Assembly (NCBI GenBank): GCA_903885795.1
Contig: CAISJV010000055.1
Coordinates: 1 to 54,215 of the forward strand
From: an uncultured delta proteobacterium
GTDB taxonomy: Bacteria; Desulfobacterota; Syntrophia; Syntrophales; UBA8958
Direction: 5' to 3'
Length of the DNA: 54,215 nucleotides
In this document: piece by piece, positions 1 to 54,215 of the stretch
Position numbering within the stretch: the first letter of the stretch is position 1
Layout of the letters: the number at the start of each line of letters is the position of its first letter
Program-made: the position numbers and the translations under genes
Notes under the pieces: model-generated
Databases searched by the model: none
The model's input: only the letters and a program-made list of their open reading frames with translations
Told to the model about the DNA's origin: nothing

Positions 1-71
1 ATAACTTTGACAGGAAGACACCTGCTATGGTTTACTTCGGAACACAATCGCAGAGACAGGCTGCAGCATGA

Positions 72-662
72 TCATGAACCAAGGGCAATTTCCCACTTAT
101 AAAAACCTGTCTCCTGTCCAAACAACCCCGACCACCTCTCAGATAACGCATTCAGAACATCATATCTTTGTGGATTACCTTGAAATATCCAAATCGATAC
201 ATCTTCATCATCGAAGTCTGTGTTGAGTAATGACGCAACCTCAACTTTTGTAGGCAGATGGCGTTTGAATGATACACGGTCATCGAGGAATGTATAATCA
301 TATTTCATTGCTAATTCGGAGATAAAAGATATTCCCAATTCTCTACATTCTATTCCAATATTCTCAAGAAATAATTTTCTTTCTTTTGGAATTACATTAG
401 CGCATAGTATCATCTCATAAAAATCATTTTGATTCTTACTCTTTAGAAGGCCATAGTATTCTGCAATTTGACCAGACGCTTCTCTACTCAAGATTCCTCG
501 CTTTACTTCAATTATCACTTTGCGCTTGAGTTTATCTTCAAAAAGAATATCAATTCTCTTTCCCTCAATAGCATATTGTTGATCAATGAGTCTAAAGCCT
601 TCGCCAGGGAAAACATCATCAGGGTGTTCGGCAATCAGGTTCTCAATGTCTTTTTCTAGCAT
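72..662 (-). CDS. NucS/DUF91-like PD-(D/E)XK nuclease
   Basis: The 196-residue protein has the signature of the DUF91/NucS C-terminal nuclease fold: Asp38 in RIDIL, then Glu52 and Lys54 in IIEVKRG, followed by Gln65. These form a PD-(D/E)XK metal site, so a DNA endonuclease role is likely. The last 45 residues start like an EVE domain (SIWIFQGNPQRYDVLNAL) but stop soon after, so the C-terminus may be truncated. The gene lies outside the tRNA-Sec attachment site at 1409, so it belongs either to the chromosomal flank or to another island. Start chosen at the first ATG of the frame. Family assignment is fairly secure; the biological role (repair or defence) is inference. Confidence 0.7.
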   Translation of the reverse strand: MLEKDIENLIAEHPDDVFPGEGFRLIDQQYAIEGKRIDILFEDKLKRKVIIEVKRGILSREASGQIAEYYGLLKSKNQNDFYEMILCANVIPKERKLFLENIGIECRELGISFISELAMKYDYTFLDDRVSFKRHLPTKVEVASLLNTDFDDEDVSIWIFQGNPQRYDVLNALSERWSGLFGQETGFYKWEIALGS

Positions 663-772
663 AAGCCCCCTTATGTCATTTTATTGGTCTTTTAAGTTAA
701 CAATCTATTGGTCGAGCCTCGATTGACTTCATCCACCAAAGTCACACCCAGCAATATCACTATTTGTTATTT

Positions 773-1123
773 CTAGTTATGGTGGTCATGTGTTATGTGG
801 TCTGTATTACTATATTTCCAATTAGCGCGCTCTTTTTCATTTGCTAGTCGAGCATCTTCTATCTTCGCATCTTCTAATAGCCGTAGGCGTTCTTTACTCT
901 CTTTTTCGATTTTTTGTTTTCTAAGGCCAAGAAATATGCAGATGGCGAAAACACTTATAATGAACCCCGATATAAAGAATGGTTTATACCAAAATGTTTC
1001 CCAGAAAAAATTAAGGAATGCAAAGAGGATTGCTAATAAGAAGAAACCTCCGATAATTGTCCAAATCCCTATTACAATGTGAGCGATTGGTGTTCCTACG
1101 GTAAATTTGTAATTGTACCACAT
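773..1123 (-). CDS. small membrane protein with two transmembrane segments and a charged cytoplasmic tail
   Basis: I do not recognise this 116-residue protein. It shows two hydrophobic segments (about residues 12-40 and 48-66), then a highly charged, Lys/Glu-rich stretch (about 68-103) likely to form a helix or coiled coil, ending in a His-rich tail. A membrane location with a cytosolic tail is what the sequence suggests. It stands alone between the nuclease gene and the attachment-site region, on the same strand as the neighbouring integrase. Confidence 0.5.
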   Translation of the reverse strand: MWYNYKFTVGTPIAHIVIGIWTIIGGFFLLAILFAFLNFFWETFWYKPFFISGFIISVFAICIFLGLRKQKIEKESKERLRLLEDAKIEDARLANEKERANWKYSNTDHITHDHHN

Positions 1124-1308
1124 AACCTAATTACCTTTTTTCGTCCAGTAGACTAGCTTACTGGTTTATCCCAATATATGAGTTAATGTTTGTATCCTCT
1201 GTTTAGAGCCTGGTTTTCTGACAGTGCCATGTGATATTTTCGCACGGATCTTAAAATCAGTCAAACATTGAATACTGGAAGATATACGTACTTTTGCCCC
1301 CACCACAT

Positions 1309-1335
1309 ACTTCAAATCCGGTGTGGGGCGCTAAA
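1309..1335 (+). pseudogene. inverted tRNA-Sec anticodon/variable-arm fragment
   Basis: This 27-bp stretch contains the Sec anticodon loop CTTCAAA and the start of the long variable arm (GGTGTGGGGCGCTAAA). It matches the tRNA-Sec half at 24459-24485 with a single mismatch, but on the opposite strand. It lies 75-100 bp outside the attachment core at 1409. A GGAAG as in the tRNA-Sec 5' end occurs at 1277, but no D-arm can be made out. It reads as a relic of selC, possibly left by an earlier recombination or inversion. Confidence 0.6.
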
Positions 1336-1408
1336 CTCGGAAGGTTAAAGAAGGTTAAAGACACGTTAAAGAAATATTATCGATAAAAATCGAAATTTAC
1401 GAATAAAA

Positions 1409-1435
1409 TGGCGGAAGTGCATGGGAATCGAACCC
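1409..1435 (-). repeat. attachment-site copy 1 (3' end of tRNA-Sec)
   Basis: On the minus strand this is the T-arm, acceptor strand and encoded CCA of tRNA-Sec. It shares GGCGGAAGTGCATGGGAATC and flanking bases with 19268 and 24420. It sits 28 bp beyond the stop codon of the integrase at 1464, as expected for the integrase-proximal end of an integrated element. Confidence 0.85.
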
Positions 1436-1463
1436 GTGCTTTCGCCTCTAAGTAGCTGATTTT

Positions 1464-2726
1464 TCAAGGCGCTGTCCCCTCTATCGGATTCTTATCGGAT
1501 CGGATCGGAATTACATTGTCCCGGTTTACTACATCCCGCAGGTCCGTCATGGCGTTGTGGACGTACTTCTGAGAAGTCCGGATGTCACTATGCCTTGCCA
1601 AATCCTTCACCTGAAAAGCCGTGGCATTTTTCGACCAATCCGTAATGGTGCTATGCCTCGTCGCCTCGTATAGTTTCAATCCTTTGATGCCATGCATAGC
1701 CCACAAATCCCGCAGGTAAGCCGGTTTGTATCCTCTACCTGTCGACGGATTGATAAACAGGAAATCTGTGCCAAAGCGAATCTTTCCGTGTCTAACAGCA
1801 ATTTCAAGGGCAAATCGTGAAAGCGGAATCCACTCCCCTCTATTACCCTTTGTTGTCTCAATCAGATCGTAGCCCGAATAGGTTCGTTGAATCAAAACTC
1901 GTGATGACGCAAGATCACAATCACGAATCTGCAAAGCACAGACCTCCGATACCCTTAATCCCGTCTCCCGCTGAAAATAGAGGATGTCACGGTGCTGTTC
2001 AGGGAAATTCCCGATGACTTCCATTTGTGCCTCGTAGGTGATGGATCTTTGTTTTTTCGTGATCGTCACCCTGAAATCTGGAAACTTAGGAATTTCAATC
2101 CGCTCTTGATCGTTCAGCCACCGAAAGAATGTCTTGAGGGCAAGCAGCATATTACGTGTGTATTTCTGAGATAATGCTGTCGGCAGCTCGTGGAGAAAAT
2201 ACTTTTCAATGTCTCCTTTTTTGATATGCCGTACATCCAGGTCACTCATGTTTTGGTAGTGTGTGCGATAGACTTCATAGAGCTTGAGCGTTGCATTACG
2301 GCAGTTGCTCTGGTTGAGTTCAATTTTTTTACGCTTATAGGCTATCCATTCGTCATACTTAATTCCGAACTTCATTGCCTCGATCTCCGGTAGCAGCCAA
2401 TTCCGGATGTCGAACTTTACCCCACCTTTTTTCTCGCTTTCGATTTCTCCATTGATGGCAGACAGAGATCTGAATGCTTCTGTGTAGGATAGAGCTGTCC
2501 CTTTTTTGTCGTGATAGATTCTGACATACTTTCCATTAACAGAAATACGGATTGCGCAGGAATCATATCCGCACTTTAGGCAAACTCGCTCCCTTCGCCG
2601 GTTTCCACACCGCTGACATAAGATAGAACCCCTCATGATTAATTCGGCCAAGTCAAAGGCCGAATTTTCCTCACCCCCTTTCTTCGAAGGGGTTATGGGA
2701 TATTTTTTGTCAGCCGTCAACATCAT
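1464..2726 (-). CDS. tyrosine recombinase (integrase) of element 1, with N-terminal zinc ribbon
   Basis: This 420-residue site-specific recombinase starts with a CxxC-x8-CxxC zinc ribbon (Cys37, 40, 49, 52). A SAM-like core-binding domain (about 105-215) and the catalytic domain follow. Catalytic residues visible are Arg258 (ETGLRVSEV), Lys293, Arg357-His358 (YEATRHS), His379 (LARHSD) and Tyr388 (QKYVH). The first His of the usual HxxR box is Glu354, a variation seen in some families. Its stop codon lies 28 bp from the tRNA-Sec 3' repeat, so it very likely integrates element 1 into selC. The zinc ribbon is an uncommon addition and may help DNA recognition. Confidence 0.9.
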   Translation of the reverse strand: MMLTADKKYPITPSKKGGEENSAFDLAELIMRGSILCQRCGNRRRERVCLKCGYDSCAIRISVNGKYVRIYHDKKGTALSYTEAFRSLSAINGEIESEKKGGVKFDIRNWLLPEIEAMKFGIKYDEWIAYKRKKIELNQSNCRNATLKLYEVYRTHYQNMSDLDVRHIKKGDIEKYFLHELPTALSQKYTRNMLLALKTFFRWLNDQERIEIPKFPDFRVTITKKQRSITYEAQMEVIGNFPEQHRDILYFQRETGLRVSEVCALQIRDCDLASSRVLIQRTYSGYDLIETTKGNRGEWIPLSRFALEIAVRHGKIRFGTDFLFINPSTGRGYKPAYLRDLWAMHGIKGLKLYEATRHSTITDWSKNATAFQVKDLARHSDIRTSQKYVHNAMTDLRDVVNRDNVIPIRSDKNPIEGTAP

Positions 2727-2760
2727 TCTGCACTCTTAGCAAGTATGGATAATTCGAAAG

Positions 2761-3369
2761 TTATTTGTGGTTTTTGTTCTCACTGGCTGGCCCACATATT
2801 ATCGCTTTTAGTTTTTTAAGATCGTCCATCAGCGCGCCATACTTCGCCCTGGGTCCCGATGGGCCTACCTGAATATCACGCTCTATTGATTCATAATAAA
2901 GAGCTGGTAGAATGATTTGAGTGTACTGATCAAGATAGAATGGTTTATTCATTCTGGGCGCTGTCATAAACCAGTGAATATTTTCCTGCGTGTCCCCATC
3001 CCATTTTAAAAATCTTGCGGATGCAGGCATTTTAATTGTTATGTTTCGTAGGCTTGTAGATTCATCTGTTTGGTTTGCCCCTGTGATAGGTCGTGTCCCA
3101 ATTGTCACTTGCGCGCTTGGGGTATTATCCGTATTGGTACTATTACCAATAGATATAGTAATAACGCCTTTATCTTTCTCACGCGCACAAGTGACAATTG
3201 GGACAATTTGGTTTTTCATTTCGTTTTTATACGCGCGCGAGTGACAATCGGGACAATTGTCGATATCGCTAATGATATCTGCATCATCGGCATAGCTTAA
3301 CTTGCTGACTTCTGGTGACAATTGGGACATTTTAGTTATAGATGTCGTTACGCGATCATATAGGTTCAT
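2761..3369 (-). CDS. hypothetical protein of the replication module (contains iteron-like DNA)
   Basis: I do not recognise this 202-residue protein. The N-terminal half is polar and contains a CPDC pair; the C-terminal half is more conserved-looking (HWFMTAPRMNKPFYLDQY and an ALYYESIERDI helix). Its ATG shares one base with the stop codon of the upstream primase gene (TAATG), so the two are translationally coupled. Its first half overlaps four copies of a repeat with core GTGACAATTGGGACA. That may explain its odd composition: the segment may be constrained as DNA (origin or operator) as much as protein. A replication accessory role is inference from position. Confidence 0.6.
   Translation of the reverse strand: MNLYDRVTTSITKMSQLSPEVSKLSYADDADIISDIDNCPDCHSRAYKNEMKNQIVPIVTCAREKDKGVITISIGNSTNTDNTPSAQVTIGTRPITGANQTDESTSLRNITIKMPASARFLKWDGDTQENIHWFMTAPRMNKPFYLDQYTQIILPALYYESIERDIQVGPSGPRAKYGALMDDLKKLKAIICGPASENKNHK
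3094..3329. repeat. four iteron-like repeats with core GTGACAATTGGGACA
   Basis: Copies lie at 3094-3108 (minus orientation), 3191-3205, 3241-3255 (one mismatch) and 3315-3329 (plus orientation). Three are preceded by a GC-alternating 8-mer such as GCGCGCAA, giving a unit of about 23 bp. The core is itself partly palindromic around CAATTG. Direct repeats of this length beside a primase/helicase gene are typical of iterons at an origin, or of operators for autoregulation. Confidence 0.7.
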
Positions 3370-6095
3370 TATTGAATATCCTTATGTTTTGATAACCCCA
3401 GGAATCGGGTAGCTTCTTGGATCTTTATGACCGCCATTGCACGGCGTTGTTTTTCTTCGTTGGCTCGATTCGCATAGAGGCTATGGCATTGCTCGTTCAC
3501 TCTCCAATGTGAGGGTCGATGATCCTTTTTATATTTGGTAGCGTCCACCCAGCCTGCTGCCCATAAAATTTTCATTGCTTCTTGGAGGAGATCTGGGAAA
3601 TTGCGTAATTCCCTGTTTGATCGATATAAGACACGTTCACTAACATTTATGATTCCTTTCGCTAGGATAAACCCCGCTATCCATCGTGCATGACCTATAT
3701 TTCGATTTGTTGGCAATATCTCATTGTAAAAGCGCGCCGCGTTTGGCAAGAGGAAGGCAATCATTAAGCGAGCTACGCGCTTTGCGGTTTCACCGGATAT
3801 ATATGTGTGAGGCATCCTATTCTCTGATATGGCTTCTACCATGTGAAAAGTTAATGCATATCGCGCGAACTTTCCGTCCCACTTGTCAAGAGCGGCTCGA
3901 AATGATGCAGTTGTGGAAGGTATAGCCATTACATTTTTTATCGTCCTCTTTACAATTTCCCTTTGCTCTTGAGCCTTAGCAGAAAACATGTATGGGGTTT
4001 GGGGAATAGGCAGGTCAATTTCAACTGGGAGACCGAGGTTTTTTATCAGTTTATTGTAGGATTCAATTTTTTCATAATCTGGCTCTCGATCTTCTCCCTC
4101 ACTGATAGCTCTGCCGTAATAGATATCAAATCGGTTCAGCAATCCATCATCTGTTATTGAAGCGAACTCCCTTTTTGCAGGACCTGGTTGAATTGACCCA
4201 AGGACGCAGCTACTCCAGTTAGGAACAAAAATATTCCCCCTTTTTATTCTATCAATGACGCGTGGTCCCCCGTTGTACATCTCAAGCCAGTCAGCACGGT
4301 CCTTTCCTCCTTTTGCCGCCCGGTAACAATCCATAGACCCAATAAATCTGGTCATTTCGTCATAGTTAACAAGTATTCCTTCGGGATTATCCTTTAGAAT
4401 TTCTGATAGAGATTCTACAGTTGGATCGTTGGTCATTCTTCTTTTCAGAGGAGGCATCTCTGGCTTTTCAGGGGTTCCCCCAAGGTTTTTTTTCTTTTTT
4501 AATGATTCAAATTCAGCAAGTTCTTGCTCGTAGCTCTTGAGCAATTTTTGATTTATCAAATACAAATCTTTCTCCAGCTCTTTTAATGGTTTTAAGGCTT
4601 TATTCATGGCGGGGGTTTTTTTCATACCTGGTTCTGCCACCAGTAAACTCCATATCCTTGATGATTCTTTCCACTCCGAATCGTTAACTTTCGGTTGCAC
4701 AGTATATTCATCAGAAATGCATGCGGCGGCGACTGTTAGTGCAGGCATAGCAATCATTGATGTGCAAACACCAAGGCGGGCTGCTTCATCACGAGCGAAT
4801 TCGTCAATTACAGGTGGACAGGCATTATCCAACCATTCAGGTTCACCAAAAATGTCCACATCACCGAATATATCAATGGGGATGACATCGTTAAAGACCT
4901 CGTTATTATCGTTTATTCCCAGACTGATGGGGCTTTTTATTAGGTCCTTGTATTTACAATCAGCACAAAAATCTCCAGTGACTGATGCTTCTATGTAGGC
5001 GCAAGTATAAGGACCACCACCCTTTAAGGCATGCTTGATCTTTTTGTCCGTTTCACCCTGGCTATAATTGGGATAAGGTTCTGAAATTGTGTGCGCAATT
5101 TTAGCCCCGTTCTGGCATCGGCTAACTACCGAAAGGACAACGTACCACTCTATTTCGCACAGAGTTTCCGCATCGATGACGCAATGATTAATGAAGCTGC
5201 ATTTCTCGCGGATAATTTCAAAATCAGCATCAGAGGAGGAGTCAGTAAAATTTGTTTCATGTTGTTTGCGAGCATTCCCTTTCACATTTTTTGATGAATT
5301 ATTGGCGGTTCTAATAGTATTGATGAACTCACTAACTTCTTCTATGGGAACTTTGTTGATATTTGATAGGGTATCCACCTGATTTTCAAATGGTTCCAGA
5401 AAATCAGTATTCGGATCAAGCAATAGAGTGTGACCCTTTTGCATAGCAAGCCCCTGAAAGGGGAGAGCAATCAAGTTTCCCATTTTTTGACCAGTGAGAT
5501 GATCTTGATTCGGAAATATGCGGTCAAAGGAATTCTCACTAAAAGTGCTCTTGTCGATTCCAGCTCTTAGTAATAATTCAAAGACTACTTTTCGGGCTTT
5601 TGAAGCAGGTAATGGATCCTTGAAGAATAGATAAGCGTGGTATCCTGTTCCTGATTTTGAACGAAGTACATACAACGTGAAATTATTCTCCGAACATGTG
5701 TGATAATATTTACGAGCATCATTTAATGGATCTTTATCACCTTTGTGATCGTCTAAATCTACGGCGGCATAATTTACTTTTTCGTCCGAATGAATAGGAT
5801 ACGTACCAAGAACGATGTCACCATTGAGGTGCTGCCTTAGCAGTTCATGGTTGACTGTTACATATTTCTTGTTTGGACAGGAGTCACACGAACCCATGCT
5901 GGATTTCTCCTTATTACATATATTTTTTTTCCACTCATTTTCACAGATGGGGCTATATCCGCTCTTCCCTTTTTTGTTCTCCCATCTCTTGGGAATGACA
6001 TCTCTCCGACCAAGAAATAGATCCTCCAAGTATGAAATAAGCCTAATATCTCCGGCAGGGATTTTTTTATTTAATGGAATCGAAATGTCTGTCAT
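3369..6095 (-). CDS. primase-polymerase (TOTE/AEP type) fused to DUF3987 helicase-like domain
   Basis: This 908-residue replication protein combines two functions. Residues about 20-260 form an archaeo-eukaryotic primase: a Cys cluster (C51, C60, C70, C73), the acidic pair in VDLDD (Asp113, Asp115), and the SKSGTGYHAY motif with His153. Residues about 430-800 resemble DUF3987, with a degenerate P-loop (AEPGMKKTP) and a Walker B-like NYDEMTRFIG. A second Cys pair (CADCKYK) sits between them. It would prime and unwind the element's own origin. A ribosome-binding site GAGGTGAAG sits 3-11 bases before the ATG, supporting this start. It is coupled to the downstream 202-residue gene that carries iteron-like repeats. 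Confidence 0.85.
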   Translation of the reverse strand: MTDISIPLNKKIPAGDIRLISYLEDLFLGRRDVIPKRWENKKGKSGYSPICENEWKKNICNKEKSSMGSCDSCPNKKYVTVNHELLRQHLNGDIVLGTYPIHSDEKVNYAAVDLDDHKGDKDPLNDARKYYHTCSENNFTLYVLRSKSGTGYHAYLFFKDPLPASKARKVVFELLLRAGIDKSTFSENSFDRIFPNQDHLTGQKMGNLIALPFQGLAMQKGHTLLLDPNTDFLEPFENQVDTLSNINKVPIEEVSEFINTIRTANNSSKNVKGNARKQHETNFTDSSSDADFEIIREKCSFINHCVIDAETLCEIEWYVVLSVVSRCQNGAKIAHTISEPYPNYSQGETDKKIKHALKGGGPYTCAYIEASVTGDFCADCKYKDLIKSPISLGINDNNEVFNDVIPIDIFGDVDIFGEPEWLDNACPPVIDEFARDEAARLGVCTSMIAMPALTVAAACISDEYTVQPKVNDSEWKESSRIWSLLVAEPGMKKTPAMNKALKPLKELEKDLYLINQKLLKSYEQELAEFESLKKKKNLGGTPEKPEMPPLKRRMTNDPTVESLSEILKDNPEGILVNYDEMTRFIGSMDCYRAAKGGKDRADWLEMYNGGPRVIDRIKRGNIFVPNWSSCVLGSIQPGPAKREFASITDDGLLNRFDIYYGRAISEGEDREPDYEKIESYNKLIKNLGLPVEIDLPIPQTPYMFSAKAQEQREIVKRTIKNVMAIPSTTASFRAALDKWDGKFARYALTFHMVEAISENRMPHTYISGETAKRVARLMIAFLLPNAARFYNEILPTNRNIGHARWIAGFILAKGIINVSERVLYRSNRELRNFPDLLQEAMKILWAAGWVDATKYKKDHRPSHWRVNEQCHSLYANRANEEKQRRAMAVIKIQEATRFLGLSKHKDIQ

Positions 6096-6109
6096 AACTT
6101 CACCTCGCT

Positions 6110-6235
6110 TTACATTAATTTTGTATTGACTCCATGTGCAGTTAAGGATCCAGTTTTGCAGATCTTTTCATTCGGGACCTTTCCCTCTCTGCCCAATAGG
6201 GTTGCTATGGAATTTGCATTATTCAACGTTGCCAT
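6110..6235 (-). CDS. 41-residue small protein upstream of the primase
   Basis: This short reading frame begins MATLNNANSIATLLGREGKV and ends 14 bp before the primase start. A strong ribosome-binding site (AGGAGAACAGAAA then ATG) supports translation. The sequence is polar and has no family I recognise; it could be a leader peptide coupling translation to the primase gene or a small regulator. It lies downstream of the terminator at 6268-6310, so a promoter for the primase operon must lie in between or transcription reads through. Confidence 0.5.
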   Translation of the reverse strand: MATLNNANSIATLLGREGKVPNEKICKTGSLTAHGVNTKLM

Positions 6236-6267
6236 TTTCTGTTCTCCTAAAAGATTTTCCGTAACTA

Positions 6268-6310
6268 ATAAAAAAGCCGCGAATAACCTTTTAATGGTCT
6301 TTCGCGGCTT
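6268..6310 (-). terminator. rho-independent terminator
   Basis: The arms AAGCCGCGAA (6274-6283) and TTCGCGGCTT (6301-6310) form a 10-bp stem. On the minus strand the hairpin is followed by a T-rich run. It lies just after the 60-residue gene and would end the MerR-like transcript. Confidence 0.8.
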
Positions 6311-6381
6311 ACTGGCTTAGGATTTGGCTTACTAACCTTTGACTGGCTCGCCCTAATTATTTTTCCTGAAAGTATTTCTGC

Positions 6382-6564
6382 TTACAGCATCATGTACCCA
6401 CCTTTTTTAGTTCGTACCAGAGGCCTCCTCGTCTCTTCCCCTTGATGTCTTTTAATAACTATGTTAGCAATTACTTTGCTTGTACTCACGTAATCATAGT
6501 TATCGGCAATTATAACTTCAGGGATATCATTAACATTATCTTCTTCATTATCTTCGCTTTTCAT
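6382..6564 (-). CDS. 60-residue acidic hypothetical protein
   Basis: The N-terminal half is strongly acidic (KSEDNEEDNVNDIPEV) and the C-terminal half basic (KRHQGEETRRPLVRTKKGG). A good ribosome-binding site (AAGGAGGATT) precedes the ATG. It follows the MerR-like gene by 8 bp and is closed by the terminator at 6268, so the two form one transcript. It could be a partner of that regulator or an excisionase-type accessory; no family is recognised. Confidence 0.55.
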   Translation of the reverse strand: MKSEDNEEDNVNDIPEVIIADNYDYVSTSKVIANIVIKRHQGEETRRPLVRTKKGGYMML

Positions 6565-6572
6565 TTTTTAAT

Positions 6573-7190
6573 TTAATCCTCCTTAAAGAACACACCTGCT
6601 TCTTCAATTAAACGGGATAGACTGATTAATACTATACTTGGACAGTGTTGAAGAATATCGCTTAAATCATCAGAATCAAAGCTTATGTCCACACGGTATT
6701 CGTCTTGATCAATGATATTAGGAATTCGTGGATCTTTAGATAAAGTCAGGAATATTTCAGCACTTTGGTAATATATTTTAATAAATTCGTACAATGTGAG
6801 GCTCTTCTTAATTTCTAAAGGATCTGGCCTGTCATAAGAGGGAATTGTAAAGCTGAAATTTAATTCTTTTTTCCTTAAATATTTTATCAAATCATTCATA
6901 ACTACATAATTTATGGAATATTTATTTAATTCTCGGCAAATCATGACTTCGATAAGATTTTGGTGGTCGTATTGATGCATCCTTCCGGTCCCTCGGACAG
7001 GCTTGGCTGGTGAAATAACGCCTGCGATGGTCCAGTGCTTAAGTTGATTGCTACTTATGTTAGCTTTATGTTGAATTTCCTTGCTGAAGTAATGCTTTAC
7101 CTCCCTATTGTTAGCATTCGTCTCTAGTGAAAGAAAAGAATTATAATCAGTATTAAGAATCACATCAAATATCTTTCTCTGTGACCACAT
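6573..7190 (-). CDS. MerR-family-like DNA-binding regulator
   Basis: In the 205-residue protein, residues about 45-95 match the winged-helix pattern of MerR regulators (SSNQLKHWTIAGVISPAKP, then a Gly-rich turn, then RMHQYDHQNLIEVMICREL). The remaining C-terminal region is unassigned and probably mediates dimerization or ligand sensing. It is transcribed divergently from the RHH gene at 7285, and the intergenic region holds a 14-bp palindrome. The pair would form the element's control switch. A role as excisionase-like directionality factor is an alternative, because many such proteins share this fold. Confidence 0.65.
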   Translation of the reverse strand: MWSQRKIFDVILNTDYNSFLSLETNANNREVKHYFSKEIQHKANISSNQLKHWTIAGVISPAKPVRGTGRMHQYDHQNLIEVMICRELNKYSINYVVMNDLIKYLRKKELNFSFTIPSYDRPDPLEIKKSLTLYEFIKIYYQSAEIFLTLSKDPRIPNIIDQDEYRVDISFDSDDLSDILQHCPSIVLISLSRLIEEAGVFFKED

Positions 7191-7217
7191 GAAACTCCCC
7201 TTTCTGAATAATAGATT

Positions 7218-7231
7218 ATAAGTGGACTTAT
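7218..7231. promoter_or_regulatory. palindromic operator candidate (ATAAGTGGACTTAT)
   Basis: A perfect 14-bp inverted repeat lies in the short divergent intergenic region between the MerR-like gene and the RHH gene. The position suits an operator for either protein. No binding data; inference from symmetry and location. Confidence 0.5.
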
Positions 7232-7284
7232 CCCTTATATTGTATTAGAACTCTTGTCAATCATTTTTTTGAAAGGAGAAAAAC

Positions 7285-7446
7285 ATGGAAAAATCGCTTG
7301 AAAAAAAATATCGCGTCGTAGTTGTCTTGTCGAAAAAAGAGCGCGATGACCTTCGTAGAGTTGCTCGCGGCACGCAGCGATCAATGACTGGCTACTTGAG
7401 ATATCTTCTGGTTACGGATTTAGAATATAATCCTGATGATGAATGA
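7285..7446 (+). CDS. 53-residue ribbon-helix-helix protein
   Basis: The frame starts MEKSLEKKYRVVVVLSKKER and ends DLEYNPDDE. A strand with alternating residues (YRVVVVLS) followed by two helices (KKERDDLRRVARG and SMTGYLRYLLVTDL) is the typical RHH/CopG layout of small DNA-binding regulators and relaxosome accessory proteins. The ribosome-binding site GAAAGGAGAAAA is close to ideal. It is divergent from the MerR-like gene and is the last clear gene before 2.1 kb of structured, gene-less DNA, which it may bind. Confidence 0.7.
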   Translation: MEKSLEKKYRVVVVLSKKERDDLRRVARGTQRSMTGYLRYLLVTDLEYNPDDE

Positions 7447-9597
7447 GATGTCGGATTTTTCGAAAAAAATGCTCAGATGGAGGAACGGCGTACCTTCATT
7501 TATTGCGAGAACTGCCATATTTAGGTACCCCCCCATCAGGTCGAGTCGCAGAACCCCGGCCCTCCGGCCGGGAGATGGAGACGCCTCCGCGTCCATCTAA
7601 AACCAAGAGCGGAAAGCACAATGGCGCAAAGGAAGAGTCCGCGCCCTGTCTTCCCGCGAGGAAGAAGTCGTATTTTAGGGCATCAGATTATGAACCATCT
7701 CGCCGGGTTGCTCGTGGCGCTGATGTCCGACCATGCCTGTTTGTTAATGATCAAGAGCGGCACTTCTTGGCCAATGGAAATTTATTCATTCCTCAGAATA
7801 TTAAGAGGGAAGAAGTCTCTCCCCCCGGCAAGCCCGAAGCGGTCTTGCCTTGCCCCCTCACAGCGGGGACACCCCGCAACGCCCCAAATATCAAGCCCTC
7901 TTTGGAGGCAAGAGCCGTGCCCAACTTCGCTGTTCACGTCTCTTCCTTTTGTTTTTTCCTCTGGTGCCTCCATTACATTACGGGTCTGCCGTCCGTGCTC
8001 ACGCCCAGACGTCTTGCCTCCGTGAATTTTCTTCGTTTAAGAATCGCGTCCCGCGGGCGCTTCGCTGCATACACTTCGGCTCATCTAACAGGGAGCTCAG
8101 AATTCGGCCATTAGCCCTCATACTTCGCGGCGCGTGCTCGCTTCACTCCGCCCCGCCACCTTCTCTAGTGGCGCAAAGTCCTTTGGACAGCTTTTCAAAT
8201 AGAGAACCCTCAATCCTGATCTGATAGAACCCTTGCGGAGCGGCGCATCAATCAGATTTCTTAAGGAGGTACCGAGTGGCCTGCGTGAATTCATTCCGCT
8301 TAAGAATCTCGTCCCGAGGGCGCTACATTTCATGCACTACGGCCATCTAAGCTGTTTTCAGAATTCGCAAATAGCTTCATGCTTCAGTCTTTTTTTAGTG
8401 GAGCAAAGTCCTCCGGACAGCTTTCATATTTCAAAACAGAGGCGAAACACTTAGTCGGGGCCGTATGTCAGCAACTTTCGATAGAACCCTTTATTTGCAA
8501 GGCATATGGTCTAAAGCACTTGCGGAAGGGCGCGTTATTCATGGCCGTCTGTGGAAGGGGGCATAACGTAAAACACGGCATTGATGTAAACCAAAAAGCC
8601 GGGAAAGATTATTTGAAGCGGCTTTTATGGATTTACATAATGCGATATTTTACGACATGTTTTTCTGTCATGCGAGCCGCAAAGAGGCAAGGGCGCGGCC
8701 CGAACGCCAGAAAAATTTTCCCCCTCTCTGGTTCGCCGGCCACAAGAATATTGAAGCGCCCCATTTTAAGAATTTAAAAGCCTCTGATAGGACCGCAGCT
8801 CCGCGTTCCCGCTTCTCTGCAAGGTAAAAGATTGTTATTTAGAATTCTCATAACCGCCACTCGTCTGTTTTTTTGAAAACCCGTTTGTCAAAAGGGGGCG
8901 GACGGTCACTAAAAGCGCCCCCCGCCCAGCACGCCCTCCCACAGACGCCTCCCACTATCTTCTTAGCATTATTGCCTTTTAATTCATCGAATTGGCTGAA
9001 ATGCCCTTAATAACGCCCTTCATAGAGCGGCGCTACCAGCACAAAAATTATGATTTTTTATTAAATAAAATCAACTATTTGGCACGAATAATATCGAGAG
9101 CGAGGCTTTTCTAGTGCTGGTTTTCAAAGCGGCGATTATAAAAAAACGGACCATTGTACTTTTCGCTTCAATGAGTTGAATCATTCAGCTATGACTGGCA
9201 AATACAAAGCAAGAAGCGAAAAGACCGTCCAGATCAATGAAAACCATTTGAAATGCGCATAAGGATGACAGCTAAATTTTCCTTGATAGTCTGGACGTCC
9301 TCCCTCCTAATAAGTCAATTAATTGACGGATTTCGAGAATCATGCGAGTGTACAAACAGTAATGCTTAAAACAATGAGGCCTTGTCAGGAAATCAGGCGG
9401 TAAAAGTGAGTTCGGTTGTCAATAGGGGGCATCAACTTCATATTCTCCCACTCACACCACTTCCGAACAATATGAAGCCAGTTCCTCCGGCTATGGGCAT
9501 GCTCTCCGGCACTCTCCCGTAACTACCTTCGCTGTCAAAGTACTGCTAATTTGGAATGTCCGCAACGTTAACATTCATCGGCAGATAAAATGTTAAG
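7447..9597. other. 2.1-kb gene-less, GC-rich, hairpin-rich region
   Basis: No reading frame here has a convincing family, start signal or codon pattern; the longer frames change phase and are rich in Pro, Arg and Ser. Visible structure includes consecutive hairpins at 7555-7572 (CCCGGCC/GGCCGGG) and 7572-7597 (AGATGG/CCATCT with ACGC/GCGT inside), an imperfect tandem duplication at 8021-8500, and paired inverted repeats at 9159-9297. Candidates are a structured non-coding RNA, a replication or transfer origin, or a decayed gene cluster. The base composition is clearly richer in G+C than the AT-rich genes on either side, suggesting a separate origin. Confidence 0.5.
8021..8500. repeat. imperfect tandem duplication of about 200 bp
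   Basis: Copy A (8021-8240) and copy B (8284-8500) share ordered blocks: CGTGAATT, TTAAGAATC-CGTCCCG-GGGCGCT, CATCTAA, CAGAATTCG, TAGTGG-GCAAAGTCCT--GGACAGCTTT and GATAGAACCCTT. Spacing between copies shrinks because copy B lacks a GC-rich insert near 8125-8155. Conservation of scattered blocks with divergent spacers suggests selection on structure or protein-binding sites. Confidence 0.65.
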
Positions 9598-10815
9598 CTA
9601 GATAATAATCACTATCGGTTCAAACTCCTCACCAATATTTGAAGCAAAATTGACTCTTACAGTAATATTCATTTTTTCTGGATGGGGAATAATCATTTCC
9701 AGCATTTTCTTTTTATTTATTAGAAATTTGTTAACCATTATCCTGTCTTGATCCTCCCATCTTTCATGGTTAATACGATAATTCATAGTAATAAGAGAAG
9801 AATCAACGGAAAACCGATCCAAGAAATATTCAGCCCATTTATCACCTATATCTGGGAAATTAGAACGATTCCAGTCCTGGATATTGTCGATAAGGAACAA
9901 GAGGAATGCATAGGGGTTACGGTGAAAAGAAATCCGCTTTATAAAAAACGAATCATCTTTTGCTTCATCTATCGTTAAGGAATGCAAACAGACAGCTGCA
10001 ATGGCTTTCTTTACAGCATTATGCATCCATGAAGTTGAATGAGTACCCTCTTCATTCATGGATTGCACTATGGCTTTATAAAGAAGGATCGCACTTACAT
10101 ATCCGTGATTGTTTTCAGTAATTAATTGATGTTGCAACTCATTAATTTTATTTTTATCACCATCATTAATCTCTAATGAATTACATACTTCGTTAAAAAC
10201 TATGCTGCCGATATCGTTGATTGTAATCATCTCGCCAGGTTCAGGAGAAGGCAATAATAATTTGGAAAATTCTGGTTCGAGTTCAAGAATATTCTTAATC
10301 TTTATTCTATTTAGCTGTTCACTCACCTTTTTAAGGCCAAACTCAGAGTATAAGTCACTTAACTTTCCAATTATATTTTCAAATGATTCTACTGGATATC
10401 CAAAATCATGGGCTGCAGAAGTAAAAAGCCAACAATATGTGATTTCGTCTATTGTCTCAAACTCAAAATACTTTTTTAAATCACATCCCTTGTCCTTGGC
10501 GCTAAGGATTATGTTCATTCCAAGAAGAAATACCTCAAATTGGTGAATGAAATGGCTTCTCTTGGGAATACTTAAAAAGTGGTCGAATGCTCTAAATGTG
10601 TCGAATGATTTATTTTTGGCCCATATTAATTCCATAATCCTAATGATAATTTTATTTTTATCAACATTAGGTGAATTAGGATAAGTAGCAATTAATCGAT
10701 GTATTTCGGTTTTACGAAAAAAAGGTTCCTTCAGCAAACACTCAATGATTCTCTTCTCAGCATTCTTACTATAAGTACTGCCATAGCCATGTGCGAAGCT
10801 ATCAAAATTATACAT
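9598..10815 (-). CDS. HD-superfamily hydrolase-like protein
   Basis: This 405-residue protein carries the ordered metal-site motifs of the HD superfamily: His91 (HQFEVFLLG), His136-Asp137 (SAAHDFGYP), His237 (HGYVSAILL), His278 and Asp310 (FLIDNIQDW). Such proteins hydrolyse phosphoesters, often nucleotides or cyclic nucleotides. Its start overlaps the 3' end of the metallopeptidase gene by 8 bp, so the two are co-translated. A joined HD hydrolase and metallopeptidase inside a mobile element beside a restriction system suggests a defence or conflict role, but this is inference; the substrate is unknown. It ends next to the structured gene-less region. Confidence 0.7.
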   Translation of the reverse strand: MYNFDSFAHGYGSTYSKNAEKRIIECLLKEPFFRKTEIHRLIATYPNSPNVDKNKIIIRIMELIWAKNKSFDTFRAFDHFLSIPKRSHFIHQFEVFLLGMNIILSAKDKGCDLKKYFEFETIDEITYCWLFTSAAHDFGYPVESFENIIGKLSDLYSEFGLKKVSEQLNRIKIKNILELEPEFSKLLLPSPEPGEMITINDIGSIVFNEVCNSLEINDGDKNKINELQHQLITENNHGYVSAILLYKAIVQSMNEEGTHSTSWMHNAVKKAIAAVCLHSLTIDEAKDDSFFIKRISFHRNPYAFLLFLIDNIQDWNRSNFPDIGDKWAEYFLDRFSVDSSLITMNYRINHERWEDQDRIMVNKFLINKKKMLEMIIPHPEKMNITVRVNFASNIGEEFEPIVIII

Positions 10816-12967
10816 TATTATTCCTCATCATTCTAAACTGATTCCAAAAGGATAAAACCGTTGCCATAGATGTCTTGAATGGGATTTCATCTTTTTGATA
10901 AAGTTTATACATGACAGCTTCTGGATACTTTATTTCATCATCCCATACTATGCCCGATTCTAATGATGAAAGTATTTCATTTGTATTACAATCCTCTAAC
11001 TCATCTTTGCTTCTCATGCACCTTATGCCTTCTAGGGCCTGATATAAAGCAGATCTCATCCATGGTAATAATGACTTAAATTTAGGTGCATAATAAGCTG
11101 CGATAATATACTTATCAGCAAGAAAAGCCGTAAATTGCTCAGAATCGTTATTACCTTCTATACGTTCAATATCACCGATATGTTCAATGATCTCCTCGTA
11201 TATTAAATCGTAATTAGAAGCATAACTTTCCTCCATTTCTCCATTTATAAAAACCTTCTCAAATATTCTTACGAAGTAAGTTCTGACAGCATAAATTGAT
11301 AATGGAGAATACAGTAAATTCTTTGAGGCCAATTCTTTCAGATAGTGCCACACTTTCTTTAAAAATAAATCATAATCTGAGTAAAATCCTAGCTCATAGC
11401 CAATATATTCTGCCGCAAGCTCATTGACGAGTTGCAGCCAATTGTCTGGGGTGTTTTTTGATGCCAAAAACATCTTTAATTCTATATCGTTATCATCGAT
11501 GATTCCAGATCCATCTTCGAAAATAACATTATTAATAATTATATGAGCTACTTCATGATTTATTGCCCACCACATTCCTGGATTCCACAAAGATTCTATT
11601 GGAACATGTATAACCTCGCAGCTGTTAAAAAATTGATGATTACTAACAGATATGAATCCCTTCCAAGTATAACCGTATGGACCCAGAGTACGTTTTAGCA
11701 CCGTTGCTGGTAAAAATGAAATCGCTTGTATTGACCTTTGAACTCCACCTCTAAGTTTACTGAATTGTCCAACATTTTCCTCAATAGTACCATAAGTGCC
11801 ATACAGTCTAATTCCAGCACTATCGTTTATTATATCAGTTACTTGTGATGCAAAATTAGTACGTTTATTTGGATCCATCTGCAAGGCAAAATCTTGTAAA
11901 TACTTATGATAACGTGCCATATCTTCAAAAGCATCACTTATGATTTTATTTTTAATCAAACCATTGAGTGTGTTAAGTGCATCCGCGAGAGCAAGACCTC
12001 TATCATTAAAAATATTTTTTATGTTTTCATAATCATAATCGAGTGGGAGAGGATGTTTGTGAGAAATCTGAATATGTTGTCGATCAACGCTACCAGAGTA
12101 TGAGATATAAGTTGTAGTCGCATATATTTCAGCATTAAACTTCTTTCGGAAAATGAATAAATCATGTATCACATTTATCCATTGCGTTCCTAGTTCTGGT
12201 ATTATTTGAACATCTTCTTTTCCAATTAAATCACTAATTGTGTAATCTTTTGAAGACCAAAAGCTTAACAATTCATTACTCGCTCCCGGGAAACAGGTTA
12301 TTGTAATTATCGGTGTTATATCTTTAATTATTGCTACATTAAAAGATGGGGCAAGCTTTGTAAAATCATTTATGTTTGGCCATTCTGTCTTAGAAGGTAG
12401 CACCCTATAATTAATTGCGATAATGGAATATGTTTTTTGAATGTATCTACTTGTTGTTCCGTAAGAAGGGATTGTGCATCTTTGAACGATATTAGACAAA
12501 TTATTGCCGGCAGAAACTACTATTAATTCACTCCATCCGAGTGTTCCAAAGAAGAAAGTTCCATCATCAAGGGCAGTAGTTAATTCCTCTATAAGTGAGT
12601 GTTCACTCGCATAACAGCATAGACTTTTCTCGTTGCAAATCTTGGTTATTATAATGGCAGCACAAGCATAATCGTTTAACTTTTTGAAAAATGCCGCACT
12701 ATCACCTATAGAATAATGATAGCAAAAATATTTGGTGGTTTTCAATATACCATTAATGGGGCCAATTACTGGTAATAAAGACGAAAAATCATGCCATGCG
12801 TGAATGAATATGATGTCGTAGGATCCAAAACCCTTAAAGATAGCAAATTTTTCTAGCCCTGCTTCGGCACAGGCCTTTTCAAGCGCCAAGGCTACGGAAA
12901 ACTCCTCACCTGGTAGTGTTTGTATTAAGGAAATCTTTATCGCATCATTTCCAATTGTACTGTGCAC
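10808..12967 (-). CDS. HExxH zinc metallopeptidase with N-terminal repeated sensor-like region
   Basis: I chose the GTG at 12967 (ribosome-binding site CAGGAGGCAA 4-5 bases before it) because the longer frame from 13024 would translate the terminator hairpin. The 719-residue protein has HEVAH at residues 471-475 and NELAAEYIGYELGF at about 515-528, supplying the third zinc ligand, so it is a gluzincin-type peptidase. The first ~330 residues contain three loosely similar segments with the pattern G-x-[YW]-[DE/IN]-[IL]-I-x-[IV] that recall Lrp/RAM-like ligand-binding folds. It is coupled to the HD gene downstream. The strongly AT-rich sequence contrasts with the flanking region. Confidence 0.7.
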   Translation of the reverse strand: MHSTIGNDAIKISLIQTLPGEEFSVALALEKACAEAGLEKFAIFKGFGSYDIIFIHAWHDFSSLLPVIGPINGILKTTKYFCYHYSIGDSAAFFKKLNDYACAAIIITKICNEKSLCCYASEHSLIEELTTALDDGTFFFGTLGWSELIVVSAGNNLSNIVQRCTIPSYGTTSRYIQKTYSIIAINYRVLPSKTEWPNINDFTKLAPSFNVAIIKDITPIITITCFPGASNELLSFWSSKDYTISDLIGKEDVQIIPELGTQWINVIHDLFIFRKKFNAEIYATTTYISYSGSVDRQHIQISHKHPLPLDYDYENIKNIFNDRGLALADALNTLNGLIKNKIISDAFEDMARYHKYLQDFALQMDPNKRTNFASQVTDIINDSAGIRLYGTYGTIEENVGQFSKLRGGVQRSIQAISFLPATVLKRTLGPYGYTWKGFISVSNHQFFNSCEVIHVPIESLWNPGMWWAINHEVAHIIINNVIFEDGSGIIDDNDIELKMFLASKNTPDNWLQLVNELAAEYIGYELGFYSDYDLFLKKVWHYLKELASKNLLYSPLSIYAVRTYFVRIFEKVFINGEMEESYASNYDLIYEEIIEHIGDIERIEGNNDSEQFTAFLADKYIIAAYYAPKFKSLLPWMRSALYQALEGIRCMRSKDELEDCNTNEILSSLESGIVWDDEIKYPEAVMYKLYQKDEIPFKTSMATVLSFWNQFRMMRNNNV

Positions 12968-12984
12968 AAATTGCCTCCTGTAAA

Positions 12985-13019
12985 TAAAAAAAAAGGAAGC
13001 ATAAAAGCTTCCCTTTTTT
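12985..13019 (-). terminator. terminator or attenuator between the small gene and the metallopeptidase
   Basis: On the minus strand, GGAAGC-TTTTAT-GCTTCC is followed by a run of nine T, a canonical intrinsic terminator. It lies only 18 bp downstream of the 48-residue gene stop and 18 bp upstream of the metallopeptidase start. Any transcript from the upstream promoter must pass it. Confidence 0.85.
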
Positions 13020-13035
13020 ACCATAAGAGCAATTG

Positions 13036-13182
13036 CTAGAACTCCGCTCGTTTCATCCCTTCGAGTCCATCATCCACAGATTCAGACCAGTGCCGAGCTA
13101 CTTTTCCTATGAACTCATCAAGCCGTAATGAATCTGCTTCCGGCTTAAACGGCAAGCCTAAAGAGATAGTTGCTGTATACAT
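13036..13182 (-). CDS. 48-residue small protein preceding the metallopeptidase
   Basis: I chose the inner ATG at 13182 (MYTATISLGLPFKPEADSLR) because AAAGGGCGG lies 7-8 bases upstream; the longer frame to 13239 has no clear site. The peptide is mixed-charge with one amphipathic helix (LDEFIGKVARHWSESVDDG). No family is recognised. Its position, a small gene plus terminator directly ahead of a sensor-like peptidase, fits a leader or regulatory peptide, an immunity partner, or an independent small protein. Confidence 0.5.
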   Translation of the reverse strand: MYTATISLGLPFKPEADSLRLDEFIGKVARHWSESVDDGLEGMKRAEF

Positions 13183-13239
13183 ATTATAACCGCCCTTTAA
13201 AACCCTCGATTTCGCATTCTTCCTATTAACTATTTCCAT

Positions 13240-13634
13240 CGAATTACCCTCCCAGCCATATAATCCTAACCCCCTGATTGCACCCCGCCAGTTCCCCGGT
13301 TATATTTCGCTGCAATTTCAATAGGTTAATCTTGTACCACGCTGTAACGGTAACACTTACATTAATAAAAACAAGAAAGTCAAGCAAAAAGGTAATTACT
13401 GTTAAAGAGAATTTAGATCTCGCCCCCTCCTTATTTTGTACATACATGACTACATCTTGTATGTCAACAGAATAATGGACACAAAATATTGAATTAGATT
13501 CCAGCAAATGTGCTATGTATATTTATGAATAACGAATACAACATCAGTCTATTTTATGATATACACAGATCAAATTTTAGCATGTTCATATTCTTTCAAA
13601 GTGTAATGGATAAGAATCGACATCATTCCCTTGA
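13240..13634. other. 395-bp intergenic region without a supported gene
   Basis: An 87-codon frame on the minus strand (13244-13507) has no ribosome-binding site and no family. On the minus strand near 13380 a TTGACT with AT-rich sequence downstream could be the promoter for the 48-residue gene and the metallopeptidase cassette. Nothing else is seen. Confidence 0.4.
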
Positions 13635-14555
13635 TCAGCTAAGCTCATAACTTTTGAAGAAAAGAAATTTTGCCTTTTCGAAGTCTTCTTTGGAACTGAT
13701 CGTAATCTCCAGATCGCCCGTACCGAAATGGCCAATCTTCCGGACGTCCCGGAGGAACCCTTTATTATTCTCAACATCAATGGAATCAGGATCGACTTTG
13801 GCAAAAACAAGAAGTTTCTGGGCTGTTGGGTGGACCTCAATACAGGCGAAGTTTTTAATCCGTTTGAAGGCAAAGTAATAAAGCATGGTTTTCAACTGCA
13901 CATCATCGCCCAGGGCCATCAGATAATTCTTAACCGTCTCGAAAAGCTCCTTCAATTCATCATCGGATTGTGCCAGAAATTCACTGACGGTTTTATAAAC
14001 CGTTTTTCCCTTCTTTTTTTTGTTGCTGCCCACGACCTCGACTTTGTCGGATGTCACGGCATTTACGAGCTCAAAGAGGATGAGATCCTTGCCGTAAAGC
14101 CGGTATCGAATCAGCTCGATGTTGCGATTCATCTGTCCGACGGCATGGGTGTCGTACTTGGTGAAATCACCGGCGATGCACAATAGCCTAGGGTTCGACC
14201 AGGCAATGGCCGCAGCAGCTTCGTTGTCCAGCCGCTCCAGGACCAGGAGTTTTAATTCGGCTTTGTGATCCATCAGCCAGTCCAGATAGAAAAGCCCCTG
14301 ATTGATGACATTCTCGTTCACCGTCCGTTTGTATTCGATAATGACGGGGCACCCGTTCTCGTCGATGCCCAGGGAGTCGATGCGTCCACCGTGGACCTTG
14401 CCAGTCCCGTATTCGGAGGCGAGAAACCGGATGCCGAAGAATGTCTCCAAATGACTTTCGATCAGGGTTTGCAAAGATTTTTCGATATCGGAGGAAGTGC
14501 CCTCGATTTCGCTAACCTTATCTCCGTTAAGTTTGAATATTTTGATATCGCTCAT
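13635..14555 (-). CDS. PD-(D/E)XK nuclease-like protein with C-terminal DUF5655 domain
   Basis: The 306-residue protein has a nuclease-fold N-terminal half: Asp60 in GRIDSLG and Glu74/Lys76 in VIIEYKR. The C-terminal ~110 residues (from KNYLMALGDDVQ to the end, with LYYFAFKRIKNFACIEVHP) match DUF5655, which is often found fused to or beside Type I restriction genes. It overlaps the specificity-subunit gene by 4 bp (14552-14555), so it is part of the restriction-modification operon. It may supply an extra nuclease or a DNA-binding accessory function. Confidence 0.8.
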   Translation of the reverse strand: MSDIKIFKLNGDKVSEIEGTSSDIEKSLQTLIESHLETFFGIRFLASEYGTGKVHGGRIDSLGIDENGCPVIIEYKRTVNENVINQGLFYLDWLMDHKAELKLLVLERLDNEAAAAIAWSNPRLLCIAGDFTKYDTHAVGQMNRNIELIRYRLYGKDLILFELVNAVTSDKVEVVGSNKKKKGKTVYKTVSEFLAQSDDELKELFETVKNYLMALGDDVQLKTMLYYFAFKRIKNFACIEVHPTAQKLLVFAKVDPDSIDVENNKGFLRDVRKIGHFGTGDLEITISSKEDFEKAKFLFFKSYELS

Positions 14556-16027
14556 AATGATACCCTCTGAGATTTGTTTAAGAATGCCATGGCTGCGTCT
14601 TCATTTTCTTCAATTGCTATCTCGACGGCGCATTTCGCTGCATCAAGGAGGAAACGGGCTTGTTTGCGGGCTGCTTCCGATTTTACAATCAAATCTCGCA
14701 ACGCTTCCTGTTCGGGCTTTGGTATCAAGGGAATTACGAACTGTCCCAGGTCATCTTGCATAATGCTGTAGAATGCCCCACCGTGCGCCCACTTCTCCGC
14801 CTGGATGTTCCCTGCCATACTGTTTAGGAAAAGGGCAAGATATTCAGGCAGGACAGCATTTTTATGCTCTGGAGAAAACCGCAGAAGCATGATTTCACTG
14901 CTGATAACAGCGTGCTTTGCTTCATCCCACACCGGCGCCGCATTACCGAAGCTGCCTTTTCTTGTAAAAAGGACATCACCCGTGTGTAAAGAAATATCTT
15001 TTCCGATTTTATCGGAGGTTAACGGTATTTGAAATGCACTTTCAATCTCTATTCTTCCCTTTTTTATATCGCCGACGCGGATATAGGGTGTGCCGCTTTC
15101 GACGAAATCACGACAATCAAAACCATTCATGACCGGCAAAATGATTTCTTCCAATCGTCTCGTCTCAATCCCTGTCTTTTTGATCTGTCTGTAAAGCTCA
15201 TCATATTTTGGTTGAAAATGTTCCGCGTCCAGCCGTCCGGTTGCGAAAACATCGGCGGACTTGCGCTCATAGGTCAGGTTTTCTGGTGGTTGCCAGTTCT
15301 CAAGACCAAGGGCGTGAAGGAGGGTTTGTTCGGCGTATCTATTCCTCATCTGAATTTCCTGTAATCTTGAGAAGTACTCTAAAACAATTGTTTCTACAGC
15401 CTTTTGTAATTTTTCAGAGCCACTATAAACCTGAACTGCACGAACTCGATCAAGTGTCAATTGATATTGAATAGTTTGTTCACGATGGCGCATGAGTTGA
15501 CTAAAACCATAATGTGAACGTAAAAAAGCCATCAAATAATATGGATTGATTCCTTGAATGTTGACCAAACCAAGCACAGTACGTGAAAGAGCAAGCTCAT
15601 CATAATCTTGAACTATGCTTGCATAGCAAGGCGTGCCCACTTTAGTAAGAACAATTTCGCTTTTATGGATAAGTTGAACACTATTATTTTCTGCAATAAA
15701 AGAACGCGGAATACGCTCGAAGTCATTTTCTTGAAGCTTTGAAATCAAAGGATAATCAATACAGTCCACACAGCGAACAAAAGGAACTTCTCCTTGTTCA
15801 TAAAGGTGTGTAGCCGCGGGATAGAATGCACTAGCCTTTAACTCGCAATAATCATTAAGAGGCTTTGCATTGTGGTCTCTTAATGCTTTTTCAATGCGGA
15901 TATTTTCTCTTGAATAGAACTCGGGATCAGAACGATCCCCCATATTTATCTCAGAATAAGGTAATACCGTTATTTCCAGCCCCTCCAACAAGACCCTGTA
16001 TCTGGCCTCGTCAAAGGGGCTTGTCAA
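14552..16027 (-). CDS. hsdS: Type I-like restriction-modification specificity subunit (S)
   Basis: At 491 residues it has two target-recognition domains (about 50-230 and 270-450), each followed by a helical spacer. Typical motifs include GTPYIRVGDI, LHTGDVLFTRKGSFGNAAP and IPKPEQEALRDLI. It determines the DNA sequence recognised by the partner nuclease-methylase. It overlaps the methylase gene upstream (16024-16027) and the DUF5655 gene downstream, forming a tight operon. Both halves look intact. Confidence 0.9.
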   Translation of the reverse strand: MTSPFDEARYRVLLEGLEITVLPYSEINMGDRSDPEFYSRENIRIEKALRDHNAKPLNDYCELKASAFYPAATHLYEQGEVPFVRCVDCIDYPLISKLQENDFERIPRSFIAENNSVQLIHKSEIVLTKVGTPCYASIVQDYDELALSRTVLGLVNIQGINPYYLMAFLRSHYGFSQLMRHREQTIQYQLTLDRVRAVQVYSGSEKLQKAVETIVLEYFSRLQEIQMRNRYAEQTLLHALGLENWQPPENLTYERKSADVFATGRLDAEHFQPKYDELYRQIKKTGIETRRLEEIILPVMNGFDCRDFVESGTPYIRVGDIKKGRIEIESAFQIPLTSDKIGKDISLHTGDVLFTRKGSFGNAAPVWDEAKHAVISSEIMLLRFSPEHKNAVLPEYLALFLNSMAGNIQAEKWAHGGAFYSIMQDDLGQFVIPLIPKPEQEALRDLIVKSEAARKQARFLLDAAKCAVEIAIEENEDAAMAFLNKSQRVSL

Positions 16028-17397
16028 AAAAAACTTAGGCCTTCCTTTTTAGCAAATTCGGCGAATGCCTCGGCGATGCCGTCCTGCGTCAGGCCGTCGT
16101 GATTGAACAGGTCATGCTGGACGATCCAATGGCCGTGGGCATCCCGGAGCCGTTCTTTGGATTCTATGGGCATCACCATGTTCAGGGATTTTTCGACTTT
16201 ATCCAAGCTGCCAAACTCCTCTTCAATGTTTTCCAGATTCATCGTCGCGGTCTGGCCGCTCTCCTTGATTCTATAGATGGTAGCTCTTTTTACGGTGCCG
16301 TATTTTTTCAGGAAATCCTCGCGATTATATTTTTTTAAACTGCTCTTGCTTGATGTTTCGTCCTTCTCGAATATGGAAACCTTTGGTCTTTCCACAAAGA
16401 TCTTATCTCCAGATGAATCCTTGGAGGGCAGCTTCTGTGTGGCAAAGAAGATATTGTAGTCTTGCACGCGGGGGCAAAGGGGACCGGCGGCGGGGTCGTC
16501 ATTCCACTTCTGGACGAACAGCACGCTTGTCTTCGTGCCCGTGTGGGGTTTGAAGGTGCTCGGATGCAGCCCGACGACCGCCAGGATGCGGCACTTTCCC
16601 GCTATAAACTCACGCACCCGTTTGTCGCTTGCATTATTGAACCGCCCTTGAGGCAAGACAATGGCCATCCGTCCGCCGGGTCGCAAGAAATCAAGATTGC
16701 GTTCGATAAACAGAAGGTCCCGTCCGACGGCGTTCTCCAGTTTTCCCTGAGAGCCGTCCTTATTGAGCTTGTGCGCGAGTTCATAGGAAGCCAGCATGTC
16801 TGTCTGCTTGATATCTCCGGCAAAGGGCGGATTCGCCATCAAAATATCGAACTGGAAGGCCCGGAAATCATCTTTGGATGCACGCAGTTTGCGAATCTTT
16901 TTCCACCCCTCGTTGTATGTATCCACCCAATCCTGCTGTTTGATCGTCTCGTCCCATTTGCGCCAATCCAAAGTATTAAGGTGGAGCACGTTGGTTTGAC
17001 CATCACCGGCGATGAGGTTCAGGCAACGGGCAACACGGACGCTTTTCTCGTCAAAATCAACGGCGAAGACCTTGTCACGGACATAATCCTTACAGCGCTG
17101 CGGCTTTTCATCCATCGTAAAGAGATGGGACGCCTCAATCCCTTCATCTTCCAGAATTTGCCTCCAGACATGAAAAATGCTGTGAACGGTAAACCCGGCT
17201 GAACCGCAGGCAGGGTCGATCAACGTTTCGTTTTCCTTGGGGTTGAGCATCTTCACGCACATGTCGATGACCCAGCGCGGCGTAAAATATTGCCCCTTTT
17301 CTCCTTTGGCAGACTTGGTAACCAGATATTCAAAGGCGTCGTCGATGACATCGAGGTGGAGTTGAAAAGTTTCCATTCTTCCAGGGAGCCGACACAA
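16024..17397 (-). CDS. hsdM: N6-adenine DNA methylase part of a frameshifted nuclease-methylase (M)
   Basis: This frame carries the methylase domain: GQYFTP (35-40), DPACGSAGF (61-69, AdoMet binding) and NPPF (189-192, catalytic). Its first ~10 residues (MCRLPGRMET) are out-of-frame translation. True continuity begins at FQLHLDVIDDAFEYLV, which directly continues EEWK in the upstream overlapping frame. It is therefore probably the 3' part of one ~744-residue gene split by a 1-base indel near 17370, not an independently started gene. If the frameshift is real the methylase might still be made by reinitiation. Confidence 0.8.
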   Translation of the reverse strand: MCRLPGRMETFQLHLDVIDDAFEYLVTKSAKGEKGQYFTPRWVIDMCVKMLNPKENETLIDPACGSAGFTVHSIFHVWRQILEDEGIEASHLFTMDEKPQRCKDYVRDKVFAVDFDEKSVRVARCLNLIAGDGQTNVLHLNTLDWRKWDETIKQQDWVDTYNEGWKKIRKLRASKDDFRAFQFDILMANPPFAGDIKQTDMLASYELAHKLNKDGSQGKLENAVGRDLLFIERNLDFLRPGGRMAIVLPQGRFNNASDKRVREFIAGKCRILAVVGLHPSTFKPHTGTKTSVLFVQKWNDDPAAGPLCPRVQDYNIFFATQKLPSKDSSGDKIFVERPKVSIFEKDETSSKSSLKKYNREDFLKKYGTVKRATIYRIKESGQTATMNLENIEEEFGSLDKVEKSLNMVMPIESKERLRDAHGHWIVQHDLFNHDGLTQDGIAEAFAEFAKKEGLSFF

Positions 17398-18257
17398 ACC
17401 TGGAGATGATCGGGTGTGAGCTTGATTTTTTCATCATCCGGGAATACCCCTTCCCATTCTTTTTTCGCATCATCAAAGAGATTCTGGATGTTGGCCTTGA
17501 GCTGGGCCGCCGTATTGGCATTACGGAAGCGCAGATATTTATAATGGCCGCGATAACAGGCCAGCTCGTCATAAAGCTTTGTGAAAATGAGCTTGAAAAC
17601 CTCTTCGAATACATCCACACCGGCATTGGCGAGCACTTCATCTTCCATGTCTTCGATCAGTTGACGGAGCGACCGGGCGCGAAGCCCTTCCTTTTCACGC
17701 TCCTGCTCTTTATCGATGAGAGTATGGATGGTCCAGGGCTGCCCGATGATGTCGTCAATGATTTGCAAGCTTGTCGGGATATCGGGAATCTCGACAAAGT
17801 AGTTGGGATTTTTTCGATGCCAGACGATGGCTTGCGTCCCGTCGCTCCAAAGGGCAAGAGGGGCGCCCGTAGCATGGGTATACGATTTGAGCTGTTCTTT
17901 CCCGCCTTTGGCGGTAGGCTGCTTAACTTCGATGATAAGATAGGGAACCGTCGGCCTGTCGGCGTCGAAGACCACAATATCGGCCCTCTTCGACGTATCT
18001 CTGCCGAAGGTGATGGGATATTCGACCGTCAGGCGGGATAGGGAATAACCATAATCCAAGACAAGGCGCTGAAGCCACAATTGGCGGACAACCTCCTCCG
18101 GCTTTACCTGGATCTCCTTCCCACGAACCGGGCATTTGAGATAATATTTACTGTTTTTCTCCAGCAAGCCGGCTTCCACGGCCTTGATCGTTTTGGCGTT
18201 GAATAAACTTAATGATGGCTGGGATTTGGTGGCATTAAGAATATCTGTAAGTTTCAT
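17253..18257 (-). CDS. HsdR-N-like nuclease part of the frameshifted nuclease-methylase
   Basis: The 334-residue frame starts with a Type I restriction R-subunit N-terminal fold: Asp93 (RADIVVFDAD) and Glu110-x-Lys112 (YLIIEVKQ) form a PD-(D/E)XK site. A helical linker leads toward the methylase. The last ~28 residues (after EEWK) are out of frame. In intact relatives nuclease and methylase are one chain. No SF2 translocase gene (full HsdR) is present, so with the S subunit this resembles BcgI-like/Type IIG organisation, cutting without a separate motor. Confidence 0.8.
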   Translation of the reverse strand: MKLTDILNATKSQPSLSLFNAKTIKAVEAGLLEKNSKYYLKCPVRGKEIQVKPEEVVRQLWLQRLVLDYGYSLSRLTVEYPITFGRDTSKRADIVVFDADRPTVPYLIIEVKQPTAKGGKEQLKSYTHATGAPLALWSDGTQAIVWHRKNPNYFVEIPDIPTSLQIIDDIIGQPWTIHTLIDKEQEREKEGLRARSLRQLIEDMEDEVLANAGVDVFEEVFKLIFTKLYDELACYRGHYKYLRFRNANTAAQLKANIQNLFDDAKKEWEGVFPDDEKIKLTPDHLQVCVGSLEEWKLFNSTSMSSTTPLNIWLPSLPKEKRGNILRRAGSSTCA

Positions 18258-19267
18258 CGAGATTAACCTTTCAGCATGAATTAACTTCTTGGATTTGATA
18301 TATAATTGACTTATATGATGCGATTCACATATTCTATCTTTCGAGATTTTTAAGGGCCATTATCGAATTCAGCCTCTATCATTCACCGGACGGATTTTCG
18401 TTTTTCAGGGAAACAAGGCAGGTCTGCTTCCTCCATTGGTAAATGATAGGATGACCGTTTATGAAGCGATGGGAAACGTAGCAAAAAAATGAATTTGATT
18501 CAATGCAAATCTTTGCTATTTAAAGAGAATTTGACCGATCTATGATTTGAATTTGGGTTGGTGTAAAGTGATTCAGCTGTCGGATTTTCATAGTAAATAT
18601 TTGGAAATTGCCACAGTAATGTCCTGTTAATAGTCGAACGGGGGATTTCTCATTATCTCATTTATTTCCACAATAGTCTTACCCGTCTTGATAAAATTAC
18701 TTACTCCGGTTGGTCATTCCCACATCAATTCCATATCAGCCTCTGCAAACTTGAAGGTAACAGCAACAACTGGCACAATTCATATTCTCATTGAACCTGC
18801 ATGAGGATTACGGGTGGAAACTTGCCATACAAAAGCATCAACCGCAAATCTCACTTTCAATAAATAACTGTCCGCCATCTTGTCTAAATGCTTTCTCCTT
18901 ACCACATCATAAGCCCGACCATTGATCCACCCCGCCCTGAGATCGTCGCCCACAACGCATTTACGAGATCCGGAGGCCCATTGAAGCCCGGTTGTGCAGT
19001 GGCGATGGATACCGGCGGTGAGTCAGAGGCAGGGACTTAAAATCGACAGACTAAATTTTAAAAGGGTACCCATCTGATTTTAACAGAGGAAGCAAATTCT
19101 TAGCACAAAGATAAGCCGAAAATAAAAACCACTGGTTGTCATTTCCACAAATGTGCAGGTTAGCCAACACGGTTGAAAGGAATATTATATAAGCCGCACC
19201 GATCCGGTTATCGGATCGGCATCGGATCGGTTTTGTAATGTCAAGTAGTTGATATTAAAAGAATAAA
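18258..19267. other. 1-kb region without a supported gene
   Basis: No frame of useful length or recognisable product is seen. Composition alternates between AT-rich and mixed blocks, in keeping with decayed cargo at the far end of element 1. The methylase operon promoter should lie just upstream of 18257 in its first 100 bp. Otherwise I see nothing in it. Confidence 0.5.
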
Positions 19268-19291
19268 TGGCGGAAGTGCATGGGAATCGAA
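19268..19291 (-). repeat. attachment-site copy 2 (3' end of tRNA-Sec)
   Basis: The minus strand reads the T-loop GGTTCGA-type end, acceptor strand and CCA of tRNA-Sec; identity with copies 1 and 3 covers 24 bp. The stop codon of the second integrase lies 26 bp away. The upstream GAATAAA is also shared with copy 1. It marks the junction between elements 1 and 2. Confidence 0.85.
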
Positions 19292-19317
19292 TGCATGCAC
19301 AGCTTTTTAAGTGTTCG

Positions 19318-20514
19318 CTATTGTTCATCTTTTAATGCGCTCATGTTCTTACGTTCTTGCTGTGTTCTTAGAGCTATCACTTTTCCTTGAATTCTCCGCT
19401 TTGCTTCCAATTTCACATCAGCATATTTTAATACACTATCACGGCGGGAATGATCGGTAAGCATTTGCAGCTCATCAACTGATCCACCCTGCTCATTGAT
19501 GAACGCCGTACAGGATGAATGTTTCAACCCTGCATACATTCTTATGGTCTCACCACACGAATGAGCGGCTTTATTCCAAAGATCTACAAGAAAGTCATGC
19601 TGATATCGTTTACCTTCCATGCGGCTTGACGAATGTGTGAAATAATAGGGGCTTACGCATAAATGCAGCCTGCCAGCCCATTGTTTGAAGTCGGGATGAC
19701 AAGGGATCTCATGTATTTTATGCGTCTTGGTATGCTGGACGAGTTCCTTATTGCTGAATGACCGCCGAATGATGAAACAGTCACGCCGTTTATCATAGTC
19801 GTCCTTATGCAAAGCCATGGCCTCAGACGGACGTCTATAATGATATTTCAGCCACCAAAAAATTGGCTGGTGTTCAACAGGTATGGTCTGAATGATTTTG
19901 ATTTGCGTTTCTTCTGAAACCACATCTATTTTTGTTGGCTCTATCCCATAACGTCGTCGCTCCGGGAATTGAGGCATTGATAAAATTTTCCCTGATTTAT
20001 GAGCATAAACAAGGGCCTCATGAAGACAGTACATGACGTTAAGTTTACCCTTACCCTCTCTCTGAATGGCCCCCAAGAGACGACAAAGAACATTGTATTG
20101 TACTTCATGGAGCATGACCGGATTGACTCTAAACCATGGCTCCAAGTGATTCTTGATGCTGTTATGGTAATCTTTCTTTGTGGCCGGGGACAAATATGGT
20201 TGCGCTTCAAGCCATTCCCACAGAAAGGGAATAACATCGGTTGACTGGTTTGTGAATTTCTCTATCCGAAATATGCCGTTTTCCTCATCTGATCGCATAA
20301 CGGACAAAAGTCGATTTGCCATATCGGGAGTTGGGCAGAGAAAGCCCTTATACCTGCTTATTTTGTATTGCTTCTTGCCAATATACCACGAAACGAAATA
20401 ATAACCCCCATTGCCGACCTTGCGGAACCCGACAGACCCTTTCATGCTCACACCCCCACCATGAATTAAATGTGGGCTATCATGTCTAACGGATAAATTC
20501 AATTTATTCCCCAA
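19318..20514 (-). CDS. tyrosine recombinase (integrase) of element 2
   Basis: At 398 residues, catalytic positions are readable as Arg227/228 (YHYRRPSEAM), Lys263 or Lys266 (HTKTHK), His332 (GLKHSS), His355 (LTDHSRRD) and Tyr364 (VLKYAD). The second catalytic Arg, normally in a RH[ST] box, is Lys331 here. The protein is otherwise complete, with SAM-like domain at about 95-180, so it may be active or impaired. A start at the inner ATG (residue 24, MKGSVGFRKVGNGGYYF) is equally plausible because GGTGGGGGTGTGAGC precedes it. It lies 26 bp from attachment copy 2 and 20 bp after the Rep gene. Confidence 0.85.
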   Translation of the reverse strand: MGNKLNLSVRHDSPHLIHGGGVSMKGSVGFRKVGNGGYYFVSWYIGKKQYKISRYKGFLCPTPDMANRLLSVMRSDEENGIFRIEKFTNQSTDVIPFLWEWLEAQPYLSPATKKDYHNSIKNHLEPWFRVNPVMLHEVQYNVLCRLLGAIQREGKGKLNVMYCLHEALVYAHKSGKILSMPQFPERRRYGIEPTKIDVVSEETQIKIIQTIPVEHQPIFWWLKYHYRRPSEAMALHKDDYDKRRDCFIIRRSFSNKELVQHTKTHKIHEIPCHPDFKQWAGRLHLCVSPYYFTHSSSRMEGKRYQHDFLVDLWNKAAHSCGETIRMYAGLKHSSCTAFINEQGGSVDELQMLTDHSRRDSVLKYADVKLEAKRRIQGKVIALRTQQERKNMSALKDEQ

Positions 20515-20534
20515 ATTTAGATGTTGCCTTATCG

Positions 20535-21584
20535 TTAAAACGGCACACCCGCAACCATTGCCGACGCTTCAAAATCCTTAATCCACGTCAAAATCCGCAA
20601 TACCGTTGATCTTGACATATAAATAAAAAATTTCCTGTACTGTGCCCTTAAAGTTGCTTTGAAATATTTTCGTGCTCTTTTTGCGTATTTTCTCAATAAT
20701 CGCTTAAATAGGACCATTTCATATTGTGTGAGTTCGATAATATTACCGTCACCTGTTGATGGACTACCGAGTAACCCCCAATTTCTGCCTATACTCTCCG
20801 TCGATTCAAATCCCTCATGTTTAGAGATATATTTGCTCATGTATTTGGCAGCTTTTTTCAATGAACCTACAAAACGATAACTTTTATGATGGAGAGCCAC
20901 AGACAACGCATGACCGGAATTCTTTGTTTTTGTAAATTCTACCCATTTCACAGCAATCTTTAGACAAAGATCCAGATAGCCCTTTTGATCCATTCCATTG
21001 ACGTAATAAACCATGTGATAATGAGGGACGAATTGCCCCTCAAGCTTTCCAGTTTTTCTCCTTTTCCATTCCTTTTTCCAGACACCGTGAAAATCTATAC
21101 CTTCACGTTTCAAGTACTGTTTAAATTCACGTAAGCATCCAGCAGCCACTTTTGCTCTTTCCTTAATACTTAATCCCTCCATCACATCATCTGCGAACGT
21201 AAAATCCTGCCAAAACCTCAATGGCTCTTCAATCATGGCAATTCTCAGCTGCATATTCCGGCGAGATTTACTTGAAAAGCTGGTAACCGGCCCCCTTTTT
21301 CCAATCCCACCCCTGAAATTCGGCTCTCCAAAAAACTGTTTTGCTCTGTTACGAATAAAAGTAACTCCACTATGCACTTTCAAATGTTCATCTAACTCAT
21401 TGCATTCATTAACTTGATTAAATATGTCACTTAATACAAGCGTCTCCGATAAAGAGCCCACTGAAACATTATCATTGAATTGATCACTTTCCGGCTTGAG
21501 AGCCAGCGAGCCCGGGTCGTAGCGCTCTACGGGCGCCCGCTCGGACCTGATGAATGTTAAACTTTGATTTTGATCGACAGACAT
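20535..21584 (-). CDS. rep: HUH-type rolling-circle replication initiator (Rep)
   Basis: The 349-residue protein carries the HUH metal motif His188-x-His190 (FVPHYHMVYYV) and a two-tyrosine nicking motif Tyr248/Tyr252 (KYMSKYISK) as in phage and plasmid rolling-circle initiators. It would nick the element's double-strand origin and bind the 5' phosphate. The leader contains a 12-bp inverted repeat (21586-21620) whose distal arm includes the ribosome-binding site, suggesting translational control. It is located between the RHH regulator and the integrase. Confidence 0.85.
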   Translation of the reverse strand: MSVDQNQSLTFIRSERAPVERYDPGSLALKPESDQFNDNVSVGSLSETLVLSDIFNQVNECNELDEHLKVHSGVTFIRNRAKQFFGEPNFRGGIGKRGPVTSFSSKSRRNMQLRIAMIEEPLRFWQDFTFADDVMEGLSIKERAKVAAGCLREFKQYLKREGIDFHGVWKKEWKRRKTGKLEGQFVPHYHMVYYVNGMDQKGYLDLCLKIAVKWVEFTKTKNSGHALSVALHHKSYRFVGSLKKAAKYMSKYISKHEGFESTESIGRNWGLLGSPSTGDGNIIELTQYEMVLFKRLLRKYAKRARKYFKATLRAQYRKFFIYMSRSTVLRILTWIKDFEASAMVAGVPF

Positions 21585-21585
21585 G

Positions 21586-21620
21586 AGAAGCCCCTCATAA
21601 ACATTCCGTGAGAGGCTTCT
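21586..21620 (-). promoter_or_regulatory. leader hairpin occluding the Rep ribosome-binding site
   Basis: Arms at 21586-21597 and 21609-21620 pair with one mismatch around an 11-base loop. On the minus strand the second arm holds GAGGGG, directly 6-8 bases ahead of the Rep ATG. Folding would hide the site, so copy-number control or Rep binding here is likely. Confidence 0.65.
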
Positions 21621-21759
21621 TGACAGAATACGATGTGATGCTATACTACCTAATACATCACTTCCTGTGCATTGTGCCGACTAAGCTTAGTGCTCTCAGG
21701 GAACGTGGTTAGGGAGTCCGGATTATGTTGACGCACAGTCCGGGCTCTCGTTTTTCTAT

Positions 21760-22053
21760 CTATTTTCTAATCTCTAAATTTCCATCCTGATCTAATCTAA
21801 TATCGCCACTCCGTAGCGCATCTTTCAATTTCTTGAAAACCTTGTCTCCAATCGCGACCGCTTGAAGGATGCCTAACCTATCTAGAGATTGAAGATCTTC
21901 TAACCCAAGCTCAATAAGACCAGATATCATCTCACTTCTGGTCTTACGACCTCTTATTGCAGCAATTCTGTCAATTTCTTTAATGATGCTTGGTTTCAGC
22001 ATTATTGTGCATTGTTGTTTAGGTTCATCTACCCTTGGTCTCCCCATGGCCAC
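21760..22053 (-). CDS. ribbon-helix-helix regulator
   Basis: This 97-residue protein begins MAMGRPRVDEPKQQ. A strand (QCTIMLKP) and two helices (SIIKEIDRIAAIRG and TRSEMISGLIELGLE) match the RHH fold of CopG/MobC-type DNA-binding proteins. It is located upstream of the rep gene on the same strand, so control of Rep or relaxosome-type function is likely. The intergenic region to rep (about 175 bp) contains direct AGTCCGG repeats and potential stem-loops near 21712-21752. Confidence 0.7.
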   Translation of the reverse strand: MAMGRPRVDEPKQQCTIMLKPSIIKEIDRIAAIRGRKTRSEMISGLIELGLEDLQSLDRLGILQAVAIGDKVFKKLKDALRSGDIRLDQDGNLEIRK

Positions 22054-22178
22054 ACCTCCTATCTAAATTATTTTTCATTATGTTTATTAAGTTAAATATT
22101 GCATTAAACGTGAACAATGGTCTTGTCAAGTATTTTCTTTGTGATTGTTATAAAAAATAAATCCCTCGCCATGCAGAG

Positions 22179-22253
22179 GAGTTACCAACAGCCAAGACCC
22201 GCCCACCCTGCTTATAGCAAGGGCAGCGGGCGGGAATTGGCTGTTGGTAACTC
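22179..22253. repeat. 75-bp near-perfect hairpin
   Basis: Outer arms GAGTTACCAACAGCCAA (22179-22195) and its exact complement (22237-22253) enclose a second stem CCCGCCC/GGGCGGG and an inner CCCTGC.../GCAAGGG. It lies between the RHH gene promoter region and the end of the vsr gene and has no T-run on either strand. A rolling-circle origin (double- or single-strand) or a recombination site is more likely than a terminator. Confidence 0.7.
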
Positions 22254-22290
22254 TTTGTAAATGTTGATTATATAGAGAATGTCTGCTAAA

Positions 22291-22707
22291 TTACTGGGTG
22301 ATGAAGGATAAAAAATGCTGTTCTAAGGTTAACTCGTCTTTTGTCTGACATTCCCAAATGATTAACACGCGCCAGCCTTTTACCTTTAAATCCTCTTCAT
22401 TTTTTACATCACGGGCTTGATTGCGTGCAAGTTTTGGGTGCCAATAATCGGTATTTGACTTTGGCATCTGGGCGTCTTTGCAATTGGGATCGGGGTATTG
22501 GTGCCAGAAACAACCATGAACGAATATAACTGCGTGACGACTTGGAAAAACAATATCTGGTTTGCCTGGGAGATCTTTTCGGTGGAGGCGGAAGCGATAA
22601 CCCAAACGATGAGCCATTTTTCGGACGGCTATTTCGGGTGTCATATCTTTGCTGCGAATGGCGCGCATGTTTGCACTGCGCTGCTCAGACGTTAGTTTAT
22701 CGGTCAA
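22291..22707 (-). CDS. vsr: very short patch repair endonuclease
   Basis: At 138 residues it has the usual length of Vsr. Asp51 (GKPDIVF), His64 and His69 (VHGCFWHQ) are at the same positions as in the E. coli enzyme, as is the zinc-binding Cys/His set. Vsr nicks next to T:G mismatches produced by deamination of 5-methylcytosine, so it protects the host from the mutagenic partner methylase. It overlaps the HNH gene by 4 bp and is the last gene of the operon. Confidence 0.95.
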   Translation of the reverse strand: MTDKLTSEQRSANMRAIRSKDMTPEIAVRKMAHRLGYRFRLHRKDLPGKPDIVFPSRHAVIFVHGCFWHQYPDPNCKDAQMPKSNTDYWHPKLARNQARDVKNEEDLKVKGWRVLIIWECQTKDELTLEQHFLSFITQ

Positions 22708-23276
22708 CTCTTATCGCCGAATTTCTTGAATAGCCAATCATAAACTGATCTCTGCTCATCAATTCCTGCACGTCTGATTTGTGTTAGCAGCCATATTGTA
22801 CTTGGCTTTTCCGTCGTAATATTTTTTGCACCTTGATTACAGGTTGAACATAGAGCACGAAGATTTGATAATTCATCTTTACCGCCGTGACTACGATCAA
22901 CAATATGCCCTACATGAAGGCGCACTTTGCGGCTGGTAGAAGGATCAATGTCTCCGGGCGTTAACCCACACATCTGGCAGGTAAATCCGTTTCGGTCAAG
23001 AACGGCGGCCCTTAGGCGGGCAGAGATTAAAGGCGAAAATGAAACGCCATAATTTTCAGGTGGCTCTTCTCGTATTAGATATTGACCTGGCTTTAAATCG
23101 GTGCTGTCAAGATGCGAAAGTATAGGCCAGCCTTCTTGTTCGCGCAGTTCTCTTAACCGGCGGCTATATTGAACCGCGCCTTCTGCCGCTTCTTGTAATT
23201 CGTGGGATTCAATAACGCGGCCAATGTTTGCAATAAGGAACTGACGTATTTTTTCCTTTGAACCTTTTCTCACCAT
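22704..23276 (-). CDS. HNH restriction endonuclease
   Basis: The 190-residue protein has the HNH fold in its C-terminal half: Cys100/Cys103 (CQMCG), His121-x-x-His124 (HVGHIVDRSHGG), Asn138 and Cys143/Cys146 (CSTCN). The N-terminal ~80 residues look like a winged-helix DNA-recognition domain (residues 5-50). Sited between the cytosine methylase (10 bp upstream) and vsr (overlapping), it is the likely restriction enzyme of this Type II system. Confidence 0.85.
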   Translation of the reverse strand: MVRKGSKEKIRQFLIANIGRVIESHELQEAAEGAVQYSRRLRELREQEGWPILSHLDSTDLKPGQYLIREEPPENYGVSFSPLISARLRAAVLDRNGFTCQMCGLTPGDIDPSTSRKVRLHVGHIVDRSHGGKDELSNLRALCSTCNQGAKNITTEKPSTIWLLTQIRRAGIDEQRSVYDWLFKKFGDKS

Positions 23277-23286
23277 CAGACCCCCC

Positions 23287-24252
23287 TTAAGCTGTTGCTC
23301 TTAGTAATTGACGGCTAGTTAGTGCCGCAGCGACACATTCAGCAACTGCACAGGCTACCGGAGGTGGAAAAGCATTGCCTACTTGCCTGTATGCTGGTGT
23401 TTTCTTACCCGTAAAAATCCAATCATCAGGGAAACCTTGAATGCGTGCAACCATTGGAACAGTTAGACGCGGCATACCTATAAAGTCGCGATCTGGCGGA
23501 TTGTTTGCTACTACAAGTCCGTCAACACTCAAAGCCGCCCATGCCTTCCGTGCGCGGGTCGGGCCAAGGTCCGGGCCTCCGTGTTTCTTTGAACCTCCCA
23601 CTATTGTCGGTGCAATATCATTAGCCCTTGCACGCCACGCTGAAGCACCATGCCAGCCATGAGATGCCATAAGATCAAAAAGTGTTTCACCAACGGTCAG
23701 AGGCTTATGCTTATTTGGGGTAGGCCATTCAAAATACGGTGCAAACTGCTTACGTATAGCCACAAAGACAACACGAGGGCGTAGTTGGGGAACGCCATAA
23801 TCAGATGCATTCAGCAGCTGCCAATCTGTTATATAGCCGAGTTTTGCAATCTGACCAGACACATATTTCCGGTAGTCATCAAATATTGCATCGAGGATAC
23901 CACGGACATTCTCAATCATAACGGCACGGGGACGGATCTGATCAATGAGTTTGATGGCTGCCGGAAATAGATTGCGTTCATCGGCCTTACCAAGCTGCTT
24001 ACCGGCTTTGGAGAAAGGTGGGCAGGGCAAACCGCCTGCTATAAGATCAATCCCTTTGAATGGTGCTCCGTCAAACGTTTCAAGGTCTTGTTCAAAAACT
24101 TTCCAGTTAGGGCGGTTGAAGCGTAGCGTCTCGCAACAATGACGATCAATCTCTACAAGACCCTGATGAGTGAAGCCAGCCTGTTCCAACCCAAGCGCTT
24201 GTCCACCACCACCAGCACAAAGTTCTAAAGAGGCAAGTCCTTTTGTTCTCAT
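23287..24252 (-). CDS. DNA (cytosine-5-)-methyltransferase
   Basis: At 321 residues the motifs run in order: ELCAGGGGQALG (motif I), GGLPCPPFS with catalytic Cys77 (motif IV), IENVRG at 114-118 (motif VI), QLRPRVVFVA (motif VIII), then the target-recognition region (about 185-250) and RQVGNAFPPPVA (motif X). It modifies cytosines to protect DNA from the HNH enzyme. It is the first gene of the methylase-HNH-vsr operon; its promoter should lie in the 24253-24419 gap. Confidence 0.95.
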   Translation of the reverse strand: MRTKGLASLELCAGGGGQALGLEQAGFTHQGLVEIDRHCCETLRFNRPNWKVFEQDLETFDGAPFKGIDLIAGGLPCPPFSKAGKQLGKADERNLFPAAIKLIDQIRPRAVMIENVRGILDAIFDDYRKYVSGQIAKLGYITDWQLLNASDYGVPQLRPRVVFVAIRKQFAPYFEWPTPNKHKPLTVGETLFDLMASHGWHGASAWRARANDIAPTIVGGSKKHGGPDLGPTRARKAWAALSVDGLVVANNPPDRDFIGMPRLTVPMVARIQGFPDDWIFTGKKTPAYRQVGNAFPPPVACAVAECVAAALTSRQLLRATA

Positions 24253-24419
24253 GCTTCGTAATCTACACTTCCCTGTGGGTTATGTCAAATGTGGAGTTCA
24301 GAAAGAAGTTGATTAATTTACCGTTCAACATAAGAATTATCGAAGCAACCTGATAAAGAACATGTTCTTACCATGTGATTGCCTTCCTTAAAGAAATATA
24401 CCTGATATTATTAAAAAAA

Positions 24420-24490
24420 TGGCGGAAGTGCATGGGAATCGAACCCACCTGGGACGGTTTTAGCGCCCCACACCAGATTTGAAGTCTGGT
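24420..24490 (-). pseudogene. 3' half of tRNA-Sec (selC), attachment-site copy 3
   Basis: The minus strand reads the anticodon stem-loop CCAGA-CTTCAAA-TCTGG (anticodon TCA), the long variable arm, T-arm, acceptor strand and encoded CCA of a selenocysteine tRNA. The 5' half (GGAAG, D-arm) is absent: the integrase gene begins instead. This is the duplicated 3' portion carried by an integrated element. The intact selC should lie farther along or outside the window, because no 5' half is found. Confidence 0.85.
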
Positions 24491-24514
24491 TAGTTTTAGT
24501 ATTTTGTCACGTCT

Positions 24515-25555
24515 TTACTGGGCCTCAGAGGTTTTCTCTACTACGCACACCACACACGGAGCATCTAATATTTTTACCGCCTGCTTCTTGTGTTCCCCTG
24601 AGAGATGAGCATATCTCAAGGTCATTGCAATACTCTTGTGACCCAGAAGTTCTTTCAGAGTGGTCAAGTCGCATCCCCCCATTGCCAGCCATGAGGCAAA
24701 GGTATGCCTGAGATCGTGGAATTTGAAATTTCTTATCCCGGCCCTTCTGAGTGCGGTATGGAATGAATCACCAGCCAGTTGAGTATCAAATACCCTTCCT
24801 CCGTCAATCTTTACAGGAATCGGCTTGAACGCGGCCCGGAGAGTATCATTAATAGGGATTGATCTTCTTTCGCCGTTCTTTGTGTCAACGACGTGGATGT
24901 ACCCGGCCTTCATGTCAACATTGTCCCACCGGAGAGAGAGGATTTCTCCCTGGCGCATACCAGTGTTCAAAGCAAGCTGGACTATGGGATAGAGGTAGGC
25001 GGCCGCCTGACTCTCCCGGCAGCACTTCAACAGGGCTTCGGCTTCCTCTTTTGAAAGGTATCGTAACCGGCGGTTATTCTCTTTTAGGCACTTGATCTTT
25101 CTGACATCTCTCAGGACGCTTTCATCGGCCATGCGCCAGTCAACGGCCTTGCTGATCATATGCTTCAAGCAGGCAAAATAGCGATTGACCGTAGCAACTT
25201 TGTATTTTGCCAATAGCTCTGTTTGATACTGCTCCATTGCCATGATATTGAGCGATGCTGGAGGTATATCACCAAATTTATCAAGGATTGCTTTTGATAG
25301 AAGTTTCTTGTCATAATGACTTTTTTGGTGTTCACAGTATTTCAGGTAGGAATCTCGGAGCTTTGAAAGAGTTTCGGGGTTGTAGGCGATCTTCCCCATA
25401 CTTGCCAATTTCTGGTTCTTTATGACAACGACTTCCTCATAGCTTTTGTTAACTGTCAGCCAATGTTCCTGTGACCCCCTGCCGCCTTCTCTCCACCTGA
25501 GCACATGCTTTGTCGGGGAGAGTGACTTAATCGTTATTCCGTCCCCTCTTGGCAT
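24515..25555 (-). CDS. tyrosine recombinase (integrase) of element 3
   Basis: This canonical 346-residue phage-type integrase has Arg201 (NTGMRQGEI), Lys226 (DTKNGERRS), His280-x-x-Arg283 (KFHDLRHTFA), His306 (LLGHKS) and Tyr315 (LRYAHLS). The N-terminal ~60 residues resemble the AP2-like arm-binding fold and residues 60-160 the core-binding domain. The ribosome-binding site GGAAGGGGGAAG precedes the ATG. It ends 24 bp from the tRNA-Sec half, which is its likely target. It overlaps a 59-residue upstream gene by 22 bp. Confidence 0.92.
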   Translation of the reverse strand: MPRGDGITIKSLSPTKHVLRWREGGRGSQEHWLTVNKSYEEVVVIKNQKLASMGKIAYNPETLSKLRDSYLKYCEHQKSHYDKKLLSKAILDKFGDIPPASLNIMAMEQYQTELLAKYKVATVNRYFACLKHMISKAVDWRMADESVLRDVRKIKCLKENNRRLRYLSKEEAEALLKCCRESQAAAYLYPIVQLALNTGMRQGEILSLRWDNVDMKAGYIHVVDTKNGERRSIPINDTLRAAFKPIPVKIDGGRVFDTQLAGDSFHTALRRAGIRNFKFHDLRHTFASWLAMGGCDLTTLKELLGHKSIAMTLRYAHLSGEHKKQAVKILDAPCVVCVVEKTSEAQ

Positions 25556-25713
25556 ATTTCTTCCCCCTTCCTGATTTTTTTTCGCAGACGCGACCTCCGT
25601 TCTGCCTCAACAAAGATATCAGGTTCGTTTAACGGTGGCAATAAAACCCTCAATAAGGCAATGATTTCCCTATTTTGGGCCTCTATGAGCGTTAACCTTT
25701 GTTCAATAGTCAT
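25534..25713 (-). CDS. 59-residue protein overlapping the integrase start
   Basis: The frame begins MTIEQRLTLIEAQNREIIAL and ends RKGEEICQEGTE; it is helical and strongly charged. It overlaps the integrase start by 22 bp in another frame, so the two are translationally coupled. Small coupled genes in this position often encode excisionase or integrase-control proteins; no family is recognised here. Confidence 0.45.
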   Translation of the reverse strand: MTIEQRLTLIEAQNREIIALLRVLLPPLNEPDIFVEAERRSRLRKKIRKGEEICQEGTE

Positions 25714-26269
25714 CGTAGAACCTTTGAATCATGACCCTTAAGGATTCTTAGTCGAGGCTGTGCTCTGATGATGATCAATGATTTACTCTTATACTACTTC
25801 CTGACCTGGACATTCTGGCGGTATTTTTTGGGTAAGGCCACTTTTCTTTATCGTCTAACCTGCTTATCGCGCATCATGAAGGGGGGAAATCCCAATCTAA
25901 AACTCGTTGGATCCGAGAGATCGTTAAGAAGTGCGCCGATAGTAACGGCATATCACGATGATCCACCCACACCTTTTCCGTTACCAAATTCTGACCTACT
26001 TGACGAGTAAAGGCATCATGGATGTGAAAATCTAACTTATCAGTGGGCATAAGAATCGAGAAAGTTTAAGCATCTATAAAGACTTGGTTCTTGCTGATAA
26101 ATAGAAGGAATACTGGGATGCAGTGAAGAATTTTCCCGATTCAATGGATTGCGAATATAGTTCCAGTTCGGAAAAGGGAATTAATATTGACTGAAAACGC
26201 AGCTCTGTTTCATTACCGAAACAGCAATATAGCCTTGCAAAACGAAACCGTATGTATTAATATGCAATC
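25714..26269. other. 556-bp region without a supported gene
   Basis: An 80-codon plus frame at 25768 has no ribosome-binding site and low-complexity content. The stretch 25880-25970 and 26030-26130 has coding-like pieces interrupted by stops, so it may be a decayed gene. Near 26206 GCTCTGTTTC and GAAACAGC form a small inverted repeat. Nothing further is seen. Confidence 0.4.
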
Positions 26270-27421
26270 ATGATCAAGAGAAAACTGCAAGATTCAATCA
26301 TTTCTTCCTTAAGCCAATATCCCGTTGTCGGAATACTCGGGTCGCGACAGGTCGGCAAGACCACCCTGGCAAAAGCCATCAGGGCGATTGTGAGAGCGGA
26401 TGCGATATATCTCGATCTGGAGTTACCTTCCGACTGGAACAAGCTTCAAGATCCGGAACTGTATCTGCGACAGTATGAGAATACGCTGGTAATCATCGAC
26501 GAAATCCAACGCATGCCGTTGCTGTTTCCACTCATCCGGGCACTGATTGATAGGAACAGGATCGGTGGCCGTTTTCTGATCCTCGGTTCCGCCTCTCCGG
26601 AACTGATTCGCCAAGCCTCGGAGAGCCTCGCCGGTCGCATCATTTATCACGAGCTAATGCCTTTCAGTCTGTTTGAGACAAGTTCCGACCAGTTTCAGAA
26701 ATTGCTCCTTCGTGGCGGTTATCCAGGGAGTTACCTTGCGGATACCGATGAAAACAGTTTTGTCTGGCGAGAATCGTACATCAAGACATATCTGGAGACT
26801 GACATACCGCAACTGGGCATCCGCATTCCATCTGTTCAACTGAGAAGATTCTGGACGATGCTCGCCCATTCCCACGGACAACTCTGGAACGGAACCAAAA
26901 TCGCTTCTAGCCTTGGAGTTTCAGCCCCGACGATTCGGCACTATCTGGACATTCTCGAATCAACCTTTGTTGTTCGCCAGATTCAGCCATACTACGCCAA
27001 TGTCAAGAAGCGTTTGATCAAATCACCCAAGGTAAACATCCGAGATTCCGGACTCCTTCACGCTTTGTTGAGTATCCGGACTCTTGACAATCTACAGAGC
27101 CATCCTTCTCTCGGTAGCTCCTGGGAAGGATTCGTCATTGAGCAGATCATTGCCCTCTTGCCGGAAAACAGCAACATATTCTTTTATCGGTCCAATGCCG
27201 GCGCCGAGATCGACCTCCTGTTTTTTGACAAACAGAATCTCCCCGTTGCCATAGAGATCAAATACTCGATGAGCCCCACTGTTTCCAGGGGATTTTGGAA
27301 CGCTTACGAAGATTTATCGTGTAAGCGAGGATATGTTGTATATCCGGGCAGCGAGATCTATCCTATAGGGAAAAACGTTTTTACGTTGCCAATAAGTGAA
27401 TTGCAAACAATTCTCGATTAG
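26270..27421 (+). CDS. AAA-type ATPase with DUF4143 (stand-alone)
   Basis: The 383-residue protein has an N-terminal ATPase domain with Walker A GSRQVGKTT (24-32) and Walker B LVIIDE (73-78), and a sensor segment LILGSASPEL. A C-terminal DUF4143 domain contains the PD-(D/E)XK-like core AGAEIDLLFF...VAIEIKY. A winged-helix segment (GTKIASSLGVSAPTIRHYLDIL) lies between them. Such proteins are common single genes in bacteria and archaea with no settled function; roles in mobile-element or toxin-antitoxin-like behaviour have been suggested. It stands alone, with a hairpin directly after the stop. Confidence 0.85.
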   Translation: MIKRKLQDSIISSLSQYPVVGILGSRQVGKTTLAKAIRAIVRADAIYLDLELPSDWNKLQDPELYLRQYENTLVIIDEIQRMPLLFPLIRALIDRNRIGGRFLILGSASPELIRQASESLAGRIIYHELMPFSLFETSSDQFQKLLLRGGYPGSYLADTDENSFVWRESYIKTYLETDIPQLGIRIPSVQLRRFWTMLAHSHGQLWNGTKIASSLGVSAPTIRHYLDILESTFVVRQIQPYYANVKKRLIKSPKVNIRDSGLLHALLSIRTLDNLQSHPSLGSSWEGFVIEQIIALLPENSNIFFYRSNAGAEIDLLFFDKQNLPVAIEIKYSMSPTVSRGFWNAYEDLSCKRGYVVYPGSEIYPIGKNVFTLPISELQTILD

Positions 27422-27427
27422 CGAAGA

Positions 27428-27463
27428 CCTTGAACAAATGCAGCGGCGTGTATTTGTTCAAGG
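27428..27463 (+). terminator. hairpin after the ATPase gene
   Basis: Perfect 12-bp arms CCTTGAACAAAT (27428-27439) and ATTTGTTCAAGG (27452-27463) begin 7 bp after the stop. No T-run follows, so it is a weak terminator or an mRNA-stabilising end. Confidence 0.5.
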
Positions 27464-27922
27464 CCGTGGATAGGTGCCGGTAAAAACGAAAAAGGCAACA
27501 GGAGATAAAATGTAAAAAGAAATGAAGCTCTCCGTCGCATGTAGGGGGGTAACCGTGGTCTGTGTTCTTGTATATCCGATTATCCCGGCATTTTAGTTCG
27601 TGGAAGCCAGCTGTTTTGCAGACATCGGGCTTACTTTTTTCTTTCCGCTAACTCGCCGTCGCGTGATTTATTGAGAAGCTCATGTCTCCCGCGGTCATGT
27701 GTGCGGGTATTCCTCTGCGGTTGAAATCTTCAAGTTTTGTGTAAAGTTTCTCTGCATCATCAGCTACTCGTTTGGCCACGAGATCCGTGTACTACGTCCA
27801 AACAATCCCGCCCGAACAAAAAAGCGGATGATTTCTCGCCCGCCCCTAAAAAAGAATATTGATAATCGTGTCGCCCGGAAGTAGTATATAGACAGTTAGT
27901 ATTTTCAGTAGGTCACGAACAT

Positions 27923-27973
27923 AGCCGCTTGGCTGCCCCATTGCTAGACAACGGGACAGAAGCGGCTTTTTTT
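27923..27973 (+). terminator. rho-independent terminator with no gene assigned upstream
   Basis: AGCCGCTT (27923-27930) pairs with AAGCGGCT (27960-27967), with further inner pairing, and TTTTTT follows. No plus-strand gene ends nearby, so it may terminate a small RNA transcribed from the preceding 100-200 bp. Confidence 0.65.
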
Positions 27974-28033
27974 CGTCTATCGCAGGACTGGATAATTACC
28001 TTAGAAAATCAAGGAGAAAACATCCTTCGCAAC

Positions 28034-28243
28034 CAGGTCGAATTTAGGCCGCTAAATCGCTTCAAGGGATCACGTCCCTGATACATATATTTTGGACTGC
28101 TCTCTTAGTTCATTATGCTCAGAGAGCTCCTTCTGACCCAGGCCGAATTTAGGCTGTCAGCCAGCAATGGCGCTTAATCGATTCAAGGGATCCACGTCCC
28201 AGGCACATATATTGAATCTCTCAGTTCATTATTCTCAGGGAAG
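28034..28243. repeat. two tandem imperfect repeats of about 100 bp
   Basis: Copy 1 (28034-28130) and copy 2 (28139-28243) share CAGG-CGAATTTAGGC, TTCAAGGGATC-ACGTCCC, ACATATATT and the TCAGTTCATTAT-CTCAG end. Copy 2 has an extra ~20 bp. Each copy contains a small hairpin (GGGATC-ACGTCCC). Confidence 0.6.
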
Positions 28244-28420
28244 CTTGCCCGATGGATATATCACCACGTGCAGCATGTACTCGGTGGGGCAACCCCGATC
28301 AAAGAGGCGATCATGCTCGCCAAGACAGGAACCCATCAGCGGGAAAATGGCGATTTCGAGATTTCGTGTGTTTCCGAAATCAGCAGCACGTAACTAACTG
28401 AAATGCAGGAGCAAAGCTCT

Positions 28421-28470
28421 AATCAGTAACTCTGATAAGAGCCGAAGGCTCGTAAGCAGAGTTACTGATT
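28421..28470. repeat. nested palindrome upstream of the recombinase gene
   Basis: Outer arms AATCAGTAACTCTG (28421-28434) and CAGAGTTACTGATT (28457-28470) are perfect complements. The centre holds a second hairpin GAGCC-GAA-GGCTC (28439-28451). The position, 206 bp before the recombinase start, fits a recombination or regulatory site. Confidence 0.65.
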
Positions 28471-28675
28471 AATTTTAAGAACCGCACAAACAGGCTCAAC
28501 GCGTACAACGACGCCCCTCTTGAGGTCGAAAACAACCCCCCCCCCGGCAAAAACGAACACGCGGCAATCCCACGTTAGGACTACCTAATGGAGTAGGGCA
28601 TTCAAACAAGAACATTGAGCACCGGCACAGCCGGAGTCCTGCTGCCGAGCAGGTAAAAATACGGAAACACAATGT

Positions 28676-29785
28676 ATGGGGGACGAAACAATGGGAAGAG
28701 ATCATCGTAATTTTGGCTGCGGTCGCACGCTATCAGAGCAGACGCTTAATCGACTGGCAATTGCAAGCGCTAAAGCGAGAGGCAATGGATCCGAAAGCAT
28801 CGATAAGGCGAATACCTGCTTGCGGGATTTCGTAAAGTTCCTGGATGATCAGTATCCAGGAATCAAATGTCTCGAAGCGGTTACGCAGGACGTTCTGAAC
28901 CAATACGCAGCAAATTTGGCTGAGCAAGTGTGGGGCGGCGATATAGGAACCGGGACGAGCGCGAACAGGATCTCAGTTTTGAATCAAATTTTTCAACTGG
29001 ATCCAACGCACAGAGGCCTGAAACTGTCCGCCCGTGAACATGGGATTTCCAACGAAAATCGAACATCATGGAAAAATAAAGCAATAGAAAAACCTATGCA
29101 AAACAAAATCATGGCGCACATCGTGGGAGAGTACAGAAAAACCGGGGACATCAGATACCTGGCGCTAGGGCATATGATCGATATGGAGCGCGCAGGAGGT
29201 TCAAGGTTTAAAGAAAGTGCTCTCATGGATCTTCGGAGCGCGAACTTCGAGACGGGGCGGGTGACATTGCGTGGTGAGGACGGAACGAAAAACGACAGGC
29301 CGCGGACTTTTGAGCCCGCGAATGGCGGGCTGGATGCATTCAAGGCCGCTCAAATTTTCGTGCTAAATAACCCCGGCATGTTCACCAGGGGAACTCTGGT
29401 TCCGATGACGGAAAACTATAAAACCTGGACTAACTGGACAGACAAACGAATGCGTGAAATAAACCACGCCGTCGGTAATGACAAGAAATATCATGGTTTT
29501 AGGCATCATTACGCCCACGAAAGCTATGCTGAAAAATGGCAAATCCGGACAGGTATTCGCGTTGAGTGTACCGTTGCTGCTGGCTGCACAGCAAAAGGCC
29601 AGTGGAAACAATACGCCTCAAAATTGACCGGGTTATCGCCAGCGGAATGCCGGCGCATCGACAAAGAAATCCGAGCTGGCATGAAGGGAACTGACGGAAA
29701 GACCATATTGAAGAACGGCGTCACGCAAGAACTCGGACATTCTAGGCTGGATGTCACGAACAGTTACTGCGGGCCGTCTGTATAA
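28676..29785 (+). CDS. tyrosine recombinase, Integrase_1 / Phage_int_SAM_2 type
   Basis: The 369-residue protein has an N-terminal SAM-like domain (about 20-125) and a catalytic part with Arg in AGGSRFKESAL, His-x-x-Arg-His in YHGFRHHYAHESY, and Gly-His...Tyr in ELGHSRLDVTNSY. This is the layout of integrase-domain proteins found in plasmids and integrative elements of proteobacteria. The start at 28691 (MGRDHRN) is an alternative. It is convergent with the ParB-like gene, sharing a strong terminator, and has a nested palindrome upstream. It is unlikely to use the tRNA-Sec site, since three other recombinases already flank those repeats. Confidence 0.8.
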   Translation: MGDETMGRDHRNFGCGRTLSEQTLNRLAIASAKARGNGSESIDKANTCLRDFVKFLDDQYPGIKCLEAVTQDVLNQYAANLAEQVWGGDIGTGTSANRISVLNQIFQLDPTHRGLKLSAREHGISNENRTSWKNKAIEKPMQNKIMAHIVGEYRKTGDIRYLALGHMIDMERAGGSRFKESALMDLRSANFETGRVTLRGEDGTKNDRPRTFEPANGGLDAFKAAQIFVLNNPGMFTRGTLVPMTENYKTWTNWTDKRMREINHAVGNDKKYHGFRHHYAHESYAEKWQIRTGIRVECTVAAGCTAKGQWKQYASKLTGLSPAECRRIDKEIRAGMKGTDGKTILKNGVTQELGHSRLDVTNSYCGPSV

Positions 29786-29806
29786 AAATAAATTAGGACA
29801 ATGTGA

Positions 29807-29841
29807 AGAGGGCGGATCAGATGATCCGCCCTCTTTTTTTT
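29807..29841 (+). terminator. rho-independent terminator of the recombinase gene
   Basis: Perfect 13-bp stem AGAGGGCGGATCA / TGATCCGCCCTCT with a 2-base centre, followed by TTTTTTT. It ends the recombinase transcript and lies 13 bp from the stop of the convergent ParB-like gene. Confidence 0.95.
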
Positions 29842-29853
29842 GCCCGAAAATCG

Positions 29854-31341
29854 TCAAACCTTTTTGTTGTCACTCCGAAACTTCGTTCTATAATCCAGCA
29901 ATGCCGCTTTTTCCTCGCGTTCTTGCTCCTTTTCCCTGTTTAAAGCATCAATATCCACGACATGAGTGATGGCGTCTCTCAGCATCTGTTGCAGCTTCTT
30001 GGGCGGTACGGCTTCCAGCTCGTACACGTCGTCACCGTATAGCTTTGCGTATTTATCGTAATTACTTGATCCTTTTTTAGCCTTTCCGCCAGCGGGCAAC
30101 TGCAACTCGATCACCTGGTCACGTGTCAACGCGACTCGAACCGGGTAAATATTCTTAATCCCGAAATCATCTCGCATTGACCTGGAGAAGGACTGTGCGA
30201 TTTCTTCCCCATCCGGGTCATGATCGGTTAAAAACAAGAGCACCAGGTTTTCCTTAGTGCTCTTCTCATACCGGAGAAACAGATCGTGGCGCGGCTGGAT
30301 TGATGCATAGCCCCTCCCGATCGTGTACGGAATCCGAAAATCGGACGCAACAGGTCTGATGATGCTCTCGATTGTGTTTTTTTCCCCGATTATCTCAATA
30401 TGGTGTGGCTGCGATTGCATGTAATTTCGTGCATATCCCACCATAAACCGTTCCATTTGACGTTCTATAAAAGGCGCTACGGAAGTGTAGACAGCCCAGT
30501 TTACCATGGGTCTGGTCGGATCAGCGATGACATGCCACTGTATTATTTGAGTCAGACGCGCACGAGTCAGCAAATCAGTGAGCCGCTGATATGACGCATG
30601 GTCGTTTTTGTATGTTGAGCCTGCCTTAAACGCATGACGCAAAGGGGGTGCGTTCAGCAGCAAATAATGGACCTGCCTGTCCGATAATGGCCAAAACTCC
30701 TTTGTCTCGCTGATGACTTTTTTAATCGCGTCGATGAATGGTTGCATGGCATCTGAGATTTCGGACCTTTTTTTTGTTCCAAAGATCTCCATCTTCGATA
30801 CTCGAATATCAGCCCTGGTTATCTTGTCAATTTGCAGCTGCGCCCTGGCGTTATTTGTAGATATAGACGCGTCCACATGTTGTTCCCGAACGCTTTCTTC
30901 TACTCCTTTCACGCGCTGTCTATTGAATTCCCTGAGATAGATGAGAAAATCGGGATCGTTATGGAACAGTCCCTTGGCTATCGAACACTGAACATTTCCG
31001 TTTCTAAAACGAGTCATGGAGAGGGCTACAAAACGCCGATGGCCCGAGATAATGTATAAATCATCGCTGAGCACCAAAGGGTCAAGCAGTCCGCGCGCGC
31101 GAATAGATTCAGCCAGTGCTTGGATCGCTGGATCGTCACAAGAAATTTTCCTGTAGATTTCTTCATTGAATCCCGACACGCGAATTTCGGAAAACGAGAC
31201 ATGTCTCGTTTCTATCAAAAAGGTACTGGTTCCGAGAGTTTGCAGGTTGCGGCTGCGGGCAGGGATCGGCTCCGATTGCAACGATAATGATGCTCCGAAC
31301 GGATCCGATTTCAATAATTCAAAAAGACTCTTTTCCATCAT
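29854..31341 (-). CDS. ParB-like domain fused to a Spo11/topoisomerase VI-A-like (5Y-CAP + TOPRIM) domain
   Basis: Residues about 45-140 of this 495-residue protein are a ParB/Srx-type domain with GHRR (100-103). Residues 200-290 resemble the winged-helix 5Y-CAP domain of Spo11/TopoVI-A: PLSDRQVHYLLLN places Tyr226 where the DNA-cleaving tyrosine of R-x-x-x-Y lies, followed by LTRARL and DPTRP. Residues 313-400 are a TOPRIM fold: Glu320 in IEIIGEKNT and DHDPDG (Asp373, Asp375, Asp377). All catalytic positions appear intact. It could therefore bind specific DNA and cleave or relax it. It overlaps the 83-residue upstream gene by 4 bp. Confidence 0.75.
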   Translation of the reverse strand: MMEKSLFELLKSDPFGASLSLQSEPIPARSRNLQTLGTSTFLIETRHVSFSEIRVSGFNEEIYRKISCDDPAIQALAESIRARGLLDPLVLSDDLYIISGHRRFVALSMTRFRNGNVQCSIAKGLFHNDPDFLIYLREFNRQRVKGVEESVREQHVDASISTNNARAQLQIDKITRADIRVSKMEIFGTKKRSEISDAMQPFIDAIKKVISETKEFWPLSDRQVHYLLLNAPPLRHAFKAGSTYKNDHASYQRLTDLLTRARLTQIIQWHVIADPTRPMVNWAVYTSVAPFIERQMERFMVGYARNYMQSQPHHIEIIGEKNTIESIIRPVASDFRIPYTIGRGYASIQPRHDLFLRYEKSTKENLVLLFLTDHDPDGEEIAQSFSRSMRDDFGIKNIYPVRVALTRDQVIELQLPAGGKAKKGSSNYDKYAKLYGDDVYELEAVPPKKLQQMLRDAITHVVDIDALNREKEQEREEKAALLDYRTKFRSDNKKV

Positions 31342-31589
31342 GAATCTTCCCCCTTTTCTGCTTGAGCCACAACATCTTCGAAATATTGACGTTTGTTGAA
31401 TTGCACGAAGGCGGGGCCGCTGGGACCGTATGGCTGTTTTGCAATATCTATCCCCGTTGGATGCCCGTCGTAACTGTTATCCAGCAATTCCTTAATTATG
31501 GCCTTCTGCCATCGGTCAGCAGGCAGACCCATCAAAGCATAAAGATTGTTGAAATATTCGCCGCCACGTGATTCTCTTAAGATGTTCAT
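31338..31589 (-). CDS. 83-residue protein coupled to the ParB-Spo11-like gene
   Basis: This 83-residue product starts MNILRESRGGEYFNNLYALM and contains KAIIKELLDNSYDGHPTG, which superficially resembles the N-box of GHKL ATPases (as in TopoVI-B). The other ATPase motifs are missing, so this may be chance. The ribosome-binding site AAGGAGAAATTAC precedes the ATG. It overlaps the next gene by 4 bp, indicating a shared function. No family is recognised. Confidence 0.6.
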   Translation of the reverse strand: MNILRESRGGEYFNNLYALMGLPADRWQKAIIKELLDNSYDGHPTGIDIAKQPYGPSGPAFVQFNKRQYFEDVVAQAEKGEDS

Positions 31590-31837
31590 TTGTAATTTCT
31601 CCTTTTTTACTCAAGGTGCCATACCCCTGTATGGTGAGGTATCGCGAATTTTTAGGATTTACAGATTTAGCCATTATTGTCTTCCTCCAATCTGTTAATA
31701 TACTCGTTGTCGTGCTTTTGCCGATGACGCACGAACGCCGACGTGCCAGCCAATGTATTCATAAACCGTTGTTCGGACGAGAGCCTCATCATGGTGACAA
31801 GCTCAGATGTATGTCATGCTCCCCATCGCGGGTTATG

Positions 31838-32042
31838 TTGATGGATTCTTGGCTCCGCGGTTGCGGTAATGTTTTTGGATCCTTGACTCCGCAGTTGCGG
31901 TAATGTTGTTGGACCCTTGGCTCCCCAGTTGCGGGTAATGTTGATGGATTCTTGGCTCCGCGGTTGCGGTAATGTTTTTGGATCCTTGACTCCGCAGTTG
32001 CGGTAATGTTGTTGGACCCTTGGCTCCCCAGTTGCGGTAATG
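31838..32042. repeat. six tandem 34-bp repeats (2 x 3 higher-order)
   Basis: Units at 31838, 31872, 31906 (35 bp), 31941, 31975 and 32009 end in GTTGCGGTAATG. Units 1/4, 2/5 and 3/6 are pairwise identical except for one extra G in unit 3, so a three-unit block duplicated recently. It lies about 250 bp upstream of the ParB-Spo11-like operon. Confidence 0.9.
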
Positions 32043-32307
32043 GACGGTCGGCAGCAATCTTTTGTTGCCGAACTAGCTAAGTATACTAACGAGCTTCACT
32101 TTACACTATTTTTCGGAATGTACAATATTTTTTGAGGTTAATCCCATATTTAACATTTAATTTACCAAGCATTCGTAATCTTTAACAATTTAAAAATTTC
32201 GTAGACGTGATTATGCGTTTAGCGCTGTTCTTGCTTTATGAAGCACCTCGTTGTTGCGGGTCATGGGGTACGACAACGATTCATTCGTTTTGGGGCCATA
32301 AGGCAGC

Positions 32308-32484
32308 GGCCAATGGAGCGAGCAAACCGACCTGCATGACTATCCCTTAGCCAGCATCGCAAATTACCTTTATCATATGGGCTGGAAAATAGACAAAGAT
32401 AGGAAAATGCATCGAGCAGTCTAAAGATACAACCATGAAAAAACCTACGTTAACGCTGTCTTTGCCTATGCAGAGAGGATATGA
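32308..32484 (+). pseudogene. remnant of lytic murein transglycosylase (MltB-like)
   Basis: The frame reads GQWSEQTDLHDYPLASIANYL then HMGWK..., an in-frame TAA, and RYNHEKTYVNAVFAYAERI before a stop. These match the C-terminal part of MltB-family transglycosylases (ASIANYL..HGW and YNHS..YV..V..LA). Only the C-terminal end is left, with one internal stop, so it is a decayed gene. Confidence 0.65.
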
Positions 32485-33098
32485 AAATCCTGCCGATCGT
32501 TATTTGATGATATAGCGCCGTGGGGCGACTCTGGAGATATATGTTTAGACGGCAATACTATGGACTTTTATTCCTAAAATAAGTAGTTAACAGTTTTAAT
32601 CCAATGGAATTATTGCAAGGGTTTGCGTTTCCGGGGATATGGTGAGAGCTGCGGGGTGATACCATCTCGAAAAGCTTTTCTTTGACATTTTCATGATATT
32701 GCTTTACGCATATTTTCCAGAAGCGGCAATATAGATGATGATCATTGATGGAAGGAAGACCCCTGAGCCACTAAAAAGTATCATGGTTCGGGGTGCGTTG
32801 ATTTTACAAGACAACTTCCTGTAACACGCAAAGCGTCAGCCTCGGTGAAAATGCAGGACTTCAAACGGTTATCAATGATGTTATATTCCGGATAATTATG
32901 ATATTTGTGACAAGTCATGTGAAGGTTTTGGGCCAACAGACACATGATTGAATTATTATGGTATCGCTTAGATACTATGTGGTCAAGCAGATAAAACAAA
33001 CCTCAACATAGCATCGGGATGAGACCAGTCTACTTGACTCAATAGAATGCTTATAACCTTATTAAAAGACCCAAGATGCCTTTAAGATAAATATTCTT
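32485..33098. other. 614-bp intergenic region upstream of the sensor kinase
   Basis: AT-rich with no supported gene. A 72-codon minus frame at 32781 has no family or start signal. The promoter for the kinase gene should lie in the last 100 bp. Otherwise nothing is seen. Confidence 0.4.
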
Positions 33099-34733
33099 AT
33101 GAATTATGTAATAACCGATCATATTCTCTCCCATGTCCATAAAATAAGTACTCTTTTGACCGAACCGTCTTCAGTCGACAGGGTCCTAAAGGTCATCATG
33201 GAAACAGTAAAGAAGGACCTTCATTTCAACAGATGTTCTGTCTATCTTGTAAACAAGAATAACAAAAAACTTGAATGTAAATACATTACAGGCTTTTCTC
33301 CTCAAAAAGAGAAATTCGTAATGCAAAGACCGTTTGATATAACTAAGCACGACTGTATCGAAACTAAGGTAATCCTTTCTGGTAAACCTATTCTTGTAAA
33401 GGAATTTTGCTCCGATCCGGTTGTGACGGAACTGGACAGGAGGGTTACAAATAGAATGGGGCGTGGCTGTACGCTGTATGTGCCATTGAAAATTAAGGGT
33501 GATATTATAGGTATTTTGGGTGTGGACAAAAAACATAATGAACCTGAAATTAACGAGAATGAGGTTGAATCAATTTCAATATTTGCCAATTACGCGAGTA
33601 TCATTATTGAAAAATCGAGACTTGTTGAAGACTTGTTGAATGAGAAAAAATTTTCCGAAAATGTTTTAAAGAGTTCTAACGATGGAATCCTGACAGTGGA
33701 TGTTATCGGCCGGATAACCTCATTAAATCCAGCGGCAGAAGGAATGTTCGACATAAGAAGGCTTGATGCAATTAATAAATTTATGGGGGATATTTTTGAA
33801 TCTTCTGAATGGAAGAAAAGAATAAGTAAAACCCTTCAACAGCATATAAATATTAAAGGGTGGGAGTATACCCTTACGAAGAAAAATAATCAGGACATCA
33901 TGCTTGATATAAGCATCTCCCAAATCATGAATGAAGAAGGTGATCTTATCGGTTTCATGTTTCTCATTCGGGACATAACGAATGAGCGCAGAAGGGATGA
34001 GTATTTGCAGAGAATGACTCGGTTGATCTCATTGGGAGAACTTGCGGCCGGTGTGGCACATGAAATCAGGAATCCTCTCACAGGGATCGGGGTGGTACTG
34101 GACATGCTCCGAGGCAAAAAGCGGCTATCCAAAGTTGACTGCGACTTAATAAATCAGGCCAACGGCGAAATTGAAAGGCTGGAAAACCTAATCGCTGATC
34201 TTCTCGTCTTTGCAAATCCCAGGCAACTTAATTATGAACTCGTTGAGATTAATGATATTTTAAAAAGCATTTCTTCGCTGATCAGCGAACAGTGCAATAA
34301 ACAGAAAGTTGAACTGACCGGCAAATATTGTAATAAACTGCCACTCGTTTATGTGGATCGGGAAAGGATAAGACAAGGATTTTTAAATGTCGTTATAAAT
34401 GCAATTCAGGCAATGCCGGAAGGCGGGCGTCTTACTGTTGAAACGAACGTTTATCGCCCGGATAGTACGCCCGTCAAGGGTCAATGCATTATGATTACCA
34501 TCAGCGATACCGGGATTGGTATATCCAATGCACACAAAGACAGGATTTTCGACCCATTCTTCACCACTCACAGTGACGGAACCGGCCTGGGACTCTCCAT
34601 TACTCACAGTATCATAAAGGAACATAATGGATCGATATGGGTTGATTCTGATCAAGGAAAGGGTACAAAATTTACCATCTTGCTGCCACAGGATTGCCGG
34701 AAGACCTCCTGTGATGATTTATATATTTTGTGA
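33099..34733 (+). CDS. sensor histidine kinase (GAF-PAS-HisKA-HATPase)
   Basis: The 544-residue soluble sensor has a GAF domain (about 15-175, with RCSVYLVNKNNKKLECKYI and GIIGILGVDKK), a PAS domain (about 186-300), a HisKA dimerization domain with phospho-accepting His321 (GVAHEIRNPLTG), and a HATPase domain (about 420-540; NVVINAIQAMPEGG, DTGIGI, GTGLGLSI). No membrane segments are seen, so it senses a cytosolic signal. The response-regulator gene follows 15 bp later; together they probably control the adjacent mutase operon. Confidence 0.93.
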   Translation: MNYVITDHILSHVHKISTLLTEPSSVDRVLKVIMETVKKDLHFNRCSVYLVNKNNKKLECKYITGFSPQKEKFVMQRPFDITKHDCIETKVILSGKPILVKEFCSDPVVTELDRRVTNRMGRGCTLYVPLKIKGDIIGILGVDKKHNEPEINENEVESISIFANYASIIIEKSRLVEDLLNEKKFSENVLKSSNDGILTVDVIGRITSLNPAAEGMFDIRRLDAINKFMGDIFESSEWKKRISKTLQQHINIKGWEYTLTKKNNQDIMLDISISQIMNEEGDLIGFMFLIRDITNERRRDEYLQRMTRLISLGELAAGVAHEIRNPLTGIGVVLDMLRGKKRLSKVDCDLINQANGEIERLENLIADLLVFANPRQLNYELVEINDILKSISSLISEQCNKQKVELTGKYCNKLPLVYVDRERIRQGFLNVVINAIQAMPEGGRLTVETNVYRPDSTPVKGQCIMITISDTGIGISNAHKDRIFDPFFTTHSDGTGLGLSITHSIIKEHNGSIWVDSDQGKGTKFTILLPQDCRKTSCDDLYIL

Positions 34734-34748
34734 TGGGGGTGAATAGTT

Positions 34749-36131
34749 TTGAACAGCGTTCTCATTGTTGATGATCAGAAACTTATAAGGAACTCATTAA
34801 AATCAGCATTTAATAACGAAGGTTACAGAGTTTTTGTTGCAGAAACCGGTAAAGAAGGCCTCTCTTTCTTAAAAAAAGAAAATATCGATCTTGTGTTGCT
34901 AGATATAAGACTTCCGGACGCCAACGGCATTGATGTCCTTAAGCAGATTAAAGCTGTGAATGATGATGTCATCGTCATCATGATGACAGGATACGGGACA
35001 ATCGAAAATGCCGTCACCGCAATGAAACTTGGCGCCTTTGACTACATCAGTAAGCCCTTCAAAACCAAACACATCTCAACCATCATAAAACTTGCACTGG
35101 AAACTCGCAAATTAAAAAGAGAGGTGGAGGATTTTAGGGATAGAACCAGATCTCTATATGAGACCGGTAAAATTATCGGCAAAAGCGAGGCTATGTTGGA
35201 GACGCTCGGCATGATCAAGAAAGTTGCCGAGATTGACACGTCAACCGTACTTATCCAAGGTGAAAGTGGAACAGGAAAAGAGCTGGTTGCAAAGGCCATT
35301 CACTATAACAGTTCAAGGTCCGAAGGACCTTTTGTCGAGATCAATTGCTCATCAATACCTTATACGTTATTAGAGAGCGAGTTATTCGGCTATGAGCAGG
35401 GGGCATTCACCGATGCGAAAAAAACGAAAAGAGGCCTCATCGAGCAGGCGAATGATGGTACGTTGTTTCTCGATGAGATCGGTGACATGGATATTGCCAT
35501 GCAGTCGAAGATTTTAAATGTGTTGCAGGAAAGAAAACTGAGAAGGTTGGGTGGGCACCAGACGATTCAAGTAAATGCACGGATCGTCGCCGCAACGAAT
35601 CACAATCTTCGAGAGGATATTAGTCGAAATAAATTCAGAGAGGATCTTTTTTACAGGCTAAACGTCATAGATATTTATCTTCCTCCCCTGCGAAAACGCG
35701 GGGAAGACATCACCCTTCTTGTAAAACATTTTATTAATGAGTTCAATCAAAGCTATAGAAAAAACGCGAGGGGAATAGACAAAGAGGCTGTTCGAATTAT
35801 GATGAGTTATTCATGGCCGGGCAACGTGAGGGAACTAAGAAACACGATCGAAAGAATTATGATTATCGACAATCCCGATATGATCATGAGCAAGCACCTG
35901 CCCCGCGAAGTCATGGATAACATGGGTGTAGACTCGCATTTTACCAAGAGTGTGGATTTTGAAATACCCGAAAACGGCCTGGACATCAATAAATTCACGC
36001 TTGCAGTCAAAGAACAACTCATTAGGAAAACTCTTCTCAAGACAGGGGGAAACAAATCAAAGGCAGCAAGCCTACTGAACATGGATCGTTTTTCTTTCCG
36101 ATATTTAATGAACAAAATAGGTCTTTCATAA
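34749..36131 (+). CDS. sigma54-dependent response regulator (NtrC family)
   Basis: The 460-residue protein runs from a TTG start preceded by GGGGGTG. The receiver domain (1-120) has Asp52 as phosphorylation site (LVLLDIRLPD). The AAA+ domain (about 140-375) has GESGTGKE, GAFTDA (a variant of the sigma54-contacting GAFTGA) and the Walker B-like GTLFLDEIGD. A Fis-type helix-turn-helix (about 415-458) ends the protein. It activates sigma54 promoters; a -24/-12 site and palindromic upstream sequences lie just downstream, ahead of the mutase operon. Confidence 0.95.
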   Translation: MNSVLIVDDQKLIRNSLKSAFNNEGYRVFVAETGKEGLSFLKKENIDLVLLDIRLPDANGIDVLKQIKAVNDDVIVIMMTGYGTIENAVTAMKLGAFDYISKPFKTKHISTIIKLALETRKLKREVEDFRDRTRSLYETGKIIGKSEAMLETLGMIKKVAEIDTSTVLIQGESGTGKELVAKAIHYNSSRSEGPFVEINCSSIPYTLLESELFGYEQGAFTDAKKTKRGLIEQANDGTLFLDEIGDMDIAMQSKILNVLQERKLRRLGGHQTIQVNARIVAATNHNLREDISRNKFREDLFYRLNVIDIYLPPLRKRGEDITLLVKHFINEFNQSYRKNARGIDKEAVRIMMSYSWPGNVRELRNTIERIMIIDNPDMIMSKHLPREVMDNMGVDSHFTKSVDFEIPENGLDINKFTLAVKEQLIRKTLLKTGGNKSKAASLLNMDRFSFRYLMNKIGLS

Positions 36132-36150
36132 AATCTCGTCATATTTCCTC

Positions 36151-36196
36151 AAATGTGAAATATTTCCACATTTCCCGTGATCTTTTTCCACATTTA
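36151..36196. promoter_or_regulatory. palindromic upstream activator sites
   Basis: AAATGTGAAATATTTCCACA-TTT (36151-36173) is almost a perfect palindrome, and a further half-site CCACATTTA sits at 36188-36196. They lie about 200-240 bp upstream of the -24/-12 promoter, as for NtrC-type enhancers. Confidence 0.65.
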
Positions 36197-36389
36197 TCTA
36201 TTAGTCTTTAATAATCAGGATTCTCTCTCTGAAACGCTCATTTAAGATCAGCGTGATCATCTATTTGAATTCTGTATTCGTGGATTTTTTTAACATTTTC
36301 CTCTCCTGGGTCTTGGCTTATCATCTCGTATATTGTTCTAACTAATCAATATTAAAAACGTTTGCATGTTTCATCGTAAAAGCTTCATA

Positions 36390-36406
36390 TTGGCATTCTC
36401 TGTGCA
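36390..36406 (+). promoter_or_regulatory. sigma54 (-24/-12) promoter
   Basis: TTGGCATTCTCTGTGCA matches the consensus TTGGCAC-N6-TGCA with GG and GC spaced exactly 10 bases apart. Predicted start about 36418, 36 bp ahead of the mutase GTG. Confidence 0.85.
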
Positions 36407-36453
36407 GTATTTCATTAGCATAAAATATAATATGGAAAGGAGAACACTAAAAG

Positions 36454-38139
36454 GTGACAACCGCTCTATTTAATAACGATGAAGTGGAAAAAATCGGGAA
36501 AGCAGGTACGGCGTGGAGAGACGAAGTTTATTCCTGCCATAAGGAGCTCAAGAAGAAATATGAGACCTTATCAGGCTTTGAAGTGAAGCCTCTTTATACA
36601 CCAAAAGATCTTCAAAACCTGGATTACATTCGTGATCTCGGTTTTCCGGGAGAGGCGCCTTATGTACGAGGGGTCCATCCCACAATGTACAGAGGCCGTA
36701 CCTGGACACACCGACAATTGGCCGGTTTCGGGCCACCGGAAGAGACGAACAAACGTTATAAGTTCCTCCTCCACCAGGGTGCAACAGGGATAAACGGTGT
36801 CTTCGATTACCCGACCCTGCGGGGCTACGACAGCGATGACCCTGATGTTTATGCTGATGTAGGGCGTGGAGGCGTCTCAATAGATTCCATTGAAGATATG
36901 CGCATCCTCTTCGAGGGCATTCCCATTGATGAAGTCAGCGTTTCTCTCGTAACGTGTCAGCCCATCTGCAACATATCGGTTCAGTCGATGTATTTTGCCA
37001 ACGCCCAGAACAGAGGGGTGCCGCTGAATAAACTGGCGGGAACAAGCCAGAATGATTTTCTAATGGAAACCGCTATCACCATCGCGCCCGGTGTTACACC
37101 GCCGAGGGTCTCCTTCAGGTTGAGTTGCGACGCCATTGAATTCTGCACGAAATACGCACCGCGATGGAATCCCATCAGCTTCTCGGGATACAATTACCGC
37201 GAGGCAGGATGCACCGCCCCTCAGGAAGTAGCCTTTATGATTGCCAATGCCGTTGCCTGCTCGGAGGAGTTGATTAGGCGGGGGTACTATATTGACACTT
37301 TTGCACCGCGGCTGAGCTTTTTCCTTTCCGCCCACAACGACTTCTTTGAGGAAATCGCGAAGTATCGCGCGGCACGGCGGATCTACTGCAAAATCATGAA
37401 GGAGCGTTTCGCCCCGAAAGATCCCCGCTCCCTGATGTTCAGGTTTCACGTCCAGACAGCGGGAGTGGCGCTGACAGCTCAGCAGCCCTTGAACAACATC
37501 GCCCGCGCCTCGTATCATGCCTTGGCGGCGGTTCTGGGCGGTGCACAGTCCGTTCATGTCGACGCTTACGATGAAGCACTGTGCGTGCCGACAGAACTGT
37601 CCTCTCTCACGGCCTTGAGGACCCAGCAGATCCTGCAGTCCGAGACCGGTGTAACCAATGTGGTGGATCCCTTAGGAGGCTCCTATTTTCTGGAATCCCT
37701 GACCAATCAAATGGAAGAAAGCATCGGTAGCATCCTGGCTGAAATTGATTCGATGGGAGGTATCGTCAAAACCGTTGAGAAAGGTTGGATCCACGGTGAA
37801 ATATCTTCAGCTGCGTATCAATATCAAACGAGGGTCGAGTCAGTAGAAATGCCCATTGTCGGCGTAAACTGTTTTCAAATCGAAAATGAAAAACTTCCGA
37901 TTGAGCTCTTTAGTCTGCCGGAAACGCTTAAAATACAGGAAGCAAAACTCGAACGGATCAAAAGAAAGAGGGATTCCGCACAAGTGCAGAAAGCGTTGGA
38001 TGCGGTTAGCAGGGGATGTGAAGAGGGACGAAACCTTATGGAACTGCTTGTGGAGGGAGTAAAGGTTTATGTGACGGAAGGAGAGGTATCACAAGCCTTA
38101 AGAAAAGTTTACGGTGTTTGGAATCCGCCCCTGTTTTAA
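36454..38139 (+). CDS. coenzyme B12-dependent acyl-CoA mutase, large (substrate-binding) subunit
   Basis: The 561-residue protein aligns throughout with the TIM-barrel subunit of methylmalonyl-/isobutyryl-CoA mutases (TMYRGRTWT, GYDSDDP, RLSFFLSAHNDFFEE, RFHVQTAG, NVVDPLGGSYF). However, Leu89, Thr209 and Asn247 replace the Tyr89, Arg207 and His244 that bind and process the carboxylate of methylmalonyl-CoA in the Propionibacterium enzyme. Position 116 of that enzyme is Val here, not the Asp of 2-hydroxyisobutyryl-CoA mutase. The substrate is thus an uncertain, probably uncharged acyl-CoA. GTG start with AAAGGAGAAC upstream. The B12-binding subunit is encoded separately two genes downstream. 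Confidence 0.92.
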   Translation: MTTALFNNDEVEKIGKAGTAWRDEVYSCHKELKKKYETLSGFEVKPLYTPKDLQNLDYIRDLGFPGEAPYVRGVHPTMYRGRTWTHRQLAGFGPPEETNKRYKFLLHQGATGINGVFDYPTLRGYDSDDPDVYADVGRGGVSIDSIEDMRILFEGIPIDEVSVSLVTCQPICNISVQSMYFANAQNRGVPLNKLAGTSQNDFLMETAITIAPGVTPPRVSFRLSCDAIEFCTKYAPRWNPISFSGYNYREAGCTAPQEVAFMIANAVACSEELIRRGYYIDTFAPRLSFFLSAHNDFFEEIAKYRAARRIYCKIMKERFAPKDPRSLMFRFHVQTAGVALTAQQPLNNIARASYHALAAVLGGAQSVHVDAYDEALCVPTELSSLTALRTQQILQSETGVTNVVDPLGGSYFLESLTNQMEESIGSILAEIDSMGGIVKTVEKGWIHGEISSAAYQYQTRVESVEMPIVGVNCFQIENEKLPIELFSLPETLKIQEAKLERIKRKRDSAQVQKALDAVSRGCEEGRNLMELLVEGVKVYVTEGEVSQALRKVYGVWNPPLF

Positions 38140-38232
38140 GGTGAGTACACGTAAAGGAAGCGACGGATTATAAATTTTTTGTTTAATTGAAATCCTGAAA
38201 ATCTACTAAAAGAGTCGAAAGGAGAGTATTAC

Positions 38233-38832
38233 ATGGCACAAGAGCATTCTTTTGCAAATCCAGGTCCCTGCGGTTTAGGAGCATTAGCGATAATTTGTTT
38301 TGCGTTTTTTGCGTTACTTACCGGTAAAATCGGTCATAACAGTTACCCCATACTGGCTGCATGGTTAGTAGGAGGTTTTGTATGTCAGCTTACTACGGGG
38401 CTAATCGAATTAAAAGATCACAACCTGGTCGGCGGGAATGTCTTTACCTTCTTTTCCGCTTTCTTCATGTTGACGACGGCAATTCGCATTGCGACAGCAT
38501 ACGGTCTGGAGTCAGCAGGTCTTCACTTTGACGCGACAGTCAATGGGTGGGCGTGGATGGGCGGCGCAGCATTTTTGATTGCAGTGACGCCGAACTATTT
38601 AAAGAGCGCTAAACTTTTCTTTTTTCTCGTTGTTCTGGTTGACGTTGCTCTTGTTTGTCTTACGATTGTCGATCTGAAGCTCGACGGATTTCAGTTGGCT
38701 TTGCTAGCACAGATTGCGGGGTGGTCTTTGTTTATTGCCGGTTGGATTGGGATTTATTTAACGGCAGCTATAACTATAAATTCGACTTTCGGCAGACCGA
38801 TCCTCCCAACAACAAAACCATTTATTTCATAA
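38233..38832 (+). CDS. satP: acetate/short-carboxylate transporter, AceTr (SatP/YaaH) family
   Basis: The 199-residue protein has six hydrophobic segments and the family's N-terminal NPG motif (ANPGPCGLGALAI). SatP-type channels carry acetate, succinate and similar acids across the inner membrane. The ribosome-binding site AAAGGAGAG is strong. Its place between the two mutase subunits suggests it imports or exports the acid handled by the CoA-transferase and mutase. Confidence 0.9.
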   Translation: MAQEHSFANPGPCGLGALAIICFAFFALLTGKIGHNSYPILAAWLVGGFVCQLTTGLIELKDHNLVGGNVFTFFSAFFMLTTAIRIATAYGLESAGLHFDATVNGWAWMGGAAFLIAVTPNYLKSAKLFFFLVVLVDVALVCLTIVDLKLDGFQLALLAQIAGWSLFIAGWIGIYLTAAITINSTFGRPILPTTKPFIS

Positions 38833-38887
38833 GCAAAATTTAATATCTCTTTTGATTTCAAAATCAAACTTGAAAGGCGAGTAAAAA

Positions 38888-39286
38888 ATGCAAAGAAAAA
38901 TTCGAATACTCATGGCCCGTCTGGGGATGGATGCCCACTGGCGGGGAAGCATTGTCGTCGCACGCGCTCTTCGCGATGCAGGAATAGAAGTGGTTTACGT
39001 CGGTAACCAGATGCCGTCGAACATTGTAAAGATGGCAATACAGGAAGACGTCGATTTCATCGGTTTGAGTTCTCTATCCGGGAACCACCTCATTCTTGCT
39101 CCCAAGGTCATCAAACTGCTACAAGAGGAGAATTCCGGCGACATCAAGGTAATCTTCGGCGGAACTGTAGCTCCCGAAGACATTCCCGTGCTGAAAAAGG
39201 CAGGCATCGCCGAAGTATTTGGTCCCGGGACACCCCTGAAGAAGATTGTCGAATATATATCCGCTGCAGCGCCGGATCTAAACTAG
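38888..39286 (+). CDS. B12-binding subunit of the acyl-CoA mutase
   Basis: The 132-residue protein has the base-off/His-on B12 motif DxHxxG: Asp15-Ala-His17-Trp-Arg-Gly20, followed by the conserved SLSGNHL and GGTVAPED loops. The residue matching the mutase Lys604 is Arg11. Its size equals the small subunits of isobutyryl- and 2-hydroxyisobutyryl-CoA mutases. It would bring the cobalamin to the large subunit encoded upstream. Confidence 0.92.
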   Translation: MQRKIRILMARLGMDAHWRGSIVVARALRDAGIEVVYVGNQMPSNIVKMAIQEDVDFIGLSSLSGNHLILAPKVIKLLQEENSGDIKVIFGGTVAPEDIPVLKKAGIAEVFGPGTPLKKIVEYISAAAPDLN

Positions 39287-39366
39287 TCCTCAAAGAGACA
39301 GGTTTAGAAACGAAGGCTTATATATTTTAAAAGACTCACTAAAAACGTTTTAGGAGAGGAATAACC

Positions 39367-40422
39367 ATGAACAGACGACATATAAAAGCCAAGAAGGCCG
39401 AGATTTTATCATTGGAAGAGGCCGTCAAAAAGTACATGCATGATGGCATTATGATGTGTACAGGTGGATTCACGGCAATGAACCGGAATCCCGTTGCCTG
39501 GGTTTGGGAAACCATAAGACAGGAGATTAAAGATATCCATAATATTGATCCCCATGGCTGTCTGACATCGTGGATGCTGAATGCAGCTGACGCGATGGCT
39601 ATTCATGAATCGGCTTGGACCGGCTGGGGCGAGATGGCCGGAAAACTCGACATTCAGTCGGGCAATCGATATAAGCAAGGGAGGTTGGTCCTGGAAGAAT
39701 ACTCGCACGGAGCCATGGCTTTACGATTTCTAGCAGGTGCGATAGGCAGCCCCTTCATGCCATATTTTGCACCCCCCGGTTCCGACCTCTATAACCCCGA
39801 TTATGATGCCCTCGGGAAGGCAGGTCTACGGAATGGTGAAAACCCGAAGATAGCTGACAAAAAGTTCGTTCCCATCGAGGACCCGTTTTTCAAAGAAGGC
39901 ACCGTCTATCTTTTGCCGGCCGTCAGGCCGGAGCTTGCCGTCATTCATGTGTCCCAAGCCGGTGAAAAAGGGACGGCAAGATGGAGAGGCATCGGTACGC
40001 TGGACAAGGAGATGGCCTTTGCAAGTGACAAGGTAGTTCTCACTTGCGAGGAAATCGTTTCAGAGGCCGAGTTGCGGCGCCTACCGGAATCCAATCAGAT
40101 CCCCTATTTTGTCGTAGATTGCATTGTACAGGTTCCGTACGGGGCCTACCCGAGTAGTACGCCTTATTTTTACGACTATGATGCAAAGTTTATTCAGGCC
40201 ATGAATCAGGCCTCGCGAAACTTGCAGGATCTAAAAGAATGGTTAAATGAATGGGTATTAGAACCGGCATGCTGGGATGCTTTTTTGGAAAAGATAGGCA
40301 CGAAAAGATTACTCGATCTTAAAGCGGACAGTGCACTCGGGTATAGCACAAAGCTGGTCAGGGGCAAGAAACCTTCACCGGTTATGAGAATGCCCTTATC
40401 CGTAATGAAAAGCGGTTTTTAA
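39367..40422 (+). CDS. CoA-transferase family I, subunit A (glutaconate CoA-transferase-like)
   Basis: The 351-residue protein has the typical start (LSLEEAVKKYMHDGIMMCTGGF), the loop GSPFMPYFAPPGSDL and PAVRPELAVIHVSQAG of alpha subunits of glutaconate-type CoA-transferases. It pairs with the next gene (18 bp gap) to form a heterodimer that exchanges CoA between a donor acyl-CoA and a carboxylic acid. The strong ribosome-binding site TAGGAGAGG precedes the ATG. In this operon it probably activates the mutase substrate or releases its product. Confidence 0.9.
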   Translation: MNRRHIKAKKAEILSLEEAVKKYMHDGIMMCTGGFTAMNRNPVAWVWETIRQEIKDIHNIDPHGCLTSWMLNAADAMAIHESAWTGWGEMAGKLDIQSGNRYKQGRLVLEEYSHGAMALRFLAGAIGSPFMPYFAPPGSDLYNPDYDALGKAGLRNGENPKIADKKFVPIEDPFFKEGTVYLLPAVRPELAVIHVSQAGEKGTARWRGIGTLDKEMAFASDKVVLTCEEIVSEAELRRLPESNQIPYFVVDCIVQVPYGAYPSSTPYFYDYDAKFIQAMNQASRNLQDLKEWLNEWVLEPACWDAFLEKIGTKRLLDLKADSALGYSTKLVRGKKPSPVMRMPLSVMKSGF

Positions 40423-40440
40423 CTATTTTAAGGGGGAAAA

Positions 40441-41340
40441 ATGTCAAGTAAATCTATTGAAGAGCTAATCGCCATATCGGAAATAATTTCGGATGAACCC
40501 GCAAAGATCGGCGAATTCGCCTTGCCTGAGTTAATGGCCATTGCATGCTCACGCGAGGTCAAGGACAGCGATATCGTTTTTGCCGGCACGGGTCTCCCTA
40601 TGGTCGGCATCATGACGGCAAACCTGCTTCATGCCCCCCATGCGGCACTGATTTATGAAGCTGGAATATGTGACGGAAAAACCATGCATACCCCCATGAG
40701 TGTTTGCGACGGCAGAGCGTGTTATATGGCATCCACCTTGGGAGGATTAGTAGATACTTTCGCTTATTATCTTCAGCGGGGTTACGTATCGCTTGGGTTC
40801 CTCGGAGGAGCAGCCATCGATCAATTCGGAGGCGTCAACGTCACCTGTCTTGGTGGAAATTATTTCAAACCCGACAATCGCCTGACGGGGAGCGGCGGCA
40901 ACTCAGATATTGGAACCATGGCGAAAAGGACTGTCTTCATCATGCTGCAGGAAAAAAGAAGATTCGTCGAAAGAAATGAATACACCACCACGCCGGGCTG
41001 GTGGTGCTGGGATTGGAAAACAAGAGAATGGAAACCCAAGAGAGAAGCTTTAAAAAATAGCCCTTTTGCAGATTGCGGACCTGAGGCGGTTGTAACGAAC
41101 ATGGGCATATTCAGGTTTGATGAAAAAGGCATTATGTACTTGGAGTCCTGCCATCCCGGTGTGACCATTGAAAAAATTAAAAATAATTGTAATTTCGATA
41201 TTAACACTTCTATGTTGAAAGGAGAAACGCGTTATCCGACTTACAGAGAATTATTTGTACTCAGGGAATTTGTTGATCCTGAGTTGATCTTTATATCTGA
41301 GCGGCCGGAATATCCCGAAGAAATAAGAAACTTGCTCTAA
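40441..41340 (+). CDS. CoA-transferase family I, subunit B (glutaconate CoA-transferase-like)
   Basis: This 299-residue beta subunit carries the catalytic glutamate, most likely Glu73 in LIYEAGICDG, which forms the glutamyl-CoA intermediate. FLGGAAIDQFGGVNVT matches the conserved D-x-x-G-N-x-N-T region. Downstream blocks include SGGNSDIGTMAKRTVF and CHPGVT. Last gene of the mutase operon; an inverted repeat follows at 41366. Confidence 0.9.
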   Translation: MSSKSIEELIAISEIISDEPAKIGEFALPELMAIACSREVKDSDIVFAGTGLPMVGIMTANLLHAPHAALIYEAGICDGKTMHTPMSVCDGRACYMASTLGGLVDTFAYYLQRGYVSLGFLGGAAIDQFGGVNVTCLGGNYFKPDNRLTGSGGNSDIGTMAKRTVFIMLQEKRRFVERNEYTTTPGWWCWDWKTREWKPKREALKNSPFADCGPEAVVTNMGIFRFDEKGIMYLESCHPGVTIEKIKNNCNFDINTSMLKGETRYPTYRELFVLREFVDPELIFISERPEYPEEIRNLL

Positions 41341-41365
41341 CGTCTCATAGCGTAAAGTTGGTGTT

Positions 41366-41396
41366 GCCGAATCCCGGGTGCAACCGGGGATTCGGC
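41366..41396 (+). terminator. hairpin ending the mutase operon
   Basis: Arms GCCGAATCCC (41366-41375) and GGGATTCGGC (41387-41396) pair perfectly, 25 bp after the CoA-transferase B stop. Only a weak T-rich tail (GTCTCTCT) follows. Confidence 0.7.
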
Positions 41397-41419
41397 GTCT
41401 CTCTGGTAAATAACTCAAT

Positions 41420-42000
41420 TTACTTACACGCTGGAGTATGCTCATATAGTTGATAATTAGCAATAAACGGCTTGCATTTGCCTCTGAAGAAGCAGTCGGG
41501 TCTTATAAATCGACGGTAATTCTTCGATGAATCGTTCCACAAGGGTGAAGGAACATAACGATGCGGTTCCTTCCTTGAACCCAACAAGGAAAACGACACG
41601 GGTGAAAAGTAAGGCCGTCGGACCACCCCGAGATAGGCATCCTGAACTCCCGGTAAATACCGCTTGCCGATATGGCTGAAGACTCGGGAGAGGAGTTCGA
41701 CACGCTTGTCCCGATTGTGCCGACGGAGCTTGTCATCGACAATCACCACTTTCATGGCGGTGGCACCAGTCAGCGGTCCGATCTGACAACCAATCATCCG
41801 TGACCTCAAGAGAAGCAAGCGTCTGCTCTAGTTGGGATGTGCAATGAGTTAAGAAAACGATGCAACGTATCCTTGGCCATACAGCAGATCCCAGTAAAAG
41901 ATTCCATTGTACGAAAAAGATTCTTTCCGGTAAAAACTGGGGCAAACTGCATACGGAAAACTGCAATGGGAGTAATCCCCTTCTCCTGCATAGGTGGTGA
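41420..42000 (-). pseudogene. IS4-family transposase remnant
   Basis: Minus-strand pieces in different frames read GKNLFRTMESF-GICCMAKDTLHRFLNSLHIP (about 41820-41960), then MKVVIVDD...KRVELLSRVFSHI-KRYLPG and SPVSFSLLGSRKE (about 41560-41760). These are in the order found in IS4-type DDE transposases (first Asp in VIVDD). Frameshifts and a missing C-terminal part show that it is inactive. Its 5' end runs into the sequence just ahead of the peptidase gene. Confidence 0.7.
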
Positions 42001-42008
42001 AAGTATCA

Positions 42009-43183
42009 TGGAACAGGTCAAAAGAATACAGACCCTGCAAAGGCTGATCGCCGCTCAGGGATTGGGGGGCGCCCTGATTGGTTATTCCCGAAATATTCTT
42101 TACTTCACCGGGACGGCCCAGCCGTCTCATCTTGTCGTCCTGCCTGACGAATACACCCTGTACGTTCGGAGTGGTCTGGATTTCGCCCTCAACGATATTT
42201 TCATCCCTAAAGAAAAGGTGAAAGAGGAAAGACGATTGGACAAGATTTCCGAGGTTTTCTTAAAGAGAATGCAACCGTCCGGCGGCAAGATCGGTGTGGA
42301 GCTGGATATTTTAACAGCGGAGCAATTTCTGAACATCAAGAAACTCTTTCCCGGATACGATTTTGTCAATATCTCTCCGCTTGTTCTGGAACAGCGAAAG
42401 ACAAAGACCCCCGGGGAAATTGAGCAGATCAGGAAAGCCTGCCAGGCAATTCACGCTGGCCATGAAGCGGTCCTTTCGTCTTTAAAGGATGGGATAACGG
42501 AACTGGAACTTGCCGCTGCCGTGGAAAACGCCCACCGCCTGGCGGGTCATGAGGGCATCTTCTTCATCCGCCAGCCCGATTTTTTCATGAGCCGCGGCCC
42601 CATAACCTCAGGTCCCAACCTTTTCAAGATCAGCGGCGTCGTTTACACCATTACCGGCGTGGGGTTGAGCCCCGCCGTTCCGGCAGGTCCCTCGCAAAGA
42701 ATAATAAATGCCGGGGACATTGTCATTGTTGATATTCCTACCCTTGTAAACGGCTATCATGCCGATCAGACACGGACCTATTGTGTGGGGAAGGCCGGAA
42801 AAGAAATTCATTCCATGTACGACGATCTGCAGGCGATCGCCGATCATCTCATTGCCAATATCAGGCCCGGAACGGCCTGCCATGACATTCACCGGATGGC
42901 CGTCGATAAAGCCTATGAACTGGGACGACAAGATCAGTTCCAGCATTTCGGTGGCGGCAAGAGATCCCGGTTGATCGGCCACGGCATCGGTCTGGAGTTG
43001 AACGAACCTCCCATTCCCTCCGAGTACGACCATTCCCCTGTGGAGGAAGACTATGTTATTGCTTTGGATATGCATATGCTGGATGAGGGTCTGGGGGTTG
43101 TCAAACTGGAGGATATGATTCTGATCAAGAGGACTGGAAACGAAATCCTGACAACCAGCCCCAGGAAACTATTTGAAGTATAA
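42009..43183 (+). CDS. M24-family metallopeptidase (Xaa-Pro aminopeptidase/creatinase-like)
   Basis: I start at the ATG at 42009 (MEQVKRIQTL, ribosome-binding site GGTGGTGAAAG); the longer frame from 41837 runs through transposase relic sequence. The 391-residue protein has a creatinase-N domain (1-125) and the pita-bread domain with metal ligands Asp242, Asp253, His325 and Glu368. The fourth acidic ligand is Asp354 instead of Glu (IALDMHM). It could be a prolidase, aminopeptidase or a related creatinase-fold hydrolase. Confidence 0.85.
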
Positions 43184-43725
43184 AAAAGAGAAACTTTATG
43201 TATACTTTAAGTCGGAAGTGCCGGCAAACTGCTCCTCAACGAATGACAGACAGGTCTCACTAAGGCCTTAGATTTTCCGAATCTGATGGGTTATGATGAA
43301 GACTCTCCGCGAAGGCGGCGACATCCAAAGATGGCCAGACAAGCATAAGCTCCCCGCCTTGGAATTGATGGTCAGCCTGAGTTCTCATTTACCGAATAGG
43401 GGTGGCAGATGGCACGGCACTGAGGATTATGTGAAGCTATCAGCCACTTCAGTACAACTGGTAATCCTCACTACAATTATAAATCGAAAACCATTGACTT
43501 GTGTTGTGCGTAAGAAAGGCATCCTAATACTTTACTAATAAAGTATGTCAGTCTAAACAAACATACCCACCGTAAAAGCCCATTCAGAGCCTTGATCTTC
43601 GAGTAAGGAGTTTTGTGTCAACCTGGGGACGTAGCTGGGCAGGTTTTCAGTGCTCCCCCGGTTTTGCATGCTCTCCAATCTGCAAGATTGCACAAACCAC
43701 GGAAATGACACAACGGAAATAACGC
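43184..43725. other. 542-bp intergenic region
   Basis: An 81-codon plus frame at 43293 has no family and no ribosome-binding site. A small inverted repeat ATACTTTA-CTAA-TAAAGTAT lies at 43530-43549. No other feature is supported. Confidence 0.4.
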
Positions 43726-43761
43726 TTGCTAACTGGTGACGAATATGTCAACATACAGGCA

Positions 43762-44106
43762 ATGAAAAACACTCGACCCGTTTCATGGATTAAGGCAGCG
43801 AGGAAGGATTTCGATGAATTTCCTGGGAATGTACAACGCGACATGCTTACTGCTCTCGCTATTGCTGCGGAGGGGGAAAAGTCGGACAACGTCAAACCGT
43901 TCAAGGGCGTTGACGGCGGCGTGTTTCAAATCGCACTTCGCTATCGTGGGGATGCTTTTCGTGTCATTTACGCCGTGAAAATCGACCATGACATTTGGGT
44001 GATTCACGCATTTCAAAAGAAATCGACGACAGGGATAAAGACACCTCAAAGGGAGATTGACCTTATCTGCCAACGCTTAAAGCAACTGAAGGAGGCCCTG
44101 AAATGA
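43762..44106 (+). CDS. higB: HigB-like (RelE/Gp49-type) toxin
   Basis: Read from MKNTRPVSWIKAARKDF (alternative start 43726), it has ~114 residues with the typical order of phage Gp49-like RelE toxins: KDFDEFPGNVQRDM, then GGVFQIALRYRGDAFRVIYAV and IWVIHAFQKKSTTGIKTPQREIDLI. These ribosome-dependent mRNA interferases are inhibited by a partner encoded downstream. The stop overlaps the antitoxin start (ATGA), the usual toxin-first higBA order. Confidence 0.9.
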   Translation: MKNTRPVSWIKAARKDFDEFPGNVQRDMLTALAIAAEGEKSDNVKPFKGVDGGVFQIALRYRGDAFRVIYAVKIDHDIWVIHAFQKKSTTGIKTPQREIDLICQRLKQLKEALK

Positions 44107-44426
44107 GCGACAAATTAGAACTACTTCGCGGCAGCGGCAATGTATTTTCCGACTTTGGCCGTAAAGATGCCGGCTTAGAGCAGGCTCGCGCCGTTCTTGC
44201 AGCGGAGGTCATCCGCATGCTTGACGCACGTGGCCTCTCAACACGCGATGCCGAAAAGCTGACGGGCGTAGGCCATTCGGAGTTTTCGCGCATTCGCAAT
44301 GCGAAACTTGACCGCTTTACCCTTGACAGGATGATAGCTATTCTCGGCAAGCTCGATGAGAATGTTGAGGTGAGCATCACTTTCCAACCTCGTCGTTACG
44401 AAACCTACGAAAGACCGAGCATTTGA
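44103..44426 (+). CDS. higA: HigA-like XRE antitoxin
   Basis: The 107-residue protein has a helix-turn-helix at about 35-85 (AAEVIRMLDARGLSTRDAEKLTGVGHSEFSRIRN...DRFTLDRMIAIL) of the type paired with Gp49-like toxins. It neutralises HigB and represses the pair's promoter. It overlaps the toxin gene by 4 bp. Confidence 0.9.
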   Translation: MSDKLELLRGSGNVFSDFGRKDAGLEQARAVLAAEVIRMLDARGLSTRDAEKLTGVGHSEFSRIRNAKLDRFTLDRMIAILGKLDENVEVSITFQPRRYETYERPSI

Positions 44427-44976
44427 TAACATTGGGTGAGTTTCTGTTGGCCTGCTTGTAACCAATATCAGTCAAGCGTAAACAAAGTATGCAGGTTTCT
44501 GCCGGTTATCGTTGATCTGCAAACACACATAGATGTGTGGACTCGAAGGTGTAACGCCTGCCACTGGACTTTATTCTTATGCTAATACTCAAGACAATAT
44601 CCATCCCACAATTTTGTTTCACGATCCATATTCTAAAAAACGCAGCATCTGGAGCTTTTTAGAATCCATGGCTATCTGAACCGCCATCATGAAGACAAAA
44701 CGGCAGCCGACAAAATATTGATGTAGGCAACGATATGTACAGGAAATTGTTCACACCCTCGCTCACCAGAAAAATCACCCTTTAAAAAATATGCGTTGCA
44801 ACCCGTATCATTGATCCTGCCTCTTATGGTAACGAAACGGGTCCTCTAAATAATATCAATATGAATATCTAAAACGATTGACTTAAATAGATGAATAGTG
44901 GTAATAAACAATCGTAATATGGATATTGAAATGGTGAACAACGGTTGACTTATGTTACCACCGGGAAAGAGATGCT
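44427..44976. other. 550-bp intergenic region
   Basis: No gene is supported. The last 125 bp hold a nested inverted repeat and repeated CG-TTGACTTA elements upstream of the serine recombinase, listed separately. The rest shows nothing. Confidence 0.4.
44856..44929. repeat. nested inverted repeat upstream of the serine recombinase
   Basis: TCAATATGAATAT...CGATTG (44856-44880) is mirrored by CAATCG...ATATGGATATTGA (44909-44929). CGATTGACTTA at 44875 recurs as CGGTTGACTTA at 44944. Such arrays are typical of resolvase binding (res) sites or of an operator/promoter. Confidence 0.55.
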
Positions 44977-45705
44977 ATGAAAAACAATAAAGGGAAGATT
45001 GTGGCTCAAAATAAAACATGGGCATATCTCAGGGTATCAACGGATGTCCAGGACATAGAAAACCAGAGATTGGAAGTCCTAAAACTGGCAAATGATCGCG
45101 ACCTAGGGTCCGTTACCTTTGTCGAAGACCCTGCAGTGTCGGGAAAGGTTCCCTGGCGAGACCGCAAGATCGCAGACACTTTGTCCGCAATGCAATCCGG
45201 TGACACATTGATCGTCGCTGAACTATCGCGACTGGGCAGGTCGATGTATGAAATAATGGAGATCCTGGCCCTGGCAGTGCAGCGCGGCATCAGGATCTAT
45301 GCATCGAAAGGCGGATGGTCTCTTGACGAAACTATCCAGAGCAAGATCATGGCAATGGTCTTTGCTATGGCAGCGGAAATCGAACGGGATCTGAACGTGC
45401 AAAGAACCCGAGCTGCGATGGCAACTCGTCGGGCTATGGCTGCCAACGGTAAGTCCTGGATATCGAAGTCTGGAAATGTCGTCAACGGTCTTGGCCGGCC
45501 AAAAGGTCCGGGGCCGTCCAAGCTCGACAAGTATGAGGCGCTTATCAAGGAGCGCCTGGCAGTGGGAGTGCCGATTAGCAGGATTGCCAAGCAACACGAC
45601 ACGACTGCTGCAAATCTTCGGAATTGGATGAAGAAGCGCGGAATAAACAAGCAAGGCAATGTGTCAGAATCTCCATGGGATGAAAAATGCCGTACTTCCC
45701 CCTGA
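44977..45705 (+). CDS. serine recombinase (resolvase/invertase family)
   Basis: The 242-residue protein has an N-terminal catalytic domain with nucleophile Ser21 (YLRVSTDVQDIENQ), the Arg-rich active site in SRLGRSMYEIMEIL, and helix E (IMAMVFAMAAEIERDLNVQRT). The C-terminal helix-turn-helix (VGVPISRIAKQHDTTAANLRNWM) binds DNA. Size and domains fit resolvase/invertase rather than large integrases. The SF2 helicase gene follows 19 bp later, an unusual partnership. Confidence 0.9.
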   Translation: MKNNKGKIVAQNKTWAYLRVSTDVQDIENQRLEVLKLANDRDLGSVTFVEDPAVSGKVPWRDRKIADTLSAMQSGDTLIVAELSRLGRSMYEIMEILALAVQRGIRIYASKGGWSLDETIQSKIMAMVFAMAAEIERDLNVQRTRAAMATRRAMAANGKSWISKSGNVVNGLGRPKGPGPSKLDKYEALIKERLAVGVPISRIAKQHDTTAANLRNWMKKRGINKQGNVSESPWDEKCRTSP

Positions 45706-45724
45706 TCGGAAAGAAGACTGAAAA

Positions 45725-47077
45725 GTGAAGATCCTCCTCAAGGAGAATATATGTATAAGTGAAGCACCAGAGATCCTGCTGAAGGAGATCCGTGATACCT
45801 TCACCATTGAAAATCCCTTGTGGATTGACAATGCCCGAATGGGACGTTGGCAGGGGAAGACGGATCACTGGTTGACCTTTTTTAAAAAGCTTCCCGGTGG
45901 GCTGTCGATACCCAGGGGCGCCATGGGATTGATCCTTTATTTCTGCAAGAAAAAGGATATTCGATATCAGATCACTGACAATCGGCGAAATCTACCGCCA
46001 GTGGACTTTACTTTCGATGGAATTCTCAAAGGATATCAACAGCGGGCCGTCAAGGACATTCTGATCCGTGATTTCAATGTCCTGCAAGCCGGAACGGGTA
46101 CAGGAAAGACGATTATGGCGTTATATGCCATTGTCGAAAGGAAACAGCCATGTCTTGTAATTGTTCATAGCAAGGAATTATTGAATCAATGGATTGATCG
46201 TATCGAACAGTTCCTGGAGATTTCACGGGATGAGATTGGGATTATTGGTAACGGCAAGAAGCGGATCGGGGAAAAGATCACTGTAGGGATCGTGAACAGC
46301 ATCTATCCCATTGCTGACGAGATTAAGGAGCATATTGGGCATCTAGTCGTTGATGAATGTCACCGGACGCCCAGTCGGACTTTCACCGAAGCCGTCACCA
46401 CCTTTGACAGCAAATTTATGGTGGGATTATCGGCAACACCTTTTCGTAGAGATGGATTGACAAAGCTGATTGGTTGGCACCTGGGGCGGCAAGTGGAAGT
46501 TAATAATTCCGAATTAACGGAAAATGACATCATCAAGAACGTCGAGGTCATAATCAGGGAAACGGAATTCTCGACTGATTTTGACGCCTCTGAAGAGTAT
46601 CCTCAAATGCTGAGCGAACTCACCGAGGACAGGGGAAGGAACCTTCTCATAGCGGCAGACATCGTGAAAGAGGTCAGTAACAACGGCGGCGTCTGCTTGG
46701 CATTGTCAGACAGGAAAGAGCATTGCCGTACCCTGGCAGACATCCTGGGCCAACAGGGGATAATTGCCGATGTTCTGACCGGGGAAGTGTCGAACGTGGG
46801 AAGGAAGGATATTATTGACAGACTAGGAGCCGGAAAGGTCAAGGTTTTGATTGCCACGGGTCAATTGATAGGGGAAGGTTTCGATTGCCGGGGACTGTCA
46901 ACATTATTCCTGACTACACCCATAAAGTTTGATGGCCGGGTTATCCAGTATGCCGGCCGGATATTACGGACGTCACAAGGAAAAGAAAAGGCGAAAATTT
47001 ATGACTATGTTGATAAGCGTATCGGTGTATTACGATCAGCGGCATATGCACGGCAAAAGGTGTATTCAAAGATTTAA
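45725..47077 (+). CDS. superfamily 2 DNA/RNA helicase (XPB/RAD25-like)
   Basis: Of 450 residues, the first ~95 form an uncharacterised N-terminal domain. Helicase motifs follow: GTGTGKT (123-129), VVDECHR (208-214), SATPFR (236-241), and in the second RecA fold IATGQLIGEGFDCRGLSTL and QYAGRILR. GTG start. It is close to the XPB-like helicases of mobile elements and restriction-type systems. It forms an operon with the serine recombinase. Confidence 0.88.
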   Translation: MKILLKENICISEAPEILLKEIRDTFTIENPLWIDNARMGRWQGKTDHWLTFFKKLPGGLSIPRGAMGLILYFCKKKDIRYQITDNRRNLPPVDFTFDGILKGYQQRAVKDILIRDFNVLQAGTGTGKTIMALYAIVERKQPCLVIVHSKELLNQWIDRIEQFLEISRDEIGIIGNGKKRIGEKITVGIVNSIYPIADEIKEHIGHLVVDECHRTPSRTFTEAVTTFDSKFMVGLSATPFRRDGLTKLIGWHLGRQVEVNNSELTENDIIKNVEVIIRETEFSTDFDASEEYPQMLSELTEDRGRNLLIAADIVKEVSNNGGVCLALSDRKEHCRTLADILGQQGIIADVLTGEVSNVGRKDIIDRLGAGKVKVLIATGQLIGEGFDCRGLSTLFLTTPIKFDGRVIQYAGRILRTSQGKEKAKIYDYVDKRIGVLRSAAYARQKVYSKI

Positions 47078-47094
47078 TCTCATAGGGTATAATT

Positions 47095-47114
47095 CCCCGC
47101 CGCTTGCGGCGGGG
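47095..47114. terminator. GC-rich hairpin after the helicase gene
   Basis: CCCCGCCGC and GCGGCGGGG form a 9-bp stem 18 bp after the helicase stop. No T-run follows on either strand, so it may be a REP-like element rather than a true terminator. Confidence 0.5.
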
Positions 47115-47197
47115 AGCTTCATTTATTGATGACCGTATTTTGAAGCGGCAAGATTCAGGCCCTGATCATTGTTATAATCTTTTTGCAGATCTTGCCG

Positions 47198-47608
47198 TCA
47201 GGCCTGGAATTCTTTACTCCGGACAATGTTGAAATTATCAACACTTATATATTCTTTGCCCTTTAAATACATAGCCAGTTCCGCATCTGTACCACCTCTG
47301 CTTTTCACTTCGAAAGCTGAAGAAAGGTCATCATCTGCTTGTGCTACAGCTTGAGATTCTTCTGGAACCACATGGTTTGGTTTTACAAGAACAAAATGAT
47401 ATGACCATTCTCCATTTGGCATTGATTTAAAGCATGCGATTGATGGCATATACTGCCCCACATCACCATATGAACCTGTTTCAAAGCGACACTTGGATTT
47501 AAACTCCGGGTTCACAACAAAACTGTCTTTTCCCAAACAGCACTTCTTGTATTTGTTTCCACTGCCGCAGGGACAAGGATCATTTCTTCCGATTTCTTTT
47601 TTAGCCAT
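47198..47608 (-). CDS. SEC-C motif protein
   Basis: Residues 7-25 of this 136-residue protein ([18 protein letters not shown]) are the SEC-C zinc-binding motif of SecA C-termini, usually preceding small uncharacterised proteins. The remainder has no family I recognise. It is on the minus strand, just downstream of the HU/IHF gene. It may bind zinc and the ribosome or another protein; function unknown. Confidence 0.85.
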
Positions 47609-47677
47609 ATTATCGACTCATTTTGGTGTTTATCATTGCAGCTATGCATTCAGATTTTGCCGATTCCTCAATGATAA

Positions 47678-47956
47678 TTATTTATGATCAACCAATCCCT
47701 TCAATTCTTTCCCCACCTTAAAATGCGGCAGCTTTTTTGACCGCACATCAGCATTTTTTCCCGTCTTCGGATTCTTTCCTTTATATGCCTTGTATTCCCT
47801 TACAGAAAAGCTCCCGAATCCCCTGATCTCGATTCTGTCTCCCTTTTTCAGTGTATCTGTAAACCCTTTCAGGATTAGATTGATTATGTCTTTTGCCTGC
47901 TTTTCGGTCAGATTTTCTTTACCGGCAAGATCCTCGATAAGATCTAATTTGGTCAT
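47678..47956 (-). CDS. HU/IHF-family DNA-binding protein
   Basis: The 92-residue protein shows the complete HU/IHF fold: LTEKQAKDIINLILKGFTDTLKKGDRIEIRGFGSFSVREY, then the Arg-rich beta arm RSKKLPHFKVGKELK with KNPKTGK before it. Length and arm resemble IHF beta. It bends DNA and helps recombinases, replication initiators and sigma54 promoters, all of which occur in the window. The ribosome-binding site GGAGACAGG precedes the ATG. Confidence 0.93.
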   Translation of the reverse strand: MTKLDLIEDLAGKENLTEKQAKDIINLILKGFTDTLKKGDRIEIRGFGSFSVREYKAYKGKNPKTGKNADVRSKKLPHFKVGKELKGLVDHK

Positions 47957-48101
47957 AATGCCTGTCTCCGTTAATTTTATTGTCTTGATTTTTATGAATG
48001 ATATGACTATGTTGATAGATATGTCAATAGAAATTGAAATTCAAGCTGTTCTTTGCTTTGAGAAGATGTTGACCATGATAAATAGTAGGATGTTGTGATG
48101 A

Positions 48102-48172
48102 AGGTTATTTTCACTTAGCTGCCTTGGCGATTGATTTTTCGTCATCGGAGAGGTCCACGGCTCCAAATACAA
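48102..48172 (-). repeat. diverged repeat pair, copy 1 (second copy at 51675-51742)
   Basis: Both copies share GGTTATTTTCACTTAGC, then TGATTTTT-GTC and a G-TTCAAATACAA or CTCCAAATACAA end. On the minus strand copy 1 reads VVFGAVDLSDDEKSIAKAAK and a stop, the C-terminus of a frame (48111-48311) with no recognisable family; copy 2 is broken. It may be the end of a decayed, duplicated gene. Confidence 0.4.
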
Positions 48173-48414
48173 CTCTACACATAGGCTGATTGTGCCATGG
48201 CATTGTATAGGGGAAGAAATGGGCTAATTTTTGAGCGTGATTATTTTGGCAAGAGGTGGTAAATTCTAAAAACAACTCAACATCAATTCCATAAAACATG
48301 TTGGATTTCAACTTATTATCGAACTAAATATCGGAAGAAACCGATCTACTCGACTCCTACTGACAATGTTTTCGGTCTTGTCGAGACTGGTAGTCGCAAG
48401 GATCATTTAAGCTT

Positions 48415-49950
48415 ATGAAAAAGAACGACGTTATCCGTATATCCCTGCCTCCGGATCTCCCCTACCTGCGTTTAGCGCAAATGGTCATCAAGGAAGCGGC
48501 GCTAAAAATCGGGTTTGTCGGTGACGATCTTTATCAAATCGACCTGGCCGCTGAAGAGGCGATCTCCAATGTCATGGTCCACGCTTTTGCCGGCCAGGAA
48601 CGGGAAAACTTTGACCTCATCTGTGAGCGGGCGCCCTTGGGGATGAAGATCACCGTTAAGGAAAAGGGGCTGCCCTTTGATCCTGTTCAGATTCCAGATT
48701 ACCAGCCGACAGAAGATATCGATCAGATGTCGGCCTCCGGGATGGGGGTATTCCTCATGAAGGAATACATGAATGAGGTCTATTTCCGCAATCTCGGCAT
48801 GGAAGGAAAAGAAACAAACCTGATCAAATATCTACCGGCCAAGAGCATAGAGTCATACCTGTCCGCACAGGAACGTGCGGAAGCGGAAACCGCAAAATCA
48901 TTGGAGCCGGAGCCACCCTCCCCAACACTGCCGATTCCGGAACAGATCCCTTATGCGGTCCGGAGGATGGAACCCTCCGAAGCGGTGGAGATTGCCCGGT
49001 GCGCCTATAAATCCCACGGCTATACATTTTTCGACGATCACATCTACTATCCGGAGCGGATTATTGAACTCAATGAGACGGATGAAATGATTTCCGCTGT
49101 TGCTGTGACGGAAGACAATATCTTCATGGGGCACTCCGCCCTCGTCTATCCAAATGAGGAAGCGAGAATCGCGGAATTCACCTTTGTCTTCGTGAACCAG
49201 GAATATCGCGGCCAGGGCTGCATGAAGAGGATCGCCGACTTTCTGTTCCAGTGCCCCAAGAAGAAACCACTTGATGGCCTCTATGTCTACTCCGTAACCA
49301 ACCATGAATTTACCCAGCGGGGAATGGCCCAGTTCGACATCCGCGATTGCGGCCTTCTCCTTGCTTCCAGCCCCGAAACTTGGATCTTCAAAGGCATTGC
49401 AGCCCAGAACCAGCGGATCAGCGTTGCCCTGAGCTTCAAGTATCTCGCCGTTCCCGCGATGATGACCCTCTACCCCCCGGCACAACACCGGGACATTATC
49501 GAGCGTTTGTATACAAACATTGGCGCCCGGAACCACTGCTTTCACACACCAGACGAGGATCTCCGGCAGCGCCTCCCAGCGGAATCGGAAATACGGACCG
49601 ATGTCCTCATGACGGAAAACTGCGCGGAAATTCACGTGATCGGCTACGGCAACAACGTCCTCCATGAAGTCCGAAGAACTTTGCGTGAGCTTTGCTTGAA
49701 GAATGTAGCCGCTATTCAGCTTTTTCTTAATCTGAAAGATCCCCACACCTCTTTCATAACGGCGGAATTTGAAAAAATGGGCTTTTTCTTCGCCGGCATT
49801 CTACCTATGGCCTTAGTCGGGGAAGCATTGATCCTCCAGTACCTGAACAACGTCCGTATAGATTATGACAAGATCGCCCTCTATACGGATGAAGCCCGGC
49901 AGATCAGGGACTATGTCCGGGAAATGGACCCCCATCGAGACTTTCAGTGA
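48415..49950 (+). CDS. RsbW-like ATP-binding domain fused to a GNAT acetyltransferase
   Basis: Residues 1-145 of this 511-residue protein match the anti-sigma-factor serine-kinase fold (HATPase_c_2): N-box EEAISNVMVHAF (47-58) and G-box ASGMGVFLMKEYMNEVYF. After a Pro/Glu-rich linker (150-178), residues about 180-335 form a GNAT fold with acetyl-CoA loop NQEYRGQGCMKRIADFL. The last ~160 residues form another alpha/beta region. The pairing suggests a regulatory protein that senses a partner-switching signal and acetylates a target. It overlaps the amidohydrolase by 4 bp. Confidence 0.8.
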   Translation: MKKNDVIRISLPPDLPYLRLAQMVIKEAALKIGFVGDDLYQIDLAAEEAISNVMVHAFAGQERENFDLICERAPLGMKITVKEKGLPFDPVQIPDYQPTEDIDQMSASGMGVFLMKEYMNEVYFRNLGMEGKETNLIKYLPAKSIESYLSAQERAEAETAKSLEPEPPSPTLPIPEQIPYAVRRMEPSEAVEIARCAYKSHGYTFFDDHIYYPERIIELNETDEMISAVAVTEDNIFMGHSALVYPNEEARIAEFTFVFVNQEYRGQGCMKRIADFLFQCPKKKPLDGLYVYSVTNHEFTQRGMAQFDIRDCGLLLASSPETWIFKGIAAQNQRISVALSFKYLAVPAMMTLYPPAQHRDIIERLYTNIGARNHCFHTPDEDLRQRLPAESEIRTDVLMTENCAEIHVIGYGNNVLHEVRRTLRELCLKNVAAIQLFLNLKDPHTSFITAEFEKMGFFFAGILPMALVGEALILQYLNNVRIDYDKIALYTDEARQIRDYVREMDPHRDFQ

Positions 49951-51584
49951 AACCGCCTGCGGATATCGTCATCAGGGGCGGCCCCATCTATACGGCGGAG
50001 CCCCATTGCCCGTTTGCCACGGCCTTGGCCATCAAGAACGGCAGAATTGCCTACATCGGTAACGAAGACGGGGCAACCGACTGGATAGGAACGGGAACGG
50101 AAACTATCAATGGCGCCGACCGGCTGGTGATCCCCGGATTTCGGGACGCCCATATCCATCCGATTAATGGCAGCCTCTCATGGGTCGAATGCCCCCTTGC
50201 CGGAGAAGAGACCGCTGCCGCATACGTAGAGAAGATAGCCGTTTATGAGGCATCCGACCTCAACAAACCCGTAATCAGGGGCAACGGCTGGCGGCAGGGT
50301 TTGTTTCCTCCGGCAGGTCCGCACAAATCCCTCCTAGACAAAGTCATCCCCGACCGGCCGGTATATCTGACCGCCCTGGATGGTCATTCCGCCTGGGTTA
50401 ATTCCTGCGCCTTGCGGCTGGCCGGGGTGGATGGCCACACCCCTGACCCAACGGGGGGAAAAATCGAAAGGGATCAAGAGACCGGGGCGCCTACGGGAAC
50501 CCTACGGGAGTGGCCAGCCATGAATCTCGTCCAGGCATGTCTGCCTCCTCCCCATCATGACGACCTCCTGGGAGCCATGGAGGTTTTTATGGAAATGGCC
50601 GCCAGGGCCGGTATTGTAGCTGTTCACGAAGCCGCTGCCAAGAGAGAGGAACTGGAGATATATCAGAGCCTCGCCCAAGAGAGGCGCCTCAGTGTCGAGA
50701 TCGGGGCGTCGCTCCTCTGCGAACCGGAAGCCGGTCTGGATCAAATCGAGAGGCTCATTGCCCTGCGGGAATGTTACGGATCCGAATTACTGCGCCCCTT
50801 TTCCGCCAAAATTTTTCTCGACGGTGTCATTGAGAGCCGCACGGCCTTTTTGTCCCAACCTTACGCGCACCAACCGGAGAACAGGGGAACGACGGTCTGG
50901 GATCCGGCAGAATTTAGCGCCATGGCCGCTGCCTTGGACCGTCAGGGGTTTTCCCTCCACATCCACACCGTGGGTGACGGTGCTATTTCCCTGGCCCTCG
51001 CGGCCCTCACCGCTGCCCGCCAAAGGAACGGTATGCACGATCGGCGTCATCAGCTCACCCATCTCGACCTTCTGAAACTCAATGACATGAATCGACTACG
51101 GGATTTAGGTGCCATCGCCAACATGCAGCCCGCCTGGTTCTACGCGGACGAAAGCTTCCGGGAGGCGATTCTGCCCGCCCTGGGCAGGGGAAGATCCAAC
51201 CGTCTCTATCGTCTCTATACGATGCTTTCCCGCGGGGTCAATGTATGTCTGAGCAGCGATTGGCCCTATAGCGGGGGGGTGAGCACCTTCAAGCCCCTAG
51301 AGGCGATTCAGGTCGGCCTGACGAGAAAATCCCTGATTGGCAAGGAAAGACATGCCTTTCACCCTGCGGAACGGGTGGAACTAAGCCAACTCATCGACGG
51401 CTTTACAATTCACAGCGCCTTCGCCAGTTTCCGGGATCATGAAACTGGCTCACTCCGGGTAGGGAAACTGGCCGATCTCGCCGTCTTGGATCGCAACCTT
51501 TTCGCTATTCCCCCGGAAGAGGTTTCCCAGTCCCGGATCCTCCTCACGCTTTTTCGGGGCCAGGCTGTACACCGGGATATTTGA
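49947..51584 (+). CDS. amidohydrolase family protein (YtcJ-like)
   Basis: This 545-residue metal-dependent hydrolase has HxH at His69/His71 (GFRDAHIHPINGS), later HIHTVGDGAISLAL, HQLTHLDLL and SSDWPYSGG blocks, and the C-terminal composite domain (HETGSLRVGKLADLAVLD). YtcJ relatives act on unidentified amides or formamides. The GTG start overlaps the previous stop (GTGA), so it is translated together with the RsbW-GNAT gene. Confidence 0.9.
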   Translation: MKPPADIVIRGGPIYTAEPHCPFATALAIKNGRIAYIGNEDGATDWIGTGTETINGADRLVIPGFRDAHIHPINGSLSWVECPLAGEETAAAYVEKIAVYEASDLNKPVIRGNGWRQGLFPPAGPHKSLLDKVIPDRPVYLTALDGHSAWVNSCALRLAGVDGHTPDPTGGKIERDQETGAPTGTLREWPAMNLVQACLPPPHHDDLLGAMEVFMEMAARAGIVAVHEAAAKREELEIYQSLAQERRLSVEIGASLLCEPEAGLDQIERLIALRECYGSELLRPFSAKIFLDGVIESRTAFLSQPYAHQPENRGTTVWDPAEFSAMAAALDRQGFSLHIHTVGDGAISLALAALTAARQRNGMHDRRHQLTHLDLLKLNDMNRLRDLGAIANMQPAWFYADESFREAILPALGRGRSNRLYRLYTMLSRGVNVCLSSDWPYSGGVSTFKPLEAIQVGLTRKSLIGKERHAFHPAERVELSQLIDGFTIHSAFASFRDHETGSLRVGKLADLAVLDRNLFAIPPEEVSQSRILLTLFRGQAVHRDI

Positions 51585-51890
51585 GATGCTGCTTTTGAGT
51601 ATGATGGAAGTTCTACGGCGTGAAAGCACAGCTATGTTTCCATTGGCCAAAATAGCAGGATTTTGTAGAGAGGGTTATTTTCACTTAGCCTTCTGATGGA
51701 TTGATTTTTTGTCGGTGCAGAGATCACAGGTTCAAATACAAAGCGAGAATTTGGTTGATCGGGTCAGATTATTGAATGCCGTTTGGAATGTGCGAATGCC
51801 CGACAGCCTTTTTTCAGTTGAGATATTTCATCTGTTTCTCGTCAATCTGGGGCTTGACATGATAACAATATCTGATACTACTCTTTAACA
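51585..51890. other. 306-bp intergenic region
   Basis: It contains the second, degraded copy of the repeat at 48102 (here 51675-51742). It also has a TTGACA at 51854-51859, about 30 bp upstream of the toxin start, which with the AT-rich sequence after it could be the hicAB promoter. Confidence 0.45.
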
Positions 51891-52142
51891 ATGAGCAAAC
51901 ACAGGAAAACGTTGCAAAACATCTTTGCCGATCCGGTAAGAGCCAATATTCTCTGGTCTGACATTGAAGCTCTCCTGTTATCGTTAGGAGCGGAGCGGGA
52001 AGAGGGACGTGGTTCGCGGGTTCGCTTTTCACTGAATGGTGTCCGCGCTGTGTTCCATCGTCCTCATCCGAAGAAAGAAACGGATCGGGGTGCTGTGAGT
52101 TCCGTTCGGCGTTTTCTGGAGGAAGGAGGTATCCAACCATGA
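51891..52142 (+). CDS. hicA: HicA-type toxin
   Basis: The 83-residue protein has the double-stranded-RNA-binding-like fold of HicA: RANILWSDIEALLLSLGAE, GSRVRFSL and the catalytic His region VFHRPHPKKETDRGAV. It is a ribosome-independent mRNA interferase. Its stop overlaps the antitoxin start by 4 bp. Confidence 0.92.
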   Translation: MSKHRKTLQNIFADPVRANILWSDIEALLLSLGAEREEGRGSRVRFSLNGVRAVFHRPHPKKETDRGAVSSVRRFLEEGGIQP

Positions 52143-52471
52143 TGCAGTATAAGGGATACAATGGGCGAGTCGAATTTGACGATGAAGCGGACATCTTTCA
52201 TGGCGAAGTTCTCGGCTTGAGAGATGTGATCACTTTTCAGGGAAGAAATGTTGACGAGGTGAAACAGGCTTTCCGTGACTCCGTAGAGGATTATCTGGAA
52301 TATTGCGCTAAACGGGGCGAGGAGCCGGAAAAGCCGTTTACGGGAAAGCTAATGCTCCGGATACCTCCGGATATTCACCGCAAAGCCTATATCGCCGCCA
52401 AACAATCGGGGGCCAGTCTGAACTCATGGATCACTCAGACACTGAAAAACTCAACGGAGCATGTCTTCTGA
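52139..52471 (+). CDS. hicB: HicB-type antitoxin
   Basis: The 110-residue protein has a degraded RNase H-like half (YKGYNGRVEFDDEADIFHGEVLGLRDVITFQGRNVDE) and a C-terminal DNA-binding RHH/HicB helix pair (MLRIPPDIHRKAYIAAKQSGASLNSWITQTL). It blocks HicA and represses the operon. Overlaps hicA by 4 bp. Confidence 0.92.
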   Translation: MMQYKGYNGRVEFDDEADIFHGEVLGLRDVITFQGRNVDEVKQAFRDSVEDYLEYCAKRGEEPEKPFTGKLMLRIPPDIHRKAYIAAKQSGASLNSWITQTLKNSTEHVF

Positions 52472-52883
52472 CCGGATTGATGTGGTTCCACAGTGATCCC
52501 AAGTCGTACTGGCCATCCCCGGAAATGCCCGATCAAGTCCGAATGGTCATCTCCTTTACCCATTACCGACATGAACGGCGGCAACCCCTGCGACCTGAAG
52601 CCCGGTTAATGGAACGATGACAACCCCCTTGCCCGATACCTTGGCGAAAGCCTCAAAATACCAGGGATTCAACTGAAAGATTAGATGGAAAGATACGTGT
52701 GCTAGTGGCAGGAAGGGCACCTGAACATCACGGGAACATGCGATGCACTTTTCAAGAATTGATCTTAACCATGTAGATATTTGATTTAGGTCATCCATAC
52801 TACAAATACAACTCAACGCCATAACCAGACCCTCGAATTCATTGACTTCGGCTTGAAAAGGTTCGACTGCTTGATATCTTATT
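52472..52883. other. 412-bp intergenic region
   Basis: No complete gene is supported. An 88-codon minus frame (52556-52822) has no family and no ribosome-binding site. The ACAAATACAACTCAAC stretch near 52800 recalls the repeat end at 48162, suggesting leftover duplicated DNA. Confidence 0.4.
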
Positions 52884-53660
52884 CTAAAAACGACCGTGTT
52901 TTCCTATTCCCTGCGAAAACTTCTCCACCCCTGCCTGTAACTCTCCCGTAGCAATCACCTCCATACCCAGACGAAATTCCAGTTCCATTGCCTCATCCAT
53001 GGTTATATCAGCTCCTCTGTATACGGATTGACGGTCACTGCGCATGCATGTCTGAGGATAAGCAGCAATCTGAAGAGCCAATGCTTCCGCTTCTTCTCTC
53101 GATTTCCCTCGTTCAACGAGTCGGTTGGCAAGTCCCATGGCAATGGCTTCCTCACCGCTCACAGGACGTCCCGTGAGAATCATGTCTAACGCACGGCTCA
53201 TCCCGATTAATCGGGGGAGGCGTTGCGTACCACCATCGATGAGAGGAACACCGTAGCGCCGGCAAAAGACGCCGAAAACGGCGTCCCGTTCCACGACCCG
53301 TAGGTCGCACCAGCAAGCCAGCTCCAGTCCTCCCGCAACAGCATAACCGGATACGGCGGCAATGACAGGTTTAGACGTTCTCATTCGACTTGGACCCATT
53401 GGACCCGGCTTGGACATGTCAGAATCAAGGCTGTTGATTTCGTTCAGATCACCACGGGATATGGCGTTGAGGTCTGCACCCGCGCAAAAGTTTCCCCCTT
53501 CACCATACAACACGGCCGCAAGCAGCCGGTTGTCCCGTTCAAAATCCTCGAACGCAGCGACAAGTTGTGTCGCTGTTTCCCTGTCTACGGCATTTCTGCT
53601 CTCTGGTCTATTGATGATAACCGTGCAGATCACACCTCTTTTTTCCACTAGGACTTTCAT
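52884..53660 (-). CDS. enoyl-CoA hydratase/isomerase (crotonase) family protein
   Basis: The 258-residue crotonase fold has the oxyanion-hole motifs FCAGADLNA (58-66) and AVAGGLELACWCDLRV with Glu113. The second catalytic Glu of true hydratases, normally in a FGxPE motif, is absent (FGVFCRRYGVP). Isomerase, hydrolase or other crotonase chemistry is therefore more likely than simple hydration. The ribosome-binding site AAAGGAGGATAC precedes the ATG. It is not obviously linked in an operon. Confidence 0.88.
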   Translation of the reverse strand: MKVLVEKRGVICTVIINRPESRNAVDRETATQLVAAFEDFERDNRLLAAVLYGEGGNFCAGADLNAISRGDLNEINSLDSDMSKPGPMGPSRMRTSKPVIAAVSGYAVAGGLELACWCDLRVVERDAVFGVFCRRYGVPLIDGGTQRLPRLIGMSRALDMILTGRPVSGEEAIAMGLANRLVERGKSREEAEALALQIAAYPQTCMRSDRQSVYRGADITMDEAMELEFRLGMEVIATGELQAGVEKFSQGIGKHGRF

Positions 53661-53919
53661 CTCTGTATCCTCCTTTGTTGGATATCCTTTATTATTAAAA
53701 GTTAGGATAGAATACTCTTCATCCTTATTGTGCTATTTTCAGAAGATGATCCTTTTTTTAGAAAATAATCAATTGATTTTATACCACCAACAATGGATAA
53801 AAAGAGTCGCTACGCTGATTAAATTCAAATCGGAATACCATGTTCCTGGCTGGGTTTGAGGAATACCCTTTACAAGGTAGCGCCAGCGCATGGAGTCAGA
53901 AGATGATCAAGGAGACAAG

Positions 53920-54081
53920 ATGACATTTCAAGAATGTATCGACTTCATGAAAAGAAACCCCAACGGATTTCTTGCTACAGCAAGCGGGGATAATCCACAT
54001 GTCCGTCCAATGACTGTCTGGCTTGCTGATGAAACAGGGATTTATTTCTACACATCCCGTATCAAATCCCTTGTATCCTAA
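53920..54081 (+). pseudogene. truncated pyridoxamine 5'-phosphate oxidase-like flavoprotein
   Basis: From the ATG with AAGGAGACAAG before it, 53 residues (MTFQECIDFMKRNPNGFLAT, ...RPMTVWLADETGIYFYTS) match the N-terminal third of PPOX-type split-barrel proteins (normally ~130-150 residues). The frame then ends at TAA after SLVS, and the following sequence does not continue the fold in any frame. It is a truncated gene. Confidence 0.65.
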
Positions 54082-54150
54082 ATTCCCGACAAAATTATAA
54101 CAAGGATCGTGCAAAAACATTATAAATCAAGGATAAAGGCATTTTTTTGC

Positions 54151-54208
54151 TTGACTTTTCTGCCCATTCATAGGTATAATTATACCTATGAATGGGGGTG
54201 TATATATG
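54151..54208 (+). promoter_or_regulatory. sigma70 promoter overlapped by a perfect 34-bp palindrome
   Basis: TTGACT (54151-54156) and TATAAT (54175-54180) are spaced 18 bases apart. A perfect palindrome (54163-54196, core TAGGTATAATTATACCTA) covers the -10 box, so a dimeric repressor here would block RNA polymerase. GGGGGTG precedes the ATG at 54206. Confidence 0.85.
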
Positions 54209-54215
54209 TCGCTTG
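54206..54215 (+). CDS. start of a gene cut by the window end
   Basis: An ATG (MSL...) follows a good promoter and the GGGGGTG site. Only three codons are visible, so the product cannot be named; autoregulation by its own product is a reasonable guess because of the palindrome. Confidence 0.45.

Follow-up and report, generated by a model that had tools for sequence, protein, structure and literature searches.

A conserved, apparently undescribed fusion of a ParB-fold domain to a Topo mini-A module, often encoded near integrase, AlpA-like and primase genes

The window, i.e., the whole analysed stretch of 54,215 nucleotides from an uncultured member of the Syntrophales, encodes a protein in which an N-terminal ParB/sulfiredoxin-fold domain is joined to a complete Topo VI-A/Spo11-like module. 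This ParB-mini-A fusion represents a conserved family that is, the founding mini-A paper aside, apparently undescribed: our literature searches found no published description of a ParB domain fused to mini-A, Topo VI-A or Spo11, and such a fusion is unmentioned in the main text, supplements aside, of the 2025 survey of the ParB fold (PMC12704722). We hypothesize, and give this reading an even chance of being right, that the fusion is a nucleotide-switched, B-subunit-independent phosphotyrosine DNA breaker that belongs to the replication/excision module of integrative elements. The observation from which the work started, a sequence-only reading of the same DNA, was confirmed, and its interpretation in terms of targeted cleavage, decatenation, segregation or defence was partly supported.

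Domain architecture and predicted fold

The fusion is encoded by the ORF 31341..29854 on the reverse strand, with an ATG start and an intact frame (Table 1). The sequence-only reading had taken positions 29854-31589 for one chain, which proved incorrect since two ORFs lie there, the fusion and a separate 83-aa ORF (31589..31338); the latter had no family match and was not matched by tblastn with the neighbour ORFs of other fusions. That a ParB domain and a Topo VI-A/Spo11-like module share one chain was confirmed by the ORF, the profiles and the fold, and the residue numbering proposed earlier was also correct, with a tyrosine at position 226 and a glutamate at position 320.

Table 1. Features around the fusion gene in the window, and tRNA-overlapping direct repeats flanking the fusion gene in related loci
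Feature	Position in the window, or span	Strand	Remarks
ParB-mini-A fusion gene	29854..31341	-	495 aa, intact
ParB/sulfiredoxin-fold domain	30913..31212	-	residues 44-143; GHRR at 100-103, NRQR at 140-143
5Y-CAP (winged-helix) part of mini-A module	30442..30756	-	residues ~196-300; boundary with Toprim approximate
Tyr226 codon	30664-30666	-	in 5Y-CAP part of fusion
Toprim part of fusion	29959..30408	-	residues ~312-461; E320, D373, D375
83-aa ORF	31338..31589	-	4-bp overlap with fusion start
34-bp-unit array, 6.2 copies	31831..32042	.	upstream of 83-aa ORF; link to fusion putative
369-aa tyrosine-recombinase-like ORF	28676..29785	+	convergent with fusion
Tyrosine integrase	24515..25555	-	same sequence cluster as integrases adjoining other fusions; 4.3 kb from fusion
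L142, 50-bp repeat	9,387 bp		tRNA-Asp
L168, 50-bp repeat	7,849 bp		tRNA-Cys
L175, 49-bp repeat	7,492 bp		tRNA-Glu
L146, 25-bp repeat	6,070 bp, smallest		tRNA-Met
L150, 17-bp repeat, weaker	14,364 bp		tRNA-Met
L153, 16-bp repeat, weaker	10,262 bp		tRNA-Ser

The ParB part was matched by PHROG ParB families with a best E-value of 1.9e-7 and reached 19.3 bits with Pfam ParB_N, under the cut-off of 26.3; a profile made from 49 fusions matched ParBs among the solved structures at 8.8e-9. These 49 aligned sequences are the window protein and those 48 of its 57 relatives (56 genome loci and the phage contig L010) that were intact enough, nine frameshifted, interrupted or truncated relatives having been omitted (L145, L160, L169, L172, L178, L180, L181, L182, L184). 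The family phrog_6247, labelled 'DNA topoisomerase', matched residues 238-492 at 8.1e-40, and the complete Topo VI-A/Spo11-like module, of the phage 'Topo mini-A' kind, comprises residues 196-461. Pfam gave no match on this second half of the protein and its ParB match was sub-threshold, thus Pfam-based annotation or a Pfam-based survey could miss the fusion, which extends the known ParB-fold fusions in such a place. Topo VI-A/Spo11 families did not match the fusion in Pfam (E ≤1) or NCBIfam (E ≤0.1), and the 15 profile matches obtained with solved structures (E ≤10) contained none of them; an HTH family was likewise not found in Pfam at E ≤1.

The AlphaFold2 model of the window fusion, built with the 49 aligned fusions, had a mean pLDDT of 86 and a pTM of 0.66, with residues 1-38 mostly below a pLDDT of 50. 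By VIA-align, the scores of which are a re-comparison of chains pre-selected by Foldseek, residues 44-143 matched a ParB with CTPγS (7bnr; Z 13.4, 91 residues, 1.9 Å) and residues 196-461 matched Topo VI-A (1d3y; Z 11.5, 214 residues, 4.6 Å, 13% identity), followed by MksG (8b7f, Z 11.0) and JetD (7til, Z 10.4), both over the Toprim part, and the Spo11 core complex (8uru, Z 8.8). Foldseek at E ≤0.001 returned seven matches, all of them ParB-type chains, and Topo VI-A was absent from its best 50 matches; in the Foldseek viral library the named matches were mainly ParB-like proteins, and mini-A was not named among the best 50. The sequence-only reading had staked itself on a Toprim or winged-helix fold in the predicted structure, and it withstood its own test because both the ParB (7bnr) and the Topo VI-A (1d3y) folds were matched. 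With Topo VI-A/Spo11 proper the fusion therefore shares the fold over CAP and Toprim, but not a sequence-family match.

Residues R222, Y226, E320, D373 and D375 are invariant in an alignment of the window fusion, one other fusion and five lone mini-As of phages and plasmids, and R222, Y226, E320, K321, D373, D375 and G378 are present in all 49 aligned fusions. The 'DxDxD' set recognised earlier stands for its first two acids, which are invariant, whereas at the third, D377, 40 of the 49 fusions have D and nine have E, and the five aligned lone mini-As have S.

The closeness of the MksG and JetD scores to that of Topo VI-A, together with the common CAP-plus-Toprim build, could mean that the fusion is a nuclease for defence or superinfection exclusion, the ParB domain of which would sense or clamp foreign DNA for cutting by the Toprim part, as in JetD and MksG of the Wadjet and Mks systems. 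A pentapeptide-TIR gene in the element L150, and a methylase, an HNH and a Vsr gene in the window, would agree with this. However, the relevant parts of PMC10586767 and PMC10123090 describe JetD and MksG, which belong to SMC complexes, as being without the CAP tyrosine, whereas the fusions keep Y226 in 49 of 49 sequences, and JetD was rejected as the identity of the fusion on this ground. Moreover, the recurrent neighbours of the family are integrase, AlpA-like and primase genes, which give defence no support, and we consider a defence role unlikely.

In the ParB domain, the ParB/Srx fold with its GxxR nucleotide motif is present, and G84, P88, S99, G100, R103, N140, R143 and K145 are invariant in all 49 fusions. 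Position 101, equivalent to E78 of Bacillus subtilis ParB (GERR), is H in 48 fusions and L in the remaining one, which comes from Smithella, and position 139, which by our own motif reading would pair with E111 (ENLQR) of the same protein, is Y in 20, H in 14, F in nine, C in five and A in one. Both hydrolysis glutamates of ParB are thus replaced across the 49 fusions, as far as the motif pairing of position 139 holds, and the earlier description of the domain as CTPase-like applies to the retained GxxR motif but not to these glutamates. In the part of PMC8494293 that deals with these residues, the E78Q and E111Q variants of B. subtilis ParB lose CTP hydrolysis and keep the other tested CTP functions, while PadC, which is without both glutamates, binds CTP and does not hydrolyse it. 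Given the kept GxxR motif, the two replacements and the PadC precedent, we predict that the ParB domain of the fusion binds a nucleotide without canonical hydrolysis; the result would be a nucleotide-bound, non-hydrolysing state like that of the PadC ParB-like domain, and the replacement of both glutamates may keep a ParB-like cycle from running. To our knowledge, PadC is not fused to a DNA-cleaving module. Nucleotide specificity of ParB-CTPase folds is, according to section 9 of PMC12704722, not predictable from sequence or AlphaFold3.

Relation to Topo mini-A and to other ParB-fold fusions

Topo mini-A is the name reportedly given by Takahashi et al. in 2020 to Topo VI-A-like proteins that consist of a single chain and occur in phages, viruses and plasmids. 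The C-terminal ~290 residues of the fusion match such proteins and have the same catalytic residues, with the catalytic Tyr of 5Y-CAP and the E and DxD of Toprim in one chain; the matches include a protein of phage NP1 (E 7e-13) and, at E 9e-7 over 39% of the query, two genes on plasmids that are annotated as 'Topo mini-A'. Unlike lone mini-A, the fusion has an N-terminal ParB domain and an insertion of ~10 residues after the catalytic Tyr, forms a separate clade with integrase, AlpA and primase neighbours, and is 495 aa long versus ~300 aa of a protein made of the A module only. On account of this length, which includes the ParB domain, we regard it as a variant, the module of which is a mini-A while the whole protein is not. 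Phage NP1 is the mini-A example in a figure legend of one review (PMC7614492), and in the section concerned of another (PMC8084294) the function of mini-A is given as unknown, with plasmid maintenance as a guess. The conserved ParB fusion offers a handle on this function, and should a Spo11-like breaker be under the control of an NTP, this switch would be directly assayable.

The ParB-CTPase-fold fusions treated in PMC12704722 resemble our protein in that an enzyme is fused to a ParB nucleotide-binding domain, frequently within mobile elements, and the partners named in the sections concerned are HTH, HNH, UPF0020, methyltransferases, DUFs, CBS, ASCH and others. The words 'topoisomerase', 'toprim' and 'Spo11', in contrast, have no occurrence in the main text of that survey, supplements aside.

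Distribution and origin of the fusion

A scan of 84,980 species genomes, of the kind that the sequence-only reading had proposed, revealed 56 related loci, in 54 of which the match includes ParB residues, while in L178 and L180 the mini-A part alone was matched; with one phage in addition, the fusion is a conserved family and not a peculiarity of the window. The recorded taxa are Planctomycetota (31 loci), Betaproteobacteria (14), Deltaproteobacteria/Syntrophales (six, two of them Smithella contigs) and five others, i.e., Verrucomicrobia, Akkermansia, Victivallales, Spirochaetes and Sphingomonadaceae, but some of these host names may be wrong because 54 of the 56 loci are metagenome-assembled. 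The distribution is patchy. Among 41 genomes, the window's own and its closest relatives, the fusion was found only in the former, and mini-A-type matches at E ≤1e-10 occurred in nine of 395 genomes sampled from the phylum, again with the window's included. The order-wide scan produced a match in 115 of 155 genomes, most of the listed ones covering the ParB part only with weak E-values, as would be expected from ordinary Spo0J/ParB; full-length fusions were present at five places in four genomes, the window's included, and in the genome G096 the contig breaks off behind the ParB part of a further fusion.

The statement that stand-alone A-like enzymes exist in mobile elements was borne out by lone mini-As in 72 of 50,697 phage records and nine of 72,556 plasmid records (E ≤1e-5). 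No place in these records covered 80% of the fusion, and no match started in the ParB core, before query residue 138, among the best 30 of the 72 phage matches and all nine plasmid matches. In viral contigs, relatives were confirmed in at least 555 stretches, with the 80 best loci being kept; two of these are fusions (L002 and L003) from one phage, L003 being the contig of L010, and profile scans of the viral contigs gave no fusion phage beyond that one. A ParB match on the mini-A ORF itself was seen at none of 89 lone loci, and a Rosetta-stone check for a separate ParB gene beside a lone mini-A was positive at one of the 89 (L049), with a weak match (E 3.4e-4).

In a tree of the quick kind, read as unrooted, the 49 fusions occupy one side of a single branch with an SH-aLRT of 100 and one label change versus the 89 lone mini-As. 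This fits a single origin of the fusion, and a mini-A has probably gained its N-terminal ParB/Srx domain once.

Genomic neighbourhood and element ends

Clustering of 953 ORFs, taken from the window and its 57 relatives (58 loci), placed the fusion cluster in 53 loci and revealed tyrosine integrase clusters in 34 and six loci, AlpA-like HTH clusters in seven and four, and primase/helicase clusters in ten and four, so that a survey of the neighbours, also proposed earlier, showed integrase, AlpA-like and primase genes to recur. Within 5 kb of the fusion an AlpA-like gene was found at 25 and primase/helicase models at 16 of 57 loci. An integrase lay within 5 kb at 37 of 57 fusion loci versus 12 of 84 lone mini-A loci, and at 16 of 24 versus nine of 59 where 4.5 kb was available on both sides, a contrast that is only indicative and biased to the fusions because the neighbour HMMs were derived from the fusion loci themselves and the lone loci were drawn from viral and plasmid collections.

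Upstream of the fusions HTH_17 and DUF1580 were found; seven of the 50 upstream genes were hand-picked from cluster labels (replaced at L147, L165, L166, L175, L178 and L010, added at L177), which inflates the upstream HTH count, and L173, L180 and L184 were omitted before the neighbour lists were made. Genes directly downstream were compared for 50 fusion and 78 lone loci, excluding loci without a same-strand downstream ORF. At the fusions the best 25 of 72 families included the primase families phrog_1156 (7/50), phrog_19930 (5/50) and phrog_10514 (4/50), the counts of which overlap and are not summable. The Pfam matches of downstream cluster representatives were RepB_primase, Prim-Pol, DUF3987, D5_N with AEP-TOTE, and DnaB; among ten downstream proteins compared with Pfam, those of L139 and L179 were unmatched and that of L166 was matched only below the cut-off. 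Downstream of the lone mini-As the best 25 of 104 families were diverse and no primase was among them.

The place of the fusion immediately ahead of co-directional primase/helicase genes could also be that of a replication initiator or origin nuclease, whose 5'-linked break would leave a 3'-OH and start replication or open the origin for the primase. However, primase and helicase neighbours suggest primed replication, and no common repeat was found beside the fusion across the loci; the strict scan for TCTGTCNNN arrays was positive at two of 57 fusion and none of 84 lone loci, and the 9-bp downstream repeats, which had at first seemed to recur, were accordingly rejected as origin iterons. We hold the role of an initiator to be quite improbable.

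Direct repeats of at least 14 bp that overlap a tRNA gene flank the fusion at six of 57 loci (Table 1), although the 16-17 bp repeats of L150 and L153 may be due to chance; at the other 51 loci, many of them contig-cut, no att-like repeats were found. The smallest element, L146, contains a 263-aa ORF, an AlpA-like gene, the fusion, a primase, an HTH gene and an integrase, the 263-aa ORF having no PHROG or Pfam match and the remaining genes being assigned by cluster. With these likely ends in the relatives, the carrier of the fusion would be a small integrative element, in some cases seated at a tRNA, and the family shows these traits in part; it points to very small integrative elements made of an integrase, an AlpA-like protein, the fusion enzyme and a primase. 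The tRNA att-like repeats and the integrase, AlpA-like and primase neighbours also argue that the protein likely acts on the DNA of its own element, which agrees with the cleavage or decatenation of the element suggested by the sequence-only reading.

The own DNA could also be cut or resolved for a terminase, i.e., the fusion could be a packaging or concatemer-processing factor. The fusion of the phage contig L010 lies between the genes for the small (GP3_package) and large (GpA) terminase subunits, the lone mini-A of phage Phobos directly precedes both terminase genes, and L153 has a prohead-protease/head gene and a tail gene. Among the best 25 of 72 downstream families, however, the large terminase accounts for one of 50 genes, that of L010, and the 6.1-kb element L146 has no recognised packaging gene, which makes this role rather improbable.

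Its ParB fold would allow the fusion to be a canonical ParABS-like partition protein with an attached decatenase. No ParA-like gene was found by tblastn at any of the 58 loci, within up to ~10 kb on each side and with many loci contig-cut, whereas the same script found ParA-like ORFs at 18 of 21 ordinary ParB loci, these ORFs being the tblastn queries. Unlike the canonical ParB of ParABS systems, the fusion has neither an HTH domain match nor a parA neighbour, and the segregation role that the sequence-only reading had entertained is thus hardly tenable in its ParABS-like form.

Of 15 genomes or records searched, 11 lack the Topo VI-B transducer PF09239 and four have it; the 11 include the window's genome, listed as 100% complete, and a virus record of 8.6 kb. 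In the control, four archaea were positive among 14 genomes.

Proposed mechanism

For the preferred reading, the nucleotide-switched DNA breaker, we infer the following course. The fusion would have spread, in small integrative elements and in one phage or more, as a gene of the replication/excision module. Once bound to an NTP, its ParB domain would switch dimerisation and/or clamp DNA as ParB and PadC do, and this switch would control or position the mini-A dimer. Through Tyr226 the dimer would then break both strands and keep the 5' ends covalently bound, while E320, D373 and D375 bind the Toprim metal ions. Such a break would act on the element's own DNA, either by resolution of catenanes or concatemers or by opening of the DNA, and so serve excision and replication. 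Since lone mini-As do without ParB, the switch would not be essential to the mini-A module.

Topo VIII, a type IIB topoisomerase, occurs on plasmids and in integrated elements; it has a GHKL ATPase/transducer part, and its fused forms have the order B-A. The fusion is similar in combining a nucleotide-binding part with a Topo VI-A-like part on mobile elements, and differs in that a ParB fold occupies the N-terminal place. The order of nucleotide-binding part, CAP and Toprim recalls the fused B-A form, which leads to our boldest reading, a speculative one with little chance of being right: a ParB-type NTP gate would replace the GHKL ATP gate of Topo VI/VIII and make the fusion a type IIB-like topoisomerase of a minimal-element lineage. 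NTP-driven engagement of two ParB domains would trap DNA above the Spo11-like cleavage dimer, and the outcome would be strand passage gated by the NTP, or double-strand breaks in the element under strict control of the clamp. If true, this would define a lineage of integrating elements of ~6-10 kb by their fusion enzyme.

The window copy and its repeats

In the window, the fusion lies left of an apparent histidine-kinase/response-regulator pair, which has its start at 33099 and is also kept in two relatives. Within 5 kb neither a primase nor an AlpA-like gene was detected, the window has no tRNA, and a search of 24000-33100 gave no direct repeat flanking the gene; other integrases are present nearby. 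Neither of the two relatives has a clean empty site, as the histidine-kinase side is conserved and the gene order beyond it differs, and for this reason the ends of an element in the window were not located. The integrase 24515..25555 is, by its sequence cluster, at most a candidate for a gene of the same element as the fusion; the 369-aa ORF 28676..29785 reads by eye as HGFRHH...LGHSRLDVTNSY at its C-terminus, and its sole Pfam match is a sub-threshold N-terminal SAM (E 0.15).

The window fusion is an intact gene around which an element is not recognisable, and a decayed element may have left it behind. That this copy is a relic, or is kept by the host for another purpose, is possible though rather doubtful, and would be compatible with the other readings; the absence of primase, AlpA-like gene, tRNA and att-like repeat in the ranges given and the presence of other integrases point in this direction, but the frame is intact and all catalytic residues are kept.

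The 34-bp repeats, which the sequence-only reading had offered as DNA for binding and cleavage assays, do form an array, but its role as the DNA site of the fusion gained no support. The array occurs once in the genome, with no second match, and the tandem repeats listed up to 2.5 kb from the other 57 fusion genes, where the contigs extend so far, include no comparable array; a parS-like site was rejected on these grounds. Other short tandem repeats were listed near fusions, among them a 73/145-bp array ~2 kb upstream of the fusion in L182.

Gene content of possible elements around the fusion

In two relatives of the fusion of a ParB domain with Topo mini-A, direct repeats may delimit an element. 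The 10.3-kb stretch in relative L153, bounded by a repeat at a tRNA gene, holds genes for an integrase, the fusion, a prohead protease/head protein and a tail protein; it may be a satellite that carries capsid genes, or what is left of a prophage. In relative L150, the repeat pair, which may represent the element bounds, encloses a gene for a pentapeptide-repeat and TIR protein. Four further relatives carry 9-bp tandem repeats (Table), which are possible origin repeats; a strict scan, however, found arrays of one motif at only 2 of the 57 fusion loci. On the viral contig L049, the lone mini-A, i.e., one without a ParB domain, is directly preceded by a separate ParB-like ORF.

One genome, G066, carries two fusion copies, L119 and L120. 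Their DNA is identical 3' of the stop codon as far as both contig ends, and GLRR replaces GHRR in one of the two.

Other features of the window and its genome

The window's primase/DUF3987 gene, together with the nearby tyrosine integrase gene, perhaps belongs to a further integrative element, and the region with the replication protein is perhaps a filamentous-phage-like or rolling-circle element. The genes of another region, read by eye, resemble a type I restriction-modification set. A dispersed repeat of ~160 bp, detected with DNA from a relative (query L197:6200-12200, positions ~5766-5927), occurs on many contigs of the window's genome, with ~40 matches (40 of 80 candidates scored).

Table. 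Positions of features in the window and at loci of fusion relatives and a lone mini-A
Locus	Positions	Strand	Feature	Remark
L153	718-10980		10.3-kb stretch	Bounds: 16-bp repeat at tRNA-Ser
L150	13002-14183		Pentapeptide-repeat + TIR protein	
L151	11884-11942		9-bp tandem repeats	In/near primase gene downstream of fusion
L157	6128-6164		9-bp tandem repeats	In/near primase gene downstream of fusion
L181	11988-12040		9-bp tandem repeats	In/near primase gene downstream of fusion
L134	7835-7907		9-bp tandem repeats	In/near primase gene downstream of fusion
L049	3076-4056		Separate ParB-like ORF	E 3.4e-4
Window	1464-2726	-	Tyrosine integrase	Near primase/DUF3987 protein
Window	3369-6095	-	TOTE-type primase + DUF3987 protein	908 aa
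Window	13635-18257	-	Type I restriction-modification-like set	R part short or broken; read by eye
Window	19318-21584	-	Integrase adjoining Rep_ORF2-G2P-like replication protein	Both matches sub-threshold (integrase: Pfam)
Window	22291-24252	-	Cytosine-5 methylase, HNH endonuclease, Vsr gene	Consecutive
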